From: Cytophagales bacterium
GTDB taxonomy: Bacteria > Bacteroidota > Bacteroidia > Cytophagales > Spirosomataceae
Direction: 5' to 3'
Length of the DNA stretch: 43,567 bases
Assembly: GCA_013298025.1 (NCBI GenBank)
Contig: JAAFJE010000032.1
Location: 1-43,567, forward strand
Shown here one piece after another: positions 1 through 43,567 of the stretch; position 1 is the first letter of the stretch; every line of letters starts with the position of its first letter. The notes under the pieces were generated by a model, which saw only the letters and a list, made by a program, of their open reading frames with translations, searched no databases and was not told where the DNA came from. The position numbers were made by a program, and so were the translations under genes.

Positions 1-2
1 GG

Positions 3-122
3 ATGAGAGAGTATATCAAAGGTAAACATCAATCTATATTTGCGGATTTGACATATAAATTTGCCCGTTGGGTCAATATACAACTAGCTTATAATCAAAA
101 ACTTATAAAAATCATCGGGTAG
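3..122 (+). CDS. 3' end of an unidentified gene (partial at window edge)
   Basis: One frame is open from the window edge to a TAG at 120-122 and gives 39 residues rich in aromatic and basic residues (…FARWVNIQLAYNQ…). It lies on the same strand as the phosphatase gene about 100 bp downstream, so it may be the end of the preceding gene of that operon. I do not recognise the family from this fragment. In-frame ATG codons inside it mean nothing for the true start, which lies outside the window. Confidence 0.4.
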   Translation: MREYIKGKHQSIFADLTYKFARWVNIQLAYNQKLIKIIG

Positions 123-225
123 AGTAGGAAAAGTGTTGTTAGCAATACAGGAAATAATACATTTTCCTATTTTTATCCTCAATTTGCCTTTTGTAATTTG
201 TCGTATCCCTTTTTCAATAAAGACC

Positions 226-1596
226 ATGAAGAAAACTGTTGTTATAGATATTGTAGGACTGAGTAGCAGCGTAATTGGCGAGTATATGCCTTTTTTGCAA
301 CAATACTTAGAAAAAAGACATTTGACCAAAATCAAACCTATGTTGCCAGCCGTTACTACCACGGCACAAAGCTGCTATCTTACGGGCAAATACCCCACTG
401 ACCACGGCATTGTGGGCAATGGCTGGTACGACCGCCAAGATGCCGAAGTGAAGTTTTGGAAACAGTCGAATAAATTGGTGGAGGCTGAAAAGATTTGGGA
501 AGCCGCCAAGCGTCAAAATCCTGCGTTTACGTGTGCTAAAATGTTTTGGTGGTACAATATGTATGCCACAGCCGACTACTCGGTTACGCCTCGACCACAA
601 TACCATGCCGATGGCGTAAAAGCTCCCGATTGCTATTCGTATCCTGCCAGTCTTAGAGATGACTTACAGGCTGCATTGGGTACTTTTCCCTTGTTTAATT
701 TTTGGGGCCCCAACGCCAATATCAAATCGTCTAAGTGGATTGCCGATGCTTCGGTGTGGGTGGACAAGCAATATGACCCTACCTTGAGCCTCATTTATTT
801 GCCTCATTTAGATTATTGTTTACAAAAATTTGGCACAGATTTTAGCAAAATCAAACAAGAACTCTGCGAAATTGATACCCTTTTAGCAGGTTTAGTAAAA
901 CATTTCCAAGAAAAAGACGCACAAATCATCATTTTATCGGAATACGGCATCAACAATGTGAGTCGGCCAATCCATATCAATCGTATTTTACGAGAAAATG
1001 GACTCATCAATGTTCGTGTCGAAAGAGGTTTAGAATTACTTGATGCAGGAGCGTCGGCGGCTTTTGCTACAGCCGACCACCAAATTGCCCACGTGTATAT
1101 CAACGACCCAAGCAAAAAGGCATTAGTAAAACAAATCCTTGAAAAAGTGGCAGGTATTGGTTTGGTGTTGGATGAAGAAGGAAAAAAAGCCCATCACCTC
1201 GACCACGAGCGTTCGGGCGATTTGGTGCTGGTAGCCGATGCCGATAGCTGGTTTACTTATTACTATTGGTTCGACGATGCCAAAGCTCCCGATTATGCCC
1301 GTTTGGTGGACATCCACCGTAAGCCGGGCTATGACCCTGTTGAAATGTTTATGAATCCTGCTAACCCATTTATCAAGCTGAGAGCCGCTTATAAATTAGC
1401 TAGAAAGTTGTTGGGATTCAGGTATTTAATGGATGTGATTCCCTTAGATGCCAGTTTGGTCAAAGGCTCGCACGGTAGTATTTTGGTGGACGAGGCGTAT
1501 TATCCTGTATTGATTACCGACCAACCGATTGCAGGCGATGCCATTGAAGCCACGGCGGTATATGATGTAATTTGGCAACATATTTTTGGGAAATAG
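226..1596 (+). CDS. Alkaline phosphatase-superfamily (nucleotide pyrophosphatase/phosphodiesterase) protein
   Basis: A 456-residue type I phosphodiesterase/nucleotide pyrophosphatase-like enzyme. The N-terminus carries the first metal Asp (VIDIVG) and a Thr nucleophile region (PAVTTTAQSCYLTGKYP, about residues 42-58). Further ligand candidates are PHLDYCLQ, the SEYG strand, the ADHQ segment and the C-terminal GSHGS. The frame opens at 133, but the extra 31 residues look like a non-conserved hydrophobic leader, so the ATG at 226 (MKKTVV) is preferred. No signal peptide remains with that start, suggesting a cytoplasmic enzyme. Family and length resemble the phosphatase member of bacterial ebo clusters (from memory, not tested). 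Its substrate cannot be read from sequence. Confidence 0.8.
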   Translation: MKKTVVIDIVGLSSSVIGEYMPFLQQYLEKRHLTKIKPMLPAVTTTAQSCYLTGKYPTDHGIVGNGWYDRQDAEVKFWKQSNKLVEAEKIWEAAKRQNPAFTCAKMFWWYNMYATADYSVTPRPQYHADGVKAPDCYSYPASLRDDLQAALGTFPLFNFWGPNANIKSSKWIADASVWVDKQYDPTLSLIYLPHLDYCLQKFGTDFSKIKQELCEIDTLLAGLVKHFQEKDAQIIILSEYGINNVSRPIHINRILRENGLINVRVERGLELLDAGASAAFATADHQIAHVYINDPSKKALVKQILEKVAGIGLVLDEEGKKAHHLDHERSGDLVLVADADSWFTYYYWFDDAKAPDYARLVDIHRKPGYDPVEMFMNPANPFIKLRAAYKLARKLLGFRYLMDVIPLDASLVKGSHGSILVDEAYYPVLITDQPIAGDAIEATAVYDVIWQHIFGK

Positions 1597-1623
1597 TTTG
1601 AAATAAATGCTTTTCCGTCTAAA

Positions 1624-2502
1624 TCAGCGTCGGTCTTGTCGCCTAAATTCTACAGGTGAAAGACCGACGTATTTTTTGAAAAGCTTGGCAAAATAATTGG
1701 GATATTCAAATTCAAGCAAATAGGCAATTTCGGATACCGAATGCGAAGTATGGAGCAAATATTTTTGGGCTTCTTGAATAAGGTTTTGATGCACCATTTC
1801 GATAGCCGATTTGCCTGCCACAGCCTTACAAATACGGTTGAGATGCACTGGAGAAATATGGAGTTGCTCGGCAAAAGCTGGAATACTTTGGTGGGGCGAT
1901 GCCCCTTTGATGAGTTGCTGGAAACGCCTGAAATAACCCATTTGCAAAGAATCGCCTTGCCATTGGTTTTTCTGCGTTGTGAGCCGATGAGTGTATAAAA
2001 AAAACTGCGTTAACAAAGCCCTAATCATCAACGAGCGTTCGGGTTGCTCGCTGAAAAGCTCTTCTTCTAAATGCTTGAGTAAGGTAAGCATGGTATCAAA
2101 CAAATTTTCTTCTGTAAAATATTGTAAAACCCTGATTTTCTCAAACGTTTGCCACACAGGATGCGATGTTTGAAAAATATCTTCTATGATACTAGCCGAT
2201 AAAGTCAGAATAAAGCCCTCTACAGGCGGATTATAGGTTAACCCATGCAAGGCGGTGGCAGGTATCACAATCACACAGGGGGCTTCGATGGTTTGGCTTT
2301 CAAAAGCATCTTGAAAGCTTAAAGAACCATTTTTTATGATAAAAACCTGAAATAATTGAATATGTACATGAGGATTTATATGCCAATCGAAATCTTTACT
2401 CCGAGAAGCAATGCTTTCTAAAAAAATATACTCCGCCGAATATCTCCCCGATTCGTCGCCGTATAGCCCATCATAATTGATTATCTTCTTATTTTCTTGC
2501 AT
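1624..2502 (-). CDS. AraC-family transcriptional regulator, PobR-like
   Basis: A 292-residue regulator with an N-terminal cupin-like sensor half (HINPHVHIQLFQVFIIKNGSL, about residues 41-61, is the usual histidine-containing strand pair) and a C-terminal double helix-turn-helix of AraC type (ISPVHLNRICKAVAGKSA…, then VSEIAYLLEFEYPNYFAKLFKKYVGLSPVEFR). The sensor half resembles PobR-type regulators, which respond to aromatic acids. It is divergent from the extradiol dioxygenase gene, so it most likely controls the 2.6-7.3 kb catabolic operon with an aromatic acid as effector. The ligand is inference. A Bacteroidota -7 element on the minus strand lies at 2562-2569. Confidence 0.88.
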   Translation of the reverse strand: MQENKKIINYDGLYGDESGRYSAEYIFLESIASRSKDFDWHINPHVHIQLFQVFIIKNGSLSFQDAFESQTIEAPCVIVIPATALHGLTYNPPVEGFILTLSASIIEDIFQTSHPVWQTFEKIRVLQYFTEENLFDTMLTLLKHLEEELFSEQPERSLMIRALLTQFFLYTHRLTTQKNQWQGDSLQMGYFRRFQQLIKGASPHQSIPAFAEQLHISPVHLNRICKAVAGKSAIEMVHQNLIQEAQKYLLHTSHSVSEIAYLLEFEYPNYFAKLFKKYVGLSPVEFRRQDRR

Positions 2503-2561
2503 AAGCTATGTTCTAATTTTATCCTTAAAAGTAAGAAAAGTTTCCTGAGAAAAGTATTCCC

Positions 2562-2575
2562 CAAACGTAATTTTG
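2562..2575. promoter_or_regulatory. Overlapping divergent -7 elements (regulator / catabolic operon)
   Basis: The plus strand has TAATTTTG at 2568-2575 and the minus strand has TACGTTTG at 2569-2562. Both match the Bacteroidota -7 consensus TAnnTTTG and they share two bases. The first would drive the dioxygenase, the second the AraC regulator. No clean -33 TTTG was found for either, as expected for activator-dependent promoters. The plus element overlaps the alternative TTG start at 2573, which supports the ATG at 2612 for the dioxygenase. Confidence 0.5.
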
Positions 2576-2611
2576 TCATCGAAAATTTATCCCAGACCAG
2601 CCATAACATTT

Positions 2612-3571
2612 ATGATAGACAACCTTACATGGGAACTAGCCCACTTGGCTCACGTAGAACTGCTTACGCCTAAACTAGACGAAAGCATTCGCTTTTTTAC
2701 CGAAATTTTGGGAATGTCTATTGCCGAAACCGCAGGCGATTCGGCGTACTTACGTGCTTATGACGACTACGAGCATTATACCCTCAAACTTACAGCCCAC
2801 AAACACGCTGGTATTGGGCATTTTGCTTGGCGTACCCGTAGCCGAGAAGCCTTAGAACGACGAGTAAGGGCTTTGGAAGCGACCAAGTTGGGTATCGGCT
2901 GGTGCGAAGGCGAGTGTGGCTATGGCGATACCTACCGATTTCGCTATCCTGACGGGCATTTGTGTGAAATCTATTTCGATACCCGAAAATTTAAAGCCGA
3001 TGAACATAACAAATCAGCTTTGAAAAACACCGCTAGTAAATACCCCGGCAGAGGCATGAATGTACGCCGCATCGACCACCTGAATCTATTGGCAAAAGAC
3101 ATTGTAGCCTTCCGAAATTTTCAGTTTGGAGTACTGGGTGGCCGCATGACCGAAACCATTATTTTCGATGGCGAACCCAAAGGCGTTTGGGTATCGGTCA
3201 ATTCTAAATCCTACGATTTAGCCATCACCGAAGACCATTCGGGTTTATCGGGTCGTTTTCACCATCTTACGTATGCCGTTAATAGCCGTGAAGAAGTGCT
3301 TTTGGCGGCAGATGTAGCTTTAGAAAATGGCGTTTTTATCGAAACTGGGCCACATAAACACGCCATTCAGCAAACGTTTTTCTTGTACTTGTATGAGCCA
3401 GGAGGCAATCGTATCGAAATAGCCAATCCAACAGCTCGCTTGGTGCTTGACCCCGACTACGAAACCATTGTTTGGAACAAAGAAGAACGCCTGAAAGGAC
3501 AAGCATGGGGGCTGAAAACCGTAGAGAGTTTTCATACCAGAGGTACACCCATGCCCGACGAGCTTTTGTAA
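2612..3571 (+). CDS. VOC-superfamily extradiol (catechol 2,3-type) ring-cleavage dioxygenase
   Basis: A 319-residue protein of two tandem vicinal-oxygen-chelate modules, the layout of type I extradiol dioxygenases. The predicted iron ligands lie in the second module: H156 (RRIDHLNLL), H217/H218 (RFHHLTYAV) and E269 (GNRIEIANP), matching the His-His-Glu triad known from XylE/BphC. It would open a dihydroxylated aromatic ring next to a hydroxyl group using O2. It is the first gene of a cluster whose other members handle 4-oxalomesaconate, so the natural substrate may be gallate or a related carboxylated catechol. The usual gallate dioxygenase is of the unrelated LigB type, so this would be a substitution. 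An earlier TTG start at 2573 is rejected because it overlaps the promoter. Confidence 0.85.
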   Translation: MIDNLTWELAHLAHVELLTPKLDESIRFFTEILGMSIAETAGDSAYLRAYDDYEHYTLKLTAHKHAGIGHFAWRTRSREALERRVRALEATKLGIGWCEGECGYGDTYRFRYPDGHLCEIYFDTRKFKADEHNKSALKNTASKYPGRGMNVRRIDHLNLLAKDIVAFRNFQFGVLGGRMTETIIFDGEPKGVWVSVNSKSYDLAITEDHSGLSGRFHHLTYAVNSREEVLLAADVALENGVFIETGPHKHAIQQTFFLYLYEPGGNRIEIANPTARLVLDPDYETIVWNKEERLKGQAWGLKTVESFHTRGTPMPDELL

Positions 3572-3630
3572 AATAGTCATTTTTATACGTCCTAAATTTC
3601 CACAGATTAAGTATTAATGTAGAATTGTGA

Positions 3631-3812
3631 ATTGTTAATTAGTACTGTACAAAAGATTAGCTTTATTATTCAACTAAAATGGCGTAGCGGCAACCCTTGC
3701 GGTTGCCACATTCCAAATGGCAACCGCAAGGGTTGCTGCTACGCCAAAAAATGCGAAGAATAAGGACGCTTTTGAACAAAATAAAATCCTTCGTACAGCC
3801 CTAATTATCAAT
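3631..3812. repeat. MITE-like palindromic element with a 29-bp central hairpin
   Basis: This fills the dioxygenase-galB gap. The core is a hairpin: 3680-3708 pairs with 3718-3746 over 29 bp with one mismatch around a 9-nt loop (GGCGTAGC…GCTACGCC). Outer arms at 3631-3650 and 3793-3812 are also inverted repeats (17 of 20 match). The intervening arms are AT-rich and loosely complementary. There is no coding capacity. It looks like a small non-autonomous or REP-type element rather than a terminator, because no clean T-tract follows the hairpin. Confidence 0.65.
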
Positions 3813-3859
3813 TATAAGTTAGTGCTTTGATTTTTAGTGTTTTGCATTTTTGTCAAAAT

Positions 3860-3867
3860 TAATTTTG
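3860..3867 (+). promoter_or_regulatory. -7 promoter element upstream of galB-like gene
   Basis: TAATTTTG matches the Bacteroidota -7 consensus and would start transcription about 25-30 bases before the ATG at 3899. No TTTG sits at the usual 19-21 base spacing, so the upstream element is weak or replaced by activator binding. Together with the palindrome just upstream, it suggests galB-galD may be transcribed separately from the dioxygenase. Confidence 0.35.
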
Positions 3868-3898
3868 CACTAATACTTATTTTTAATAATTGAAACAA

Positions 3899-4618
3899 AT
3901 GAAAAAGAGATTATTAGTCATTGGTGCTCATTCGGGCGACTTTGTTTGGCGGTCGGCAGGCACAATAGCCAAAGCCATTGAAGAAGGAGCGTCAACCCTT
4001 GTTGTGTGTATGTCGTATGGCGAAAGAGGCGAATCGGGCGAGCTTTGGAAAGAAAATCCACAACGAAGTGTTGAAAATGTGAAGGAAATACGTCACCAAC
4101 AAGCCCAACAAGCCGCCGATATACTGGGTACGCCCATCCAGTTTTTAGATTGGGGCGATTATCCGATGTTGATTTCCGACGAAAGAATTACTCAGTTGAC
4201 CAACCTCATTGGCGATTTTGAACCAACGGTTATTCTAACACATTCGGAAAAAGACCCTTTTAATCCAGACCATCCTTTGGCGTTTCAGGCAACTCAACGG
4301 GCTAGGTTGCTTTCGTGTGGTGCAGGCGTACCAAGTGCGTTCAAAAACATAGACCCACCCACTTGGTATTCGTTTGAACCACATCAGCCAGAGTTATGTG
4401 GCTTTGTTCCAGATACTTATATTGATATTACTTCGGTGATGGATAAAAAAATAGCCGCCATGAATTGTATGGGAGCTCAGACCTACCTGCGTGATTATTA
4501 TGCCGAATTGGCGGCACGTAGAGGCAACCACGCCCGTCGGATTTCAGGACAAAAACAGGTACAATACGCCGAGGCTCACCAAAGCCAAGTACCAAGCGTA
4601 AGAGCCAGTATTTTTTAA
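3899..4618 (+). CDS. galB: 4-oxalomesaconate hydratase-like protein (PIG-L/LmbE fold)
   Basis: A 239-residue PIG-L/LmbE-fold protein. In place of the deacetylase AHPDDE signature it has AHSGDFVWR (about residues 10-18), followed by SYGERGESGELW, GDYPM, THSEKDPFNPDHPLA, FEPHQPELC and DITSVMDKK. These are the hallmarks I associate with Pseudomonas putida GalB, which hydrates the enol form of 4-oxalomesaconate to 4-carboxy-4-hydroxy-2-oxoadipate (CHA) with a bound metal ion. The TTG three codons earlier (3890) is less likely than the ATG at 3899. It sits 29 bp before the predicted CHA aldolase and in the same cluster as a GalD-like tautomerase, which supports the assignment. A sugar deacetylase role is much less likely. 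Confidence 0.85.
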   Translation: MKKRLLVIGAHSGDFVWRSAGTIAKAIEEGASTLVVCMSYGERGESGELWKENPQRSVENVKEIRHQQAQQAADILGTPIQFLDWGDYPMLISDERITQLTNLIGDFEPTVILTHSEKDPFNPDHPLAFQATQRARLLSCGAGVPSAFKNIDPPTWYSFEPHQPELCGFVPDTYIDITSVMDKKIAAMNCMGAQTYLRDYYAELAARRGNHARRISGQKQVQYAEAHQSQVPSVRASIF

Positions 4619-4647
4619 CATACGTACTTACTTTAGCCATTTTTGTG

Positions 4648-5265
4648 ATGAATTTAATAGAAGAATTAGCCAAATTTTCGGCGGCTACTTTGCACGAAGC
4701 CTTGGGTAAAAAAGGAGAATTGCCAAGTGCCATCAAGCCTATTAGTCGGCAAATGAAAGTTTGTGGGCCTGCTTATACGGTGCAAACCATGCCACGAGAC
4801 AACGTATTGTTGCACCGAGCATACGCCTACGCCCAAGCCGGCGATGTGCTGTTGGTGCATTGTTCGGGTTTTTATGAAGCGGGCTATTGGGGCGATTTGA
4901 TGAGCCTAGGGGCAAAAACCAAAGGTATCAATGGCTTGGTTATAGATGGCTGTGTAAGAGATGCCGACGACATTGAAGCGATGAATTTCCCTGTGTTTAG
5001 TCGTGGGCTTTGTATCAGAGGCACGTCTAATTACGGCGACGGCACACTCAACGAACCTATCACCATAGGCAATGTGCTGATTAACCCCGGCGATATTGTG
5101 GTGGGCGACCGAGATGGAGTAGTGGTTGTGCCACAAGAAAAAATAGAAGAAACCATCGAAAAGGCAATAGCCAGAGAAGCCAAAGAAGCACGGGTCAGAG
5201 AACAACTACGACAAGGAAACACGTCTATTCAAATTTATGGCTGGGATGTGCAGTTTGGGTATTGA
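4648..5265 (+). CDS. RraA-family 4-carboxy-4-hydroxy-2-oxoadipate (HMG/CHA) aldolase
   Basis: A 205-residue RraA-fold protein with the class II pyruvate-aldolase signature: a glycine-rich turn (SLGAKTKGINGLVIDGCVRDADDI), where the Arg-Asp pair binds pyruvate and metal, and GDRDGVVVVPQEKI. The family includes GalC/LigK/ProA aldolases, which split CHA to pyruvate and oxaloacetate, and also the RNase E inhibitor RraA. Position directly after the GalB-like gene and near GalD favours the aldolase. A GTG lies three bases upstream; the ATG at 4648 is taken as the start. The last step of the pathway is cytoplasmic. Confidence 0.85.
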   Translation: MNLIEELAKFSAATLHEALGKKGELPSAIKPISRQMKVCGPAYTVQTMPRDNVLLHRAYAYAQAGDVLLVHCSGFYEAGYWGDLMSLGAKTKGINGLVIDGCVRDADDIEAMNFPVFSRGLCIRGTSNYGDGTLNEPITIGNVLINPGDIVVGDRDGVVVVPQEKIEETIEKAIAREAKEARVREQLRQGNTSIQIYGWDVQFGY

Positions 5266-5448
5266 GATGATGATTTGAAAATTTGAAGATGAGGTGATTT
5301 GAAGGTGTGAGGATTTGAAAATTTGATGATTTGAAAATTTGAAGATGTGAGGATTTGAAAAAGGCTAATAAAAATCCCTAACTCACAATTAACTAACTTA
5401 CAACTCACTAACTCACAACTCACTCAATATATAAAACCATTGATTGTT
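5266..5448. repeat. Degenerate AT-rich tandem repeat (GATTTGAAAATTTGA units) plus ACTCAC-rich stretch
   Basis: Between the aldolase and dehydrogenase genes, 5266-5360 is a run of imperfect units such as GATTTGAAAATTTGAAGATG, and 5380-5428 is an imperfect run of AACTCACAACTCACTAACT-like units. Similar GATTTGAAAATTTG units recur at 11835-11880, and the ACTCAC type recurs inverted near 43425-43448. This is a dispersed low-complexity family with no coding capacity. Confidence 0.7.
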
Positions 5449-6213
5449 ATGACATTTGCTATATTAGGGCTTGGTGAGGCGGGTGCTCGCTTTGCCAATG
5501 ATTTAGCCCAACAAGGGTACAAAGTGCTAGGATTCGACCCGAATCCACAACGAGCTTTGCACGAAAACGTGCAACTATTGGCAAGTAATGCCGAGGCGGC
5601 GGCACAAGCCGACGTGATTTTTAGCGTAAACTTATCGTCGGTATCGGTAGAAATAGCCCAGGCCATTGCTCCAGTGCTGAAAAAACACCAGTTTTTCTGT
5701 GAAATGAATACTTCTGGACCACAGAAAAAACAACAAATCGCCGAAATACTAGCACCGACGGGGGTAAAAGTGATTGATTTGGCTATTATGGCACCCGTGC
5801 CTCCTCAAGGAATTTTTACGCCATTCTTGGCATCGGGCGAAGCGGCTCAGGAGTTTTTACACGTACTTGCTCCTTTACAATTGCATCTTTCTATGGTCGA
5901 AAATGGCCGTATAGGCGATGCCGCTACCCGTAAATTGTTGCGTTCTATTGTGTATAAAGGCATTGCTGCGGTGGTCTGTGAAGCCGTAGAAGCAGGAGAA
6001 GCCTTTGGTATGGAAAGCTATATCAGAGCACAAATCACGTCTTTGATAGGCGGACAAGCCGACCTTATCGACCGTTTTGTAGAGGGGAGTCGAACGCACG
6101 CTTTACGTCGTATGCACGAAATGGAAGCAGTAATAGAAATGCTCGAAACCAAAGGTATAGAGCCGATTGTAACAAGAGGTACACGCAATAACCTACAAAA
6201 ATTAATTCCATAA
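5449..6213 (+). CDS. NAD(P)-dependent oxidoreductase, 6PGDH-like N-terminus with DUF1932 C-terminus
   Basis: A 254-residue beta-hydroxyacid dehydrogenase-like protein. It starts with a Rossmann motif (FAILGLGEAGARFANDL, GxGxxG at about residues 7-12), has a FSVNLS segment typical of the NAD-binding domain, and ends in a helical DUF1932-like domain (…VEGSRTHALRRMHEMEAVIEML). The TTG at 5440 is rejected in favour of the ATG at 5449. Its TAA is followed at once by the galD ATG, so translation is probably coupled. In this cluster it could oxidise or reduce an aromatic-pathway intermediate, for example a semialdehyde or hydroxy acid. The gallate route proper does not need it, so the substrate is unknown. 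Confidence 0.75.
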   Translation: MTFAILGLGEAGARFANDLAQQGYKVLGFDPNPQRALHENVQLLASNAEAAAQADVIFSVNLSSVSVEIAQAIAPVLKKHQFFCEMNTSGPQKKQQIAEILAPTGVKVIDLAIMAPVPPQGIFTPFLASGEAAQEFLHVLAPLQLHLSMVENGRIGDAATRKLLRSIVYKGIAAVVCEAVEAGEAFGMESYIRAQITSLIGGQADLIDRFVEGSRTHALRRMHEMEAVIEMLETKGIEPIVTRGTRNNLQKLIP

Positions 6214-7293
6214 ATGCAAAGAGCCATTCCCTATATGCACCTCAGAGGAGGCAGTTCTAAAGGACTTTTCTTCAAAGCTTCCGACCTCCCAACCAACGAG
6301 CTATTGCGTAACCAATGGCTTTTATTGGCGATGGAAGGAACGTTGGCAGGCGACCCCCGACAAATCGACGGCTTGGGTGGTGGCTCATCGTTGAGTAGCA
6401 AAGTGGCGATTGTGGGACTGTCGGATTCGGCAGAAGCTGACCTCGACTACCTTTTTGTACAAATACAACAAGGCAAAGGAAAGGTTTCTACAACCCAAAC
6501 CTGTGGCAATATGCTGGCTGGGGTATTGCCTTTTGCCATTGAAGCAGGTTTAATCCCTGCCGAAACACCGCATACCCGTGCACGCATTCGCTTGCTCAAC
6601 ACAGGGGGCATTTGTGAAGTGATTGTACAAACGCCCCAAGGAAGGGTTGAATACAGTGGTACAACGCATATCGACGGCGTAGTGGGTACTTCGGCAGCCA
6701 TTATTTGTAATTACCTCGAAACCGTTGGGGCTACTTGTGGGGCATTATTGCCTACAGGCAAAACGATTGATACCATACAAGGCGTAGCCGCTACGTGTAT
6801 TGATAACGGAATGCCCTTAGTTGTGATGCGTGCCAGCGATTTCGGGCTGACGGGCTACGAAAGCATTATGGCTTTAGAAGCTAATACAAATTTGAAAGAA
6901 AAAATAGAGCAAATCAGGTTGGAAGCAGGGTATTTGATGAACCTAGGCGATGTAAGCCAACAAACCATTCCGAAAATGTGCTTGGTTGCTCCTGCCATGC
7001 AAGGGGGTGCGATTCATACCCGTATGTTTATCCCGCACGTGGTACACGAAGCCATTGGCGTATTGGCGGCGGTATCAGTTGCCACAGCCTGTATTTTACC
7101 CGAAAGCATCACCCAAGGCATTGCCACAGTCGAAGAAGGGGCTTCGTTGTTGTCGATAGAACATCCTTCTGGAGAATTTACGGTGAACCTAAGCTACGAA
7201 CGCCAAGCCAATCTCCTGCCTCATATTATGGCTTCTGGCGTTATCAGAACGGCCCGTTTGTTGAGCAAAGGAGCGGTATTTATTCCGATATAA
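6214..7293 (+). CDS. galD: 4-oxalomesaconate tautomerase-like protein (PrpF superfamily)
   Basis: A 359-residue PrpF/diaminopimelate-epimerase-fold isomerase. Recognisable blocks are LRGGSSKGLFF near the N-terminus, DPRQIDGLGG, SSKVAIVG, TCGNMLAGV (about residue 92, with the catalytic-type Cys), TCIDNGMPLVV, GYLMNLGDVS, TIPKMCLVAPA, FIPHVVHEAIGV and VSVATAC. These agree closely with what I remember of P. putida GalD, which interconverts keto and enol forms of 4-oxalomesaconate for GalB. It starts at the base after the stop of the dehydrogenase gene and is the last gene of the catabolic operon. PrpF of the methylcitrate cycle is the main alternative, but the local gene set does not fit propionate use. 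Confidence 0.85.
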   Translation: MQRAIPYMHLRGGSSKGLFFKASDLPTNELLRNQWLLLAMEGTLAGDPRQIDGLGGGSSLSSKVAIVGLSDSAEADLDYLFVQIQQGKGKVSTTQTCGNMLAGVLPFAIEAGLIPAETPHTRARIRLLNTGGICEVIVQTPQGRVEYSGTTHIDGVVGTSAAIICNYLETVGATCGALLPTGKTIDTIQGVAATCIDNGMPLVVMRASDFGLTGYESIMALEANTNLKEKIEQIRLEAGYLMNLGDVSQQTIPKMCLVAPAMQGGAIHTRMFIPHVVHEAIGVLAAVSVATACILPESITQGIATVEEGASLLSIEHPSGEFTVNLSYERQANLLPHIMASGVIRTARLLSKGAVFIPI

Positions 7294-7590
7294 ATCAAGT
7301 TTTTATTCAATATTACCTTATACTCATGCTCGAAAGAGCAACGATATTTGAAATAAAATATCCATCATTGCTTTGTATTCTTCGTAAAAAAATCAACCTA
7401 AAAGCAAGTTTTAGGCGATTCACTAGCCTTTTTTTCCTGTTCACTTTTAAACCATACTTTCTTTTCACGAAAAATCTTTTTGTATCGGTCTATTACATAA
7501 AAAGGTTGGTGTAATGGCAAATGATTCTCTAAGCTACAAACACTAAACCCCAAGAATTAAAATCTTAATCAAAACTAAATTTGTTATTGT
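7294..7590. other. Non-coding gap after the catabolic operon, with weak terminator-like hairpins
   Basis: No convincing gene. CCTAAAA (7397-7403) pairs with TTTTAGG (7409-7415), and just after it AGGC/GCCT arms are followed by seven T residues, a possible weak terminator for the galD transcript. TAAATTTG at 7576-7583 matches the -7 promoter consensus but sits only 7 bases before the next ATG, so either the lipoprotein mRNA has almost no leader or the match is chance. Confidence 0.35.
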
Positions 7591-8988
7591 ATGAAAGTTA
7601 AAATCTCTTTTGCTTGTATGCTTCTAGCAGCATGGATAGGCTTTGTTAGCTGTAAAAGCAGCGATACCACGCCTACAAGTACCTCGGCTTCTATCAGTGC
7701 ATTGACTTGTGCTTCGACTACTTTTTCAACAACGGCAGTAGCCGCTACAGCCTACACTGGTGTAGCCAGTGTGCCTTATACAGGCGGAAATGGAGCCGCC
7801 TATACCGCTGGCTCGGCCATTGCCTCTACGGGTGTAACAGGCCTAACGGCTACATTGGTGGCAAGTACCTTGGCTACTGGTGCAGGTACACTTACTTATG
7901 CCATCACTGGAACGCCGTCGGCTAGTGGAACGGCTACATTTGCTATCAGCTTCGGCGGACAATCGTGTAGTTTTGCCCTTACCGTCAATGCCTCGGGTAG
8001 CGGTGGCTCGGGTAGTTCGGGGACAGGCTTAGGCATCACAACCGATGTGTCAAGCATTGTTACTTTAGCAGAAGCCTTTAAAGCTACGTTGTCTAGTACA
8101 CAATTGGCGGCTTGTCAGCTTACTTATACCAAAGCCAATGCCGTGCGTTGGTCGAACCTACCGCAAGCGTTATATTCTGCCAAACGTGTAGGCTTGGCAA
8201 CCAGTACGCTTTCGACAGAGCAATGGACAGCCCTCAAAAACTTATTGAAAGCCATGACAGGCACAGCCGCCAACGAAGGTAATGATGAGATGTTGGGCAT
8301 TCTTGCTGCCGACGATTACTTAAATGCCAATGGCGGAGGCTCAACGTATGGTTCTGGCAACTATTATATTGCCTTTTTGGGTACGCCAAGTGCAACGGGC
8401 TTGTTTGAAATCCAATTTGGCGGACACCACGGAACAGTTGCCAATACTTACAATGCTGGCAAACTGGCGGGTGCTACGCCTTCGTTTCGTTCTACCGAGC
8501 CTTTCCCTACTTATACTTGGAATGGCGTTACGTACCAACCTATCCAACAAGAATTGAGTGCTTTGTCGGCTATGCTAAAAGGATTGAGTACAAGCGAATT
8601 GAGTACTGCCAAACGTAGCAGCTCGCAAACCGACTTAATTCTTGGCCCGGGTCAAGATGGGGTGTTTCCTAGCACCAAAACAGGGATAAAAGTAGCCAAC
8701 CTGAGTGCTACACAAAAAGCCTTGGTATTGGCAGCTATCAAAACCTATACAGATGACCTTGATGCTACAAGTGCCTCCGCCATTCTTACAAAATATAGTA
8801 ATGAATTAGACAATACATATATTTCATACTCGGGTACTACCGACCTCACAAGTCAAGGAGACTATGTGCTGATTGATGGCCCAAGTGTATGGATAGAGTT
8901 TTCTATGCAAGGCGGTATTGTGATTCGTACTGGCAATCACCCACACTCGGTATGGAGAGATAGAACGGGCGATTATGGCGGAAACTAA
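7591..8988 (+). CDS. DUF3500 domain lipoprotein
   Basis: A 465-residue protein with a lipoprotein signal (AAWIGFVSC, Cys22 as lipidation site). A Ser/Thr/Ala/Gly-rich domain (about residues 35-135, with PYTGGNGAAYTAG and FAISFGGQSCSFALTV) resembles the repeat modules often found at the N-termini of Bacteroidota surface proteins. A GSGGSGSSG linker leads to a DUF3500 domain (about 150-465; LEIQFGGHH-type core seen as FEIQFGGHHGT, ending HPHSVWRD). DUF3500 has no established function. The HupE/UreJ-like gene follows 85 bp downstream, a pairing I have seen for this family, which may point to metal or small-molecule handling at the envelope. Confidence 0.8.
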   Translation: MKVKISFACMLLAAWIGFVSCKSSDTTPTSTSASISALTCASTTFSTTAVAATAYTGVASVPYTGGNGAAYTAGSAIASTGVTGLTATLVASTLATGAGTLTYAITGTPSASGTATFAISFGGQSCSFALTVNASGSGGSGSSGTGLGITTDVSSIVTLAEAFKATLSSTQLAACQLTYTKANAVRWSNLPQALYSAKRVGLATSTLSTEQWTALKNLLKAMTGTAANEGNDEMLGILAADDYLNANGGGSTYGSGNYYIAFLGTPSATGLFEIQFGGHHGTVANTYNAGKLAGATPSFRSTEPFPTYTWNGVTYQPIQQELSALSAMLKGLSTSELSTAKRSSSQTDLILGPGQDGVFPSTKTGIKVANLSATQKALVLAAIKTYTDDLDATSASAILTKYSNELDNTYISYSGTTDLTSQGDYVLIDGPSVWIEFSMQGGIVIRTGNHPHSVWRDRTGDYGGN

Positions 8989-9008
8989 TTAAGATGTACC
9001 TATAACTT

Positions 9009-9048
9009 ACGCTTGTGGTAGTTTTTATCTAAACACTACCACAAGTGT
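9009..9048 (+). terminator. Hairpin terminator or attenuator between DUF3500 and HupE genes
   Basis: CTTGTGGTAGT (9012-9022) pairs perfectly with ACTACCACAAG (9035-9045), and three more pairs extend the outer end. The T-rich stretch TTTATTTATG follows. It could end most DUF3500 transcripts and reduce readthrough into the downstream gene. Confidence 0.6.
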
Positions 9049-9073
9049 TTATTTATGCTTTAACATTTCTCTC

Positions 9074-10258
9074 GTGAAAAACCTCATTTATTCTTTTGCT
9101 ATTCTTATCCTTGTTCTTTACAGCTTCACTGGCTCGGCTCACCCGATGCCCAATTCGAGGGTATTACTCAATATTCATGAAAAGCATATTACTGGCGAAA
9201 TTCAACTGCCTTTAAATGAGCTACAAGCGGCTATTGGCATGGGCGTAAACGACCATCCGCAAGACTTAGTGGCACGCTTGGGCGATACGTTACGCTTGTA
9301 CCTCCAACAGCATATTCGTCCGAAAACATTCGACGGCAAACCTTGGCTTCTAACGTTAGGCAAGATGCACGTGGTGGTTACACACAATCCTATCACGGGC
9401 GATTACAACGAGTTGCTCGTACAATTTGAGATGACACCGCCCCCTTACAACGATTTACGCAATTTTTATTTCGACTACGATGTCATTGTACACCAAGTGA
9501 TTACCCATAAAATTTTGGTATCAGTAAAGCAGGATTGGCAACAAGGACTCATCAGCGAAGACAGTACCGCACAGGAAGTAGGGGTTATTGCCCTTGATAT
9601 TCCCTCGGGTAAGGTCTTTCCTTTTCAGGTAAGCCTGCAACAAGGCAGTTGGTGGAAAGGATTTTCGGGTATGCTTGAACTAGGCATCGTGCATATTGTA
9701 GAAGGTACAGACCACTTGTTGTTTATACTCACCTTGCTTTTACCTGCCATGCTTTTAGCCGAAAAAAGGCGTTGGACAAAAGTCCTGAGCATCAAACAAA
9801 GCCTTTGGAATTTGGGTAAAATCATTACGGCGTTCACGGTGGGGCATTCTGTCACTTTGTTGCTTGGAAGTGTACAATGGTTGCAGTTTCCAAGCCAACC
9901 GATAGAAGTACTCATTGCTATTTCTATTCTTGTATCGGCGTTTCATGCCCTTGTACCTCTTTATCCAAGCAAAGAAGTGTGGGTAGCAGGTAGTTTTGGA
10001 CTGATACACGGCTTGGCATTTGCCCAAACCCTTGCTACACTACATCTTTCCCTACAACAAATGGCATTAAGCATTGTAGGATTTAACCTTGGCATAGAAC
10101 TAGCCCAACTAGGACTCATCGTTGTATGTTTCCCCTTGCTGATAGCCTGTAGCAAAACGCCTTATTATACTGTTTTGAGAATAGCAATGGCCTTGCTAAT
10201 GATAGTATTAGCCTTGGCTTGGATGCTAGAAAGAATAGTTTATATCATGCCACAGTAA
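9074..10258 (+). CDS. HupE/UreJ family membrane protein
   Basis: A 394-residue protein with an N-terminal signal peptide (ending near …FTGSAHP), an extracytoplasmic beta-rich region (about residues 25-190) and a C-terminal membrane part with about six helices. The membrane part starts with the conserved block LGIVHIVEGTDHLLFILTLLLP and includes FTVGHSVTLLLG, AFHALVP and SFGLIHGLAFA. The His/Glu/Asp residues of these blocks are typical of HupE/UreJ proteins, which are linked to nickel or cobalt uptake in other bacteria. Translation appears to begin at a GTG, since no better ATG lies upstream of the signal peptide. Metal specificity is unknown and no hydrogenase or urease genes are in view. Confidence 0.8.
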   Translation: MKNLIYSFAILILVLYSFTGSAHPMPNSRVLLNIHEKHITGEIQLPLNELQAAIGMGVNDHPQDLVARLGDTLRLYLQQHIRPKTFDGKPWLLTLGKMHVVVTHNPITGDYNELLVQFEMTPPPYNDLRNFYFDYDVIVHQVITHKILVSVKQDWQQGLISEDSTAQEVGVIALDIPSGKVFPFQVSLQQGSWWKGFSGMLELGIVHIVEGTDHLLFILTLLLPAMLLAEKRRWTKVLSIKQSLWNLGKIITAFTVGHSVTLLLGSVQWLQFPSQPIEVLIAISILVSAFHALVPLYPSKEVWVAGSFGLIHGLAFAQTLATLHLSLQQMALSIVGFNLGIELAQLGLIVVCFPLLIACSKTPYYTVLRIAMALLMIVLALAWMLERIVYIMPQ

Positions 10259-10274
10259 GCATTCTGTTAAGAAA

Positions 10275-10306
10275 TTTGTTTATTAATTGCTTTTTACAGA
10301 ATTTTG
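10275..10306 (+). promoter_or_regulatory. Probable promoter of tRNA-Arg
   Basis: TTTG at 10275-10278, a 20-base spacer, then GAATTTTG at 10299-10306, one base off the TAnnTTTG consensus. The transcription start would fall near 10313, about 24 bases before the mature tRNA 5' end. Confidence 0.4.
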
Positions 10307-10336
10307 CAAAAAATAGTAGTCTTTCATGACTGCCAA

Positions 10337-10408
10337 GGCACTGTAGTTCAATGGATAGAATAGACGTTTCCTAAACGTTTGATGCGGGTTCGATTCCCGC
10401 CGGAGCCA
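10337..10408 (+). tRNA. tRNA-Arg (anticodon CCU)
   Basis: A 72-nt cloverleaf without encoded CCA. The D stem is GTTC/GAAT. The anticodon stem GACGT/ACGTT closes the loop TTCCTAA (anticodon CCT at the DNA level). The T stem GCGGG/CCCGC encloses TTCGATT. The acceptor is GGCACTG/CGGAGCC with an A4-A69 mismatch and a U-G pair. The other stems are sound. The last 38 nt overlap, antisense, the 3' end of the DUF4260 gene. Confidence 0.88.
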
Positions 10409-10766
10409 CATTCTTTTGCTTCCCCACTACCCCCAAATGAGTCGCATGAAAAGCACTTTCATGCTTGAGTCCATAGCCCATCAATCGGTCGAATGCCGCA
10501 TGTGCCAATAGTACCGTACCAAGCAACGAAATGGTTTCTGCTTGCCAATACCATCCTGCCAATAAACACGCAATGGCTATAGCTTTGTGGTGCAAGAGGT
10601 TGTAACTCCACGCACCAATTTTGGGATTAATCAAATAACCAAGCATCCCCAAATCTGGACTAAAAAACAACCATAAGAAATAGCCCCAAGCCCAATGTAA
10701 TTGGCTAAACAGATATACGCCAAGTGCCAACTCAGCTAATTCTTCTAATTTTAACAATGTTTTCAT
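10371..10766 (-). CDS. DUF4260 family membrane protein whose C-terminus runs into the tRNA
   Basis: A 131-residue small membrane protein with three to four hydrophobic helices and the family blocks SPDLGMLGYL, GAWSYNLLHHKAIA and LLAHAAFDRLMGYGLK…HATHLG. Its function is unknown. The family usually ends soon after HLGxxGK. Here about 14 extra residues (…NVAPAGIEPASNV) follow, which are the antisense translation of the tRNA 3' half. The stop codon TAG at 10371-10373 lies in the complement of the anticodon loop. The original stop codon therefore seems to be lost. Convergent with the tRNA, and separated by 16 bp from the SDR gene upstream on the same strand, with which it probably forms an operon. 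Confidence 0.75.
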   Translation of the reverse strand: MKTLLKLEELAELALGVYLFSQLHWAWGYFLWLFFSPDLGMLGYLINPKIGAWSYNLLHHKAIAIACLLAGWYWQAETISLLGTVLLAHAAFDRLMGYGLKHESAFHATHLGVVGKQKNVAPAGIEPASNV

Positions 10767-10782
10767 GATAGTGTGATAAGTA

Positions 10783-11739
10783 TTAATGGTTTGTATGATA
10801 GCGTTGAAACCACGCTAATGTTTCTTCAATAGCTTGCTGTAAGGGCGTTTCTGTAAAATCGGGCAAGAGTTGTCTTACTTTTGTATCGTCTAAAAGTATC
10901 GTCTGCTCAAATAAATACAACATCTCTTTTACCTCTTTCATCTCCTTGTTGAAAAGCCCTAGTATGGTAAATAACCAAGCAGGTAAAACCGTCACTTTGG
11001 CAGGAGCGTTGGCGGTACGTGCAATTTGGTGGAGCAAGCCTTGTATGGTTGGATGGATTTGTCCGCCATAATTGAAACACGTATAGGGTGTTTGTTGCGG
11101 TAAAAGCGTCAGGCGAGCAATCACTTCGGCGGCATCTCTGGTATAAACCATTTGATGCGGAATATCGGTACGCATCAGGTAAGGCAATGCCTTTTTTTGT
11201 AGAGCATTGGTAAATATTGGCTCTACGCCTTTGTTCAATACATTAGGCCCCCAGAAGTCGGGCAAGCGAACATTCAATACCGTACACTTGCCTGCATTGG
11301 CGACGGCTCGCAAGTGCTGTTCGAGTGTTGACCGCAACATTCCTTTGCGAGTACAAGGGGCTTCGGGTGAAGTCTCGGTAATCAGTGGTGTTTTACCATA
11401 ATTATACACATTACCCGTAAAAATAATGGTAGCATGGTTGAGGGAAGCCGCTTCGATAATAGCGTTCGTTACATTTTCCATCTGCGGAAACCAAAGCGGA
11501 TACGGATAATTGACCCCGTGAAAGATATATTTTTTATCCTTCGCCAATTGTTTGAGTAGAGGAATATCCAACACATCGCCTTCGACCAGTTCCAAATAAG
11601 GCGAAGCAGGAAAAAGCTTTTGTGCCTTAGACAAGTCACGCACGAGCAAGGTGACAGGGATATTTTTTTGTAATAGATTTTCGGTAAATGCGTAGCCAAT
11701 ACTACCCGTACCCCCTAAAATGAGCATTGCTGATTTCAT
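10783..11739 (-). CDS. NAD-dependent epimerase/dehydratase (extended SDR fold)
   Basis: A 318-residue Rossmann-fold protein. The N-terminal ILGGTGSIGYAFTENLL gives the GxxGxxG nucleotide-binding motif at about residues 8-14, and VEGDVLD is the usual acidic loop. The typical SDR YxxxK is not evident (LNVRLPDFWGP occupies that area), so it may be an atypical epimerase-like or NmrA-like member. The frame can be extended to 11802, but MKSAMLILGG at 11739 is the natural start. Its first 18 codons and upstream region are the left copy of the direct repeat that flanks the defence island. Confidence 0.8.
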   Translation of the reverse strand: MKSAMLILGGTGSIGYAFTENLLQKNIPVTLLVRDLSKAQKLFPASPYLELVEGDVLDIPLLKQLAKDKKYIFHGVNYPYPLWFPQMENVTNAIIEAASLNHATIIFTGNVYNYGKTPLITETSPEAPCTRKGMLRSTLEQHLRAVANAGKCTVLNVRLPDFWGPNVLNKGVEPIFTNALQKKALPYLMRTDIPHQMVYTRDAAEVIARLTLLPQQTPYTCFNYGGQIHPTIQGLLHQIARTANAPAKVTVLPAWLFTILGLFNKEMKEVKEMLYLFEQTILLDDTKVRQLLPDFTETPLQQAIEETLAWFQRYHTNH

Positions 11740-11833
11740 AACATTTGCTTGATGATTTACCTTACAAAGGTGGCACAAAACAAGCAGGGCATTACTGACC
11801 AATGATGCAAGAAAAGTGACAAAATGCGAAAAG
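11684..11833. repeat. Left copy of ~150-bp direct repeat flanking the defence island
   Basis: It spans the first codons of the SDR gene and its upstream region. The right copy at 21973-22117 matches over its whole length except for one 5-bp deletion and two substitutions. The junctions are sharp: left flank …TTTTCG then GTAAATGCG, and after the repeat the two copies diverge at once (GTTTTTGAA versus TCATTGGT). Confidence 0.9.
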
Positions 11834-12184
11834 GTTTTTGAATTTGAAAATTTGGTGATTTGAAGATTTGAAAATGTGGGAAGGACTGTTTAAATATGTG
11901 GCATTTTTCCATTCGGCGTATCCACCGTATCCACCGTATCCACCGTAGAGACGTAGCACTGCTACGTCTTTGTGTTTGTTGTATCCAATATTTTACCCCT
12001 TCCCCCAACGCCTTTGCATCAATGTATTCAATTACGCCCCTCGTTCTGTCACGCCTTATATGATTTGTTTTTGCCAGATTTATCTCCATTACTTGAAGGC
12101 CCTCATTTAATTGCTTAACAAATAAGATACGTTTGTTGAACGTGCCACCAAGTGCCAAAAAAAACATCTCAAAAGTGGAAAAAT
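11834..12184. other. Non-coding left edge of the island with simple repeats and a small hairpin
   Basis: 11835-11880 holds GATTTGAAAATTTG-type units of the same family as 5266-5360. 11918-11945 holds three 9-bp GTATCCACC units in tandem. AGACGTAGC (11949-11957) pairs with GCTACGTCT (11961-11969) around a 3-nt loop. No gene is visible. Confidence 0.55.
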
Positions 12185-12215
12185 TTTGATACTAATACAG
12201 AGGGGTATAAATTTG
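12185..12215 (+). promoter_or_regulatory. Consensus Bacteroidota promoter of the hsdR relic
   Basis: TTTG at 12185-12188, a 19-base spacer and TAAATTTG at 12208-12215 fit the phylum consensus exactly. Transcription would start near 12222, 20 bases before the ATG of the truncated hsdR. It may now feed transcripts toward the helicase gene 350 bp downstream. Confidence 0.6.
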
Positions 12216-12241
12216 TACCTTTCAGGATTATACATAAATGT

Positions 12242-12403
12242 ATGACTACAGAAGCCCAAATTGAAAAAAGACTACTCGAAACCCTGAGTAAACTCAAATA
12301 CACTTATCGCCCTGATATTCGTGATGGGGATGCACTTATCCGAAACTTTAAAGAGAAGTTTGAAGCCCTCAACCGTGTTCACTTGTCAAATGCAGAATTC
12401 TAA
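12242..12403 (+). pseudogene. Truncated N-terminus of type I restriction subunit HsdR
   Basis: 53 codons starting MTTEAQIEKRLLETLSKLKY, then YRPDIRDGDALIRNFKEKF and EALNRVHLSNAEF, ending in TAA. This is the conserved start of type I restriction R subunits (about 900-1100 residues when complete). No HsdR nuclease or helicase motifs follow, and the next gene is an unrelated SNF2 helicase. The frame is open 90 bp further upstream, but the ATG at 12242 matches the family start and the promoter position. It is a remnant of an earlier type I system at this site. Confidence 0.8.
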
Positions 12404-12567
12404 CAAATTGATGTGAAAACATTACCTCAACGTTTTTGTTGCTACTAAAACTTATTCATGTACGAATTTTATACTACTCTTAAATTTTTACTCTAAACTA
12501 TTGAAATTTATGTAATTAAGAATTTTCTTAGATATAAACAAGCAGTGCTTTAAATTGATTATCCATA

Positions 12568-15465
12568 ATGAAAATAACTAAATACCACGCTAAATATTTT
12601 GCTTATGAACTTACAAGGCAATTGCCTTCTAATGATATTGGTAAATTAACTGCGTCTTTACAAGATGCTCAGGTAGATTTAAACCCTCATCAGGTAGAGG
12701 CTGCCTTGTTTGCCTTTAAATCACCACTATCAAATGGGGCTATTTTAGCAGATGAAGTTGGATTAGGTAAAACAATAGAAGCTGGTATTATTTTATCTCA
12801 ACAATGGGCTGAAAGAAAAAGAAAACTATTAATTATATCTCCATCTAATCTTAGAAAACAATGGAATCAAGAATTAGCCGATAAGTTTTTTTTACCTTCA
12901 ACTATTTTAGAAACAAAATCTTTTAACCAAGAGCTAAAAAATGGTAATCTTAATCCATTTAACCAAAATGATTTAATTGTTATTTGTTCTTTCCAGTTTG
13001 CTAAAGCAAAAGCAAGCTATTTAGAACATACCAATTGGGATTTAGTCATTATTGATGAAGCACACCGCTTACGAAATGTCTATAAAACTTCCAACGTAAT
13101 AGGCAATGCCATTAAAAACGCATTATTACCTCGAAAAAAAGTATTACTTACTGCGACACCGCTTCAAAATTCTATTTTAGAACTGTATGGTTTAGTCAGT
13201 ATTATTGATGAATATATCTTTGGTGATTTAAAAAGTTTTAAAAGCCAGTACAGTCACCAATTAGAAGAACACGATTACTTAGAATTAAGAAATAGATTGC
13301 AACCCGTTTGTAAACGAACTTTACGCAGACAGGTCTTAGAATATATCAGCTATACAAATCGTAGAGCTTTAAGAGAAGAGTTTATACCTTTACCCCAAGA
13401 GCAACAACTTTATGATTGGGTATCGGAATACTTACAACGCCCTCAATTGTATGCTTTGCCCAACGGTCAAAGGCAATTAATGACTTTAATTCTACGTAAA
13501 TTATTGGCATCATCAACTTATGCCATACATGGAACTTTTGATACTTTGATAAAAAGATTAGAATTAGTTTTGCAAAAACAAAACAATGATTTAATAGAAG
13601 AGATAGATAAGGATTTTGAATCTTTAGACGAAATTCAAGACGAATGGTTAAATGATGATGACTTGGTAGTGGAAGAAGCTATACTTTCAGAGGCAGACAT
13701 AGAAGCTATAAAAAATGAAATTCAAGATCTTAAAAAATTTAGAGAATTAGCAAAGATAATCAACGTTAATTCTAAAGCAGAACAGCTTTTTAAAGCCTTA
13801 GATAAAGCGTTTGAGCAACTTAAAAAATTAGGTGCTAAAGAAAAAGCGTTGATTTTTACAGAATCAAAAAGAACACAAGATTATTTGTTAAGTATTCTCG
13901 AAGCAAGAGGCTATAAAGGAAAAGTAATTCTCTTTAATGGGTCAAATAATGACCCTAAATCAAATGAAATTTATCGAAATTGGCTTAACACACATAAGGG
14001 TACTGATAAAATAACGGGGTCTGCAACGGCTGACAAAAGAGCGGCAATTGTTGAATATTTTAAAGATGAGGCGACTATTATGATTGCTACCGAAGCAGCT
14101 TCAGAAGGCGTAAACCTTCAGTTTTGCTCGCTCGTTGTCAATTACGATATGCCTTGGAATCCTCAACGCATAGAGCAAAGAATTGGTCGCTGTCATAGAT
14201 ATGGACAAAAATTTGATGTCGTTGTAGTAAATTTTGTCAATATTAAAAATGATGCCGATATTAGAGTATATCAATTATTAGAAGAAAAGTTTCAGCTTTT
14301 CAATGGTGTTTTTGGGGCAAGTGATGAAGTATTGGGAGCAATTGGCAATGGTATTGATTTTGAAAAAAGAATAGCCCAAATATATAATGAATGTCGGAAT
14401 GAAGCTGAAATCAAAAAAGCTTTTGACGCTTTGCAAGAAGAACTAAAGCCAGCCATTACGGCTAAAATTCAAAATGTTCGTTCTACTTTGTTAGAAAACT
14501 TTGATGAAGCCGTTAGAGAAAGATTAAGAGTTGATTTTGAAAAATCAAAAGCCTATCTCAATACCTTTGAACAAAAACTATGGCGTACTACAAAATTCTT
14601 TTTAGAAGACTACGCTACATTTCATGATGATAATTATTCGTTTAGTTTGGTAAATAACCCTTTTCCCGAAGATAATATCCATGCTGGGCCGTATATGATA
14701 TTAAGACCTGAAAAAGGTAAAAAAAAATCGGATATACACATTCCTGATGATACAAACATATACAGGATTGGTCACAAATTAGCTCAAAAAATATTAAAAT
14801 CTTGCAAAGAAGAAGCAACTCCTGTTGCGGAAATAGTGTTTGATTATACCAATACGCCTACTCAAATTACTTTATTGGAAAAGTATATTGGTCAATCGGG
14901 CTGGTTACAAGTGCAGCACCTTGCTATCAGTTCTTTTGAACATGAAGACTACATTCTTCTGGCTTGTTTTACTGATGAAGGTGAACAAATTGACCAAGAA
15001 ACCGCTCAAAGGCTGTTTTCGTTGTATGCTACTGTAAACCATAACATCGCTAAACCGACTGATGTAGCAATGAAAGCAAATGAGATGATTGAGCATCTAA
15101 AACATGAGCTTGTACACGAAAATGCCAATAGAAATCGTGATTTTTTTGATGTAGAAATGGATAAGCTTGACCAATGGGCAGACGATATGAAAATTGGCTT
15201 GGAAAGAGAAATCAAAGATTTAGATGCGGAGATTAAATTAAGAAAAGCAGAAGCCAAAAAATTACTTGACCTCAATGCAAAAGTAAAAGCACAACGACAT
15301 ATTAAAGAATTAGAAAAAAAGCGAAGCGAAAAAAGGCAAGCATTGTTTTCTGCACAAGATGATATAGACGAAAAGAAAGAGGACTTACTTAGTAATATTG
15401 AAAAAATGCTTAACCAAAAAATTAAGCAAGAAGAACTATTTACCATCAAATGGGCAATTGTATAA
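12568..15465 (+). CDS. SNF2/HepA-type DEAH helicase of a restriction-modification-like operon
   Basis: A 965-residue superfamily 2 helicase of the SNF2/RapA branch. Motifs: DEVGLGKT (residues 62-69), a SPSNLRKQW segment (Ia), DEAH (163-166), TATP (195-198), ALIFTESKRT (IV), TEAASEGVNLQ (V) and QRIGRCHRYGQ (VI, about 535-545). A long C-terminal region ends in a predicted coiled coil (about 860-950, Lys/Glu-rich heptads). There is no nuclease motif that I can see. The mod gene starts 2 bases after its stop, so the two are translationally linked. Similar SNF2 proteins occur in defence operons (DrmD of class 1 DISARM, and helicases next to type III-like Mod). It may translocate on or remodel DNA for the other three proteins. 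Confidence 0.85.
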   Translation: MKITKYHAKYFAYELTRQLPSNDIGKLTASLQDAQVDLNPHQVEAALFAFKSPLSNGAILADEVGLGKTIEAGIILSQQWAERKRKLLIISPSNLRKQWNQELADKFFLPSTILETKSFNQELKNGNLNPFNQNDLIVICSFQFAKAKASYLEHTNWDLVIIDEAHRLRNVYKTSNVIGNAIKNALLPRKKVLLTATPLQNSILELYGLVSIIDEYIFGDLKSFKSQYSHQLEEHDYLELRNRLQPVCKRTLRRQVLEYISYTNRRALREEFIPLPQEQQLYDWVSEYLQRPQLYALPNGQRQLMTLILRKLLASSTYAIHGTFDTLIKRLELVLQKQNNDLIEEIDKDFESLDEIQDEWLNDDDLVVEEAILSEADIEAIKNEIQDLKKFRELAKIINVNSKAEQLFKALDKAFEQLKKLGAKEKALIFTESKRTQDYLLSILEARGYKGKVILFNGSNNDPKSNEIYRNWLNTHKGTDKITGSATADKRAAIVEYFKDEATIMIATEAASEGVNLQFCSLVVNYDMPWNPQRIEQRIGRCHRYGQKFDVVVVNFVNIKNDADIRVYQLLEEKFQLFNGVFGASDEVLGAIGNGIDFEKRIAQIYNECRNEAEIKKAFDALQEELKPAITAKIQNVRSTLLENFDEAVRERLRVDFEKSKAYLNTFEQKLWRTTKFFLEDYATFHDDNYSFSLVNNPFPEDNIHAGPYMILRPEKGKKKSDIHIPDDTNIYRIGHKLAQKILKSCKEEATPVAEIVFDYTNTPTQITLLEKYIGQSGWLQVQHLAISSFEHEDYILLACFTDEGEQIDQETAQRLFSLYATVNHNIAKPTDVAMKANEMIEHLKHELVHENANRNRDFFDVEMDKLDQWADDMKIGLEREIKDLDAEIKLRKAEAKKLLDLNAKVKAQRHIKELEKKRSEKRQALFSAQDDIDEKKEDLLSNIEKMLNQKIKQEELFTIKWAIV

Positions 15466-15466
15466 T

Positions 15467-17176
15467 ATGAGTCATAAAAATCAATTACAGAAACTCGAAC
15501 TCACGTGGATTGGCAAAGGCGAAGAACCTGCACTTGAGCCTCGCATACTGATAGAAAACCCCGAGTACAGCTATGGCGACCCCAATAGCGAAAACATGCT
15601 TATACACGGTGATAACCTCCTTGCTTTAAAAGCCCTTGAACAAGACTATGCAGGCAAAGTAAAGTGTGTCTGTATTGATCCTCCTTATAATACAGGCAGT
15701 GCGTTTGAACACTATGATGATGGCATTGAACATTCTCTCTGGTTATGCTTGATGACTATTAGATTAAAAATCTTGAGGAATTTACTCAGCGATGATGGTT
15801 CAATTTGGATAGCGATAGATGACAATGAAGCACATTACTTAAAGGTTTTGTTAGATGAAATTTTTGGCAGAAAAAATTTCGTCGCTTCGGTTATTTGGGA
15901 AAAAACTTACAGTGAGCGTATGGACGCTAAAGGTTTTAGTACTTCTCATGATTATATTCTGGTTTATAAAAAAACAGAAAAATTTACAGTAAACCAACTT
16001 GATAAAGAACAGGACAAAAAACAATTCAACTTTTATGATGTAAAGGCTAAAAAATATTACAGACGCAGGTCTTTAAGAAAAGAAGGGTCTGAGTCTTTGA
16101 GAAGTGATAGACCTTCAATGTGGTATGAAATTAAAGCACCTAATGGAGATTCCATTTATCCTTTCAAACCTGATGGAATAGAAGGTAGATGGAGGTGGAA
16201 AAAAGAAAATGTTTTAGCAAATATAAATGAACTTGAATTTGTTCAAAAAGATAATTCTAAATGGGAGATATATGTAAAACAATATCTGAATAATGAAGCA
16301 ACTAGACCTCCAGCTACACTTTGGAGACAAGAAGAGGTAGGACATAACCATGAAGCAAAAGAAGAAGTAAAATTATTTAACAAAGTACAAATATTTGGAA
16401 CACCCAAACCTGAAAGATTAATTCAGAAAGTGTTAACTATTGCTTCAAATCCTGGCGACCTAGTTCTTGATTCCTTTTTAGGTTCAGGCACAACCTCAGC
16501 CGTAGCCCACAAAATGGGCAGGCGTTGGATAGGTGTAGAATTGGGCGAACACGCCAAAACACATTGTGTACCTCGTATGCAAAAAGTAATAGATGGCGAG
16601 CAAGGCGGTATCAGCAAAGCTGTTAATTGGCAAGGCGGTGGTGGCTTTAAATTTTATACGCTTGCACCAAGTTTATTAAAACAAGATAAATTTGGTAATT
16701 GGGTGATTAGCGGAGAGTATAATGCCGATATGTTGGCAGCCGCTATGGCAAAGCAAGAGGGGTTTAAATACCAGCCTCATGCAAGTATTTATTGGAAACA
16801 AGGGCAAAGTTCGGAGCAAGATTTTATTTTTACCACTACGCACTTCCTTACCGTAGAAGCATTAGAAAGCATCAAAGAAGAGATGCAAGCAGGCGAAACC
16901 TTGTTGATTTGTTGTAAAAGTTTTCAAAAAGAATGCAAAGACAAATACAGCAATATTACCATTAAAAAAATACCACAAATGCTTTTGGGTAGATGCGAAT
17001 TTGGTAAAGAAGATTACAGCCTAAACATTATCAATATGCCAGCAAATGAACAAGAATCAGCGAATTTGCAAGACGAGCAAGGCTTTAAAAATGAAAAAGT
17101 AAGTGTTCAAGAAATGTTGGATAAGCGTAAGAAACAAAAGCAAAAAACCCTTAACAACCCAACCTTATTTGATTAA
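15467..17176 (+). CDS. Site-specific DNA-methyltransferase (adenine-N6, beta class, type III Mod-like)
   Basis: A 569-residue methyltransferase with the beta-class order. Catalytic motif IV DPPYNTG is near residue 72, then comes a central target-recognition region (about 130-310), and the AdoMet motif DSFLGSGTTSAVAH is at about 335-348. LIHGDNLLALKAL upstream of motif IV is typical of type III Mod. It would protect host DNA and give sequence specificity to the Res subunit. The frame is open from 15398, but that overlaps the helicase; the ATG at 15467 is 2 bases after the helicase stop and starts MSHKNQLQKLELTW as expected. The C-terminal 150 residues are less conserved and may contact Res. 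Confidence 0.9.
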   Translation: MSHKNQLQKLELTWIGKGEEPALEPRILIENPEYSYGDPNSENMLIHGDNLLALKALEQDYAGKVKCVCIDPPYNTGSAFEHYDDGIEHSLWLCLMTIRLKILRNLLSDDGSIWIAIDDNEAHYLKVLLDEIFGRKNFVASVIWEKTYSERMDAKGFSTSHDYILVYKKTEKFTVNQLDKEQDKKQFNFYDVKAKKYYRRRSLRKEGSESLRSDRPSMWYEIKAPNGDSIYPFKPDGIEGRWRWKKENVLANINELEFVQKDNSKWEIYVKQYLNNEATRPPATLWRQEEVGHNHEAKEEVKLFNKVQIFGTPKPERLIQKVLTIASNPGDLVLDSFLGSGTTSAVAHKMGRRWIGVELGEHAKTHCVPRMQKVIDGEQGGISKAVNWQGGGGFKFYTLAPSLLKQDKFGNWVISGEYNADMLAAAMAKQEGFKYQPHASIYWKQGQSSEQDFIFTTTHFLTVEALESIKEEMQAGETLLICCKSFQKECKDKYSNITIKKIPQMLLGRCEFGKEDYSLNIINMPANEQESANLQDEQGFKNEKVSVQEMLDKRKKQKQKTLNNPTLFD

Positions 17177-17187
17177 AAATAATCATT

Positions 17188-18885
17188 ATGATACATAAAT
17201 TACTATTAAAGAATTTCAAACGCATCAAAGATGAGATATTTGAGTTCAATCAATTTGATTTAATTGTTGGGGCAAACAATAGTGGTAAAAGTACAGCATT
17301 GCAAGCATTGGCTATCTGGCAATACTGTGTAGATCAATTTACTTTATCGAAAAGAAAAGGAAGTAGAGGTATTCAAGTAGTACTACCAAACTTTACAGCT
17401 TTGCCTTTGCCTGAGTTTAATTTACTGTGGACGGATAAAGTCAGTCAAGAAAAAGGGAATAACCAAATTTATATTGAAATAGATGTATATTGGAAAGACG
17501 AGCAGAATCAAGAGCAGAATTTTTGTGTATTGATGCGTTATCAATCTCCGCAAGCAGCGTTTGCCATTCCAAAGGGAGATTGGAAAAATTTCACAGAAAA
17601 GATTTCACTTCCAAGCTTTCCAAAGGTTGTATATGTACCCCCATTTTCAGGTTTAGAACCTCATGAAAAATGGATGGATGATGGCAACGTAAAACAACAA
17701 ATAGGGAAAGCACAACCGGGTTCGGTATTAAGAAATTTACTGTTTAGAGTTATTGATAGAGGAAACGTAAAACCCAAAGATAATACAGATTGGCAAGAAA
17801 TAATTAGTAAAGTAAACGAGTGGTTTGGGGTTGAACTACAAGTACCCAATTATGAGAAAGGTATAAGTACCGAAATAGTATCGGAGTATAAAGTTGGAAA
17901 GAAAAGTTTTGATATTATTTCAGGCGGAAGTGGATTTCACCAAATCCTTACGCTATTAGCGTTTGTATATGGGTATCCAGAAGTAAGCACCATTTTGTTT
18001 GATGAACCCGATGCACATTTACATGTAAATTTACAAAGGCAAATTGTAAACTACTTTAAGCTCAACATTGGCAACCAATTCATTATTGCTACTCATTCTG
18101 AAGAGTTTATCAAGAATGTAGAAATCAATTCTATTTTATCAATTTTGTCAGGGAAACCTAAAAGGATTCAGTCAAACAATGAAGTATTACATGCTTTAAG
18201 TGAAATAGATAATATTGATGTGGTAAGAACCGAGCAAAGTCCATTTATTCTTTATGTTGAAGGAGAAGATGATGAGCGTTTGTTATCAGTTTGGGCCGAA
18301 AAGTTAGGAAAGACAGAAGTCTATCAAAAGTTTTACCCTTTTATATTGGGCGGTTCTACCAAAAAAGAAATGCAAGAAAAAGCAGATAGACATTATAAAG
18401 CTTTAAAACAAATAGTGCCGAAAGTCAAAAGAGCAATTTTATTAGATTATGATTCTGACGAAGTAGCCATAAACCCACTTCCAGAAAATAAGGTACTTAA
18501 TGAATGGAAGAGAAAGAACATAGATAATTATTTATTGCTACCTGATGCTTGGAAAAAAGCCGTTGCAAATTCATTAAATCTAAAGATAGATGAATTGTTT
18601 ATACAGGGCTATCTTCAACTAATTGACGAACATTTTAACAATGAAAATTTAGTATTACCACCAAACGCTAATTGGAAAAATGTAAATGCAAGTATTTTTA
18701 AAGTATTAGATGGGAAAAAACTACTATTTGAGAATAAAGATTCATTATTTGAAAAAATAAAGAATCATTCTGGTGGAAGTCTTAAAATCAATAGAAGTAT
18801 TTTAGCTCAAAGTATGGAAGCTAATGAAATACACATAGACATAGAAGTGTTTTTCAACAATTTAGAAAGTATAGTAAATGGATAA
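17188..18885 (+). CDS. OLD-like AAA ATPase with TOPRIM domain
   Basis: A 565-residue protein with an ABC/SMC-type ATPase split around an insert: Walker A GANNSGKS (28-35), signature-like ISGGSGFHQ, Walker B TILFDEPDAHLH and a switch ATHSEEF. A TOPRIM-like segment follows: YVEGEDDERLL (about 353) and AILLDYDSDE (about 415), which give the conserved Glu and Asp-x-Asp. This is the layout of overcoming-lysogenization-defect (OLD) nucleases, also seen in GajA. It lies 11 bp after mod and its end overlaps res by 8 bp, so it belongs to the operon. OLD proteins are not standard type III R-M components. It may be a second effector or a sensor. Confidence 0.85.
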   Translation: MIHKLLLKNFKRIKDEIFEFNQFDLIVGANNSGKSTALQALAIWQYCVDQFTLSKRKGSRGIQVVLPNFTALPLPEFNLLWTDKVSQEKGNNQIYIEIDVYWKDEQNQEQNFCVLMRYQSPQAAFAIPKGDWKNFTEKISLPSFPKVVYVPPFSGLEPHEKWMDDGNVKQQIGKAQPGSVLRNLLFRVIDRGNVKPKDNTDWQEIISKVNEWFGVELQVPNYEKGISTEIVSEYKVGKKSFDIISGGSGFHQILTLLAFVYGYPEVSTILFDEPDAHLHVNLQRQIVNYFKLNIGNQFIIATHSEEFIKNVEINSILSILSGKPKRIQSNNEVLHALSEIDNIDVVRTEQSPFILYVEGEDDERLLSVWAEKLGKTEVYQKFYPFILGGSTKKEMQEKADRHYKALKQIVPKVKRAILLDYDSDEVAINPLPENKVLNEWKRKNIDNYLLLPDAWKKAVANSLNLKIDELFIQGYLQLIDEHFNNENLVLPPNANWKNVNASIFKVLDGKKLLFENKDSLFEKIKNHSGGSLKINRSILAQSMEANEIHIDIEVFFNNLESIVNG

Positions 18886-21550
18886 CATCGCTAATAACAT
18901 CAAACAACGCCTATCTCTTCGTGAACCACTTCAAGATGCACTTGATATTGTAGTTCAATTGGCTCAAACATTAGAACTTAAAAAAGAGGGCGATTTAGCC
19001 ACAGAATTAAAAAAGGTTAAATCACATTTTCCTACTTGTACCGATTTTGAAAGAGATTTTGTTTCTATTGCCTTCTCTATAGCAACAGGTGTAGGAAAAA
19101 CTCGATTAATGGGGGCTATTGTAGCTTATTTGTACTTACAAAAAGACATCAAAAACTTTTTCATTTTAGCACCAAACCTTACGATTTATGATAAACTCAT
19201 TGAAGATTTTGGTAATCCAGCCTATCATAAATACGTCTTTAATGGAATATCAGAATTTGTGCATAACAGACCTGTAGTAATTACTGGTGATAATTACGCA
19301 CAGCAAGGAGCATTGTTTTCAAATTCCGAAATCCGAATCAATATTTTCAACATTGCCAAGTTCAATTCTGACAATAAAGGTTCTAAAAAAGATGGCGTTA
19401 GTTTAGCTCCTAAAATCAAAAGACTATCCGAATACTTAGGACAATCTTATTGGGAATATTTAACTGGTTTAGACGATTTAGTAATTCTAATGGACGAAGC
19501 ACACCGCTACCACGCAGATGCTTCTAAAAATGCTATTAATGAATTAAAACCAATATTAGGCATAGAACTAACCGCTACACCATTTGATGAAAAAGGGAAA
19601 CAATTTAAAAATGTAGTTTATGAATATTCTTTAGCACAAGCCCTATCAGACGGTAAGTTTGTAAAAAACCCTGCTATTGCTACCAGAAAAAACTTTCAAA
19701 AAGGCTCATTAACTGATAGAGAAGTTGAAATCATCAAACTGGAAGATGCTATCAGCATACATCAAGACACCAAAAACGAATTGGAAATCTATTCCAAAAG
19801 TAACGAAGTGAAATTGGTAAAACCATTCATTTTGGTTGTATGTAAAGATATAGCACACGCCAAGGAAATTTACGAACTAATCAACTCAGAAGCTTTTTAT
19901 GATGGGCAATACAAAGGCAAAGCATTACAGATAGATTCATCTACCAAAAAAGAAGAAGACATAGAAAAGCAGTTTGTTTCATTAGAAAATCCAGATAATG
20001 AAATAGAAATTGTAATCCACGTAAATATGCTCAAAGAAGGTTGGGATGTTACCAATTTATACACCATAGTGCCACTTCGTGCTGCCAATGCAGGTATTTT
20101 AATTGAGCAAACTATTGGTAGAGGTTTACGTTTGCCTTATGAGGGTAAACGTACAGGGGTAGATAAAATAGATAAATTGACAGTAGTTGCTCACGAAAAT
20201 TTCAATGCAGTGATTGAAGCAGCTCAAGACCCTAATTCGGTATTAAACAAAATGAGTTTTGTAGAAATAGCCGAAGAAGATTTATCTACTAAAACCACAG
20301 TGGTTACTTCACAGCCAATAATGGTGGAAACTTTTGTAAAAGAACAAGAGAAAATAAATATCATTACAAACCCTCAAGACAAACAAAAAGCACAAAACAA
20401 CTTAGATGCTAAAAAAGCAATTATCAATGCTTTGCCTAATTTTAATTCTTTACCTGAAGTTCGTAAGGTAGAAGATTTATGTAAGGAAGAAGTAAAAAGT
20501 CTAGTAATTAAGCAGATAGAGAAAAACCTATCCGAAGGGCAACTTAATTTATTTGCCGCTCAAATTGTAGAAGAAGCCAAAGTAGTATATGATGTAATGG
20601 TTTCAGAATATAAAAAGAACATTATTGAAATACCACGTATGGACTTAGTCCAAGGTGAAACAAGAGCCGAGTTTAAACATTTTGAATTAGATATTATTGA
20701 ATTCAATTTTCAAGCTTTAGAGCAAGAAATTATTCGATTGGGTTTAAAAGATAAGCAAGTAGAAACACTTAAAGCAAAATCAAGCGGTTTGTATGGCAAC
20801 CCTATTAAACTTATCATCTCGGAATTAATTGATTTTCCAGAAATTGATTATGATGAGAATGCAGATTTACTATATCATTTGGCTACTCAAGCCTATGAAG
20901 CTATAAAATCTAATATAAGTAACGAAGCAGAGTTACCGCAGGCAATCTTTCAGTTTAAAGCCACCATTGCTGAAAGAATTTACAATCAAATGAAGAAACA
21001 TTTTATTTTGCACACTACAGGGTACAATAAACCAAATATTTTACCTTTCCAGAAAATAGAGCAATGGAGTTTTTCATCATTGGTAAATGCGGGCTATAAA
21101 GATTACCGAGATATAGTAAGCCCCACTAACATGATTCCTAAATATGTATTTAGGGGTTTTGAAAAAGCTTGTCATTTTGAATATAAGTTTGACAGTAAAG
21201 CAGAACAAGATTTAGCATTTGTTTTAGAAAATGATACATCGATTATCAAGTGGCTTAGACCAGCTCCCAACCAATTCAGAATTTATTGGGATAATAACTC
21301 AAAAAGATACGAGCCTGACTTTATTGTAGAAACGGAACATAGTATATATATGATTGAGGTGAAACGCTCAGACCAAATAGAAGAAGAAACTGTTTTAGCA
21401 AAAAAAATAGCAGCAGAACGTTTCTGCAAATACGCATCAGAATATACATCAGTTCATCAAGGCAAAAATTGGGAATACTTAATTTTACCTCACAATGAAG
21501 TTAGTAGAACCGTAAGTATGAAATATTTATCGACGATGTTTAAAGGTTAA
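18878..21550 (+). CDS. Type III restriction endonuclease Res-like helicase-nuclease
   Basis: An 890-residue superfamily 2 helicase with a C-terminal nuclease. Motifs: ATGVGKT (about residues 68-74), DEAH in ILMDEAHRYHAD (about 205), TATP in GIELTATPFDE, HVNMLKEGWDV, and motif VI QTIGRGLRLPYEG. The C-terminal PD-(D/E)xK core is EPDFIVE (about 811) with IEVK (about 825). This is the Res subunit that cleaves DNA with Mod after ATP-driven motion on DNA. Standard Res proteins are slightly longer (about 950-1000). Its ATG lies inside the end of the OLD gene. It closes the operon; no further gene follows before the right edge of the island. Confidence 0.9.
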   Translation: MDNIANNIKQRLSLREPLQDALDIVVQLAQTLELKKEGDLATELKKVKSHFPTCTDFERDFVSIAFSIATGVGKTRLMGAIVAYLYLQKDIKNFFILAPNLTIYDKLIEDFGNPAYHKYVFNGISEFVHNRPVVITGDNYAQQGALFSNSEIRINIFNIAKFNSDNKGSKKDGVSLAPKIKRLSEYLGQSYWEYLTGLDDLVILMDEAHRYHADASKNAINELKPILGIELTATPFDEKGKQFKNVVYEYSLAQALSDGKFVKNPAIATRKNFQKGSLTDREVEIIKLEDAISIHQDTKNELEIYSKSNEVKLVKPFILVVCKDIAHAKEIYELINSEAFYDGQYKGKALQIDSSTKKEEDIEKQFVSLENPDNEIEIVIHVNMLKEGWDVTNLYTIVPLRAANAGILIEQTIGRGLRLPYEGKRTGVDKIDKLTVVAHENFNAVIEAAQDPNSVLNKMSFVEIAEEDLSTKTTVVTSQPIMVETFVKEQEKINIITNPQDKQKAQNNLDAKKAIINALPNFNSLPEVRKVEDLCKEEVKSLVIKQIEKNLSEGQLNLFAAQIVEEAKVVYDVMVSEYKKNIIEIPRMDLVQGETRAEFKHFELDIIEFNFQALEQEIIRLGLKDKQVETLKAKSSGLYGNPIKLIISELIDFPEIDYDENADLLYHLATQAYEAIKSNISNEAELPQAIFQFKATIAERIYNQMKKHFILHTTGYNKPNILPFQKIEQWSFSSLVNAGYKDYRDIVSPTNMIPKYVFRGFEKACHFEYKFDSKAEQDLAFVLENDTSIIKWLRPAPNQFRIYWDNNSKRYEPDFIVETEHSIYMIEVKRSDQIEEETVLAKKIAAERFCKYASEYTSVHQGKNWEYLILPHNEVSRTVSMKYLSTMFKG

Positions 21551-21640
21551 AGTATTTAAGCCCCAACTAGTCGTAAGTTCACCTACGACTCAAAAGAAAA
21601 AGAGCGTCTCGCTCGTCCATATCAGATAATACAAAAAAAC

Positions 21641-21675
21641 AGCGCTTCAATACGGCATGGGTGTATCGAAGCGCT
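21641..21675 (-). terminator. Hairpin with T-tract on the minus strand, downstream of res
   Basis: AGCGCTTC (21641-21648) pairs with GAAGCGCT (21668-21675), with ATAC/GTAT extending the stem inward past one mismatch. A run of seven A residues just before it would be the T-tract of a minus-strand terminator. It may also stop plus-strand readthrough weakly. Confidence 0.4.
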
Positions 21676-21706
21676 ATTGGGTTGAGTAACAAGTCAGGAT
21701 TTCAGC

Positions 21707-21753
21707 CCTAGCTGTTTCAAGTTTTCGCCCTCGTTGGAGTTTTCTCCAACGAG
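21707..21753. repeat. Partial MITE end plus perfect 10-bp hairpin
   Basis: CCTAGCTGTTTCAAGTTT at 21707-21724 repeats the end of the palindromic element at 21795. It is followed by CTCGTTGGAG (21730-21739), a TTTT loop and CTCCAACGAG (21744-21753). The hairpin has no T-tract after it, so it looks like part of a second, shorter repeat element rather than a terminator. Confidence 0.55.
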
Positions 21754-21794
21754 ACGTGCGTCAGCAACGAACCAACGCTAAATGCTATAAAACC

Positions 21795-21971
21795 CCTAGC
21801 TGTTTCAAGTTTAAGAACTTGGAACGCCGAATAAGAAGCAGTCTCCGACTGCGACCTTGCTCAAAGTGAACCTACTAAAATATTCAATCTTTGCTGTTGG
21901 TTGTACGGGTGGTGCAGTCGGAGACTGCACTTGATTTATTGTTCCAAGCTGTTAAACTTGAAACAGCGAGG
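21795..21971. repeat. 177-bp palindromic (MITE-like) element abutting the right direct repeat
   Basis: Terminal inverted repeats 21795-21825 and 21941-21971 match at 28 of 31 positions. Inner arms 21838-21852 and 21914-21928 (GCAGTCTCCGACTGC and its complement) match perfectly. The element is too short to encode protein. It ends one base before the right direct repeat begins, exactly at the island border. Confidence 0.75.
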
Positions 21972-21972
21972 A

Positions 21973-22117
21973 GTAAATGCGTAGCCAATACTACCCCCCT
22001 AAAATGAGCATTGCTGATTTCATAACATTTGCTTGATGATTTACCTTACAAAGGTGGCACAAAACAAGCAGGGCATTGCCGACCAATGATGCAAGAAAAG
22101 TGACAAAATGCGAAAAG
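21973..22117. repeat. Right copy of the island-flanking direct repeat, with a truncated SDR gene start
   Basis: A second copy of 11684-11833, lacking CGTAC and with two substitutions. It contains, on the minus strand, the ATG (22021-22023) and about 17 codons of the SDR gene, already frameshifted by the 5-bp deletion and ending at the repeat border. It is therefore a non-functional duplicate of the gene start. Confidence 0.88.
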
Positions 22118-22182
22118 TCATTGGTATGCGTTCTTAAAAAATCGTAAATTGTTCACTAGATTCCTTTCTTATTTTTCAATTT

Positions 22183-22695
22183 ATGTTACGTTTCTTACAA
22201 ATATTACTGGTATGTATTTTTTTGGCTGTACATACCCAAGCTCATACGCCTACAAAGGCTTATAAGTTGCTAGTTTTTTTAGATACAGAATGTCCTCTTT
22301 GTCAGCAATATAGCTCTGTTATTAATACACTTCAAAAGAAATGGGAGAAAAGTATTCCCCTTCAAATTATAGGGATATTTCCATCGAGATTTGTAAATAG
22401 TACAGACATAGAAGCTTTCAAACAACAATACCAAGTGAATTATGTTTGTGTACAAGACAAACATTTGGCTATTGTGAAGCAATGGAAAGCAAAAGTTACG
22501 CCAGAAGTGATATTATTGGATGCAAAAAATACCATTGTGTATCGAGGTTTAATTGATAACTGGTATTATGAATTGGGTAAAAAACGAAGAGAACCCACTA
22601 CCCATTACCTCGATGAGGCGTTACGGGCTATCAGCCAGAAACAAAAGCCATTGGTTACACAAACATCACCCATCGGATGCTTTATTCAACAATAA
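22183..22695 (+). CDS. Exported thioredoxin-fold protein
   Basis: A 170-residue protein with a signal peptide (residues 1-20, ending HTQAHT) and a thioredoxin-like fold: LLVFLDTECPLCQQYSSVI carries a CxxC (CPLC, about residues 38-41), and KAKVTPEVILLD carries the cis-proline loop. It would act in the periplasm or at the outer face of the membrane as a reductase or chaperone for metal or heme proteins. It ends 3 bp before a cytochrome c/copper monooxygenase-like gene, so its likely role is to serve that protein's cysteines, heme or copper. A C-terminal CF pair (IGCFIQQ) is present. Confidence 0.75.
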   Translation: MLRFLQILLVCIFLAVHTQAHTPTKAYKLLVFLDTECPLCQQYSSVINTLQKKWEKSIPLQIIGIFPSRFVNSTDIEAFKQQYQVNYVCVQDKHLAIVKQWKAKVTPEVILLDAKNTIVYRGLIDNWYYELGKKRREPTTHYLDEALRAISQKQKPLVTQTSPIGCFIQQ

Positions 22696-22698
22696 TCT

Positions 22699-23934
22699 AT
22701 GAAGAAACTTTATTTCATTGCCTTTTGTACCATTGTACCTTTATCGCTTTGGGGGCAGCGTATCAATTTCAACGAACATATTGCTCCTATTATTCATCAG
22801 CATTGTACTCCTTGCCATCAACCAGGCGAAGCCGCCCCGTTTAATCTAATTACTTATCAAGACGTTGCCAAACGCAGTAATTTTATCCAAAAAGTTACCG
22901 AAACACGTTATATGCCTCCTTGGCGGGCCGACCCTAATTTTGGTCAGTTTAAAAATGTAAGAAGATTGACTGTAGGACAAATTGCTATGATTAGGGTATG
23001 GATAAGCCAAGGAATGCCAGAAGGAGAACCTGAAAAACTTGTGTCGAAGCCCAAGATAGGTAAGCAATCGGGTATGTCAGCCGATAAAGTTCTTGCATGG
23101 CAACAAGCTTTTACTGTTCCTGCAAATAATAGGGAAGGGTATTATCTGTTTTCGTTACCTTGTAATTTTGATGAAGATACATATATTAAAGGAATAGAAT
23201 TTGTACCGGGCAATAAAAAACTGGTTCATCATGCACGTATTTCGGTAGATACCACTCAACTGCTAAGAGCCACAAATGGGAAGTCGATAGATGATACAAG
23301 TATTGCGCGATATGGCACTGTAAAAATGAAAGAAGAATTTATAGCAGGTTGGGTACCCGGTAATAATGCAGTGGTATATCCGAATGGTATGGCAAAGATG
23401 CTGCCCAAAGGCAGCGATTTACTTGTAAACGTTCATTACGCTCCGAATAATTTGCCCAATCAGCAAGATAGCTCGGTTGTCAAGCTTTATATAGCTCAAA
23501 AACCTATCACCAATCCTGTACAAACCTTTATTTTACATGAAGAACACATCAGCAATCAACCCTTTGAAATTTTGCCCGATACCGTTGTGACGTTCTATGC
23601 TAAAACCCAAGAATTGCCTTACAGCATATCCCTTTTGTCGGTACAGCCACACATGCACGTATTGGGCAAATCGTTAAGATGTTATGCCATTACGCCGGGA
23701 GGCGATATGATTCCTTTGATTAAAATACCTCAATGGGATTTTAATTGGCAAATGACTTACGAGTACGCACAACCATTAACCATTCCTATGGGTAGTATTC
23801 TTTATGCCGAAGCAACTTATGATAATACGGCACAAAACCCCGAAAACTACTTCAATCCTCCTAAAAAAATTACCTACGGTTGGAGTACCACCCAGGAAAT
23901 GATGAACGTCATCTTTCAATATGTTGTACCGTAA
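22699..23934 (+). CDS. Cytochrome c fused to a PHM-like copper monooxygenase domain
   Basis: A 411-residue exported protein (signal 1-19). An N-terminal heme c site CTPCH (36-40) is followed by YMPPW (71-75), where M72 may be the distal ligand. The C-terminal part resembles the copper type II ascorbate-dependent monooxygenase core. Candidate ligands are H177/H178 (LVHHAR), H246 (NVHYAP), H318/H320 (PHMHV) and M401/M402, so both copper sites of the peptidylglycine hydroxylating family appear to be present. Heme could deliver electrons in place of ascorbate. Substrate unknown. The paired thioredoxin-like gene lies just upstream. Confidence 0.75.
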   Translation: MKKLYFIAFCTIVPLSLWGQRINFNEHIAPIIHQHCTPCHQPGEAAPFNLITYQDVAKRSNFIQKVTETRYMPPWRADPNFGQFKNVRRLTVGQIAMIRVWISQGMPEGEPEKLVSKPKIGKQSGMSADKVLAWQQAFTVPANNREGYYLFSLPCNFDEDTYIKGIEFVPGNKKLVHHARISVDTTQLLRATNGKSIDDTSIARYGTVKMKEEFIAGWVPGNNAVVYPNGMAKMLPKGSDLLVNVHYAPNNLPNQQDSSVVKLYIAQKPITNPVQTFILHEEHISNQPFEILPDTVVTFYAKTQELPYSISLLSVQPHMHVLGKSLRCYAITPGGDMIPLIKIPQWDFNWQMTYEYAQPLTIPMGSILYAEATYDNTAQNPENYFNPPKKITYGWSTTQEMMNVIFQYVVP

Positions 23935-23973
23935 AGGTGATAAAATGGCTGTTATAATTGCCACAAATCTATA

Positions 23974-24564
23974 TTAGTGCTGTTGGGTTTTTAAAAACTC
24001 TTGTAGTTGCTTTGGATTGTTTTGATAAGTCGCAATTGCACCAATGTTTGATAGCGTAAATGAAAGCAACGCATCGCTTGAGGTATCTTGTCGGTTTGCT
24101 TGTTTGGCTTTATAATTTCTATAAATGTAAACTAGACTCTTGAAAAGCCCCCAAGGAATACCCCAAAAACCCAATAAAGCTGTTGAAAGCATTGCCTTAT
24201 TGTTCTGTTTGTTTAAACAATCTGGACAGGCAACAAAAATTTCTTTTTGGGAGGTTGTCAAAATAACAAAACTCTTCACCGTATATAGGATTGTACCGTT
24301 AAGTCTTTCTGTTGATTTTCCGCAAGCTGGACAAGGTACGTTTCTCAACAATTCGGAATAGGTTTCTATTTCTTCAATCGAATATTCTTTATTTTGAGCT
24401 GTTACCCCTTGTAAAAGGTCAGGACTAAGGTTTCGTTTTTTTATTTCATTTTCTATGATTCCAAACACTTCTGGTCGCAGTCCACGAGCATTTCTTGTGG
24501 CAATTCTTACAAGTTCATCGTCCGACATTCTTTCATAATTCTTCTCTATGTCTTTTATGTTCAT
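23974..24564 (-). CDS. Hypothetical zinc-ribbon membrane-associated protein
   Basis: A 196-residue protein not assigned to a known function. An N-terminal helical segment (MSDDELVRIATRNARGLRPEV…) resembles small regulatory modules. Two CxxC pairs (CPAC near residue 77 and CPDC near 112) suggest a zinc ribbon. A hydrophobic stretch AMLSTALLGFWGIPWGLFKSLVYIY (split as one or two short helices, about 122-146) follows. Shadow frames on the other strand are not credible. It is the first member, from the left, of a run of minus-strand accessory genes. Confidence 0.6.
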   Translation of the reverse strand: MNIKDIEKNYERMSDDELVRIATRNARGLRPEVFGIIENEIKKRNLSPDLLQGVTAQNKEYSIEEIETYSELLRNVPCPACGKSTERLNGTILYTVKSFVILTTSQKEIFVACPDCLNKQNNKAMLSTALLGFWGIPWGLFKSLVYIYRNYKAKQANRQDTSSDALLSFTLSNIGAIATYQNNPKQLQEFLKTQQH

Positions 24565-24842
24565 CGTATGGATTGGTTAAGAACTTTTGTCATTAAGGTT
24601 GGGTTTGATAGCTTAATGCTAACTTGTTAATAGGCAAAAGTTTTGTTATCGTTTCTGTATTATTTCGGAATTATTTTTAAAATAAGATTTTGATAATTAG
24701 TATGTTACTTGCATAGGTATTGTCAGGCTTTACTCTTTTGGAGCAAAAGGGAACAACTACTTTTTTTGTAATCAGAGCCTGCAACCTACTTATCGTTATA
24801 AGTCAAAAAAGACTTAGGGCAGCAAAGGTGGAAGTATAGCTT

Positions 24843-25799
24843 TTACTTTTTAAGAATATAATTTGTCCTATCCTTATGAAAATTATCTTTAGTCTTAAAT
24901 ACTATTACTTTCTCATTTTCGAATAAAACAAATTTATCTACAGGCTTGAAAGAGGAGTCTGTAATGCTAAAAAAATTACCACAATAATTTAGTGAAGCTC
25001 TATATTCATTGTTAATAATTGATGTTTTTAATTCATAAAGTTCACAGCTATAGATACTTTCAGTAATGTTATACTTGCCTACTTTATTGATAATCAGCCT
25101 TTTCCTGTTTAATAGATTGATTGCCTCTAACTGTGGTTTACTTTCTTTATAGTTTTTAAAGTAATATAGACTTTCGTTATCAATAGCAAAACTTTCAATA
25201 GCAGAATCAATCATATTTAGCTGATTTTTAATTATATCAAACTCATATAACATGAAATCTATCCATATATATAAGTTGTTTTTTTTTGTAACTATTTTAG
25301 CGTCAACATATTCAACATCTTCTAAGTCAAATTTAGACATAGCTACAATTTTAGAAGTTCTATTAGAAATATTGATACGGACTATCTTAAATACGTTCAA
25401 TTTTCTATCTATTTCGATAGCGTAAACATTTTCCTTTGCTAAGTCCAATGAAATGCCTACTATATCAACAGAATCATTTACTTTATAAAACACTTTATTT
25501 TGTCTATTTGTAATGTCAAATGTAAATAACCTTTTATCATTTATGTATAATAATCTTTTTTCATCAACCACTGCTATTTGGTCATTTCCCAAGTCTTTAG
25601 CTATCAAATAATGACTTTTTGTTTTTAAATCCGTTTGAAATAGTGATGCTGTAGAAGCATCATCTTCATCAGTCCACTGTGATGTTATGAGTCTATCTTG
25701 AATTATACCCATCACATTACCATTAATAGTCTGTGTTTTTTGCGAAAAAGCTTTGGTAAAAAGAGTTGCTAGGAAAAAGGTAATAATTAGTTTTTTCAT
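24843..25799 (-). CDS. Hypothetical exported beta-rich protein
   Basis: A 318-residue protein with a signal peptide (MKKLIITFFLATLFTKAFSQ, cleavage after A17 or S19). The rest is rich in alternating hydrophobic strands with LLYINDKRLFTFDI and YIWIDFMLYEFDI-like repeats, which suggests a beta-propeller. I do not recognise a family. It is AT-rich. Upstream it shares the 13-mer AATACTTTAATTA (minus strand, 25814-25802) with the lipoprotein gene at 26932. Confidence 0.6.
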   Translation of the reverse strand: MKKLIITFFLATLFTKAFSQKTQTINGNVMGIIQDRLITSQWTDEDDASTASLFQTDLKTKSHYLIAKDLGNDQIAVVDEKRLLYINDKRLFTFDITNRQNKVFYKVNDSVDIVGISLDLAKENVYAIEIDRKLNVFKIVRINISNRTSKIVAMSKFDLEDVEYVDAKIVTKKNNLYIWIDFMLYEFDIIKNQLNMIDSAIESFAIDNESLYYFKNYKESKPQLEAINLLNRKRLIINKVGKYNITESIYSCELYELKTSIINNEYRASLNYCGNFFSITDSSFKPVDKFVLFENEKVIVFKTKDNFHKDRTNYILKK

Positions 25800-25952
25800 A
25801 TTAATTAAAGTATTGAAGAACCATGAATGTGATTTTGATTACCCGCTTTCAAAGCTGCTCTTGACAAGCTCTAACATTAGGACTATAGTTTTCACTAACA
25901 CAAGGAGTGGTTTACATTTCTTTTTGGAGTTCATCAGGCTCGCATTTATCAC

Positions 25953-26414
25953 TCATGTAGCAATTCTTTTCTCTGTTACTGTAATTCTGTCTTTAAATAT
26001 TTTTTGGCAAATTTTAGTTGATAGTGTAAACATTAGTCCAAAAAGAAACAATACGATGAATCCAGCAAAAATAAAATCCCATTCTATTTTTCTTTCTACC
26101 TGAAATACATTTATCAAAGCTAATATCCCAGTAAAAAATATTGCAAATACAATACAATTACCTATGCTTAGAATGAAGCTGTTTTCATTTTTTTTGAGAA
26201 TCCTGTTTCCCAACATTAGTTGGTATAAACTTGAAAGTGTCACAATCAGTAAAGTATAAGTTATATAAACAATAGTACTGGTATGACAGCTTTCGCAGTT
26301 GTTCAATTCTGGTTCAGGAAATATTCTGTCAGTTATAAAAAAATACCCAACAGGAAATAATGTAACAATTGTAATTGGTAAAACAGTCTCTAATAAAACT
26401 TTAAATATTTTCAT
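25953..26414 (-). CDS. Hypothetical four-helix membrane protein
   Basis: A 153-residue protein with about four predicted membrane helices (near residues 7-27, 47-67, 82-104 and 112-132). A CESCH motif (40-44) in the loop after helix 1 has the form of a heme c site, but a single CxxCH in such a loop may be chance. No family recognised. A 26-bp sequence shared with the spacer at 26916 lies just upstream of the gene (26446-26471). Confidence 0.55.
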   Translation of the reverse strand: MKIFKVLLETVLPITIVTLFPVGYFFITDRIFPEPELNNCESCHTSTIVYITYTLLIVTLSSLYQLMLGNRILKKNENSFILSIGNCIVFAIFFTGILALINVFQVERKIEWDFIFAGFIVLFLFGLMFTLSTKICQKIFKDRITVTEKRIAT

Positions 26415-26462
26415 TTTATGAGTTTTTTGAAATCACAACTTTGTGGGCAGATGTATTTTTAT

Positions 26463-26872
26463 CAACACGCTAATGTAGAGGCAAACAATTTTAGATTTCG
26501 TAAACAGTTTTCAATGTGTCATTAATTCTCTCTGTAAGTAACTCAACTAACACATCATCCATAAATTCGTAATCGTCTGGAATGTTTAAGATTTTAATGT
26601 CGGGTAATGCTACGTGTCTATAAATATCCCAAATTTTAGCCCTTTGTTTTGTTTCCATAACAAATACTAAGTCAGCCCAGTATAAGTCATTTTCTGAAAT
26701 TTTTCTGTCACTCTTTGGGCTTAATCCTGCTGAACGAACATTAAAGCGATTATCATTTTTAAAGATGTACTCTGCCGTCCTGCTACGTTTTTTATTTCGT
26801 CCACAAACTACCAATATATTTGGTCTTTCTATCATTCGGTTTCTATTGTTTTTATTGGCAAACACTAATTGA
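26463..26872. repeat. 410-bp duplicated unit, copy 1 (phosphatase-like gene)
   Basis: Identical to 27693-28102 except for nine substitutions and no indels. It includes the whole phosphatase-like gene, 28 bases after its stop and 37 bases before its start. The sequences diverge abruptly at both ends. Confidence 0.95.
26491..26835 (-). CDS. Low-molecular-weight protein tyrosine phosphatase-like protein, copy 1
   Basis: A 114-residue protein starting MIERPNILVVCGRNKKRSRT. Cys11-x5-Arg17-Ser18 matches the phosphate-binding loop of low-molecular-weight tyrosine phosphatases and arsenate reductases. WADLVFVMET and a late acidic loop IPDDYEFMD would supply the general acid. It is shorter than standard family members (about 150 residues). 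The frame stays open 48 bp further upstream, but the second copy agrees best with the ATG at 26835. The protein is identical in copy 2. A role in an accessory regulatory or defence setting is possible but not shown. Confidence 0.75.
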   Translation of the reverse strand: MIERPNILVVCGRNKKRSRTAEYIFKNDNRFNVRSAGLSPKSDRKISENDLYWADLVFVMETKQRAKIWDIYRHVALPDIKILNIPDDYEFMDDVLVELLTERINDTLKTVYEI

Positions 26873-26931
26873 CTTAGAGTCATGCCATCAGTTGACTTGA
26901 CGATACTACTGTGTTGGCAGACGTATTTTTA

Positions 26932-27624
26932 TCAACATGCTTGGCGTTCATCAAAACTTGATTTTATTACAAATTCAAGCTTCAAATCTTTATTGAATAA
27001 GAAATAATAATAATAGTCTCCATCTTTTAAAAAATAACCTTTAACAAACTCGATGCCAGTTGATAAAAGAATTGTACCTGCACTTTTATTATCAAATTCT
27101 TCTATTCCACCATCATCTTTTGATTTATCAATAATCTTTAATGTTTTTTTAAAAGTATCCAAAGGCATTTTAAAGTAAATCTGTTTAAAAACAAATAGAC
27201 TATCTTTGTCCTTTAGACTTTGGAAAATTACATATCGAGTTGTTGCTTTAAAGTTGGTTTTACCGCTGTAATCGTCTCCAAGAACAATTACTTTTAAGTT
27301 ATTTTTGGTTTTGTTCCAAAAGCTCAACTGACCAAATGGACATGATGGGTCATCATCAGAAATTGTGCTATCAGGAGCTCCAAGTAAATGCACAAAATAG
27401 TTGACCCTATTTTCTAGTTTTACAGAAAAAATTAATGAATCAAGTTCTCCTAAGAAAATGGCTGAATCTTTTCTTGCGGTTAATGTACTGTTTCGTGACA
27501 AATCTGTTTGCGTTTTTTTATCAGCACTAACAGAGTCTATATTTATATGATTTGTTTCATTTTTGTTCTCGTTTTTACAACCAAAAAATAAAACTATTAA
27601 ACTCAAAGTTGCTATTTGTTTCAT
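26932..27624 (-). CDS. Hypothetical lipoprotein
   Basis: A 230-residue protein with a lipoprotein signal (MKQIATLSLIVLFFGC, Cys16) and a low-complexity Asn/Lys/Asp-rich linker (about 17-50). The remainder has a mixed alpha/beta pattern (LLGAPDSTISDDDPSCPFGQL…) without a recognised family. It lies between the two copies of the phosphatase-like gene, so it may have been carried with the duplication. Confidence 0.6.
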   Translation of the reverse strand: MKQIATLSLIVLFFGCKNENKNETNHINIDSVSADKKTQTDLSRNSTLTARKDSAIFLGELDSLIFSVKLENRVNYFVHLLGAPDSTISDDDPSCPFGQLSFWNKTKNNLKVIVLGDDYSGKTNFKATTRYVIFQSLKDKDSLFVFKQIYFKMPLDTFKKTLKIIDKSKDDGGIEEFDNKSAGTILLSTGIEFVKGYFLKDGDYYYYFLFNKDLKLEFVIKSSFDERQAC

Positions 27625-27692
27625 AGTGTATCTGTTAATAATTAAAGTATTATCTGTAAGATGTCAAGCAGTGTTATCAATATTGTTGCTCA

Positions 27693-28102
27693 CAACACGC
27701 TAATGTAGAGGCAAGCAATTTTAGATTTCGTAAACAGTTTTCAATGTGTCATTAATTCTCTCTGTAAGTAACTCAACTAACACATCATCCATAAATTCGT
27801 AATCGTCTGGAATGTTTAAGATTTTAATGTCGGGTAATGCTACGTGTCTATAAATATCCCAAATTTTTGCCCTTTGTTTTGTTTCCATAACAAACACTAA
27901 GTCAGCCCAGTATAAGTCATTTTCTGAAATTTTTCTATCACTCTTTGGGCTTAATCCTGCTGAACGAACATTGAAGCGATTGTCATTTTTAAAAATGTAT
28001 TCTGCTGTCCTGCTACGTTTTTTATTTCGTCCACAAACTACCAATATATTTGGTCTTTCTATCATTCGGTTTCTATTGTTTTTATTGGCAAACACTAATT
28101 GA
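27693..28102. repeat. 410-bp duplicated unit, copy 2 (phosphatase-like gene)
   Basis: Matches 26463-26872 at 401 of 410 positions. Immediately beyond the unit the flanks carry short inverted versions of each other: CTTAGAGTCATGCCATCA follows copy 1 and TGATGGCATGACTAAG follows copy 2. Confidence 0.95.
27721..28065 (-). CDS. Low-molecular-weight protein tyrosine phosphatase-like protein, copy 2
   Basis: It encodes exactly the same 114 residues as the gene at 26491-26835, although eight nucleotides differ, all at synonymous positions (for example GCT/GCA, GTA/GTG, GAC/GAT, TTT/TTC, ATC/ATT). The active-site loop Cys11-x5-Arg17-Ser18 is preserved. That pattern argues both copies were kept under selection or that the copies came from separate but related sources. 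Confidence 0.75.
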   Translation of the reverse strand: MIERPNILVVCGRNKKRSRTAEYIFKNDNRFNVRSAGLSPKSDRKISENDLYWADLVFVMETKQRAKIWDIYRHVALPDIKILNIPDDYEFMDDVLVELLTERINDTLKTVYEI

Positions 28103-28600
28103 TGGCATGACTAAGTGAAATCTTTGCTACCGTTGTTACGTTAGCATTAATCATATATCCAAAGCTTCCTTGGGTATTTCGCCCCGATGGGGCTTTGTGC
28201 AAAAAAACTATATTTTCCTGCTATTAAGATTTCGTTCCTAACGGAACTATTAAATCATTTCTACTTTTACTACCGAGCGTAGCGGTTTTGTCGGCATCGG
28301 GCAAAACGGCGGAGATTTTGTTTGAATTAATCATGGTATTGTAGAGTTATGAATTTTAAAAATAGATTTTACTAACGCTAGGAGAAGATACATTAATAGG
28401 TTAAACAATGGTTGAAAATCAGTCATTTACCAAGAACGTATTTTATACAAACATATAAAAAAAACACATACAAAGGTTTATTTTTGACTTTTAACGAAAA
28501 ATATTTTTTACACTAAAAGTATTGAGCAGCAAGGGAAAATTGTTGGCTATGGTTAGGATTTTCTTATTTCCATACCTCTTTCGTTCATCTATGCAATACA
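28103..28600. other. Non-coding region with REP-like palindromes
   Basis: No gene is visible. GCCCC-GAT-GGGGC (28181-28193) and GTTCC-TAAC-GGAAC (28234-28247) are short palindromes in a context (…GATTTCGTTCC…) that resembles REP elements dispersed in Bacteroidota genomes. GTTAGCATTAA at 28140-28150 is the inverse of a copy at 24613-24623. Confidence 0.5.
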
Positions 28601-28636
28601 AAAAAATGAGGTCAGACAGTACACACTGCTGACCTC
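28600..28636 (-). terminator. Rho-independent terminator of the hexosaminidase gene
   Basis: GAGGTCAG (28608-28615) pairs with CTGACCTC (28629-28636). CAGT/ACTG extends the stem past a bulged A. On the minus strand the hairpin is followed by A then a run of seven T residues. It lies 24 bp after the hexosaminidase stop. Confidence 0.75.
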
Positions 28637-28659
28637 TATATCAAGAAAATTGGGCGTTT

Positions 28660-30270
28660 CTATTTTAAAAATCCTTTGTAAAAATTCACGTGCAATGCCT
28701 CCAGACGACTGGCGTGGGTTTTCATCCGTTGAAGGAAGTAATCATATTTTTTATTAGCGGGCTGTGTCCAAGCTACTTCTGCCAATGCCGACGCTCTCGG
28801 AAATGCCATGTACTCGGCGTATTCGTTGGTGGCAATGTATTCAGACCAAAGGTTTGCTTGTACGCCAATGATATGTTTTTGTTGGATAGCATCCAATTCT
28901 TTGGGCGTTGGGTCGTAGGAATATACCTTTTCTAAGGTTGTAAATCCGCCGATAGCCAAAGGTTCTGTCTTGGGGTCGGCTTGGTAATGGTCGAAATACA
29001 CAAAGCCACCGGGTGTCATAATGGCATCGTGGTTTTCTTTGGCGGCAGCAATGCCTCCTTCTGTGCCACGCCACGACATAACGGTTGCGTTGGGCGATAA
29101 GCCTCCTTCCAAAATTTCGTCCCAACCAATCATTTTACGACCTTTCGAGGTAATAAATTTATCAATGCGACGAATGAAATAACTTTGCAATTCGTGTTCG
29201 TCTTTCAAGCCATTTTTCTTAATCAACTCCTGACAAAAACGGCTTTCTTTCCATTGTTTTTTAGGGCATTCGTCGCCACCAATATGGATGTACTGGCTTG
29301 GGAATAAGTCCATTACTTCGGTAAGCACATCTTCCAAAAAAGTAAAGGTTGCTTCTCTTGGACAAAGCACATCTTCAAAAACGCCCCAGTCGGTAGCTAC
29401 TTGATAGATTTTGTCTGGATTGCATCCAAACTCAGGATACGCCGCCAACACCGCTTGCGAATGGCCCGGCATTTCGATTTCTGGCACTACTGTCACAAAT
29501 TTCGAGGCAGCATATTTTACCACTTCTTTTACTTCTGCTTGGGTATAAAAACCACCATAAGGCTTGCCATCAAACTTTTTAGAACCAGCACGACCAATGA
29601 CCGTTTCTGAGCGTTGCGATGAAATTTGTGTCAGTTTCGGATATTTCTTGATTTCAATTCTCCAACCTTGGTCTTCTGTTAAATGCCAATGAAAAGTATT
29701 AAGTTTGTGCAAAGCAATCAGGTCGATGTATTTTTTGATAAAATCAACTGAGAAAAAATGGCGACCTACATCCAAATGCAAACCTCTGTAAGCATAACGA
29801 GGAGCATCGCTAATGCTACAAGCTGGGACTGTCCAAGCTATGTTGCTTGAGGTTTCTGCCTTAAAAATTTGGCTAGGAAGCAATTGTAAAAGGCTTTGCA
29901 AAGCGTAAAAAGCACCTTTGCCAGTACTTGCCGTGATAAGAATGCCTTTGCCGTTGACGCTCATACGGTAGGCTTCTTCGGGCAATTGGCTGTCTTGTTT
30001 GAATACAACACTATTATTCGGTTGACCAGAGGCGATAGCACTTTTCAACTGAAAACCAGCCGTAGCTTTGAGTTGAGCAATGAGTAATGCGGCTACATTG
30101 TTAATAGATTCATCCTTGCTTTCTACAAGTACTTTGGTGGTAGGCTTGAAAGTAAAAGTACCTTTTTGGGCAATCAATTCTTGCGGTTGAGGGATAATAT
30201 GATAAGAATTTTGTGCAATAATACCATACTGTGCTACGCAACAGAGCAGGAAAAGCAGGATTTTTTTCAT
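28660..30270 (-). CDS. Beta-N-acetylhexosaminidase (GH20)
   Basis: A 536-residue exported glycoside hydrolase (signal peptide 1-20, ending …GIIAQ). The N-terminal GH20b-like domain begins YHIIPQPQEL. The catalytic barrel carries RGLHLDVGRHFF, NTFHWHLTEDQGWRIEIKKYP and IHIGGDECPKKQW, whose Asp-Glu pair (about residues 330-331) is the catalytic couple of substrate-assisted GH20 enzymes. WSEYI near the C-terminus completes the sugar pocket. It removes terminal GlcNAc or GalNAc from chitin, peptidoglycan or glycan fragments in the periplasm or outside. A TTG two codons upstream is less likely than this ATG. Single gene with its own promoter and terminator. Confidence 0.93.
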   Translation of the reverse strand: MKKILLFLLCCVAQYGIIAQNSYHIIPQPQELIAQKGTFTFKPTTKVLVESKDESINNVAALLIAQLKATAGFQLKSAIASGQPNNSVVFKQDSQLPEEAYRMSVNGKGILITASTGKGAFYALQSLLQLLPSQIFKAETSSNIAWTVPACSISDAPRYAYRGLHLDVGRHFFSVDFIKKYIDLIALHKLNTFHWHLTEDQGWRIEIKKYPKLTQISSQRSETVIGRAGSKKFDGKPYGGFYTQAEVKEVVKYAASKFVTVVPEIEMPGHSQAVLAAYPEFGCNPDKIYQVATDWGVFEDVLCPREATFTFLEDVLTEVMDLFPSQYIHIGGDECPKKQWKESRFCQELIKKNGLKDEHELQSYFIRRIDKFITSKGRKMIGWDEILEGGLSPNATVMSWRGTEGGIAAAKENHDAIMTPGGFVYFDHYQADPKTEPLAIGGFTTLEKVYSYDPTPKELDAIQQKHIIGVQANLWSEYIATNEYAEYMAFPRASALAEVAWTQPANKKYDYFLQRMKTHASRLEALHVNFYKGFLK

Positions 30271-30294
30271 TAGCAATTGGGTTTAATTTTTTTT

Positions 30295-30302
30295 CAAAGG
30301 TA
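30295..30302 (-). promoter_or_regulatory. -7 element of the hexosaminidase promoter
   Basis: The minus strand reads TACCTTTG here, matching TAnnTTTG, and lies 25 bases before the ATG at 30270. No TTTG lies at the proper distance upstream. Confidence 0.4.
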
Positions 30303-30363
30303 GAATAAAAAAAATCAAATCATAATATATTTATTAAGAAATTTTAAAAAATAATATAGTTTA

Positions 30364-30394
30364 TTGTAAAATATTACCGATTAATATAGTTTTG
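30364..30394 (+). promoter_or_regulatory. Promoter of the VanZ-like gene
   Basis: TTG at 30364-30366, a 20-base spacer and TAGTTTTG at 30387-30394. The start of transcription would be near 30401, about 22 bases before the ATG. Confidence 0.4.
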
Positions 30395-30422
30395 TTAAAA
30401 TGTTAAATAAATTTTTTTAAAA

Positions 30423-30785
30423 ATGAATCTTATACATACCATATTAAAGCATCGTTATACCGCTTGGGCTTGTGGCATTTTGATTTTTATATTATGTTCT
30501 ATTCCGAGCAAAGTCATTCCACCAAAGTTAGGGGTATTAGACAAGCAAGAACACTTTATAGCTTTCGGAACATGGTCATTTTTAGTGGTTTATGCCCACA
30601 GAAATGCACTGAAAGCCGTAATTGGAGGAATGATTTTTGGCGTAGCCATTGAATTTTGGCAAGCCATCTTACCCGAATCATTTCATCGGGCATTCGATTG
30701 GTACGATGCTGTAGCCGATAGTCTAGGAGCTGTATTAGGCGTAGGAATTTTTTTACTACTTAAATGGCTGAAAATTGCCAAGTAA
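30423..30785 (+). CDS. VanZ family protein
   Basis: A 120-residue membrane protein with four predicted helices and the VanZ-like signature: an early Pro-containing loop (CSIPSKVIPPKLGVLDKQEHFIAFGTW), the EFWQAILP segment and a late RAFDWYDAVADSLGAVLG block with conserved acidic residues. VanZ-like proteins are small inner-membrane proteins of uncertain function, sometimes linked to antibiotic tolerance. No vancomycin-resistance genes are nearby, so resistance should not be inferred. A bidirectional terminator follows. Confidence 0.85.
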   Translation: MNLIHTILKHRYTAWACGILIFILCSIPSKVIPPKLGVLDKQEHFIAFGTWSFLVVYAHRNALKAVIGGMIFGVAIEFWQAILPESFHRAFDWYDAVADSLGAVLGVGIFLLLKWLKIAK

Positions 30786-30820
30786 TTTTATCGGTAATAT
30801 ATTTCCGTATTTTATTATAA

Positions 30821-30857
30821 AAAAACACCATGAGTAATGCTTGCTCATGGTGTTTTT
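30821..30857. terminator. Bidirectional rho-independent terminator between vanZ-like gene and thrB
   Basis: AAAAACACCATGAG (30821-30834) pairs perfectly with CTCATGGTGTTTTT (30844-30857) around a 9-nt loop. A and T runs at both ends let it work for the convergent VanZ (plus) and thrB (minus) transcripts. Confidence 0.9.
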
Positions 30858-30880
30858 ATGATAACGATTGACTGAAAAGC

Positions 30881-31816
30881 TTATCCTAATACCACAGGAC
30901 CCGCTTGATTGATACCCGAAACATAGCATTCCGAGCCGATACCAACTTTTGCAAAACCATCTTGCATGGCTTTACCTACCCTGTTGGCCGTAAATAAATC
31001 TTTCGACAAAGCAAACATCGAAGGCCCCGAACCAGAGATAGAACAGCCCAAAGCACCATTTTCTAATGCTGCATTTTTCACATCATCAAACTGCGGAATC
31101 AAAATCGAGCGGATTGGTTCGATGATAACATCGACCAAACTTCTCGAAATTAAATCATAGTCGGGCAACATAAACCCAGCTACTAAACCCGCCACATTGC
31201 CCATTTGAGTAATGGTATTTTTTAAAGAAATTTCTCTTTTCAAAATATTCCGTGCGTCTTTGGTATTTACTTCAATATGCGGATGAACAATGGTTGCATA
31301 AAGCTCTTTTGGGGTACGCAATTGAATAATATCTAGCGGGTCATAAGAACGAATGACCACAAAACCTCCCATTAAACTTGGCCCAACGTTGTCGGCATGG
31401 GCAGACCCACAAGCGATAAATTCGCCTTCCATCGCAAAGGGCAATAAATCTTTTTGAGCTAAAGGCTTGCCTAGTAGTTCGTTAGCAGCAAAAACACCTG
31501 CTACCGCCGAAGCCGCCGACGAACCCAAACCAGAGCCGAGTGGCATCAGTTTTTTCAGTTCTAGCTCAAATCCCTGACCCGTTTCTCCAATAGCTTCCAA
31601 AAACTTAATGATGGCAATACCAGCCGTATTTTTCTCTGCTGCCAAAGGCAAACGCCCTTCATCACCTTCAATTTTTAAAATTTTGACACCTTTCGTATCA
31701 GATTTTCGTACTATGATTTCATCGCCAGGGTTATCAACCGCAAAACCGAAAATATCAAAACCACAAGCCACATTAGCCACTGTAGCTGGGGCAAAAACTT
31801 TTATTGAATCGTTCAT
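30881..31816 (-). CDS. thrB: Homoserine kinase
   Basis: A 311-residue GHMP kinase that phosphorylates L-homoserine with ATP in threonine synthesis. The ATP-binding motif PLGSGLGSSAASAVAG lies at about residues 90-105. The N-terminal KVFAPATVANVACGFDIFGFA is typical of homoserine kinases, as are the late block GCSISGSGPSMFAL and the HADNVGP segment. It is the downstream gene of a thrA-thrB operon that is now interrupted by about 5 kb of accessory genes. Its first 40 bases recur as degraded copies in two scars further upstream. No thrC follows within the window; a terminator does. Confidence 0.95.
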   Translation of the reverse strand: MNDSIKVFAPATVANVACGFDIFGFAVDNPGDEIIVRKSDTKGVKILKIEGDEGRLPLAAEKNTAGIAIIKFLEAIGETGQGFELELKKLMPLGSGLGSSAASAVAGVFAANELLGKPLAQKDLLPFAMEGEFIACGSAHADNVGPSLMGGFVVIRSYDPLDIIQLRTPKELYATIVHPHIEVNTKDARNILKREISLKNTITQMGNVAGLVAGFMLPDYDLISRSLVDVIIEPIRSILIPQFDDVKNAALENGALGCSISGSGPSMFALSKDLFTANRVGKAMQDGFAKVGIGSECYVSGINQAGPVVLG

Positions 31817-31848
31817 TAATTATGAATGAAAAAAAGCCTATTTCCTAG

Positions 31849-33744
31849 TTAAAAAAGACTTATTTCATTATTATTATAGTCAAAATTAATTTTAAAATCA
31901 GGCTTTCCTCCCGATTCTTTCGTTTTTCCATCTTTTCTTTGAATAAACTTCTTCGCTTCTAATTGATTAAAGATATTTCTAACTTTTCGCTTATAAGACT
32001 CAAAATCGCTAACATTTTCAACAATTTTATGCTCTTGAAGGTACAAAAAATTTCCAATAGCATTAGCACTAACGATCTCTGTACTTATAGCATACATGTT
32101 ATGTTGATGAATCGCCAAAAGTACTTTTTTATATTCAATTGGTAGAAAAACAAAATCATTACCAAATATGGTCACTAACTCTGCTGTAAAATCTTCTTTT
32201 GTAAGTGTTCTATTAACTAAATATACAGGGTATAGTTCTGGACTTTCAGGATTTTTAAACAGCAAACCTTTATCTTCTAAATCAGCAATTACATTTTTAT
32301 GGTTATTGTCGGAAGTTAATAAAACGGTATAATGTTCTAACCTGTTTTGTTTTTCAGACTTATAAAAATAGCTTAATATGATTTTCTCTTCTTCGTTTAA
32401 TTCTCTACCATATAACTCATGAATAAAACGAGAAAAACTATTGAGCCAAATCGCCATGGCATCATCGTAAATTTTCCCTTTGGGAATAAACAATTTAATT
32501 TCATCAGTCATTAAAATATAATAGGGCAAATCTATTGTATTCTCTAAACAAGCATCGGTTAAAGATGCTAACCCTTTGCCTTTACCTTCCCAACGGTCAA
32601 AGCTTTTTAACAAATCTGTTAGCTTAGGATTACGTGCCACTTGAATCGGAATTATTCTTCTGATTTTACCTTCTCTGGTATCCAGATTTATCACCTGTTT
32701 AGGTCGGAATGCGCCAGGGTTTCTAATCATAATGCTTTCGTTTGGTTTAATCTCTATGATTCCAAAACGATTGCTTTTATAATCTCTATGAGCTAAGGCA
32801 TTATTAATAGTTTCTTCTATGAGGGCTTCTGGATACTCAGGCAAGGGTGTACCCCCATTTTTTCTACTGACACCAACTTGAATATTTTTATAAACAAACC
32901 CTATACTTTCTTCCATTAGGGAAATGATATTATCTTTTAAGACTTGTTTATTCTGGGCTACAACAATTGGAGAATCTACGTAACAATCCATTTCACATTT
33001 GCCCCCTGTGTAGTCTTCAACATAATCTCCACAAACTAACATTCCTAACAATGTTGGCTTATTATTTCTTACAAAGGCTTTACGATGTAAGAAAGGCAAT
33101 GCTTTTTCTAAATCAGCTTTTAAGGTTTCAACTGTTTTCCCTCTATTTAGCCTAATAATGTATTGGTTGAGTTTATCAATATTTAATAATTCTAATGAAG
33201 CCTCATCGACAATAGATAGTTCTTGTGCGTTGATTAACTCCTGTTTTAAATCTTCTTGGCGTTCAATTTCCACCTTGCTAAGAATGTGGTCTCCTGTGAT
33301 ATTTCTCTTATATGCTTGACCTTGATAATAGACAAATTTTTCATCTTCAGGAAGTTTTTCAACATAAATCAAAGCGATATGTCCTGAATGGAATGGCTTA
33401 ATTTCGGTTGTTGGAAAATAGGAAGTTAAGTCAATCAAACGTCCATTCTTATCTGTAAAAAACTTCGTACTAAGTTCCTTTAACTTAGCTTCATTGTCAT
33501 AATTGAAGCCTTTAAATAAGTAATGCTTTTTACTTTTGTCCCTTTCATTCCCCTTATCTTTTATGCCAATCACAATAATACCACCATTTGTATTCAAAAA
33601 AGCACAAACTGTTTTATACAATTCTGTCCAATCAGAACCAGTTGAAAGGTCTTTTAACTCAAGACGCTCTGTTTCTACCTCAACATAAGTTTGGATAGAA
33701 ATACATTCCTCTAATGTTCGTAATGTCTTATCAATGAAATTCAT
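31849..33744 (-). CDS. AlbA_2 (Schlafen-like) DNA/RNA-binding protein with HATPase-like domain
   Basis: A 631-residue protein. The N-terminal part (about 20-160) has the AlbA_2/Schlafen pattern (ETERLELKDLS…, LNTNGGIIVIGIKDKG, AYKRNITGDHILSK). The middle has an RecG-related HATPase_c_4-like region with EALIEETINNALAHRDYKSNRFGIIEI (about 313-340) and GKGLASL. The C-terminal third is winged-helix-like (…NIFNQLEAKKFIQRKDG). Such proteins are poorly characterised, and several occur in phage-defence or stress contexts. It forms module 1 of the thrA-thrB insertions, ends 32 bp before the thrB ATG, and is more AT-rich than thrA or thrB. Confidence 0.8.
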   Translation of the reverse strand: MNFIDKTLRTLEECISIQTYVEVETERLELKDLSTGSDWTELYKTVCAFLNTNGGIIVIGIKDKGNERDKSKKHYLFKGFNYDNEAKLKELSTKFFTDKNGRLIDLTSYFPTTEIKPFHSGHIALIYVEKLPEDEKFVYYQGQAYKRNITGDHILSKVEIERQEDLKQELINAQELSIVDEASLELLNIDKLNQYIIRLNRGKTVETLKADLEKALPFLHRKAFVRNNKPTLLGMLVCGDYVEDYTGGKCEMDCYVDSPIVVAQNKQVLKDNIISLMEESIGFVYKNIQVGVSRKNGGTPLPEYPEALIEETINNALAHRDYKSNRFGIIEIKPNESIMIRNPGAFRPKQVINLDTREGKIRRIIPIQVARNPKLTDLLKSFDRWEGKGKGLASLTDACLENTIDLPYYILMTDEIKLFIPKGKIYDDAMAIWLNSFSRFIHELYGRELNEEEKIILSYFYKSEKQNRLEHYTVLLTSDNNHKNVIADLEDKGLLFKNPESPELYPVYLVNRTLTKEDFTAELVTIFGNDFVFLPIEYKKVLLAIHQHNMYAISTEIVSANAIGNFLYLQEHKIVENVSDFESYKRKVRNIFNQLEAKKFIQRKDGKTKESGGKPDFKINFDYNNNEISLF

Positions 33745-33771
33745 GGACTATATTGTTTGATACACAATTAC

Positions 33772-33877
33772 GCCAAATAACTCCAGCGGTTACTTCTGCT
33801 CCAGCACCCGACGGTGAACGAAATCACGTTTTCGGTACTGTAAATTGGGGCAAAACTTTTATTGCATTTGTTGTCAT
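33772..33877 (-). pseudogene. Scar 1: thrB 5' fragment fused to thrA 3' fragment
   Basis: On the minus strand it begins with a thrB-like start (ATG at 33877, then AAAAGTTTTGCCCC with one base missing versus thrB). It continues into a thrA C-terminal fragment (33772-33830) with the same internal ~38-base deletion as scar 2 plus a further loss of about 30 bases. The thrA-like end reads …YLA then a TAA stop. No functional product is expected. Confidence 0.85.
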
Positions 33878-33909
33878 GCTATTATTTTCCAAAATATGCT
33901 TCTCATAAA

Positions 33910-34602
33910 TTACGATGAGGAAGCCAACATACTTTTAATAATTAGGTCTATCCATGCGTTAAAGCGTGGACACGCTTCTAAAATCTTTTCTATTCCTGTT
34001 AATTCGGCAATATCAATTCCATCAGTAATCTTATTGTAGTTTTTCTTGTAGCACTTATAAATGGCTTCTATCCTTTTAGAAGGAAAACCTTCTGGGGTAC
34101 TATTGATATCTTCAATGTTTTCAAACTGACTTTTTAATGCAACTATTTCATTTTTTATTTGAGCGTCCTCCAAATCAAAACCAGTTTCAGGATTAGCAAA
34201 TAACAACGTTTCAAATTCATGTCTCAAAATATTGGGAATAAAATCTGGATACGTTTTTATAGCATTAACATAGCTTTTGAGTGATTCTTCCATGCACAAA
34301 ATCCGTTGCTCAATATCAGGTTTGGTTATACAATTCAGATAATTCGGCATTTTTTGTTCACTATTAATACCAGCGTAATCAATCATCGTAGTAATAATAG
34401 GTTGGTCTTTATAGTGTAAAAGTGGTCGAATGGTATTTCCGAAATGCACTATGTTATTAAACCCATGTCCGCCTCCACTCATGGTTATCTTAATGGGTTT
34501 AATGTTTGTATGTAATCCCTGATTAGATAAATGTGGGATTAGTAATCTTTCCACAAATTCTGCCTCCGTTTGCCCTTCAACTACAATATACAAATGTTTC
34601 AT
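33910..34602 (-). CDS. DUF4276 family (TOPRIM-like) protein
   Basis: A 230-residue protein with the DUF4276 start MKHLYIVVEGQTEAEFVERLL, where Glu9 and the following acidic position resemble the TOPRIM catalytic Glu. TTMIDYAGI supplies an Asp, and FETLLFANPE with the late PSKRIEAIYKCYKK block completes the family pattern. It overlaps the AAA ATPase gene by 4 bp (ATGA), so the two are co-translated. The pair matches the general design of ATPase plus TOPRIM nuclease defence systems such as PARIS and AbiL. Function is inferred from that design only. Confidence 0.8.
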   Translation of the reverse strand: MKHLYIVVEGQTEAEFVERLLIPHLSNQGLHTNIKPIKITMSGGGHGFNNIVHFGNTIRPLLHYKDQPIITTMIDYAGINSEQKMPNYLNCITKPDIEQRILCMEESLKSYVNAIKTYPDFIPNILRHEFETLLFANPETGFDLEDAQIKNEIVALKSQFENIEDINSTPEGFPSKRIEAIYKCYKKNYNKITDGIDIAELTGIEKILEACPRFNAWIDLIIKSMLASSS

Positions 34603-35675
34603 GGCATACCTCCTATCACATTTTTATTCCATAAGTCGCCAATAGTATATTCTTGCATCCAGTCTTTCAGTGATTCACTATTTTGTCTTATAAATACTGA
34701 TTGGTTATCTTTTCTATCTACTGTAATTATGTCTTCTGGTTCAAAATTATCAACCAGATTGACAGACTGAGTAGATATAATTACCTGACTCTCAGCAGAA
34801 GCTTTTTTGATTAAACCGGCCAATTTATTAATGGCAAAAGGATGTAAGCCTAATTCTGGTTCGTCAATGATAATCGTTGTGGGTAATTCGGGTTGCAAAA
34901 GCAGTGTTGCTAAAGCCATAAACCGTAGTGTACCATCTGAAAGGTGCATGGCAAACAGACGCATATTGGAGTCTTTTTGTTTCCACGATAATTGAATTTT
35001 ATCCTCTCTAATTCTGTCGGGTTCTAACACAAAACAATCAAAATAGGGAGCAACCGACTTGATGAGCATTTCTATTTTTTTAAAATTCTTAGGATATTTT
35101 TCCTGAAGAAAGTATAAATAGGCTGCTAAATTACCCCCATCTTCATGTAGAAATTGATTATCGTCAATATTGCCTTTTTGCTTAATTCTTGCTGTTTTGC
35201 TGGTATCATGGAAATGGAAGATTTTGAAAGACGACATATATCGTCTAACATAGTTGTATCTGAGTCCATCTACATCTTTCAGTTTACTTTCAAAGTGGCC
35301 ATTTCCAAAAAAGTCTTTATCCCAACCTAAATTATGATAATCACGATTAAATCCAGTTTCCTCACGTATGAAATACAAATTATCTTGCGAATTTGGTTTT
35401 AAAGTAAAAGCATAAGCGTTTGTTTTATCAAACTCAATTCTTCCTAAAAGGCTTTCAGATTGCTTTAAACCATTGTACAAAATGTTTTCAGCACCTGCTT
35501 CTTCCGCAACGTAATTTTGTAAATTTTGAGCGTAAATATGATAGGTTAGTTTGAAAAAATTAATAAAATTACTTTTCCCCGCTCCATTCGCACCAATGAG
35601 TACGTTGATGGGTAAAAGCTCCAAATCCATTTCCTGAATAGATTTGAAATTTCTGATTTGTATTAAATTTATCAT
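34599..35675 (-). CDS. AAA ATPase (AAA_21, OLD/PARIS-like) paired with DUF4276 protein
   Basis: A 358-residue ABC-type ATPase with Walker A GANGAGKSNF (about residues 28-37), a signature-like MHLSDGTLRFMALATLLLQ, Walker B TTIIIDEPELGLHPFA and a switch STQSVNLVD. No nuclease domain is fused; the overlapping downstream gene supplies a TOPRIM-like protein. The start at 35675 (MINLIQIRNFKSI) is preferred over the GTG at 35696, which lies inside the thrA-derived scar. It forms module 2 of the thrA-thrB insertions. An anti-phage sensor-effector pair is the most likely role. Confidence 0.85.
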   Translation of the reverse strand: MINLIQIRNFKSIQEMDLELLPINVLIGANGAGKSNFINFFKLTYHIYAQNLQNYVAEEAGAENILYNGLKQSESLLGRIEFDKTNAYAFTLKPNSQDNLYFIREETGFNRDYHNLGWDKDFFGNGHFESKLKDVDGLRYNYVRRYMSSFKIFHFHDTSKTARIKQKGNIDDNQFLHEDGGNLAAYLYFLQEKYPKNFKKIEMLIKSVAPYFDCFVLEPDRIREDKIQLSWKQKDSNMRLFAMHLSDGTLRFMALATLLLQPELPTTIIIDEPELGLHPFAINKLAGLIKKASAESQVIISTQSVNLVDNFEPEDIITVDRKDNQSVFIRQNSESLKDWMQEYTIGDLWNKNVIGGMP

Positions 35676-35692
35676 ACTAAAGATTAAAGTTA

Positions 35693-35830
35693 TCACGCCA
35701 AATAACTCCCAATCGCCACAATATCAGCAAATACGCCCGAGGCGGTTACTTCTGCTCCAGCACCCGATGGTGAACGAAATCACGTTGTCGGTGCTGTAAA
35801 TTGGGGCAAAACTTTTGTTGAAGGTGTCAT
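35693..35830 (-). pseudogene. Scar 2: thrB 5' fragment fused to thrA 3' fragment
   Basis: 35697-35766 matches the thrA 3' end (36947-37016) at 69 of 70 positions. 35768-35791 matches 37056-37079 at 23 of 24, so about 38 bases are deleted between them. 35792-35830 then resembles the thrB start, including an ATG at 35830, with one base lost. On the minus strand the thrA reading frame is kept for the last 22 or so residues and ends SYLA-TGA. Confidence 0.9.
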
Positions 35831-35834
35831 ATAA

Positions 35835-36032
35835 TCAAAGACCAGCTTGTTTCAAAAGCTCATCTAATTGATTACCATTGATATTCTCTTACTCACTGTT
35901 ATCATAAATAGTCAAGAGATAAATAGTTTCATTTACAATTTTAACGCAAGTAATTACTCTTGCACCACCTGACAGCAATTGACATTCTAACTTTGTAGCA
36001 GTCCTTTCCAATCGAAGTACCTTGAAAAGCAT
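35835..36032 (-). pseudogene. Decayed RelE-family toxin (3' part)
   Basis: One frame reads VLRLERTATKLECQ, then SGGARVITCVKIVNETIYLL and TIYDNSE, an in-frame TAA (35889-35891), then ENINGNQLDELLKQAGL and a final TGA. The GGARVI…YLLxIY core is characteristic of RelE (HigB-like) toxins of about 110 residues. The N-terminal half is missing and the core is cut by the stop. It cannot make an intact toxin. Confidence 0.7.
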
Positions 36033-36258
36033 TATCTGTTAAAAAATCACAAGCAGTTTGCAACTCAATCTTTCCTTGTTGATGCAACTCTACTTGCTCC
36101 AATGCCTCTTTTAAATCTTCAACAAATTCCTTTTGCTGAGTATTAAGGTTCTTTTTCTTATTACTACTATTTTACTTTACTTGAAAGTGCAACGTCTTCG
36201 CTAATTCTTTAATTAACGAAATATGTTTGGACTGAACATTTTCTAAAATAAGGTTCAT
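36033..36258 (-). pseudogene. Broken antitoxin-like gene upstream of the RelE relic
   Basis: It starts MNLILENVQSKHISLIKEL and reaches a TAA at codon 29 (36172-36174). The same frame then continues with QQKEFVEDLKEALEQVELHQ, a helical Glu/Lys-rich stretch typical of small antitoxins. Its ATG overlaps the TGA of the PIN gene, so it was once part of a coupled operon. The exact end is approximate. Confidence 0.6.
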
Positions 36259-36680
36259 AAATAATCATTTAAGAAATCTTGCCATAAAATAACATTTGAA
36301 AAGCCTTTTTGCTTTAATCCTTCATATAGAATTGCATCTCTTGTGATAAACGCTATATTGAATTCTATTGATAGAGCTACATAAACTAAATCATCCAAAT
36401 CTATTTCTTTACACCAATTGTAGGCTTGAAGATAGCTTTGAGTACTAATTAAAAAATTAGGAACTATCAGAATATCACTTAAAATGTCAAGCGTAAAATT
36501 TGTTAATTCTTCATTTTTAAGTTTTGTTTTGCTCAAAATTATTGTCTGGTGTTCTTGTAGCTCTAAAAGCCCATAATCTGGCATAAGAAACTTAACTCGC
36601 TTGATTAGCTCAAGATACTCGTCTCGACCACTAATAAAAATCGAAAACAAGATATTTGCATCAATTATAAACCGTTTCAA
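36255..36680 (-). CDS. PIN-domain protein (VapC-like toxin)
   Basis: A 141-residue PIN-fold ribonuclease candidate. Acidic residues at D7 (FIIDANI), E40 or E43, D96/D97 (EIDLDDLVYVAL) and D115 (FITRDAIL) fit the metal-binding set. PIN toxins cut tRNA or mRNA when the antitoxin is lost. Its ATG overlaps the stop of the small upstream gene by 4 bp, and its own stop overlaps the next (broken) gene, so the frames form a chain. It appears intact. Confidence 0.8.
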   Translation of the reverse strand: MKRFIIDANILFSIFISGRDEYLELIKRVKFLMPDYGLLELQEHQTIILSKTKLKNEELTNFTLDILSDILIVPNFLISTQSYLQAYNWCKEIDLDDLVYVALSIEFNIAFITRDAILYEGLKQKGFSNVILWQDFLNDYL

Positions 36681-36910
36681 GGAATGATATTTTTTAAATG
36701 CTGCTCTTTAAATTTAGCAAATGCTTTTTTCTTTGACTCCTTCCAAAGTTGATTATGGTCAATTCCTAATTCCAAGACTGCTTCTTCAATCTTATTGGCA
36801 ATTTTATGCAAACGCTTGAAATGTAATATTCTTTCAACATCACTTTTTAAAGCTTCCAAACCTGCTTCTTTAATCAGTGCATCATCTATATCAATAATGA
36901 GTTGTGCCAT
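36677..36910 (-). CDS. Putative antitoxin partner of the PIN protein
   Basis: A 77-residue protein starting MAQLIIDIDDALIKEAGLEAL, predicted mostly helical, rich in Lys/Glu and ending with a basic tail. The beginning resembles short beta-strand plus helix DNA-binding antitoxins, but no family can be named with confidence. It is the first gene of module 3, 32 bp after the thrA stop, and is coupled to the PIN gene by ATGA overlap. The operon arrangement is the main reason for the antitoxin call. Confidence 0.65.
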   Translation of the reverse strand: MAQLIIDIDDALIKEAGLEALKSDVERILHFKRLHKIANKIEEAVLELGIDHNQLWKESKKKAFAKFKEQHLKNIIP

Positions 36911-36942
36911 ATTCTTGCTTTTTTAATTTAAAGATACTGAAT

Positions 36943-39402
36943 CTAAGCCAAATAACTCCCAATTGCCACAATATCAGCAAATACGCCCGAGGCGGTTACT
37001 TCTGCTCCAGCACCCGGGCCTTTGATGACCAACGGGCGGTCGTGGTAGCGTTTGGTGGTGAATGAAATCACGTTGTCGGCGCCGTCCATCATATAGAATG
37101 GATGCGTTTTTCCGATGCTTTTTACGCCAATCGTAATTTTGTTGTTTTCTAAGGTTGCAATAAATCTTAATACTTCGCCTTTGGCTTCGGCTTCGTTGAC
37201 CATCTGCTCGAAATAACTGTTCGATACTTCCAATTCCTTGAAAAAGTCATCTACGGTAGGGGCTTCTTCGCAGTTTTGAGGCAATAATTTATGAATGGTT
37301 ACGTCTTCTGGTTCGAGTCTTAAACCAATTTCTCGTCCTAAAATCAAAATCTTACGGGCTACGTCCATGCCACTCAAATCTTCTCGTGGGTCGGGTTCGG
37401 TATAGCCTTTTACTTTGGCTTCTCGCACGATGTCGGCAAATTTTACGCCTGCTTTGAAATTGTTGAAAATATACGATAAAGTTCCCGAAAGTACCCCTTC
37501 TATTTTCTCAAATCTATCGCCCGAAGCAATTAAGCCTTGCAAAGTATTGATTACGGGTAAACCTGCTCCTACGTTGGTTTCGTACAAAAACTTTACGCCT
37601 TTTTTCAAAGCTGTACGATGCAACAAAGCGTAGTCGTCATAACGCCCCGAATTGGCTACTTTGTTGGGGGTTACGACCGAAATATTGGCTTCAAAAAGTC
37701 CTAAATAATAGTTATGAATATTCTTGTCGGCGGTGCAATCGGCAAAGACCGAATTGGGTAAATTCAAGCGTTTGGCTTCTTCTACAAATGCCCACAATTC
37801 GGCAGGTTTGCCTAGGTTTTGCACGTCGTCGGCCCAAGTGTCCATCGAAATGCCATCGGTATTAATCAACATTTTACGTGAGTTCATTACGCCCACTAAG
37901 TTGATTTTCAAAGCTTTGTATTTTGATAAATAATTGGCTTGTCCTTTGAGTTGATTCAACAAGGTTTTGCCAATCAAGCCTGTACCTACCAAGAACAAGT
38001 TGAGGTTTTTGACCTGCGAAAAGAAAAAGGTATCATGAATAACATTGAGGGCTTTGGAAATATCTTTTTTCTCAATCACCACTGAAATGTTCAATTCCGA
38101 TGAGCCTTGGGCTGTAGCTACAATATTGATACCATTTTTACCTAAAACCGAAAATAATTTTCCACTTACACCCGTATGCTGACGCATTCCTTCGCCTACA
38201 ACGGCTATGACAGAAAGGTTTTCTTGGATTTCAACGCCTTCTACATCGCCTTGGGCAATTTCTGTTTTAAATTCTTCTTCTAATAAAGTTTTCACCGCAA
38301 CGCTTACCGATGGGTCGATGGCAAAGCAGATAGAATGCTCGGAAGAAGCTTGCGAAATCAGGATAACCGAAATTTTATTTTTGGCTAAAACGGTAAACAA
38401 TTTTGCCGAAACACCAGCCACGCCAATCATGCCAGAGCCTTGTAAGTTGACCAACGCTAGGTTGTCAATCGAACTAATGCCTGTAATGATGTACTCAGAG
38501 GGGTCGGCGGTGCGGCTTACCACTGTGCCTTCAAAATCGGTATTGAATGTATTGAGTACCCGGATAGGGATATTTTTGGCAAAAGCAGGTTGCAACGAAG
38601 GTGGATAAATCACCTTTGCCCCAAAATGCGTGAGTTCCATTGCCTCCGCATAGGTGATGGTAGGAATGGTAAACGCATTTTTTACCTTGCGTGGGTCGGC
38701 TGTCATCATGCCGTCCACGTCTGTCCAGATTTCAATTTCATCGGCATCGAGTGCTGCCCCGAAAATCGAACCCGTATAATCAGAACCACCACGCCCCAGC
38801 GTGGTAGTTTCGCCTTTGTCGGTAGAGCCAATAAAGCCAGTGATGAGTTGCAAAGCCTTTCTTTTGGCAAAATAGGCTTGAATCAGTTGGTTGGTTTCGG
38901 CAAAATTGACTGCCGCCATGCCAAAATTCGCATCTGTTTTTATCACTTTTCTGGCATCTAAAAACTGACAATCAACGCCTTGTGCATGAAGTATTTCGTA
39001 AATCAAGGTCGTAGAAAGTCTTTCTCCGAAACTCACAATTAAGTCGGATGTTCGAGCTGAAATTTCACGAATCAAAGACACCCCTTTCAGTAAATCTTCT
39101 AATTCATTAATAATGGTACGAATGTTGGCAAAAACTTTCGACTGGGCTTTCACATCAATCAATGCACGTACAACTGTGAAATGACGGTCTTCAATGCCTT
39201 TTACTATGTCGAAATAACTGGTGTCGCCCGTAGAAGCTAAATCTCCTGCTTTCAACAATTGGTTGGTTACACCACCCATAGCCGAAAACACGGCTGCTAC
39301 TTGTGCTCCTTGGGCTATTTTGCCTTTGATAATCCCTAACACCGCTTGGATACTCTCTGTAGTACCGCAAGAAGTTCCTCCAAATTTAAGTACTTTCATC
39401 AT
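36943..39402 (-). CDS. thrA: Bifunctional aspartokinase/homoserine dehydrogenase
   Basis: An 819-residue fusion enzyme that catalyses the first and third steps from aspartate to homoserine. The N-terminal kinase starts with VLKFGGTSCGT, has FGERLSTTLI and GRGGSDYTGS, and is followed by ACT domains (about 310-455). The dehydrogenase half starts at the NAD motif LFLVGTGLIGKTLL (about 470) and carries TADKNIHNYY, NKVANSG, EGVLSGTLSYIFN and GYTEPDPREDLSGMDVARK. The start is one of two adjacent ATGs (39402 or 39399); an upstream extension to 39426 is less likely. Its last 24 codons recur, degraded, in two scars. Threonine feedback through the ACT domains is known for the family. Confidence 0.95.
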   Translation of the reverse strand: MMKVLKFGGTSCGTTESIQAVLGIIKGKIAQGAQVAAVFSAMGGVTNQLLKAGDLASTGDTSYFDIVKGIEDRHFTVVRALIDVKAQSKVFANIRTIINELEDLLKGVSLIREISARTSDLIVSFGERLSTTLIYEILHAQGVDCQFLDARKVIKTDANFGMAAVNFAETNQLIQAYFAKRKALQLITGFIGSTDKGETTTLGRGGSDYTGSIFGAALDADEIEIWTDVDGMMTADPRKVKNAFTIPTITYAEAMELTHFGAKVIYPPSLQPAFAKNIPIRVLNTFNTDFEGTVVSRTADPSEYIITGISSIDNLALVNLQGSGMIGVAGVSAKLFTVLAKNKISVILISQASSEHSICFAIDPSVSVAVKTLLEEEFKTEIAQGDVEGVEIQENLSVIAVVGEGMRQHTGVSGKLFSVLGKNGINIVATAQGSSELNISVVIEKKDISKALNVIHDTFFFSQVKNLNLFLVGTGLIGKTLLNQLKGQANYLSKYKALKINLVGVMNSRKMLINTDGISMDTWADDVQNLGKPAELWAFVEEAKRLNLPNSVFADCTADKNIHNYYLGLFEANISVVTPNKVANSGRYDDYALLHRTALKKGVKFLYETNVGAGLPVINTLQGLIASGDRFEKIEGVLSGTLSYIFNNFKAGVKFADIVREAKVKGYTEPDPREDLSGMDVARKILILGREIGLRLEPEDVTIHKLLPQNCEEAPTVDDFFKELEVSNSYFEQMVNEAEAKGEVLRFIATLENNKITIGVKSIGKTHPFYMMDGADNVISFTTKRYHDRPLVIKGPGAGAEVTASGVFADIVAIGSYLA

Positions 39403-39475
39403 GTTTTGTGGGTGAGTGCTAGGCACTCCGACTGCTTTACAACAGCAGGTTTTGATTGTTTTGATTAACGAACGG

Positions 39476-39483
39476 CAAATATA
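39476..39483 (-). promoter_or_regulatory. -7 element of the thrA promoter
   Basis: The minus strand reads TATATTTG, a match to TAnnTTTG, 74 bases before the ATG at 39402. The upstream -33 position holds only CTTTAA. Between it and the ATG, small hairpins (GTGCCTAGCAC; CTGCT…AGCAG) are possible in the leader. Confidence 0.4.
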
Positions 39484-39546
39484 CCAATACTCTATTGCTT
39501 TTAAAGAATTAAACGTAGGATATTACAGGATTTCTTTGTTTTGTCT

Positions 39547-39582
39547 AAAAACAAAGGGTTGTATTCTTTCGAAAACAACCCT
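39547..39582 (-). terminator. Terminator of the TonB receptor gene
   Basis: AGGGTTGT (39555-39562) pairs with ACAACCCT (39575-39582) around 12 nt. On the minus strand TTTGTTTTTAGA follows. It separates the receptor transcript from thrA. Confidence 0.6.
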
Positions 39583-39611
39583 CGTCTTGGGTAAATAAAG
39601 TATAGAGATAA

Positions 39612-41978
39612 TTACCATTTATAAGCTACCGTCACCGATACCATGCGTGGAGCAATGGGGTTTACAGAGTTGTCGTCGTGAACGTTGTAGCTCAGTTCAT
39701 TCAAGAGGTTTGATACTTTACCTCTGATAGAAAATTTTGTAAAGTTGTACCCAATACTTGCATCTAGCTGGGTATATGCACGCAATGGAATTAGTTTGTA
39801 TGTGTCGTTTGCTACCGTCAAGCGAGTAGAGCGACCCGCCATTCTTTCTCCGAAATACATCGCTGTAAGTCCTAGGTTCAAGCCTTTCAACTTGGAGAAG
39901 GTATAATAAATGCTTGCGTTGGCGGTATGATTAGGGTTGTAACGCAACAAGCTACCGATAATATAAATGTTACTTTTGGTATATTTGGTTTCGTTGTAGC
40001 TATAGCCAGCCATCAACGAGAAGCCCAAGAATGGCTTACTCTTAATGTCAACTTCAACACCTTGGCTGGTTACTTCTCCTGCTAGTTCTTTGATATTTGT
40101 GTTGGTGTTGGCTTTTCCGTCTTTGTCAACTAAAGCTGTTTGTGCCAAATTGCTGTTTTTGATTTGGTACAGGGTTACGTTTGCTGCAAGTAAACCGCCA
40201 AACAATTCGTTTTTCACCCCTACTTCTACTTGGTCAATTAAAGATGGCTTCAAAGCATTTCCGTAAATATCGGTTCCTGTATTTAACGTAAATGAATTAG
40301 AGTAGCTACTAAATATCGACATATTTTTATTAGGCTGATATACTAATCCTAATCTTGGAGAAAAAGCGTAGTCAAACGACGATGTTTCTACGGTGGCGTT
40401 GGTTTTTACCGTCAAAACCGAACTTTTGGTATCTTGGTAGCTGTAACGCACGCCTGCCAAGAATTTGAACTTTTCTGATAAAGCTACTAAGTCTTGTACA
40501 TACACCCCAAAACGATTGACAGGAGCGGTCGTAATTGTGCTTTGAGCTAAGGCTGGTTGGTCGCTGCGTTTGTCAACGATAGGCTCACTATATACATTGA
40601 TGGTGTCATACACTGCCGAAGTATAAGCGGTGGTTTGGGTATTATAACTATCGACATCAGCCCCAAAAAGTAAGTTGTGGGCAATAGCACCAGTCTTGAA
40701 TGTGCCTGTCAAGTCTATTTGTCCCATCCAATATTTTTCATCTACTTGCGAACGCTGAATGCTTCTAATCCACTGACCGCTACTAGCGATGCTTGTAGGG
40801 CGAGTGCTGGCAAACAAATCGCTTTGGTAAGCACGGTACGCTCCTGTAGCACTGATTTTCCAATTATTGTTTAACTGATGATTGACCGTAAAATTGGCTG
40901 TTTGTTGCTTAATGTCATAGTACGACCATTTTACGCCAAGGAATCTTTCACGTGGTAAATTTGTAATGGTATAGTTGATAGCTCCAATGCCAAAATCTGC
41001 GGTACGGCGGTCTTTCATATAATCGCCTTCAACGATAATTTCGGTTTTGTCGCTCAACTTGAAGAGCAACGAAGGGTTTACATACGTTCTTTCCGAGCCT
41101 ACATATTCACGGAAACTATCGCCTTTTTCATACGTGCCGTTGATGCGGTACGCTACTTTTTTGCTTCCGATTACCGAGCCGTACAAATCAACGCTTGGTT
41201 TGTAGAAGTTAAATGAACCCAAACGCATAGACACCGAACCGCCTGCATCGAAGCGAGGCTTTTTGGTTACGAGGTTCAAAATACCACCTGCGGCAACGTT
41301 ACCAAACAAAATGGCGGTGCTACCTTTCATGATTTCTACTTTTTCGATAGAAGACATTTCGGGCATCGTACCATTAAAATACCTTGCTCCATTTTTAAAA
41401 GTATTACTACTACTGAATGCAAAACCACGGCCAGCAATTTCTTCTTGATACCCCCCTGTATTGCCCATAATATAAACGCCGTTGGCATTCATCAAGGCAT
41501 CGCTTAGGCGTAATACTTGTTGGCGTTCCAATACCGTGCGGTCGATGGTGGCTACGGCTTGGGGTAAATCCATCGGTTTGATGGCGATTTTTCCAATATT
41601 TACTGTTTTTTCATTCGCCGATTGTACGCCCGTAACCGTCACTTCCGATAATTCGTTGGTACTTTCTTCTAAGTTTATGGCTAGTTCTGTGGTTTTGTTG
41701 GCGTTAACAACCACTGTTTTTTCTTCGGTTTTTAATCCAACAAACTGTAAAACAACTGTTTGCTCTCCGACTTTTACATTTTTTAGTAAAAATTCTCCGT
41801 CTTCGTTTGAAATCGTTCCTTGCTTGCTGTTTTTTAAGGTAACATTCACAAATTGAATAACATCGCCTGCTTTGTTGGTAATTTTTCCTTTGATGCTTCC
41901 TGTTTGGGCCTGTGCTACAATAATGCTTGTAATGAAAGAGAAAATAAATAAGCTTATTTTGTGCGTAAATTTTTCCAT
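39612..41978 (-). CDS. TonB-dependent siderophore receptor
   Basis: A 788-residue outer-membrane receptor. Signal peptide 1-24 (…SIIVAQAQ), then a carboxypeptidase-regulatory-like domain (about 27-110: GSIKGKITNKAGDVIQFVNVTL…), a plug (about 125-240, with LSDALMNANGVYIMG, IEKVEIMKGSTAILFGNVAAGGILNLVTKKP) and a 22-strand-type barrel ending in the aromatic VAYKW. The plug pattern is that of siderophore receptors (FhuA/FecA group). It would import a ferric siderophore into the periplasm using TonB. The three Fur-like boxes and the promoter upstream support iron control. The ligand cannot be told from sequence; no siderophore genes are nearby. Confidence 0.92.
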   Translation of the reverse strand: MEKFTHKISLFIFSFITSIIVAQAQTGSIKGKITNKAGDVIQFVNVTLKNSKQGTISNEDGEFLLKNVKVGEQTVVLQFVGLKTEEKTVVVNANKTTELAINLEESTNELSEVTVTGVQSANEKTVNIGKIAIKPMDLPQAVATIDRTVLERQQVLRLSDALMNANGVYIMGNTGGYQEEIAGRGFAFSSSNTFKNGARYFNGTMPEMSSIEKVEIMKGSTAILFGNVAAGGILNLVTKKPRFDAGGSVSMRLGSFNFYKPSVDLYGSVIGSKKVAYRINGTYEKGDSFREYVGSERTYVNPSLLFKLSDKTEIIVEGDYMKDRRTADFGIGAINYTITNLPRERFLGVKWSYYDIKQQTANFTVNHQLNNNWKISATGAYRAYQSDLFASTRPTSIASSGQWIRSIQRSQVDEKYWMGQIDLTGTFKTGAIAHNLLFGADVDSYNTQTTAYTSAVYDTINVYSEPIVDKRSDQPALAQSTITTAPVNRFGVYVQDLVALSEKFKFLAGVRYSYQDTKSSVLTVKTNATVETSSFDYAFSPRLGLVYQPNKNMSIFSSYSNSFTLNTGTDIYGNALKPSLIDQVEVGVKNELFGGLLAANVTLYQIKNSNLAQTALVDKDGKANTNTNIKELAGEVTSQGVEVDIKSKPFLGFSLMAGYSYNETKYTKSNIYIIGSLLRYNPNHTANASIYYTFSKLKGLNLGLTAMYFGERMAGRSTRLTVANDTYKLIPLRAYTQLDASIGYNFTKFSIRGKVSNLLNELSYNVHDDNSVNPIAPRMVSVTVAYKW

Positions 41979-41990
41979 AATTTATATTTA

Positions 41991-42007
41991 TTTGGACTTA
42001 TTCTAAA
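41991..42007. promoter_or_regulatory. Fur-like box 1 upstream of TonB receptor
   Basis: TTTGGACTTATTCTAAA is an imperfect inverted repeat of the form TTTAGAnnnnnTCTAAA. It sits in the leader, 13 bases before the receptor ATG. One of three similar 17-bp sites. Confidence 0.45.
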
Positions 42008-42067
42008 TATAATATTAAAAAAAAGGGAATACTGCTTTGCTGTCGCTTTATCCACTTGATTATGACA

Positions 42068-42099
42068 CAAAGGTAGTGCTTATTTAGACTAAGTACAAA
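42068..42099 (-). promoter_or_regulatory. Promoter of the TonB receptor, overlapped by Fur-like box 2
   Basis: The minus strand has TTTG at 42099-42096, a 20-base spacer and TACCTTTG at 42075-42068, an excellent match to the Bacteroidota consensus. The 17-bp site TTTAGACTAAGTACAAA (42083-42099) covers the -33 element and the spacer, so a bound repressor would block polymerase. Confidence 0.6.
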
Positions 42100-42114
42100 T
42101 AAATGACAGAATTA

Positions 42115-42131
42115 TTTAGACTTATTTTAAA
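42115..42131. promoter_or_regulatory. Fur-like box 3 upstream of TonB receptor
   Basis: TTTAGACTTATTTTAAA, the same 17-bp pattern as the other two boxes, 16 bases upstream of the -33 element. Confidence 0.45.
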
Positions 42132-42292
42132 TAAAAATATGTAAAAAGCTTATATTCAGTATTTTACAAAAATGATTAGAGGTGCAAATGCACTGTCAAG
42201 CAAATTTTCAGCGATTTTTAAACCCAACACAAAAAGTTTTTGTTTAACTGTATAGCAAGCTTGCTGCTTTTACTAATCTTCTTACAACCATC

Positions 42293-43414
42293 ATGCAACA
42301 AGGATACCGTTTTGCCGCATATATTCCTTCGGAAGAAACCACAGGCACGAAGGCCAAATTCGACCAATTGTTGTCTATTTTTAATCAACTCATTACCATG
42401 ACTTCGGGCGATGTGTCGGAAACCTTGGCTTGGTTGACCGAGTTGGACAAGCAATATAACCTCACCGACGATAGTTACGGTATTGCCGATTTTATTGAAG
42501 ACCTCAAAGCCAAAGGTTATATCAAAGACGCACCCAACGAAGCTGGACAAACCCAAACGGTGCTGTCGGCAAAAGGCGAGCAGAGCATCAGGAAGCAATC
42601 GTTGGACGAAATTTTTGGTAAACTCAAAAAAACAAGTGGGCAAGGCAATCACCGCACGCCGTTTCAAGGGCCAGGCGATGAAACCAATACCGACCGACGA
42701 GAATACCAATTTGGCGATTCGCTCGACCAAATTGCCATGACAGAATCTATCAGAAATGCCCAAATCAACAACGGTTTCGACAACTTTATGCTTACCGAAA
42801 ACGACCTCGAAATCGTGGACAAAGAGTATAAAGCCCAAACTTCTACCGTGTTGATGATTGATATTTCGCACTCCATGATTTTGTATGGCGAAGACCGCAT
42901 CACGCCTGCCAAAAAAGTAGCCATGGCGTTATCGGAATTAATCATGACCAAATACCCCAAAGATACCCTCGATGTAATAGTGTTTGGCAACGACGCTTGG
43001 CAAATCCAAGTAAAAGACTTGCCTTATTTGGAGGTTGGGCCGTATCATACCAATACCGTGGCAGGATTGGAATTGGCGATGGATTTGCTTAGAAGAAGGA
43101 AGAATAAAAATAAGCAAATTTTTATGATTACCGACGGCAAACCTACTTGCCTAAAAGAAGGCATTAAGTATTATAAGAATAGCTTTGGTTTAGATAAAAA
43201 AATTCTTAATAAAACACTTACTTTGGCGGCACAATGCCGTAGGCTCAAAATTCCAGTAACAACTTTTATGATTGCCAGAGATGCCTATTTAAGAGAATTT
43301 GTGGAAGAATTTACCAAAATTAACCAAGGACGAGCCTATTATTCTTCATTAAAAGGTTTGGGAGAGTTTATTTTTGAAGATTATCAACGCAACCGTAAAA
43401 AAGGCGTAAGATAG
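42293..43414 (+). CDS. VWA domain protein
   Basis: A 373-residue protein with a C-terminal von Willebrand A domain. MIDAS residues are visible as DISHSM (about residues 194-199), a later Thr in NTVAG and MITDGKPT. The N-terminal half (about 1-180) is helical and acidic, with a GNHRTPFQGPGDET linker. Proteins of this type are usually encoded next to a magnesium-chelatase-like or MoxR AAA ATPase and act with it. That partner is not in the window on the upstream side and may lie beyond 43567 or elsewhere. A long minus-strand frame across its 5' half is a shadow. Confidence 0.85.
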   Translation: MQQGYRFAAYIPSEETTGTKAKFDQLLSIFNQLITMTSGDVSETLAWLTELDKQYNLTDDSYGIADFIEDLKAKGYIKDAPNEAGQTQTVLSAKGEQSIRKQSLDEIFGKLKKTSGQGNHRTPFQGPGDETNTDRREYQFGDSLDQIAMTESIRNAQINNGFDNFMLTENDLEIVDKEYKAQTSTVLMIDISHSMILYGEDRITPAKKVAMALSELIMTKYPKDTLDVIVFGNDAWQIQVKDLPYLEVGPYHTNTVAGLELAMDLLRRRKNKNKQIFMITDGKPTCLKEGIKYYKNSFGLDKKILNKTLTLAAQCRRLKIPVTTFMIARDAYLREFVEEFTKINQGRAYYSSLKGLGEFIFEDYQRNRKKGVR

Positions 43415-43567
43415 GTGAATTATTGAGTGAGTGAATTGTGAATGAACTGTATTAAAAAACAAAATTTTAGGCAAATATTATTTTGCGAGAGCTGTTTTAT
43501 TTGCCTGAAAATCATTTTGAAATACAGTGTTGTTTTTAATAATTGCGAAAGCTTGTCTAATTAATTT
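43415..43567. other. Non-coding tail at the window edge
   Basis: AT-rich sequence with a GAGTGAGTGAATTGTGAATG stretch that is the inverse of the ACTCAC repeats near 5400. No gene start is visible. Confidence 0.4.

Follow-up and report, generated by a model that had tools for sequence, protein, structure and literature searches.

How several defence-like modules came to lie side by side inside a threonine operon is the question raised by a 43,567-nucleotide stretch of DNA from a Cytophagales bacterium (assembly GCA_013298025.1, contig JAAFJE010000032.1), the whole of which is referred to here as the window. Searches for defence hotspots usually begin at integrases, tRNA genes, phage satellites or transposons. 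In this operon, defence and toxin-antitoxin genes turn over between two co-directional biosynthetic genes, thrA and thrB, where no mobile gene is visible; the thrA-thrB interval is a variable locus bounded by core genes and without a visible integrase. We consider it probable that the thrA-thrB junction of Flectobacillus and Arcicella is a variable cassette locus in which recombination adds, exchanges and removes modules, and that several of its alleles have been concatenated in the genome studied here.

An earlier note on this DNA described three accessory modules splitting the operon. All three were found, co-directional with thrA and thrB, but the list was incomplete, since a decayed antitoxin-RelE module had been overlooked. 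Every feature lies on the reverse strand. An intact thrA (36943-39426), encoding aspartate kinase-homoserine dehydrogenase (Pfam AA_kinase and Homoserine_dh) and ending TTGGCT-TAG, is separated from an intact thrB (30881-31816), encoding homoserine kinase (Pfam GHMP kinases), by a gap of 5126 bp that holds the three intact modules, two scars and the decayed module. Module 3 consists of a 77-aa antitoxin-like protein (36677-36910; no Pfam match) and a PIN-domain toxin-like protein (36255-36680; Pfam PIN_2, E 2e-16), with homologs of 53% and 67% amino-acid identity, respectively, at locus L114 (the same contig as L087), the former at the equivalent place. The decayed module, a fourth and dead one (35838-36141), sits between module 3 and scar 2. 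It was recognized by tblastn with the proteins of locus L080, to which the antitoxin remnant is 56% identical and the RelE remnant 71% and 59% identical, in two frames; the intact RelE relative has a Pfam RelE match. Module 2 comprises an AAA_21 ATPase (34599-35675; PADLOC HEC-01A, E 6e-144; Pfam AAA_21) and a DUF4276 protein (33910-34602; PADLOC HEC-01B, E 5e-57; Pfam DUF4276). The open reading frame list gives an alternative GTG start for HEC-01A at 35696. Module 1 is a 631-aa SLFN_AlbA_2 protein (31849-33744; Pfam E 1e-13), with 76% amino-acid identity to its counterpart at the thr locus of A. rosea; a HATPase_c_4 match in this protein falls below the Pfam cut-off.

The cargo thus consists mostly of candidate defence or toxin-antitoxin genes (HEC-01, SLFN_AlbA_2, PIN and RelE modules, by Pfam and PADLOC), and an anti-phage role for the modules may be proposed from their sequences. 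In PADLOC, the module 1 SLFN protein matched Argonaute-type models over only about 100 residues. Structure-based searches added little: the AlphaFold2 model of HEC-01B was poor (pLDDT 57), a fold search with that poor model returned nothing at E 0.001 or better, and PDB sequence searches gave short or weak matches only. A promoter scan of the array with a Bacteroidetes-type consensus found a single site, which lies inside thrA (0.68 expected), and a second rule gave none (1.26 expected). The modules would presumably be co-transcribed with the thr genes.

The array is composite, and its seams are made of the host genes themselves. The earlier note had read the two scars as the start of thrB fused to the end of thrA, and this reading held: on the operon strand, the thrB start comes first and the thrA end second. 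Scar 2 (35693-35830) joins a thrB start (35794-35830) to a thrA end (TGA at 35693-35695), and scar 1 (33768-33877) joins a thrB start (33837-33877) to a thrA end (TAA at 33768-33770). Within the interval, matches to the thrB head scored 20 and 19 and matches to the thrA tail scored 68 and 30, all above the maxima of 18 and 21, respectively, in 1000 dinucleotide shuffles. Scar 2 repeats 70 of the last 74 bases of thrA at 99% identity, and the two scars have an 86-base block in common (92% identity). As had been proposed, both scars lack the same 38 thrA columns and have the same fusion point; scar 1 lacks about 31 bases more. Because the fusion and the deletion are common to both, the second scar was most likely derived from the first. 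At the thrB-thrA joint, no more than about four bases match (AC[A/G]G), a microhomology judged weak by eye. The three ends of the YLA frame do use different stops (TAG in thrA, TGA in scar 2, TAA in scar 1), as had been noted. The suggestion that these stops came from diverged donor alleles was rejected for the scars, since the thrA pieces of both scars match the genome's own thrA best (94/100 and 59/71 bases). Scar copies were not found unlinked to the thr genes: the array was the sole match in its own genome (E 0.001), and the fusion was not found in 221 other genomes of the family (E 0.01), making it private to one genome among 222. Intervals from 20 relatives, compared directly, gave only short, weak matches to the scars or their parts, the best of which, at the distant locus L082, covers 37 bases at 78% (E 0.015).

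The earlier note had expected the cargo between thrA and thrB to vary among relatives, and it does. Among the matches listed, cargo was present in 11 of the 13 genomes of the two nearest genera (g1 and g3), the other cargo intervals there measuring 1.3-2.4 kb. An SLFN gene occupies the junction in A. rosea (L068), HEC-01 of one type (a) in A. aurantiaca (L072) and BAB-3569 (L078), HEC-01 of another type (b) at L071, L074, L076 and L079, antitoxin-PIN at L087 and antitoxin-RelE at L080; L073 holds only a truncated antitoxin and secreted genes, and L069 and L077 are empty. Each module of the array, including the decayed one, has a homolog at the thr junction of another genome. Secreted proteins are encoded at five loci of the junction, and the one example scanned had no Pfam match. 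Across 18 genomes, the SLFN protein was present in two, at thr in both, and HEC-01A copies of at least 69% identity were confined to the thr junction, in three genomes; outside thr there was one copy at 56%, the others being more distant. Within g1, three genomes whose thrA and thrB DNA is 91-95% identical show three states: F. longus carries HEC-01 type b, BAB-3569 type a and BC115SP nothing, the two HEC-01 types being dissimilar. In a second genus (g8), MNT-HEPN cassettes at the junction have been carried or lost, with a HEPN gene tail retained at L131, where 25 bp are left, and L086 keeps a 151-bp remnant that is HEC-like by eye. These comparisons used one genome per species, and the interval was measured in part of the family genomes, among the matches listed: 31 of the 38 g2 genomes were counted, as was g8 without the 13 of its 48 genomes that have no thrA row. 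G121 was left out, its thrA and thrB being on separate contigs, and the remnant state of FNLJ8 was assigned by eye.

Whether the junction is special was addressed with other gene pairs. The rpoB-rpoC junction was not variable in these genomes, with the upstream long ORF presumed to be rpoB, Arc337R unread and the upstream gene missing at two loci. At leuC-leuD, small accessory genes were present in 11 of 16 genomes, of a kind unlike the cargo of the thr junction. Since leuC-leuD varies too, thr cannot be called a unique hotspot, and the insertions need nothing special to thr. The pair trpB-trpA was unusable as a second control because the neighbours of trpA differ in most genomes. Among co-directional pairs in the 20-kb loci, one was comparable in at least six loci, with a gap of 234 to 5608 bp in seven; it is probably not an operon. 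The idea of an integrase-free hotspot thus survives in part: the cargo is variable and Pfam reported no integrase, transposase or other recombinase domain among the 28 window ORFs scanned, nor a transposase domain in the modules, but uniqueness was not borne out. That the interval came from a phage or a plasmid was likewise rejected, as no phage match was found and plasmid matches were partial (five records, 2-13% of the query, to AAA/DUF4276 genes). Terminal repeats and target duplications were inspected by eye only, in three intervals.

Gene trees around the array conflict with one another, which suggests recombination around the site, as the earlier note had surmised. In the thrB tree, the genome is sister to A. 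rosea (99/100 support), and a grouping of Arcicella without it was rejected (AU p 0.0007), the groups for this and the other AU tests having been picked after the trees and hits had been seen. The thrA protein tree joins it to Arcicella as a whole (100/99), but outside the Arcicella rows (93/98); groupings with Flectobacillus and with A. rosea were rejected (p 0.003 and 0.02, respectively). L090 (Arc336R), which has a stop within its translation, was excluded from the thrA trees, and the protein tree excludes six rows (Arc336R, ArcLF95, FNLJ8, ArcPrado, G002 and PseMAG). The thrA DNA tree did not settle the genome's place. The tree of the downstream hexosaminidase places it with Flectobacillus (94/97; eight rows, A. 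rosea not among them), on a branch that was not starred and with an odd base make-up of its own sequence. For the upstream VWA gene, a grouping with A. rosea was not significantly rejected (AU p 0.056). Between the genome and A. rosea, DNA identity is lower for the SLFN gene (72.7%) than for thrB (88.6%), so recent joint transfer of the two is unsupported.

These data are consistent with a model in which small defence or toxin-antitoxin modules occupy the thrA-thrB junction in operon orientation, and are gained, swapped and lost through recombination involving the flanking thr genes together with illegitimate joins. In this genome, three alleles that are separate in relatives would have been concatenated. 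Incoming DNA carrying a thrA end, a module and thrB would be anchored by homology on one side and joined illegitimately on the other. The illegitimate join would leave the resident thrB start fused to the thrA end of the newcomer, and the array would gain a module without losing the old one. It is scar anatomy alone that speaks for this additive step, because an exchange homologous throughout would swap the old module for the new one. The second scar would then most likely have arisen from the first, either because a scar thrA piece and a thrA end crossed over unequally or because the scar became duplicated on both sides of an inserted module. Serial capture with scars, as first proposed, accordingly describes this array and not the other genomes read, which carry cassettes without a scar. 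A bolder version, to which we give only tentative credence, is a recombinase-free array in which the scar thrA piece serves as portable homology and conspecific cassettes are added by unequal crossing-over. If so, the array would grow and shed modules in an integron-like manner, addressed solely by RecA-type homology to a biosynthetic operon, and cargo inside the thr operon would gain secured expression and retention.

The two direct copies of the scar unit flank module 2 and no other module, which would also be expected if module 2 had entered the one scar then present and copied it in doing so; thr copies would not have to cross over unequally. Such insertion with long target duplication has been described for other genes (PMC3031569 and PMC1643837, in their available portions), but leaves the origin of the first thrB-thrA fusion unexplained, and nothing comparable was seen when the intervals of 20 relatives were compared; we regard it as rather unlikely. 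The separation of modules by direct copies of one unit likewise recalls an integron-like system, in which a trans-acting recombinase would take the thrB-thrA unit as its site. No integron or recombinase cassette array was recognized, however: no recombinase domain was reported among the 28 window ORFs scanned, the fusion is confined to the thr locus of this one genome and the boundary unit is recognisable as thr coding sequence, and we consider such a system extremely improbable.

Losses are certain at this junction, the L086 and L131 remnants being examples, and an ancestor with many modules could have given rise to lineages that deleted all but one. Such a history is improbable given that the fusion is absent from the 221 other genomes and relatives' intervals hold only short, weak scar matches, that the three close g1 genomes show two dissimilar HEC-01 types and an empty site, and that the scar thrA pieces are nearest to the genome's own thrA. 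Finally, the assembly might have joined alleles of several strains, as the genome is a 53-contig draft with repeats of 70-86 bp at the joins. Neither scar is identical to the other or to thrA, so short reads could separate them, and reported contamination is 0.54%; an artefact is therefore very unlikely. The cassette-locus model thus remains our preferred reading, with the thrB-thrA scars as a record of module stacking. Judging by leuC-leuD, a systematic scan for integrase-free cassette loci could be made at amino-acid operon junctions throughout Bacteroidota, and module families without an assigned role (SLFN_AlbA_2, the HEC-01 types, the small secreted protein) could be catalogued from such loci.

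Several features of the locus have parallels in known systems. Module 2 has both proteins of the HEC-01 candidate defence system as defined in the PADLOC models, an adjacent HEC-01A ATPase and HEC-01B DUF4276 protein; this copy is set apart by its location in the thr operon, and its defence function is that of a candidate. Small variable segments between backbone genes have been attributed to one-sided homology with an illegitimate join (PMC2884548, in the text available). The thr cassettes are likewise short variable segments between backbone genes, but in the account given there one segment replaces another, whereas in the thr array segments stand side by side and a thrB-thrA fusion is left. 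Restriction-modification genes of Helicobacter pylori are described in the accessible parts of PMC3031569 and PMC1643837 as inserting with long target duplication. There, too, a defence-type module lies between direct copies of a target sequence; the duplicated thr unit differs from that target in that it already joins two gene ends abnormally. In Streptococcus pneumoniae merodiploids, transformation, alternative pairing and unequal crossing-over yield tandem duplications around repeats, according to the available sections of PMC3784515. The unequal crossing-over proposed here is similar, but those duplications span about 100-900 kb, and those of the first case are bordered by incomplete IS861 copies. 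A parallel in layout is offered by cDHS1 and cDHS2 of Pseudomonas aeruginosa. According to the available portion of PMC10250203, fixed core genes bound sites whose defence systems vary, mobile genes go undetected at 29% of the cDHS1 and 47% of the cDHS2 sites, and tRNA or tmRNA genes lie next to the sites. At the thr junction, two constant core genes similarly bound different cargo in several genomes; unlike the sites described there, it lies between two co-directional biosynthetic genes, and the modules of the array are parted by scars of the host's own genes.

The threonine operon of this genome is interrupted by an array of modules, all in the orientation of the operon. Read along the minus strand, thrA (36943-39426) is followed by module 3, a dead module, scar 2, module 2, scar 1, module 1 and finally thrB (30881-31816). 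Module 3 encodes a 77-aa antitoxin-like protein with no Pfam match, followed by a PIN_2 protein (Pfam). Module 2 encodes an AAA_21 ATPase and a DUF4276 protein; both proteins of HEC-01, a candidate defence system, were matched in PADLOC (E 6e-144 and 5e-57). Module 1 encodes a 631-aa SLFN_AlbA_2-domain protein, whose PADLOC match is limited to ~100 residues of Argonaute-type models. An earlier note had recognized these three modules but overlooked the dead one, a decayed antitoxin-RelE pair (35838-36141, minus strand) between module 3 and scar 2. Its remains match the intact pair of another genome (interval L080), also at the thrA-thrB junction, with 56% and 71% aa identity, partially and in more than one frame. 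Elsewhere in the window, a four-gene defence-like block (12568-21550, plus strand) comprises an SNF2 helicase (best PADLOC match DrmD), a type III-like DNA methylase, an AAA_15/AAA_21 ATPase and a ResIII enzyme. Two ORFs with nearly identical proteins (26491-26883 and 27721-28095, minus strand) flank a 230-aa ORF in a local duplication; they are phosphatase-like by appearance, and 26491-26883 has no Pfam match.

Evidence on the history of the array came from the scars. Each opens with the initial 37-41 bases of a thrB, fused to a thrA end from which the same 38 columns are missing in both scars, which confirms the fusion and the common ~38-base deletion described in the earlier note; scar 1 lacks a further ~31 bases relative to scar 2. 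The thrB heads scored 20 and 19, against a maximum of 18 in 1000 dinucleotide shuffles of the thrA-thrB interval, and the thrA tails scored 68 and 30, against a maximum of 21. The two scars match at 92% identity across 86 bases, and on this basis we take them to share one origin. For both, the thrA part is best matched by the genome's own thrA (scar 2, 94/100 aligned bases, with A. rosea the runner-up at 90; scar 1, 59/71, runner-up 56). These matches argue that the scars were formed, or subsequently homogenised, within this lineage, and they weigh against the diverged donor alleles that the note had suggested. As to the genome search that it had suggested, the scar had no match elsewhere in this genome, and the fusion was found in none of the 221 other family genomes searched. 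Among those 221 there were four weak matches, to 22-24 bases of the scar thrA part or 19 of the thrB part; the intervals of 20 relatives likewise gave short weak matches only, the best being 37 bases at 78% (L082).

Searches with thrB and the thrA end over 222 family genomes, after which the intervals were fetched, revealed that cargo at this junction varies, a comparison that the earlier note had also envisaged. In the genera closest to the window, g1 (Flectobacillus, including BC115SP) and g3 (Arcicella and Cytophagales MAGs), 11 of 13 genomes, the window's own counted, carry cargo; the two empty junctions measure 52 and 22 bp. The cargo is SLFN in A. rosea, HEC-01 type a in A. aurantiaca and BAB-3569, and HEC-01 type b in F. 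longus and three g3 MAGs; further types are antitoxin-PIN, antitoxin-RelE, and a truncated antitoxin with secreted proteins. Type b is HEC-01 in PADLOC too (tested on interval L071), its second protein having just 22-24% identity to the window's counterpart. All modules of this genome have a relative at the thrA-thrB junction of another genome, and the array is one of alleles found separately elsewhere. Among 18 genomes, the SLFN protein occurs in this genome and A. rosea only, at the thr locus in both. HEC-01A copies with an identity of 69% or higher are confined to the thr locus; a 56% copy lies elsewhere in one genome (G047), and copies below that occupy non-thr places in other genomes. A family of small secreted proteins turns up repeatedly, in the intervals of A. 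aurantiaca (L072), the truncated antitoxin (L073, two copies), antitoxin-RelE (L080, broken) and antitoxin-PIN (L087), and on the thrA-side contig (L120; no Pfam match) of G121, where thrA and thrB lie on separate contigs.

Other genera were also surveyed. The single g16 genome has a PIN module at the junction, and one g21 genome has a short gene pair on the opposite strand (one protein tested, HicB-like match sub-threshold). In g2, the interval is 7-18 bp, with no cargo, in 31 measured of 38 genomes. In g32, other genes fill 5.8-8.3 kb between thrA and thrB; two of these intervals (L082 and L083, Siphonobacter) hold what appears to be a SulP-like transporter among further genes, in an arrangement unlike cassettes.

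Cargo changes between close relatives. F. longus, BAB-3569 and BC115SP share 91-95% identity in thrA/thrB DNA, yet their cargo differs: HEC type b in the first, HEC type a in the second and none in the third. On thrB and thrA trees (15 and 14 rows, this genome excluded), the seven cargo states gave nine changes, where the minimum is six. In g8, lengths from the 35 of 48 genomes with both coordinates were 772-791 bp in 13, 417-487 bp in 6, at most 45 bp in 13, and others in 3. All 12 filled g8 loci read have a HEPN gene, and 8 have an MNT gene as well; a Pfam check of one example each gave HEPN and NTP_transf_2. Compared with a filled site (L136), the near-empty sites L131 and L134 keep an apparent 3' end of the HEPN gene, which overlaps the start codon of thrB. 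These tails look like fossils of cassette loss, and the one at L131 argues that losses happen besides gains.

Two further junctions served as controls. For rpoB-rpoC, 12 loci had a long ORF upstream, treated as rpoB; in 11 of them the interval was 21-144 bp with no cargo, and the remaining locus, Arc337R, was not readable. leuC and leuD lie on one contig in 16/18 genomes (L148-L163), separated by 505-937 bp with small genes in the operon direction in 11 and by 36-211 bp without small genes in 5, this genome among them. The four leuC-leuD proteins tested included GxxExxY (A. rosea) and a four-helix-bundle protein (F. longus); both proteins of a putative two-gene module in G125 had no NCBIfam match, and the others were assigned by resemblance. 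leuC-leuD thus varies, and rpoB-rpoC does not; small genes gather at two or more biosynthetic junctions of this group, the thr junction included. The hotspot of the earlier note thus stands as regards variable thr cargo but has a counterpart in leuC-leuD; the thr junction is distinct in its defence and toxin-antitoxin cargo and in its array. Defence hotspots bounded by core genes have already been described (PMC10250203). The thrA-thrB junction was not mentioned among the matches listed by searches, mostly of non-subscription papers, on thrA/homoserine kinase with toxin-antitoxin, on Flectobacillus/Arcicella defence, or on toxin-antitoxin modules within operons and integrase-free defence hotspots or cassettes.

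Gene trees around the array conflict, with groups for topology tests picked after the data had been seen. In the thrB tree, this genome and A. rosea are sisters (support 99/100); Arcicella together without it was rejected (AU p 0.0007), and its grouping with Flectobacillus gave AU p 0.046. In the thrA protein tree it attaches to the entire Arcicella group (100/99), whose own rows cluster to its exclusion (93/98), and a placement with Flectobacillus (p 0.003) or A. rosea alone (p 0.02) was rejected; the thrA DNA tree did not fix its position. The tree of the downstream hexosaminidase (8 rows, without A. rosea) puts it beside Flectobacillus (94/97, not starred), and the upstream VWA gene gave no decision (with A. 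rosea, p 0.056). From these differing placements, the inferred relationship appears to shift at the array, from thrA on one side to thrB on the other. A. rosea, which has the nearest thrB, also has the thrB-adjoining SLFN module. DNA identity between this genome and A. rosea is only 72.7% for the SLFN gene, compared with 88.6% for thrB, which counts against recent joint transfer.

Taken as a mechanism, one-sided homology combined with an illegitimate join is the most likely origin of the array. An incoming fragment of thrA end, module and thrB would recombine homologously on one side; on the other, its thrA end would be joined illegitimately to the resident thrB start, adding a module. PMC2884548 considers such a step, illegitimate recombination assisted by homology, in connection with variable segments. 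For the second scar there are two candidate routes: unequal crossing-over at the thrA piece, comparable to the model of PMC3784515, and insertion with duplication of the target, as described in PMC3031569 and PMC1643837.
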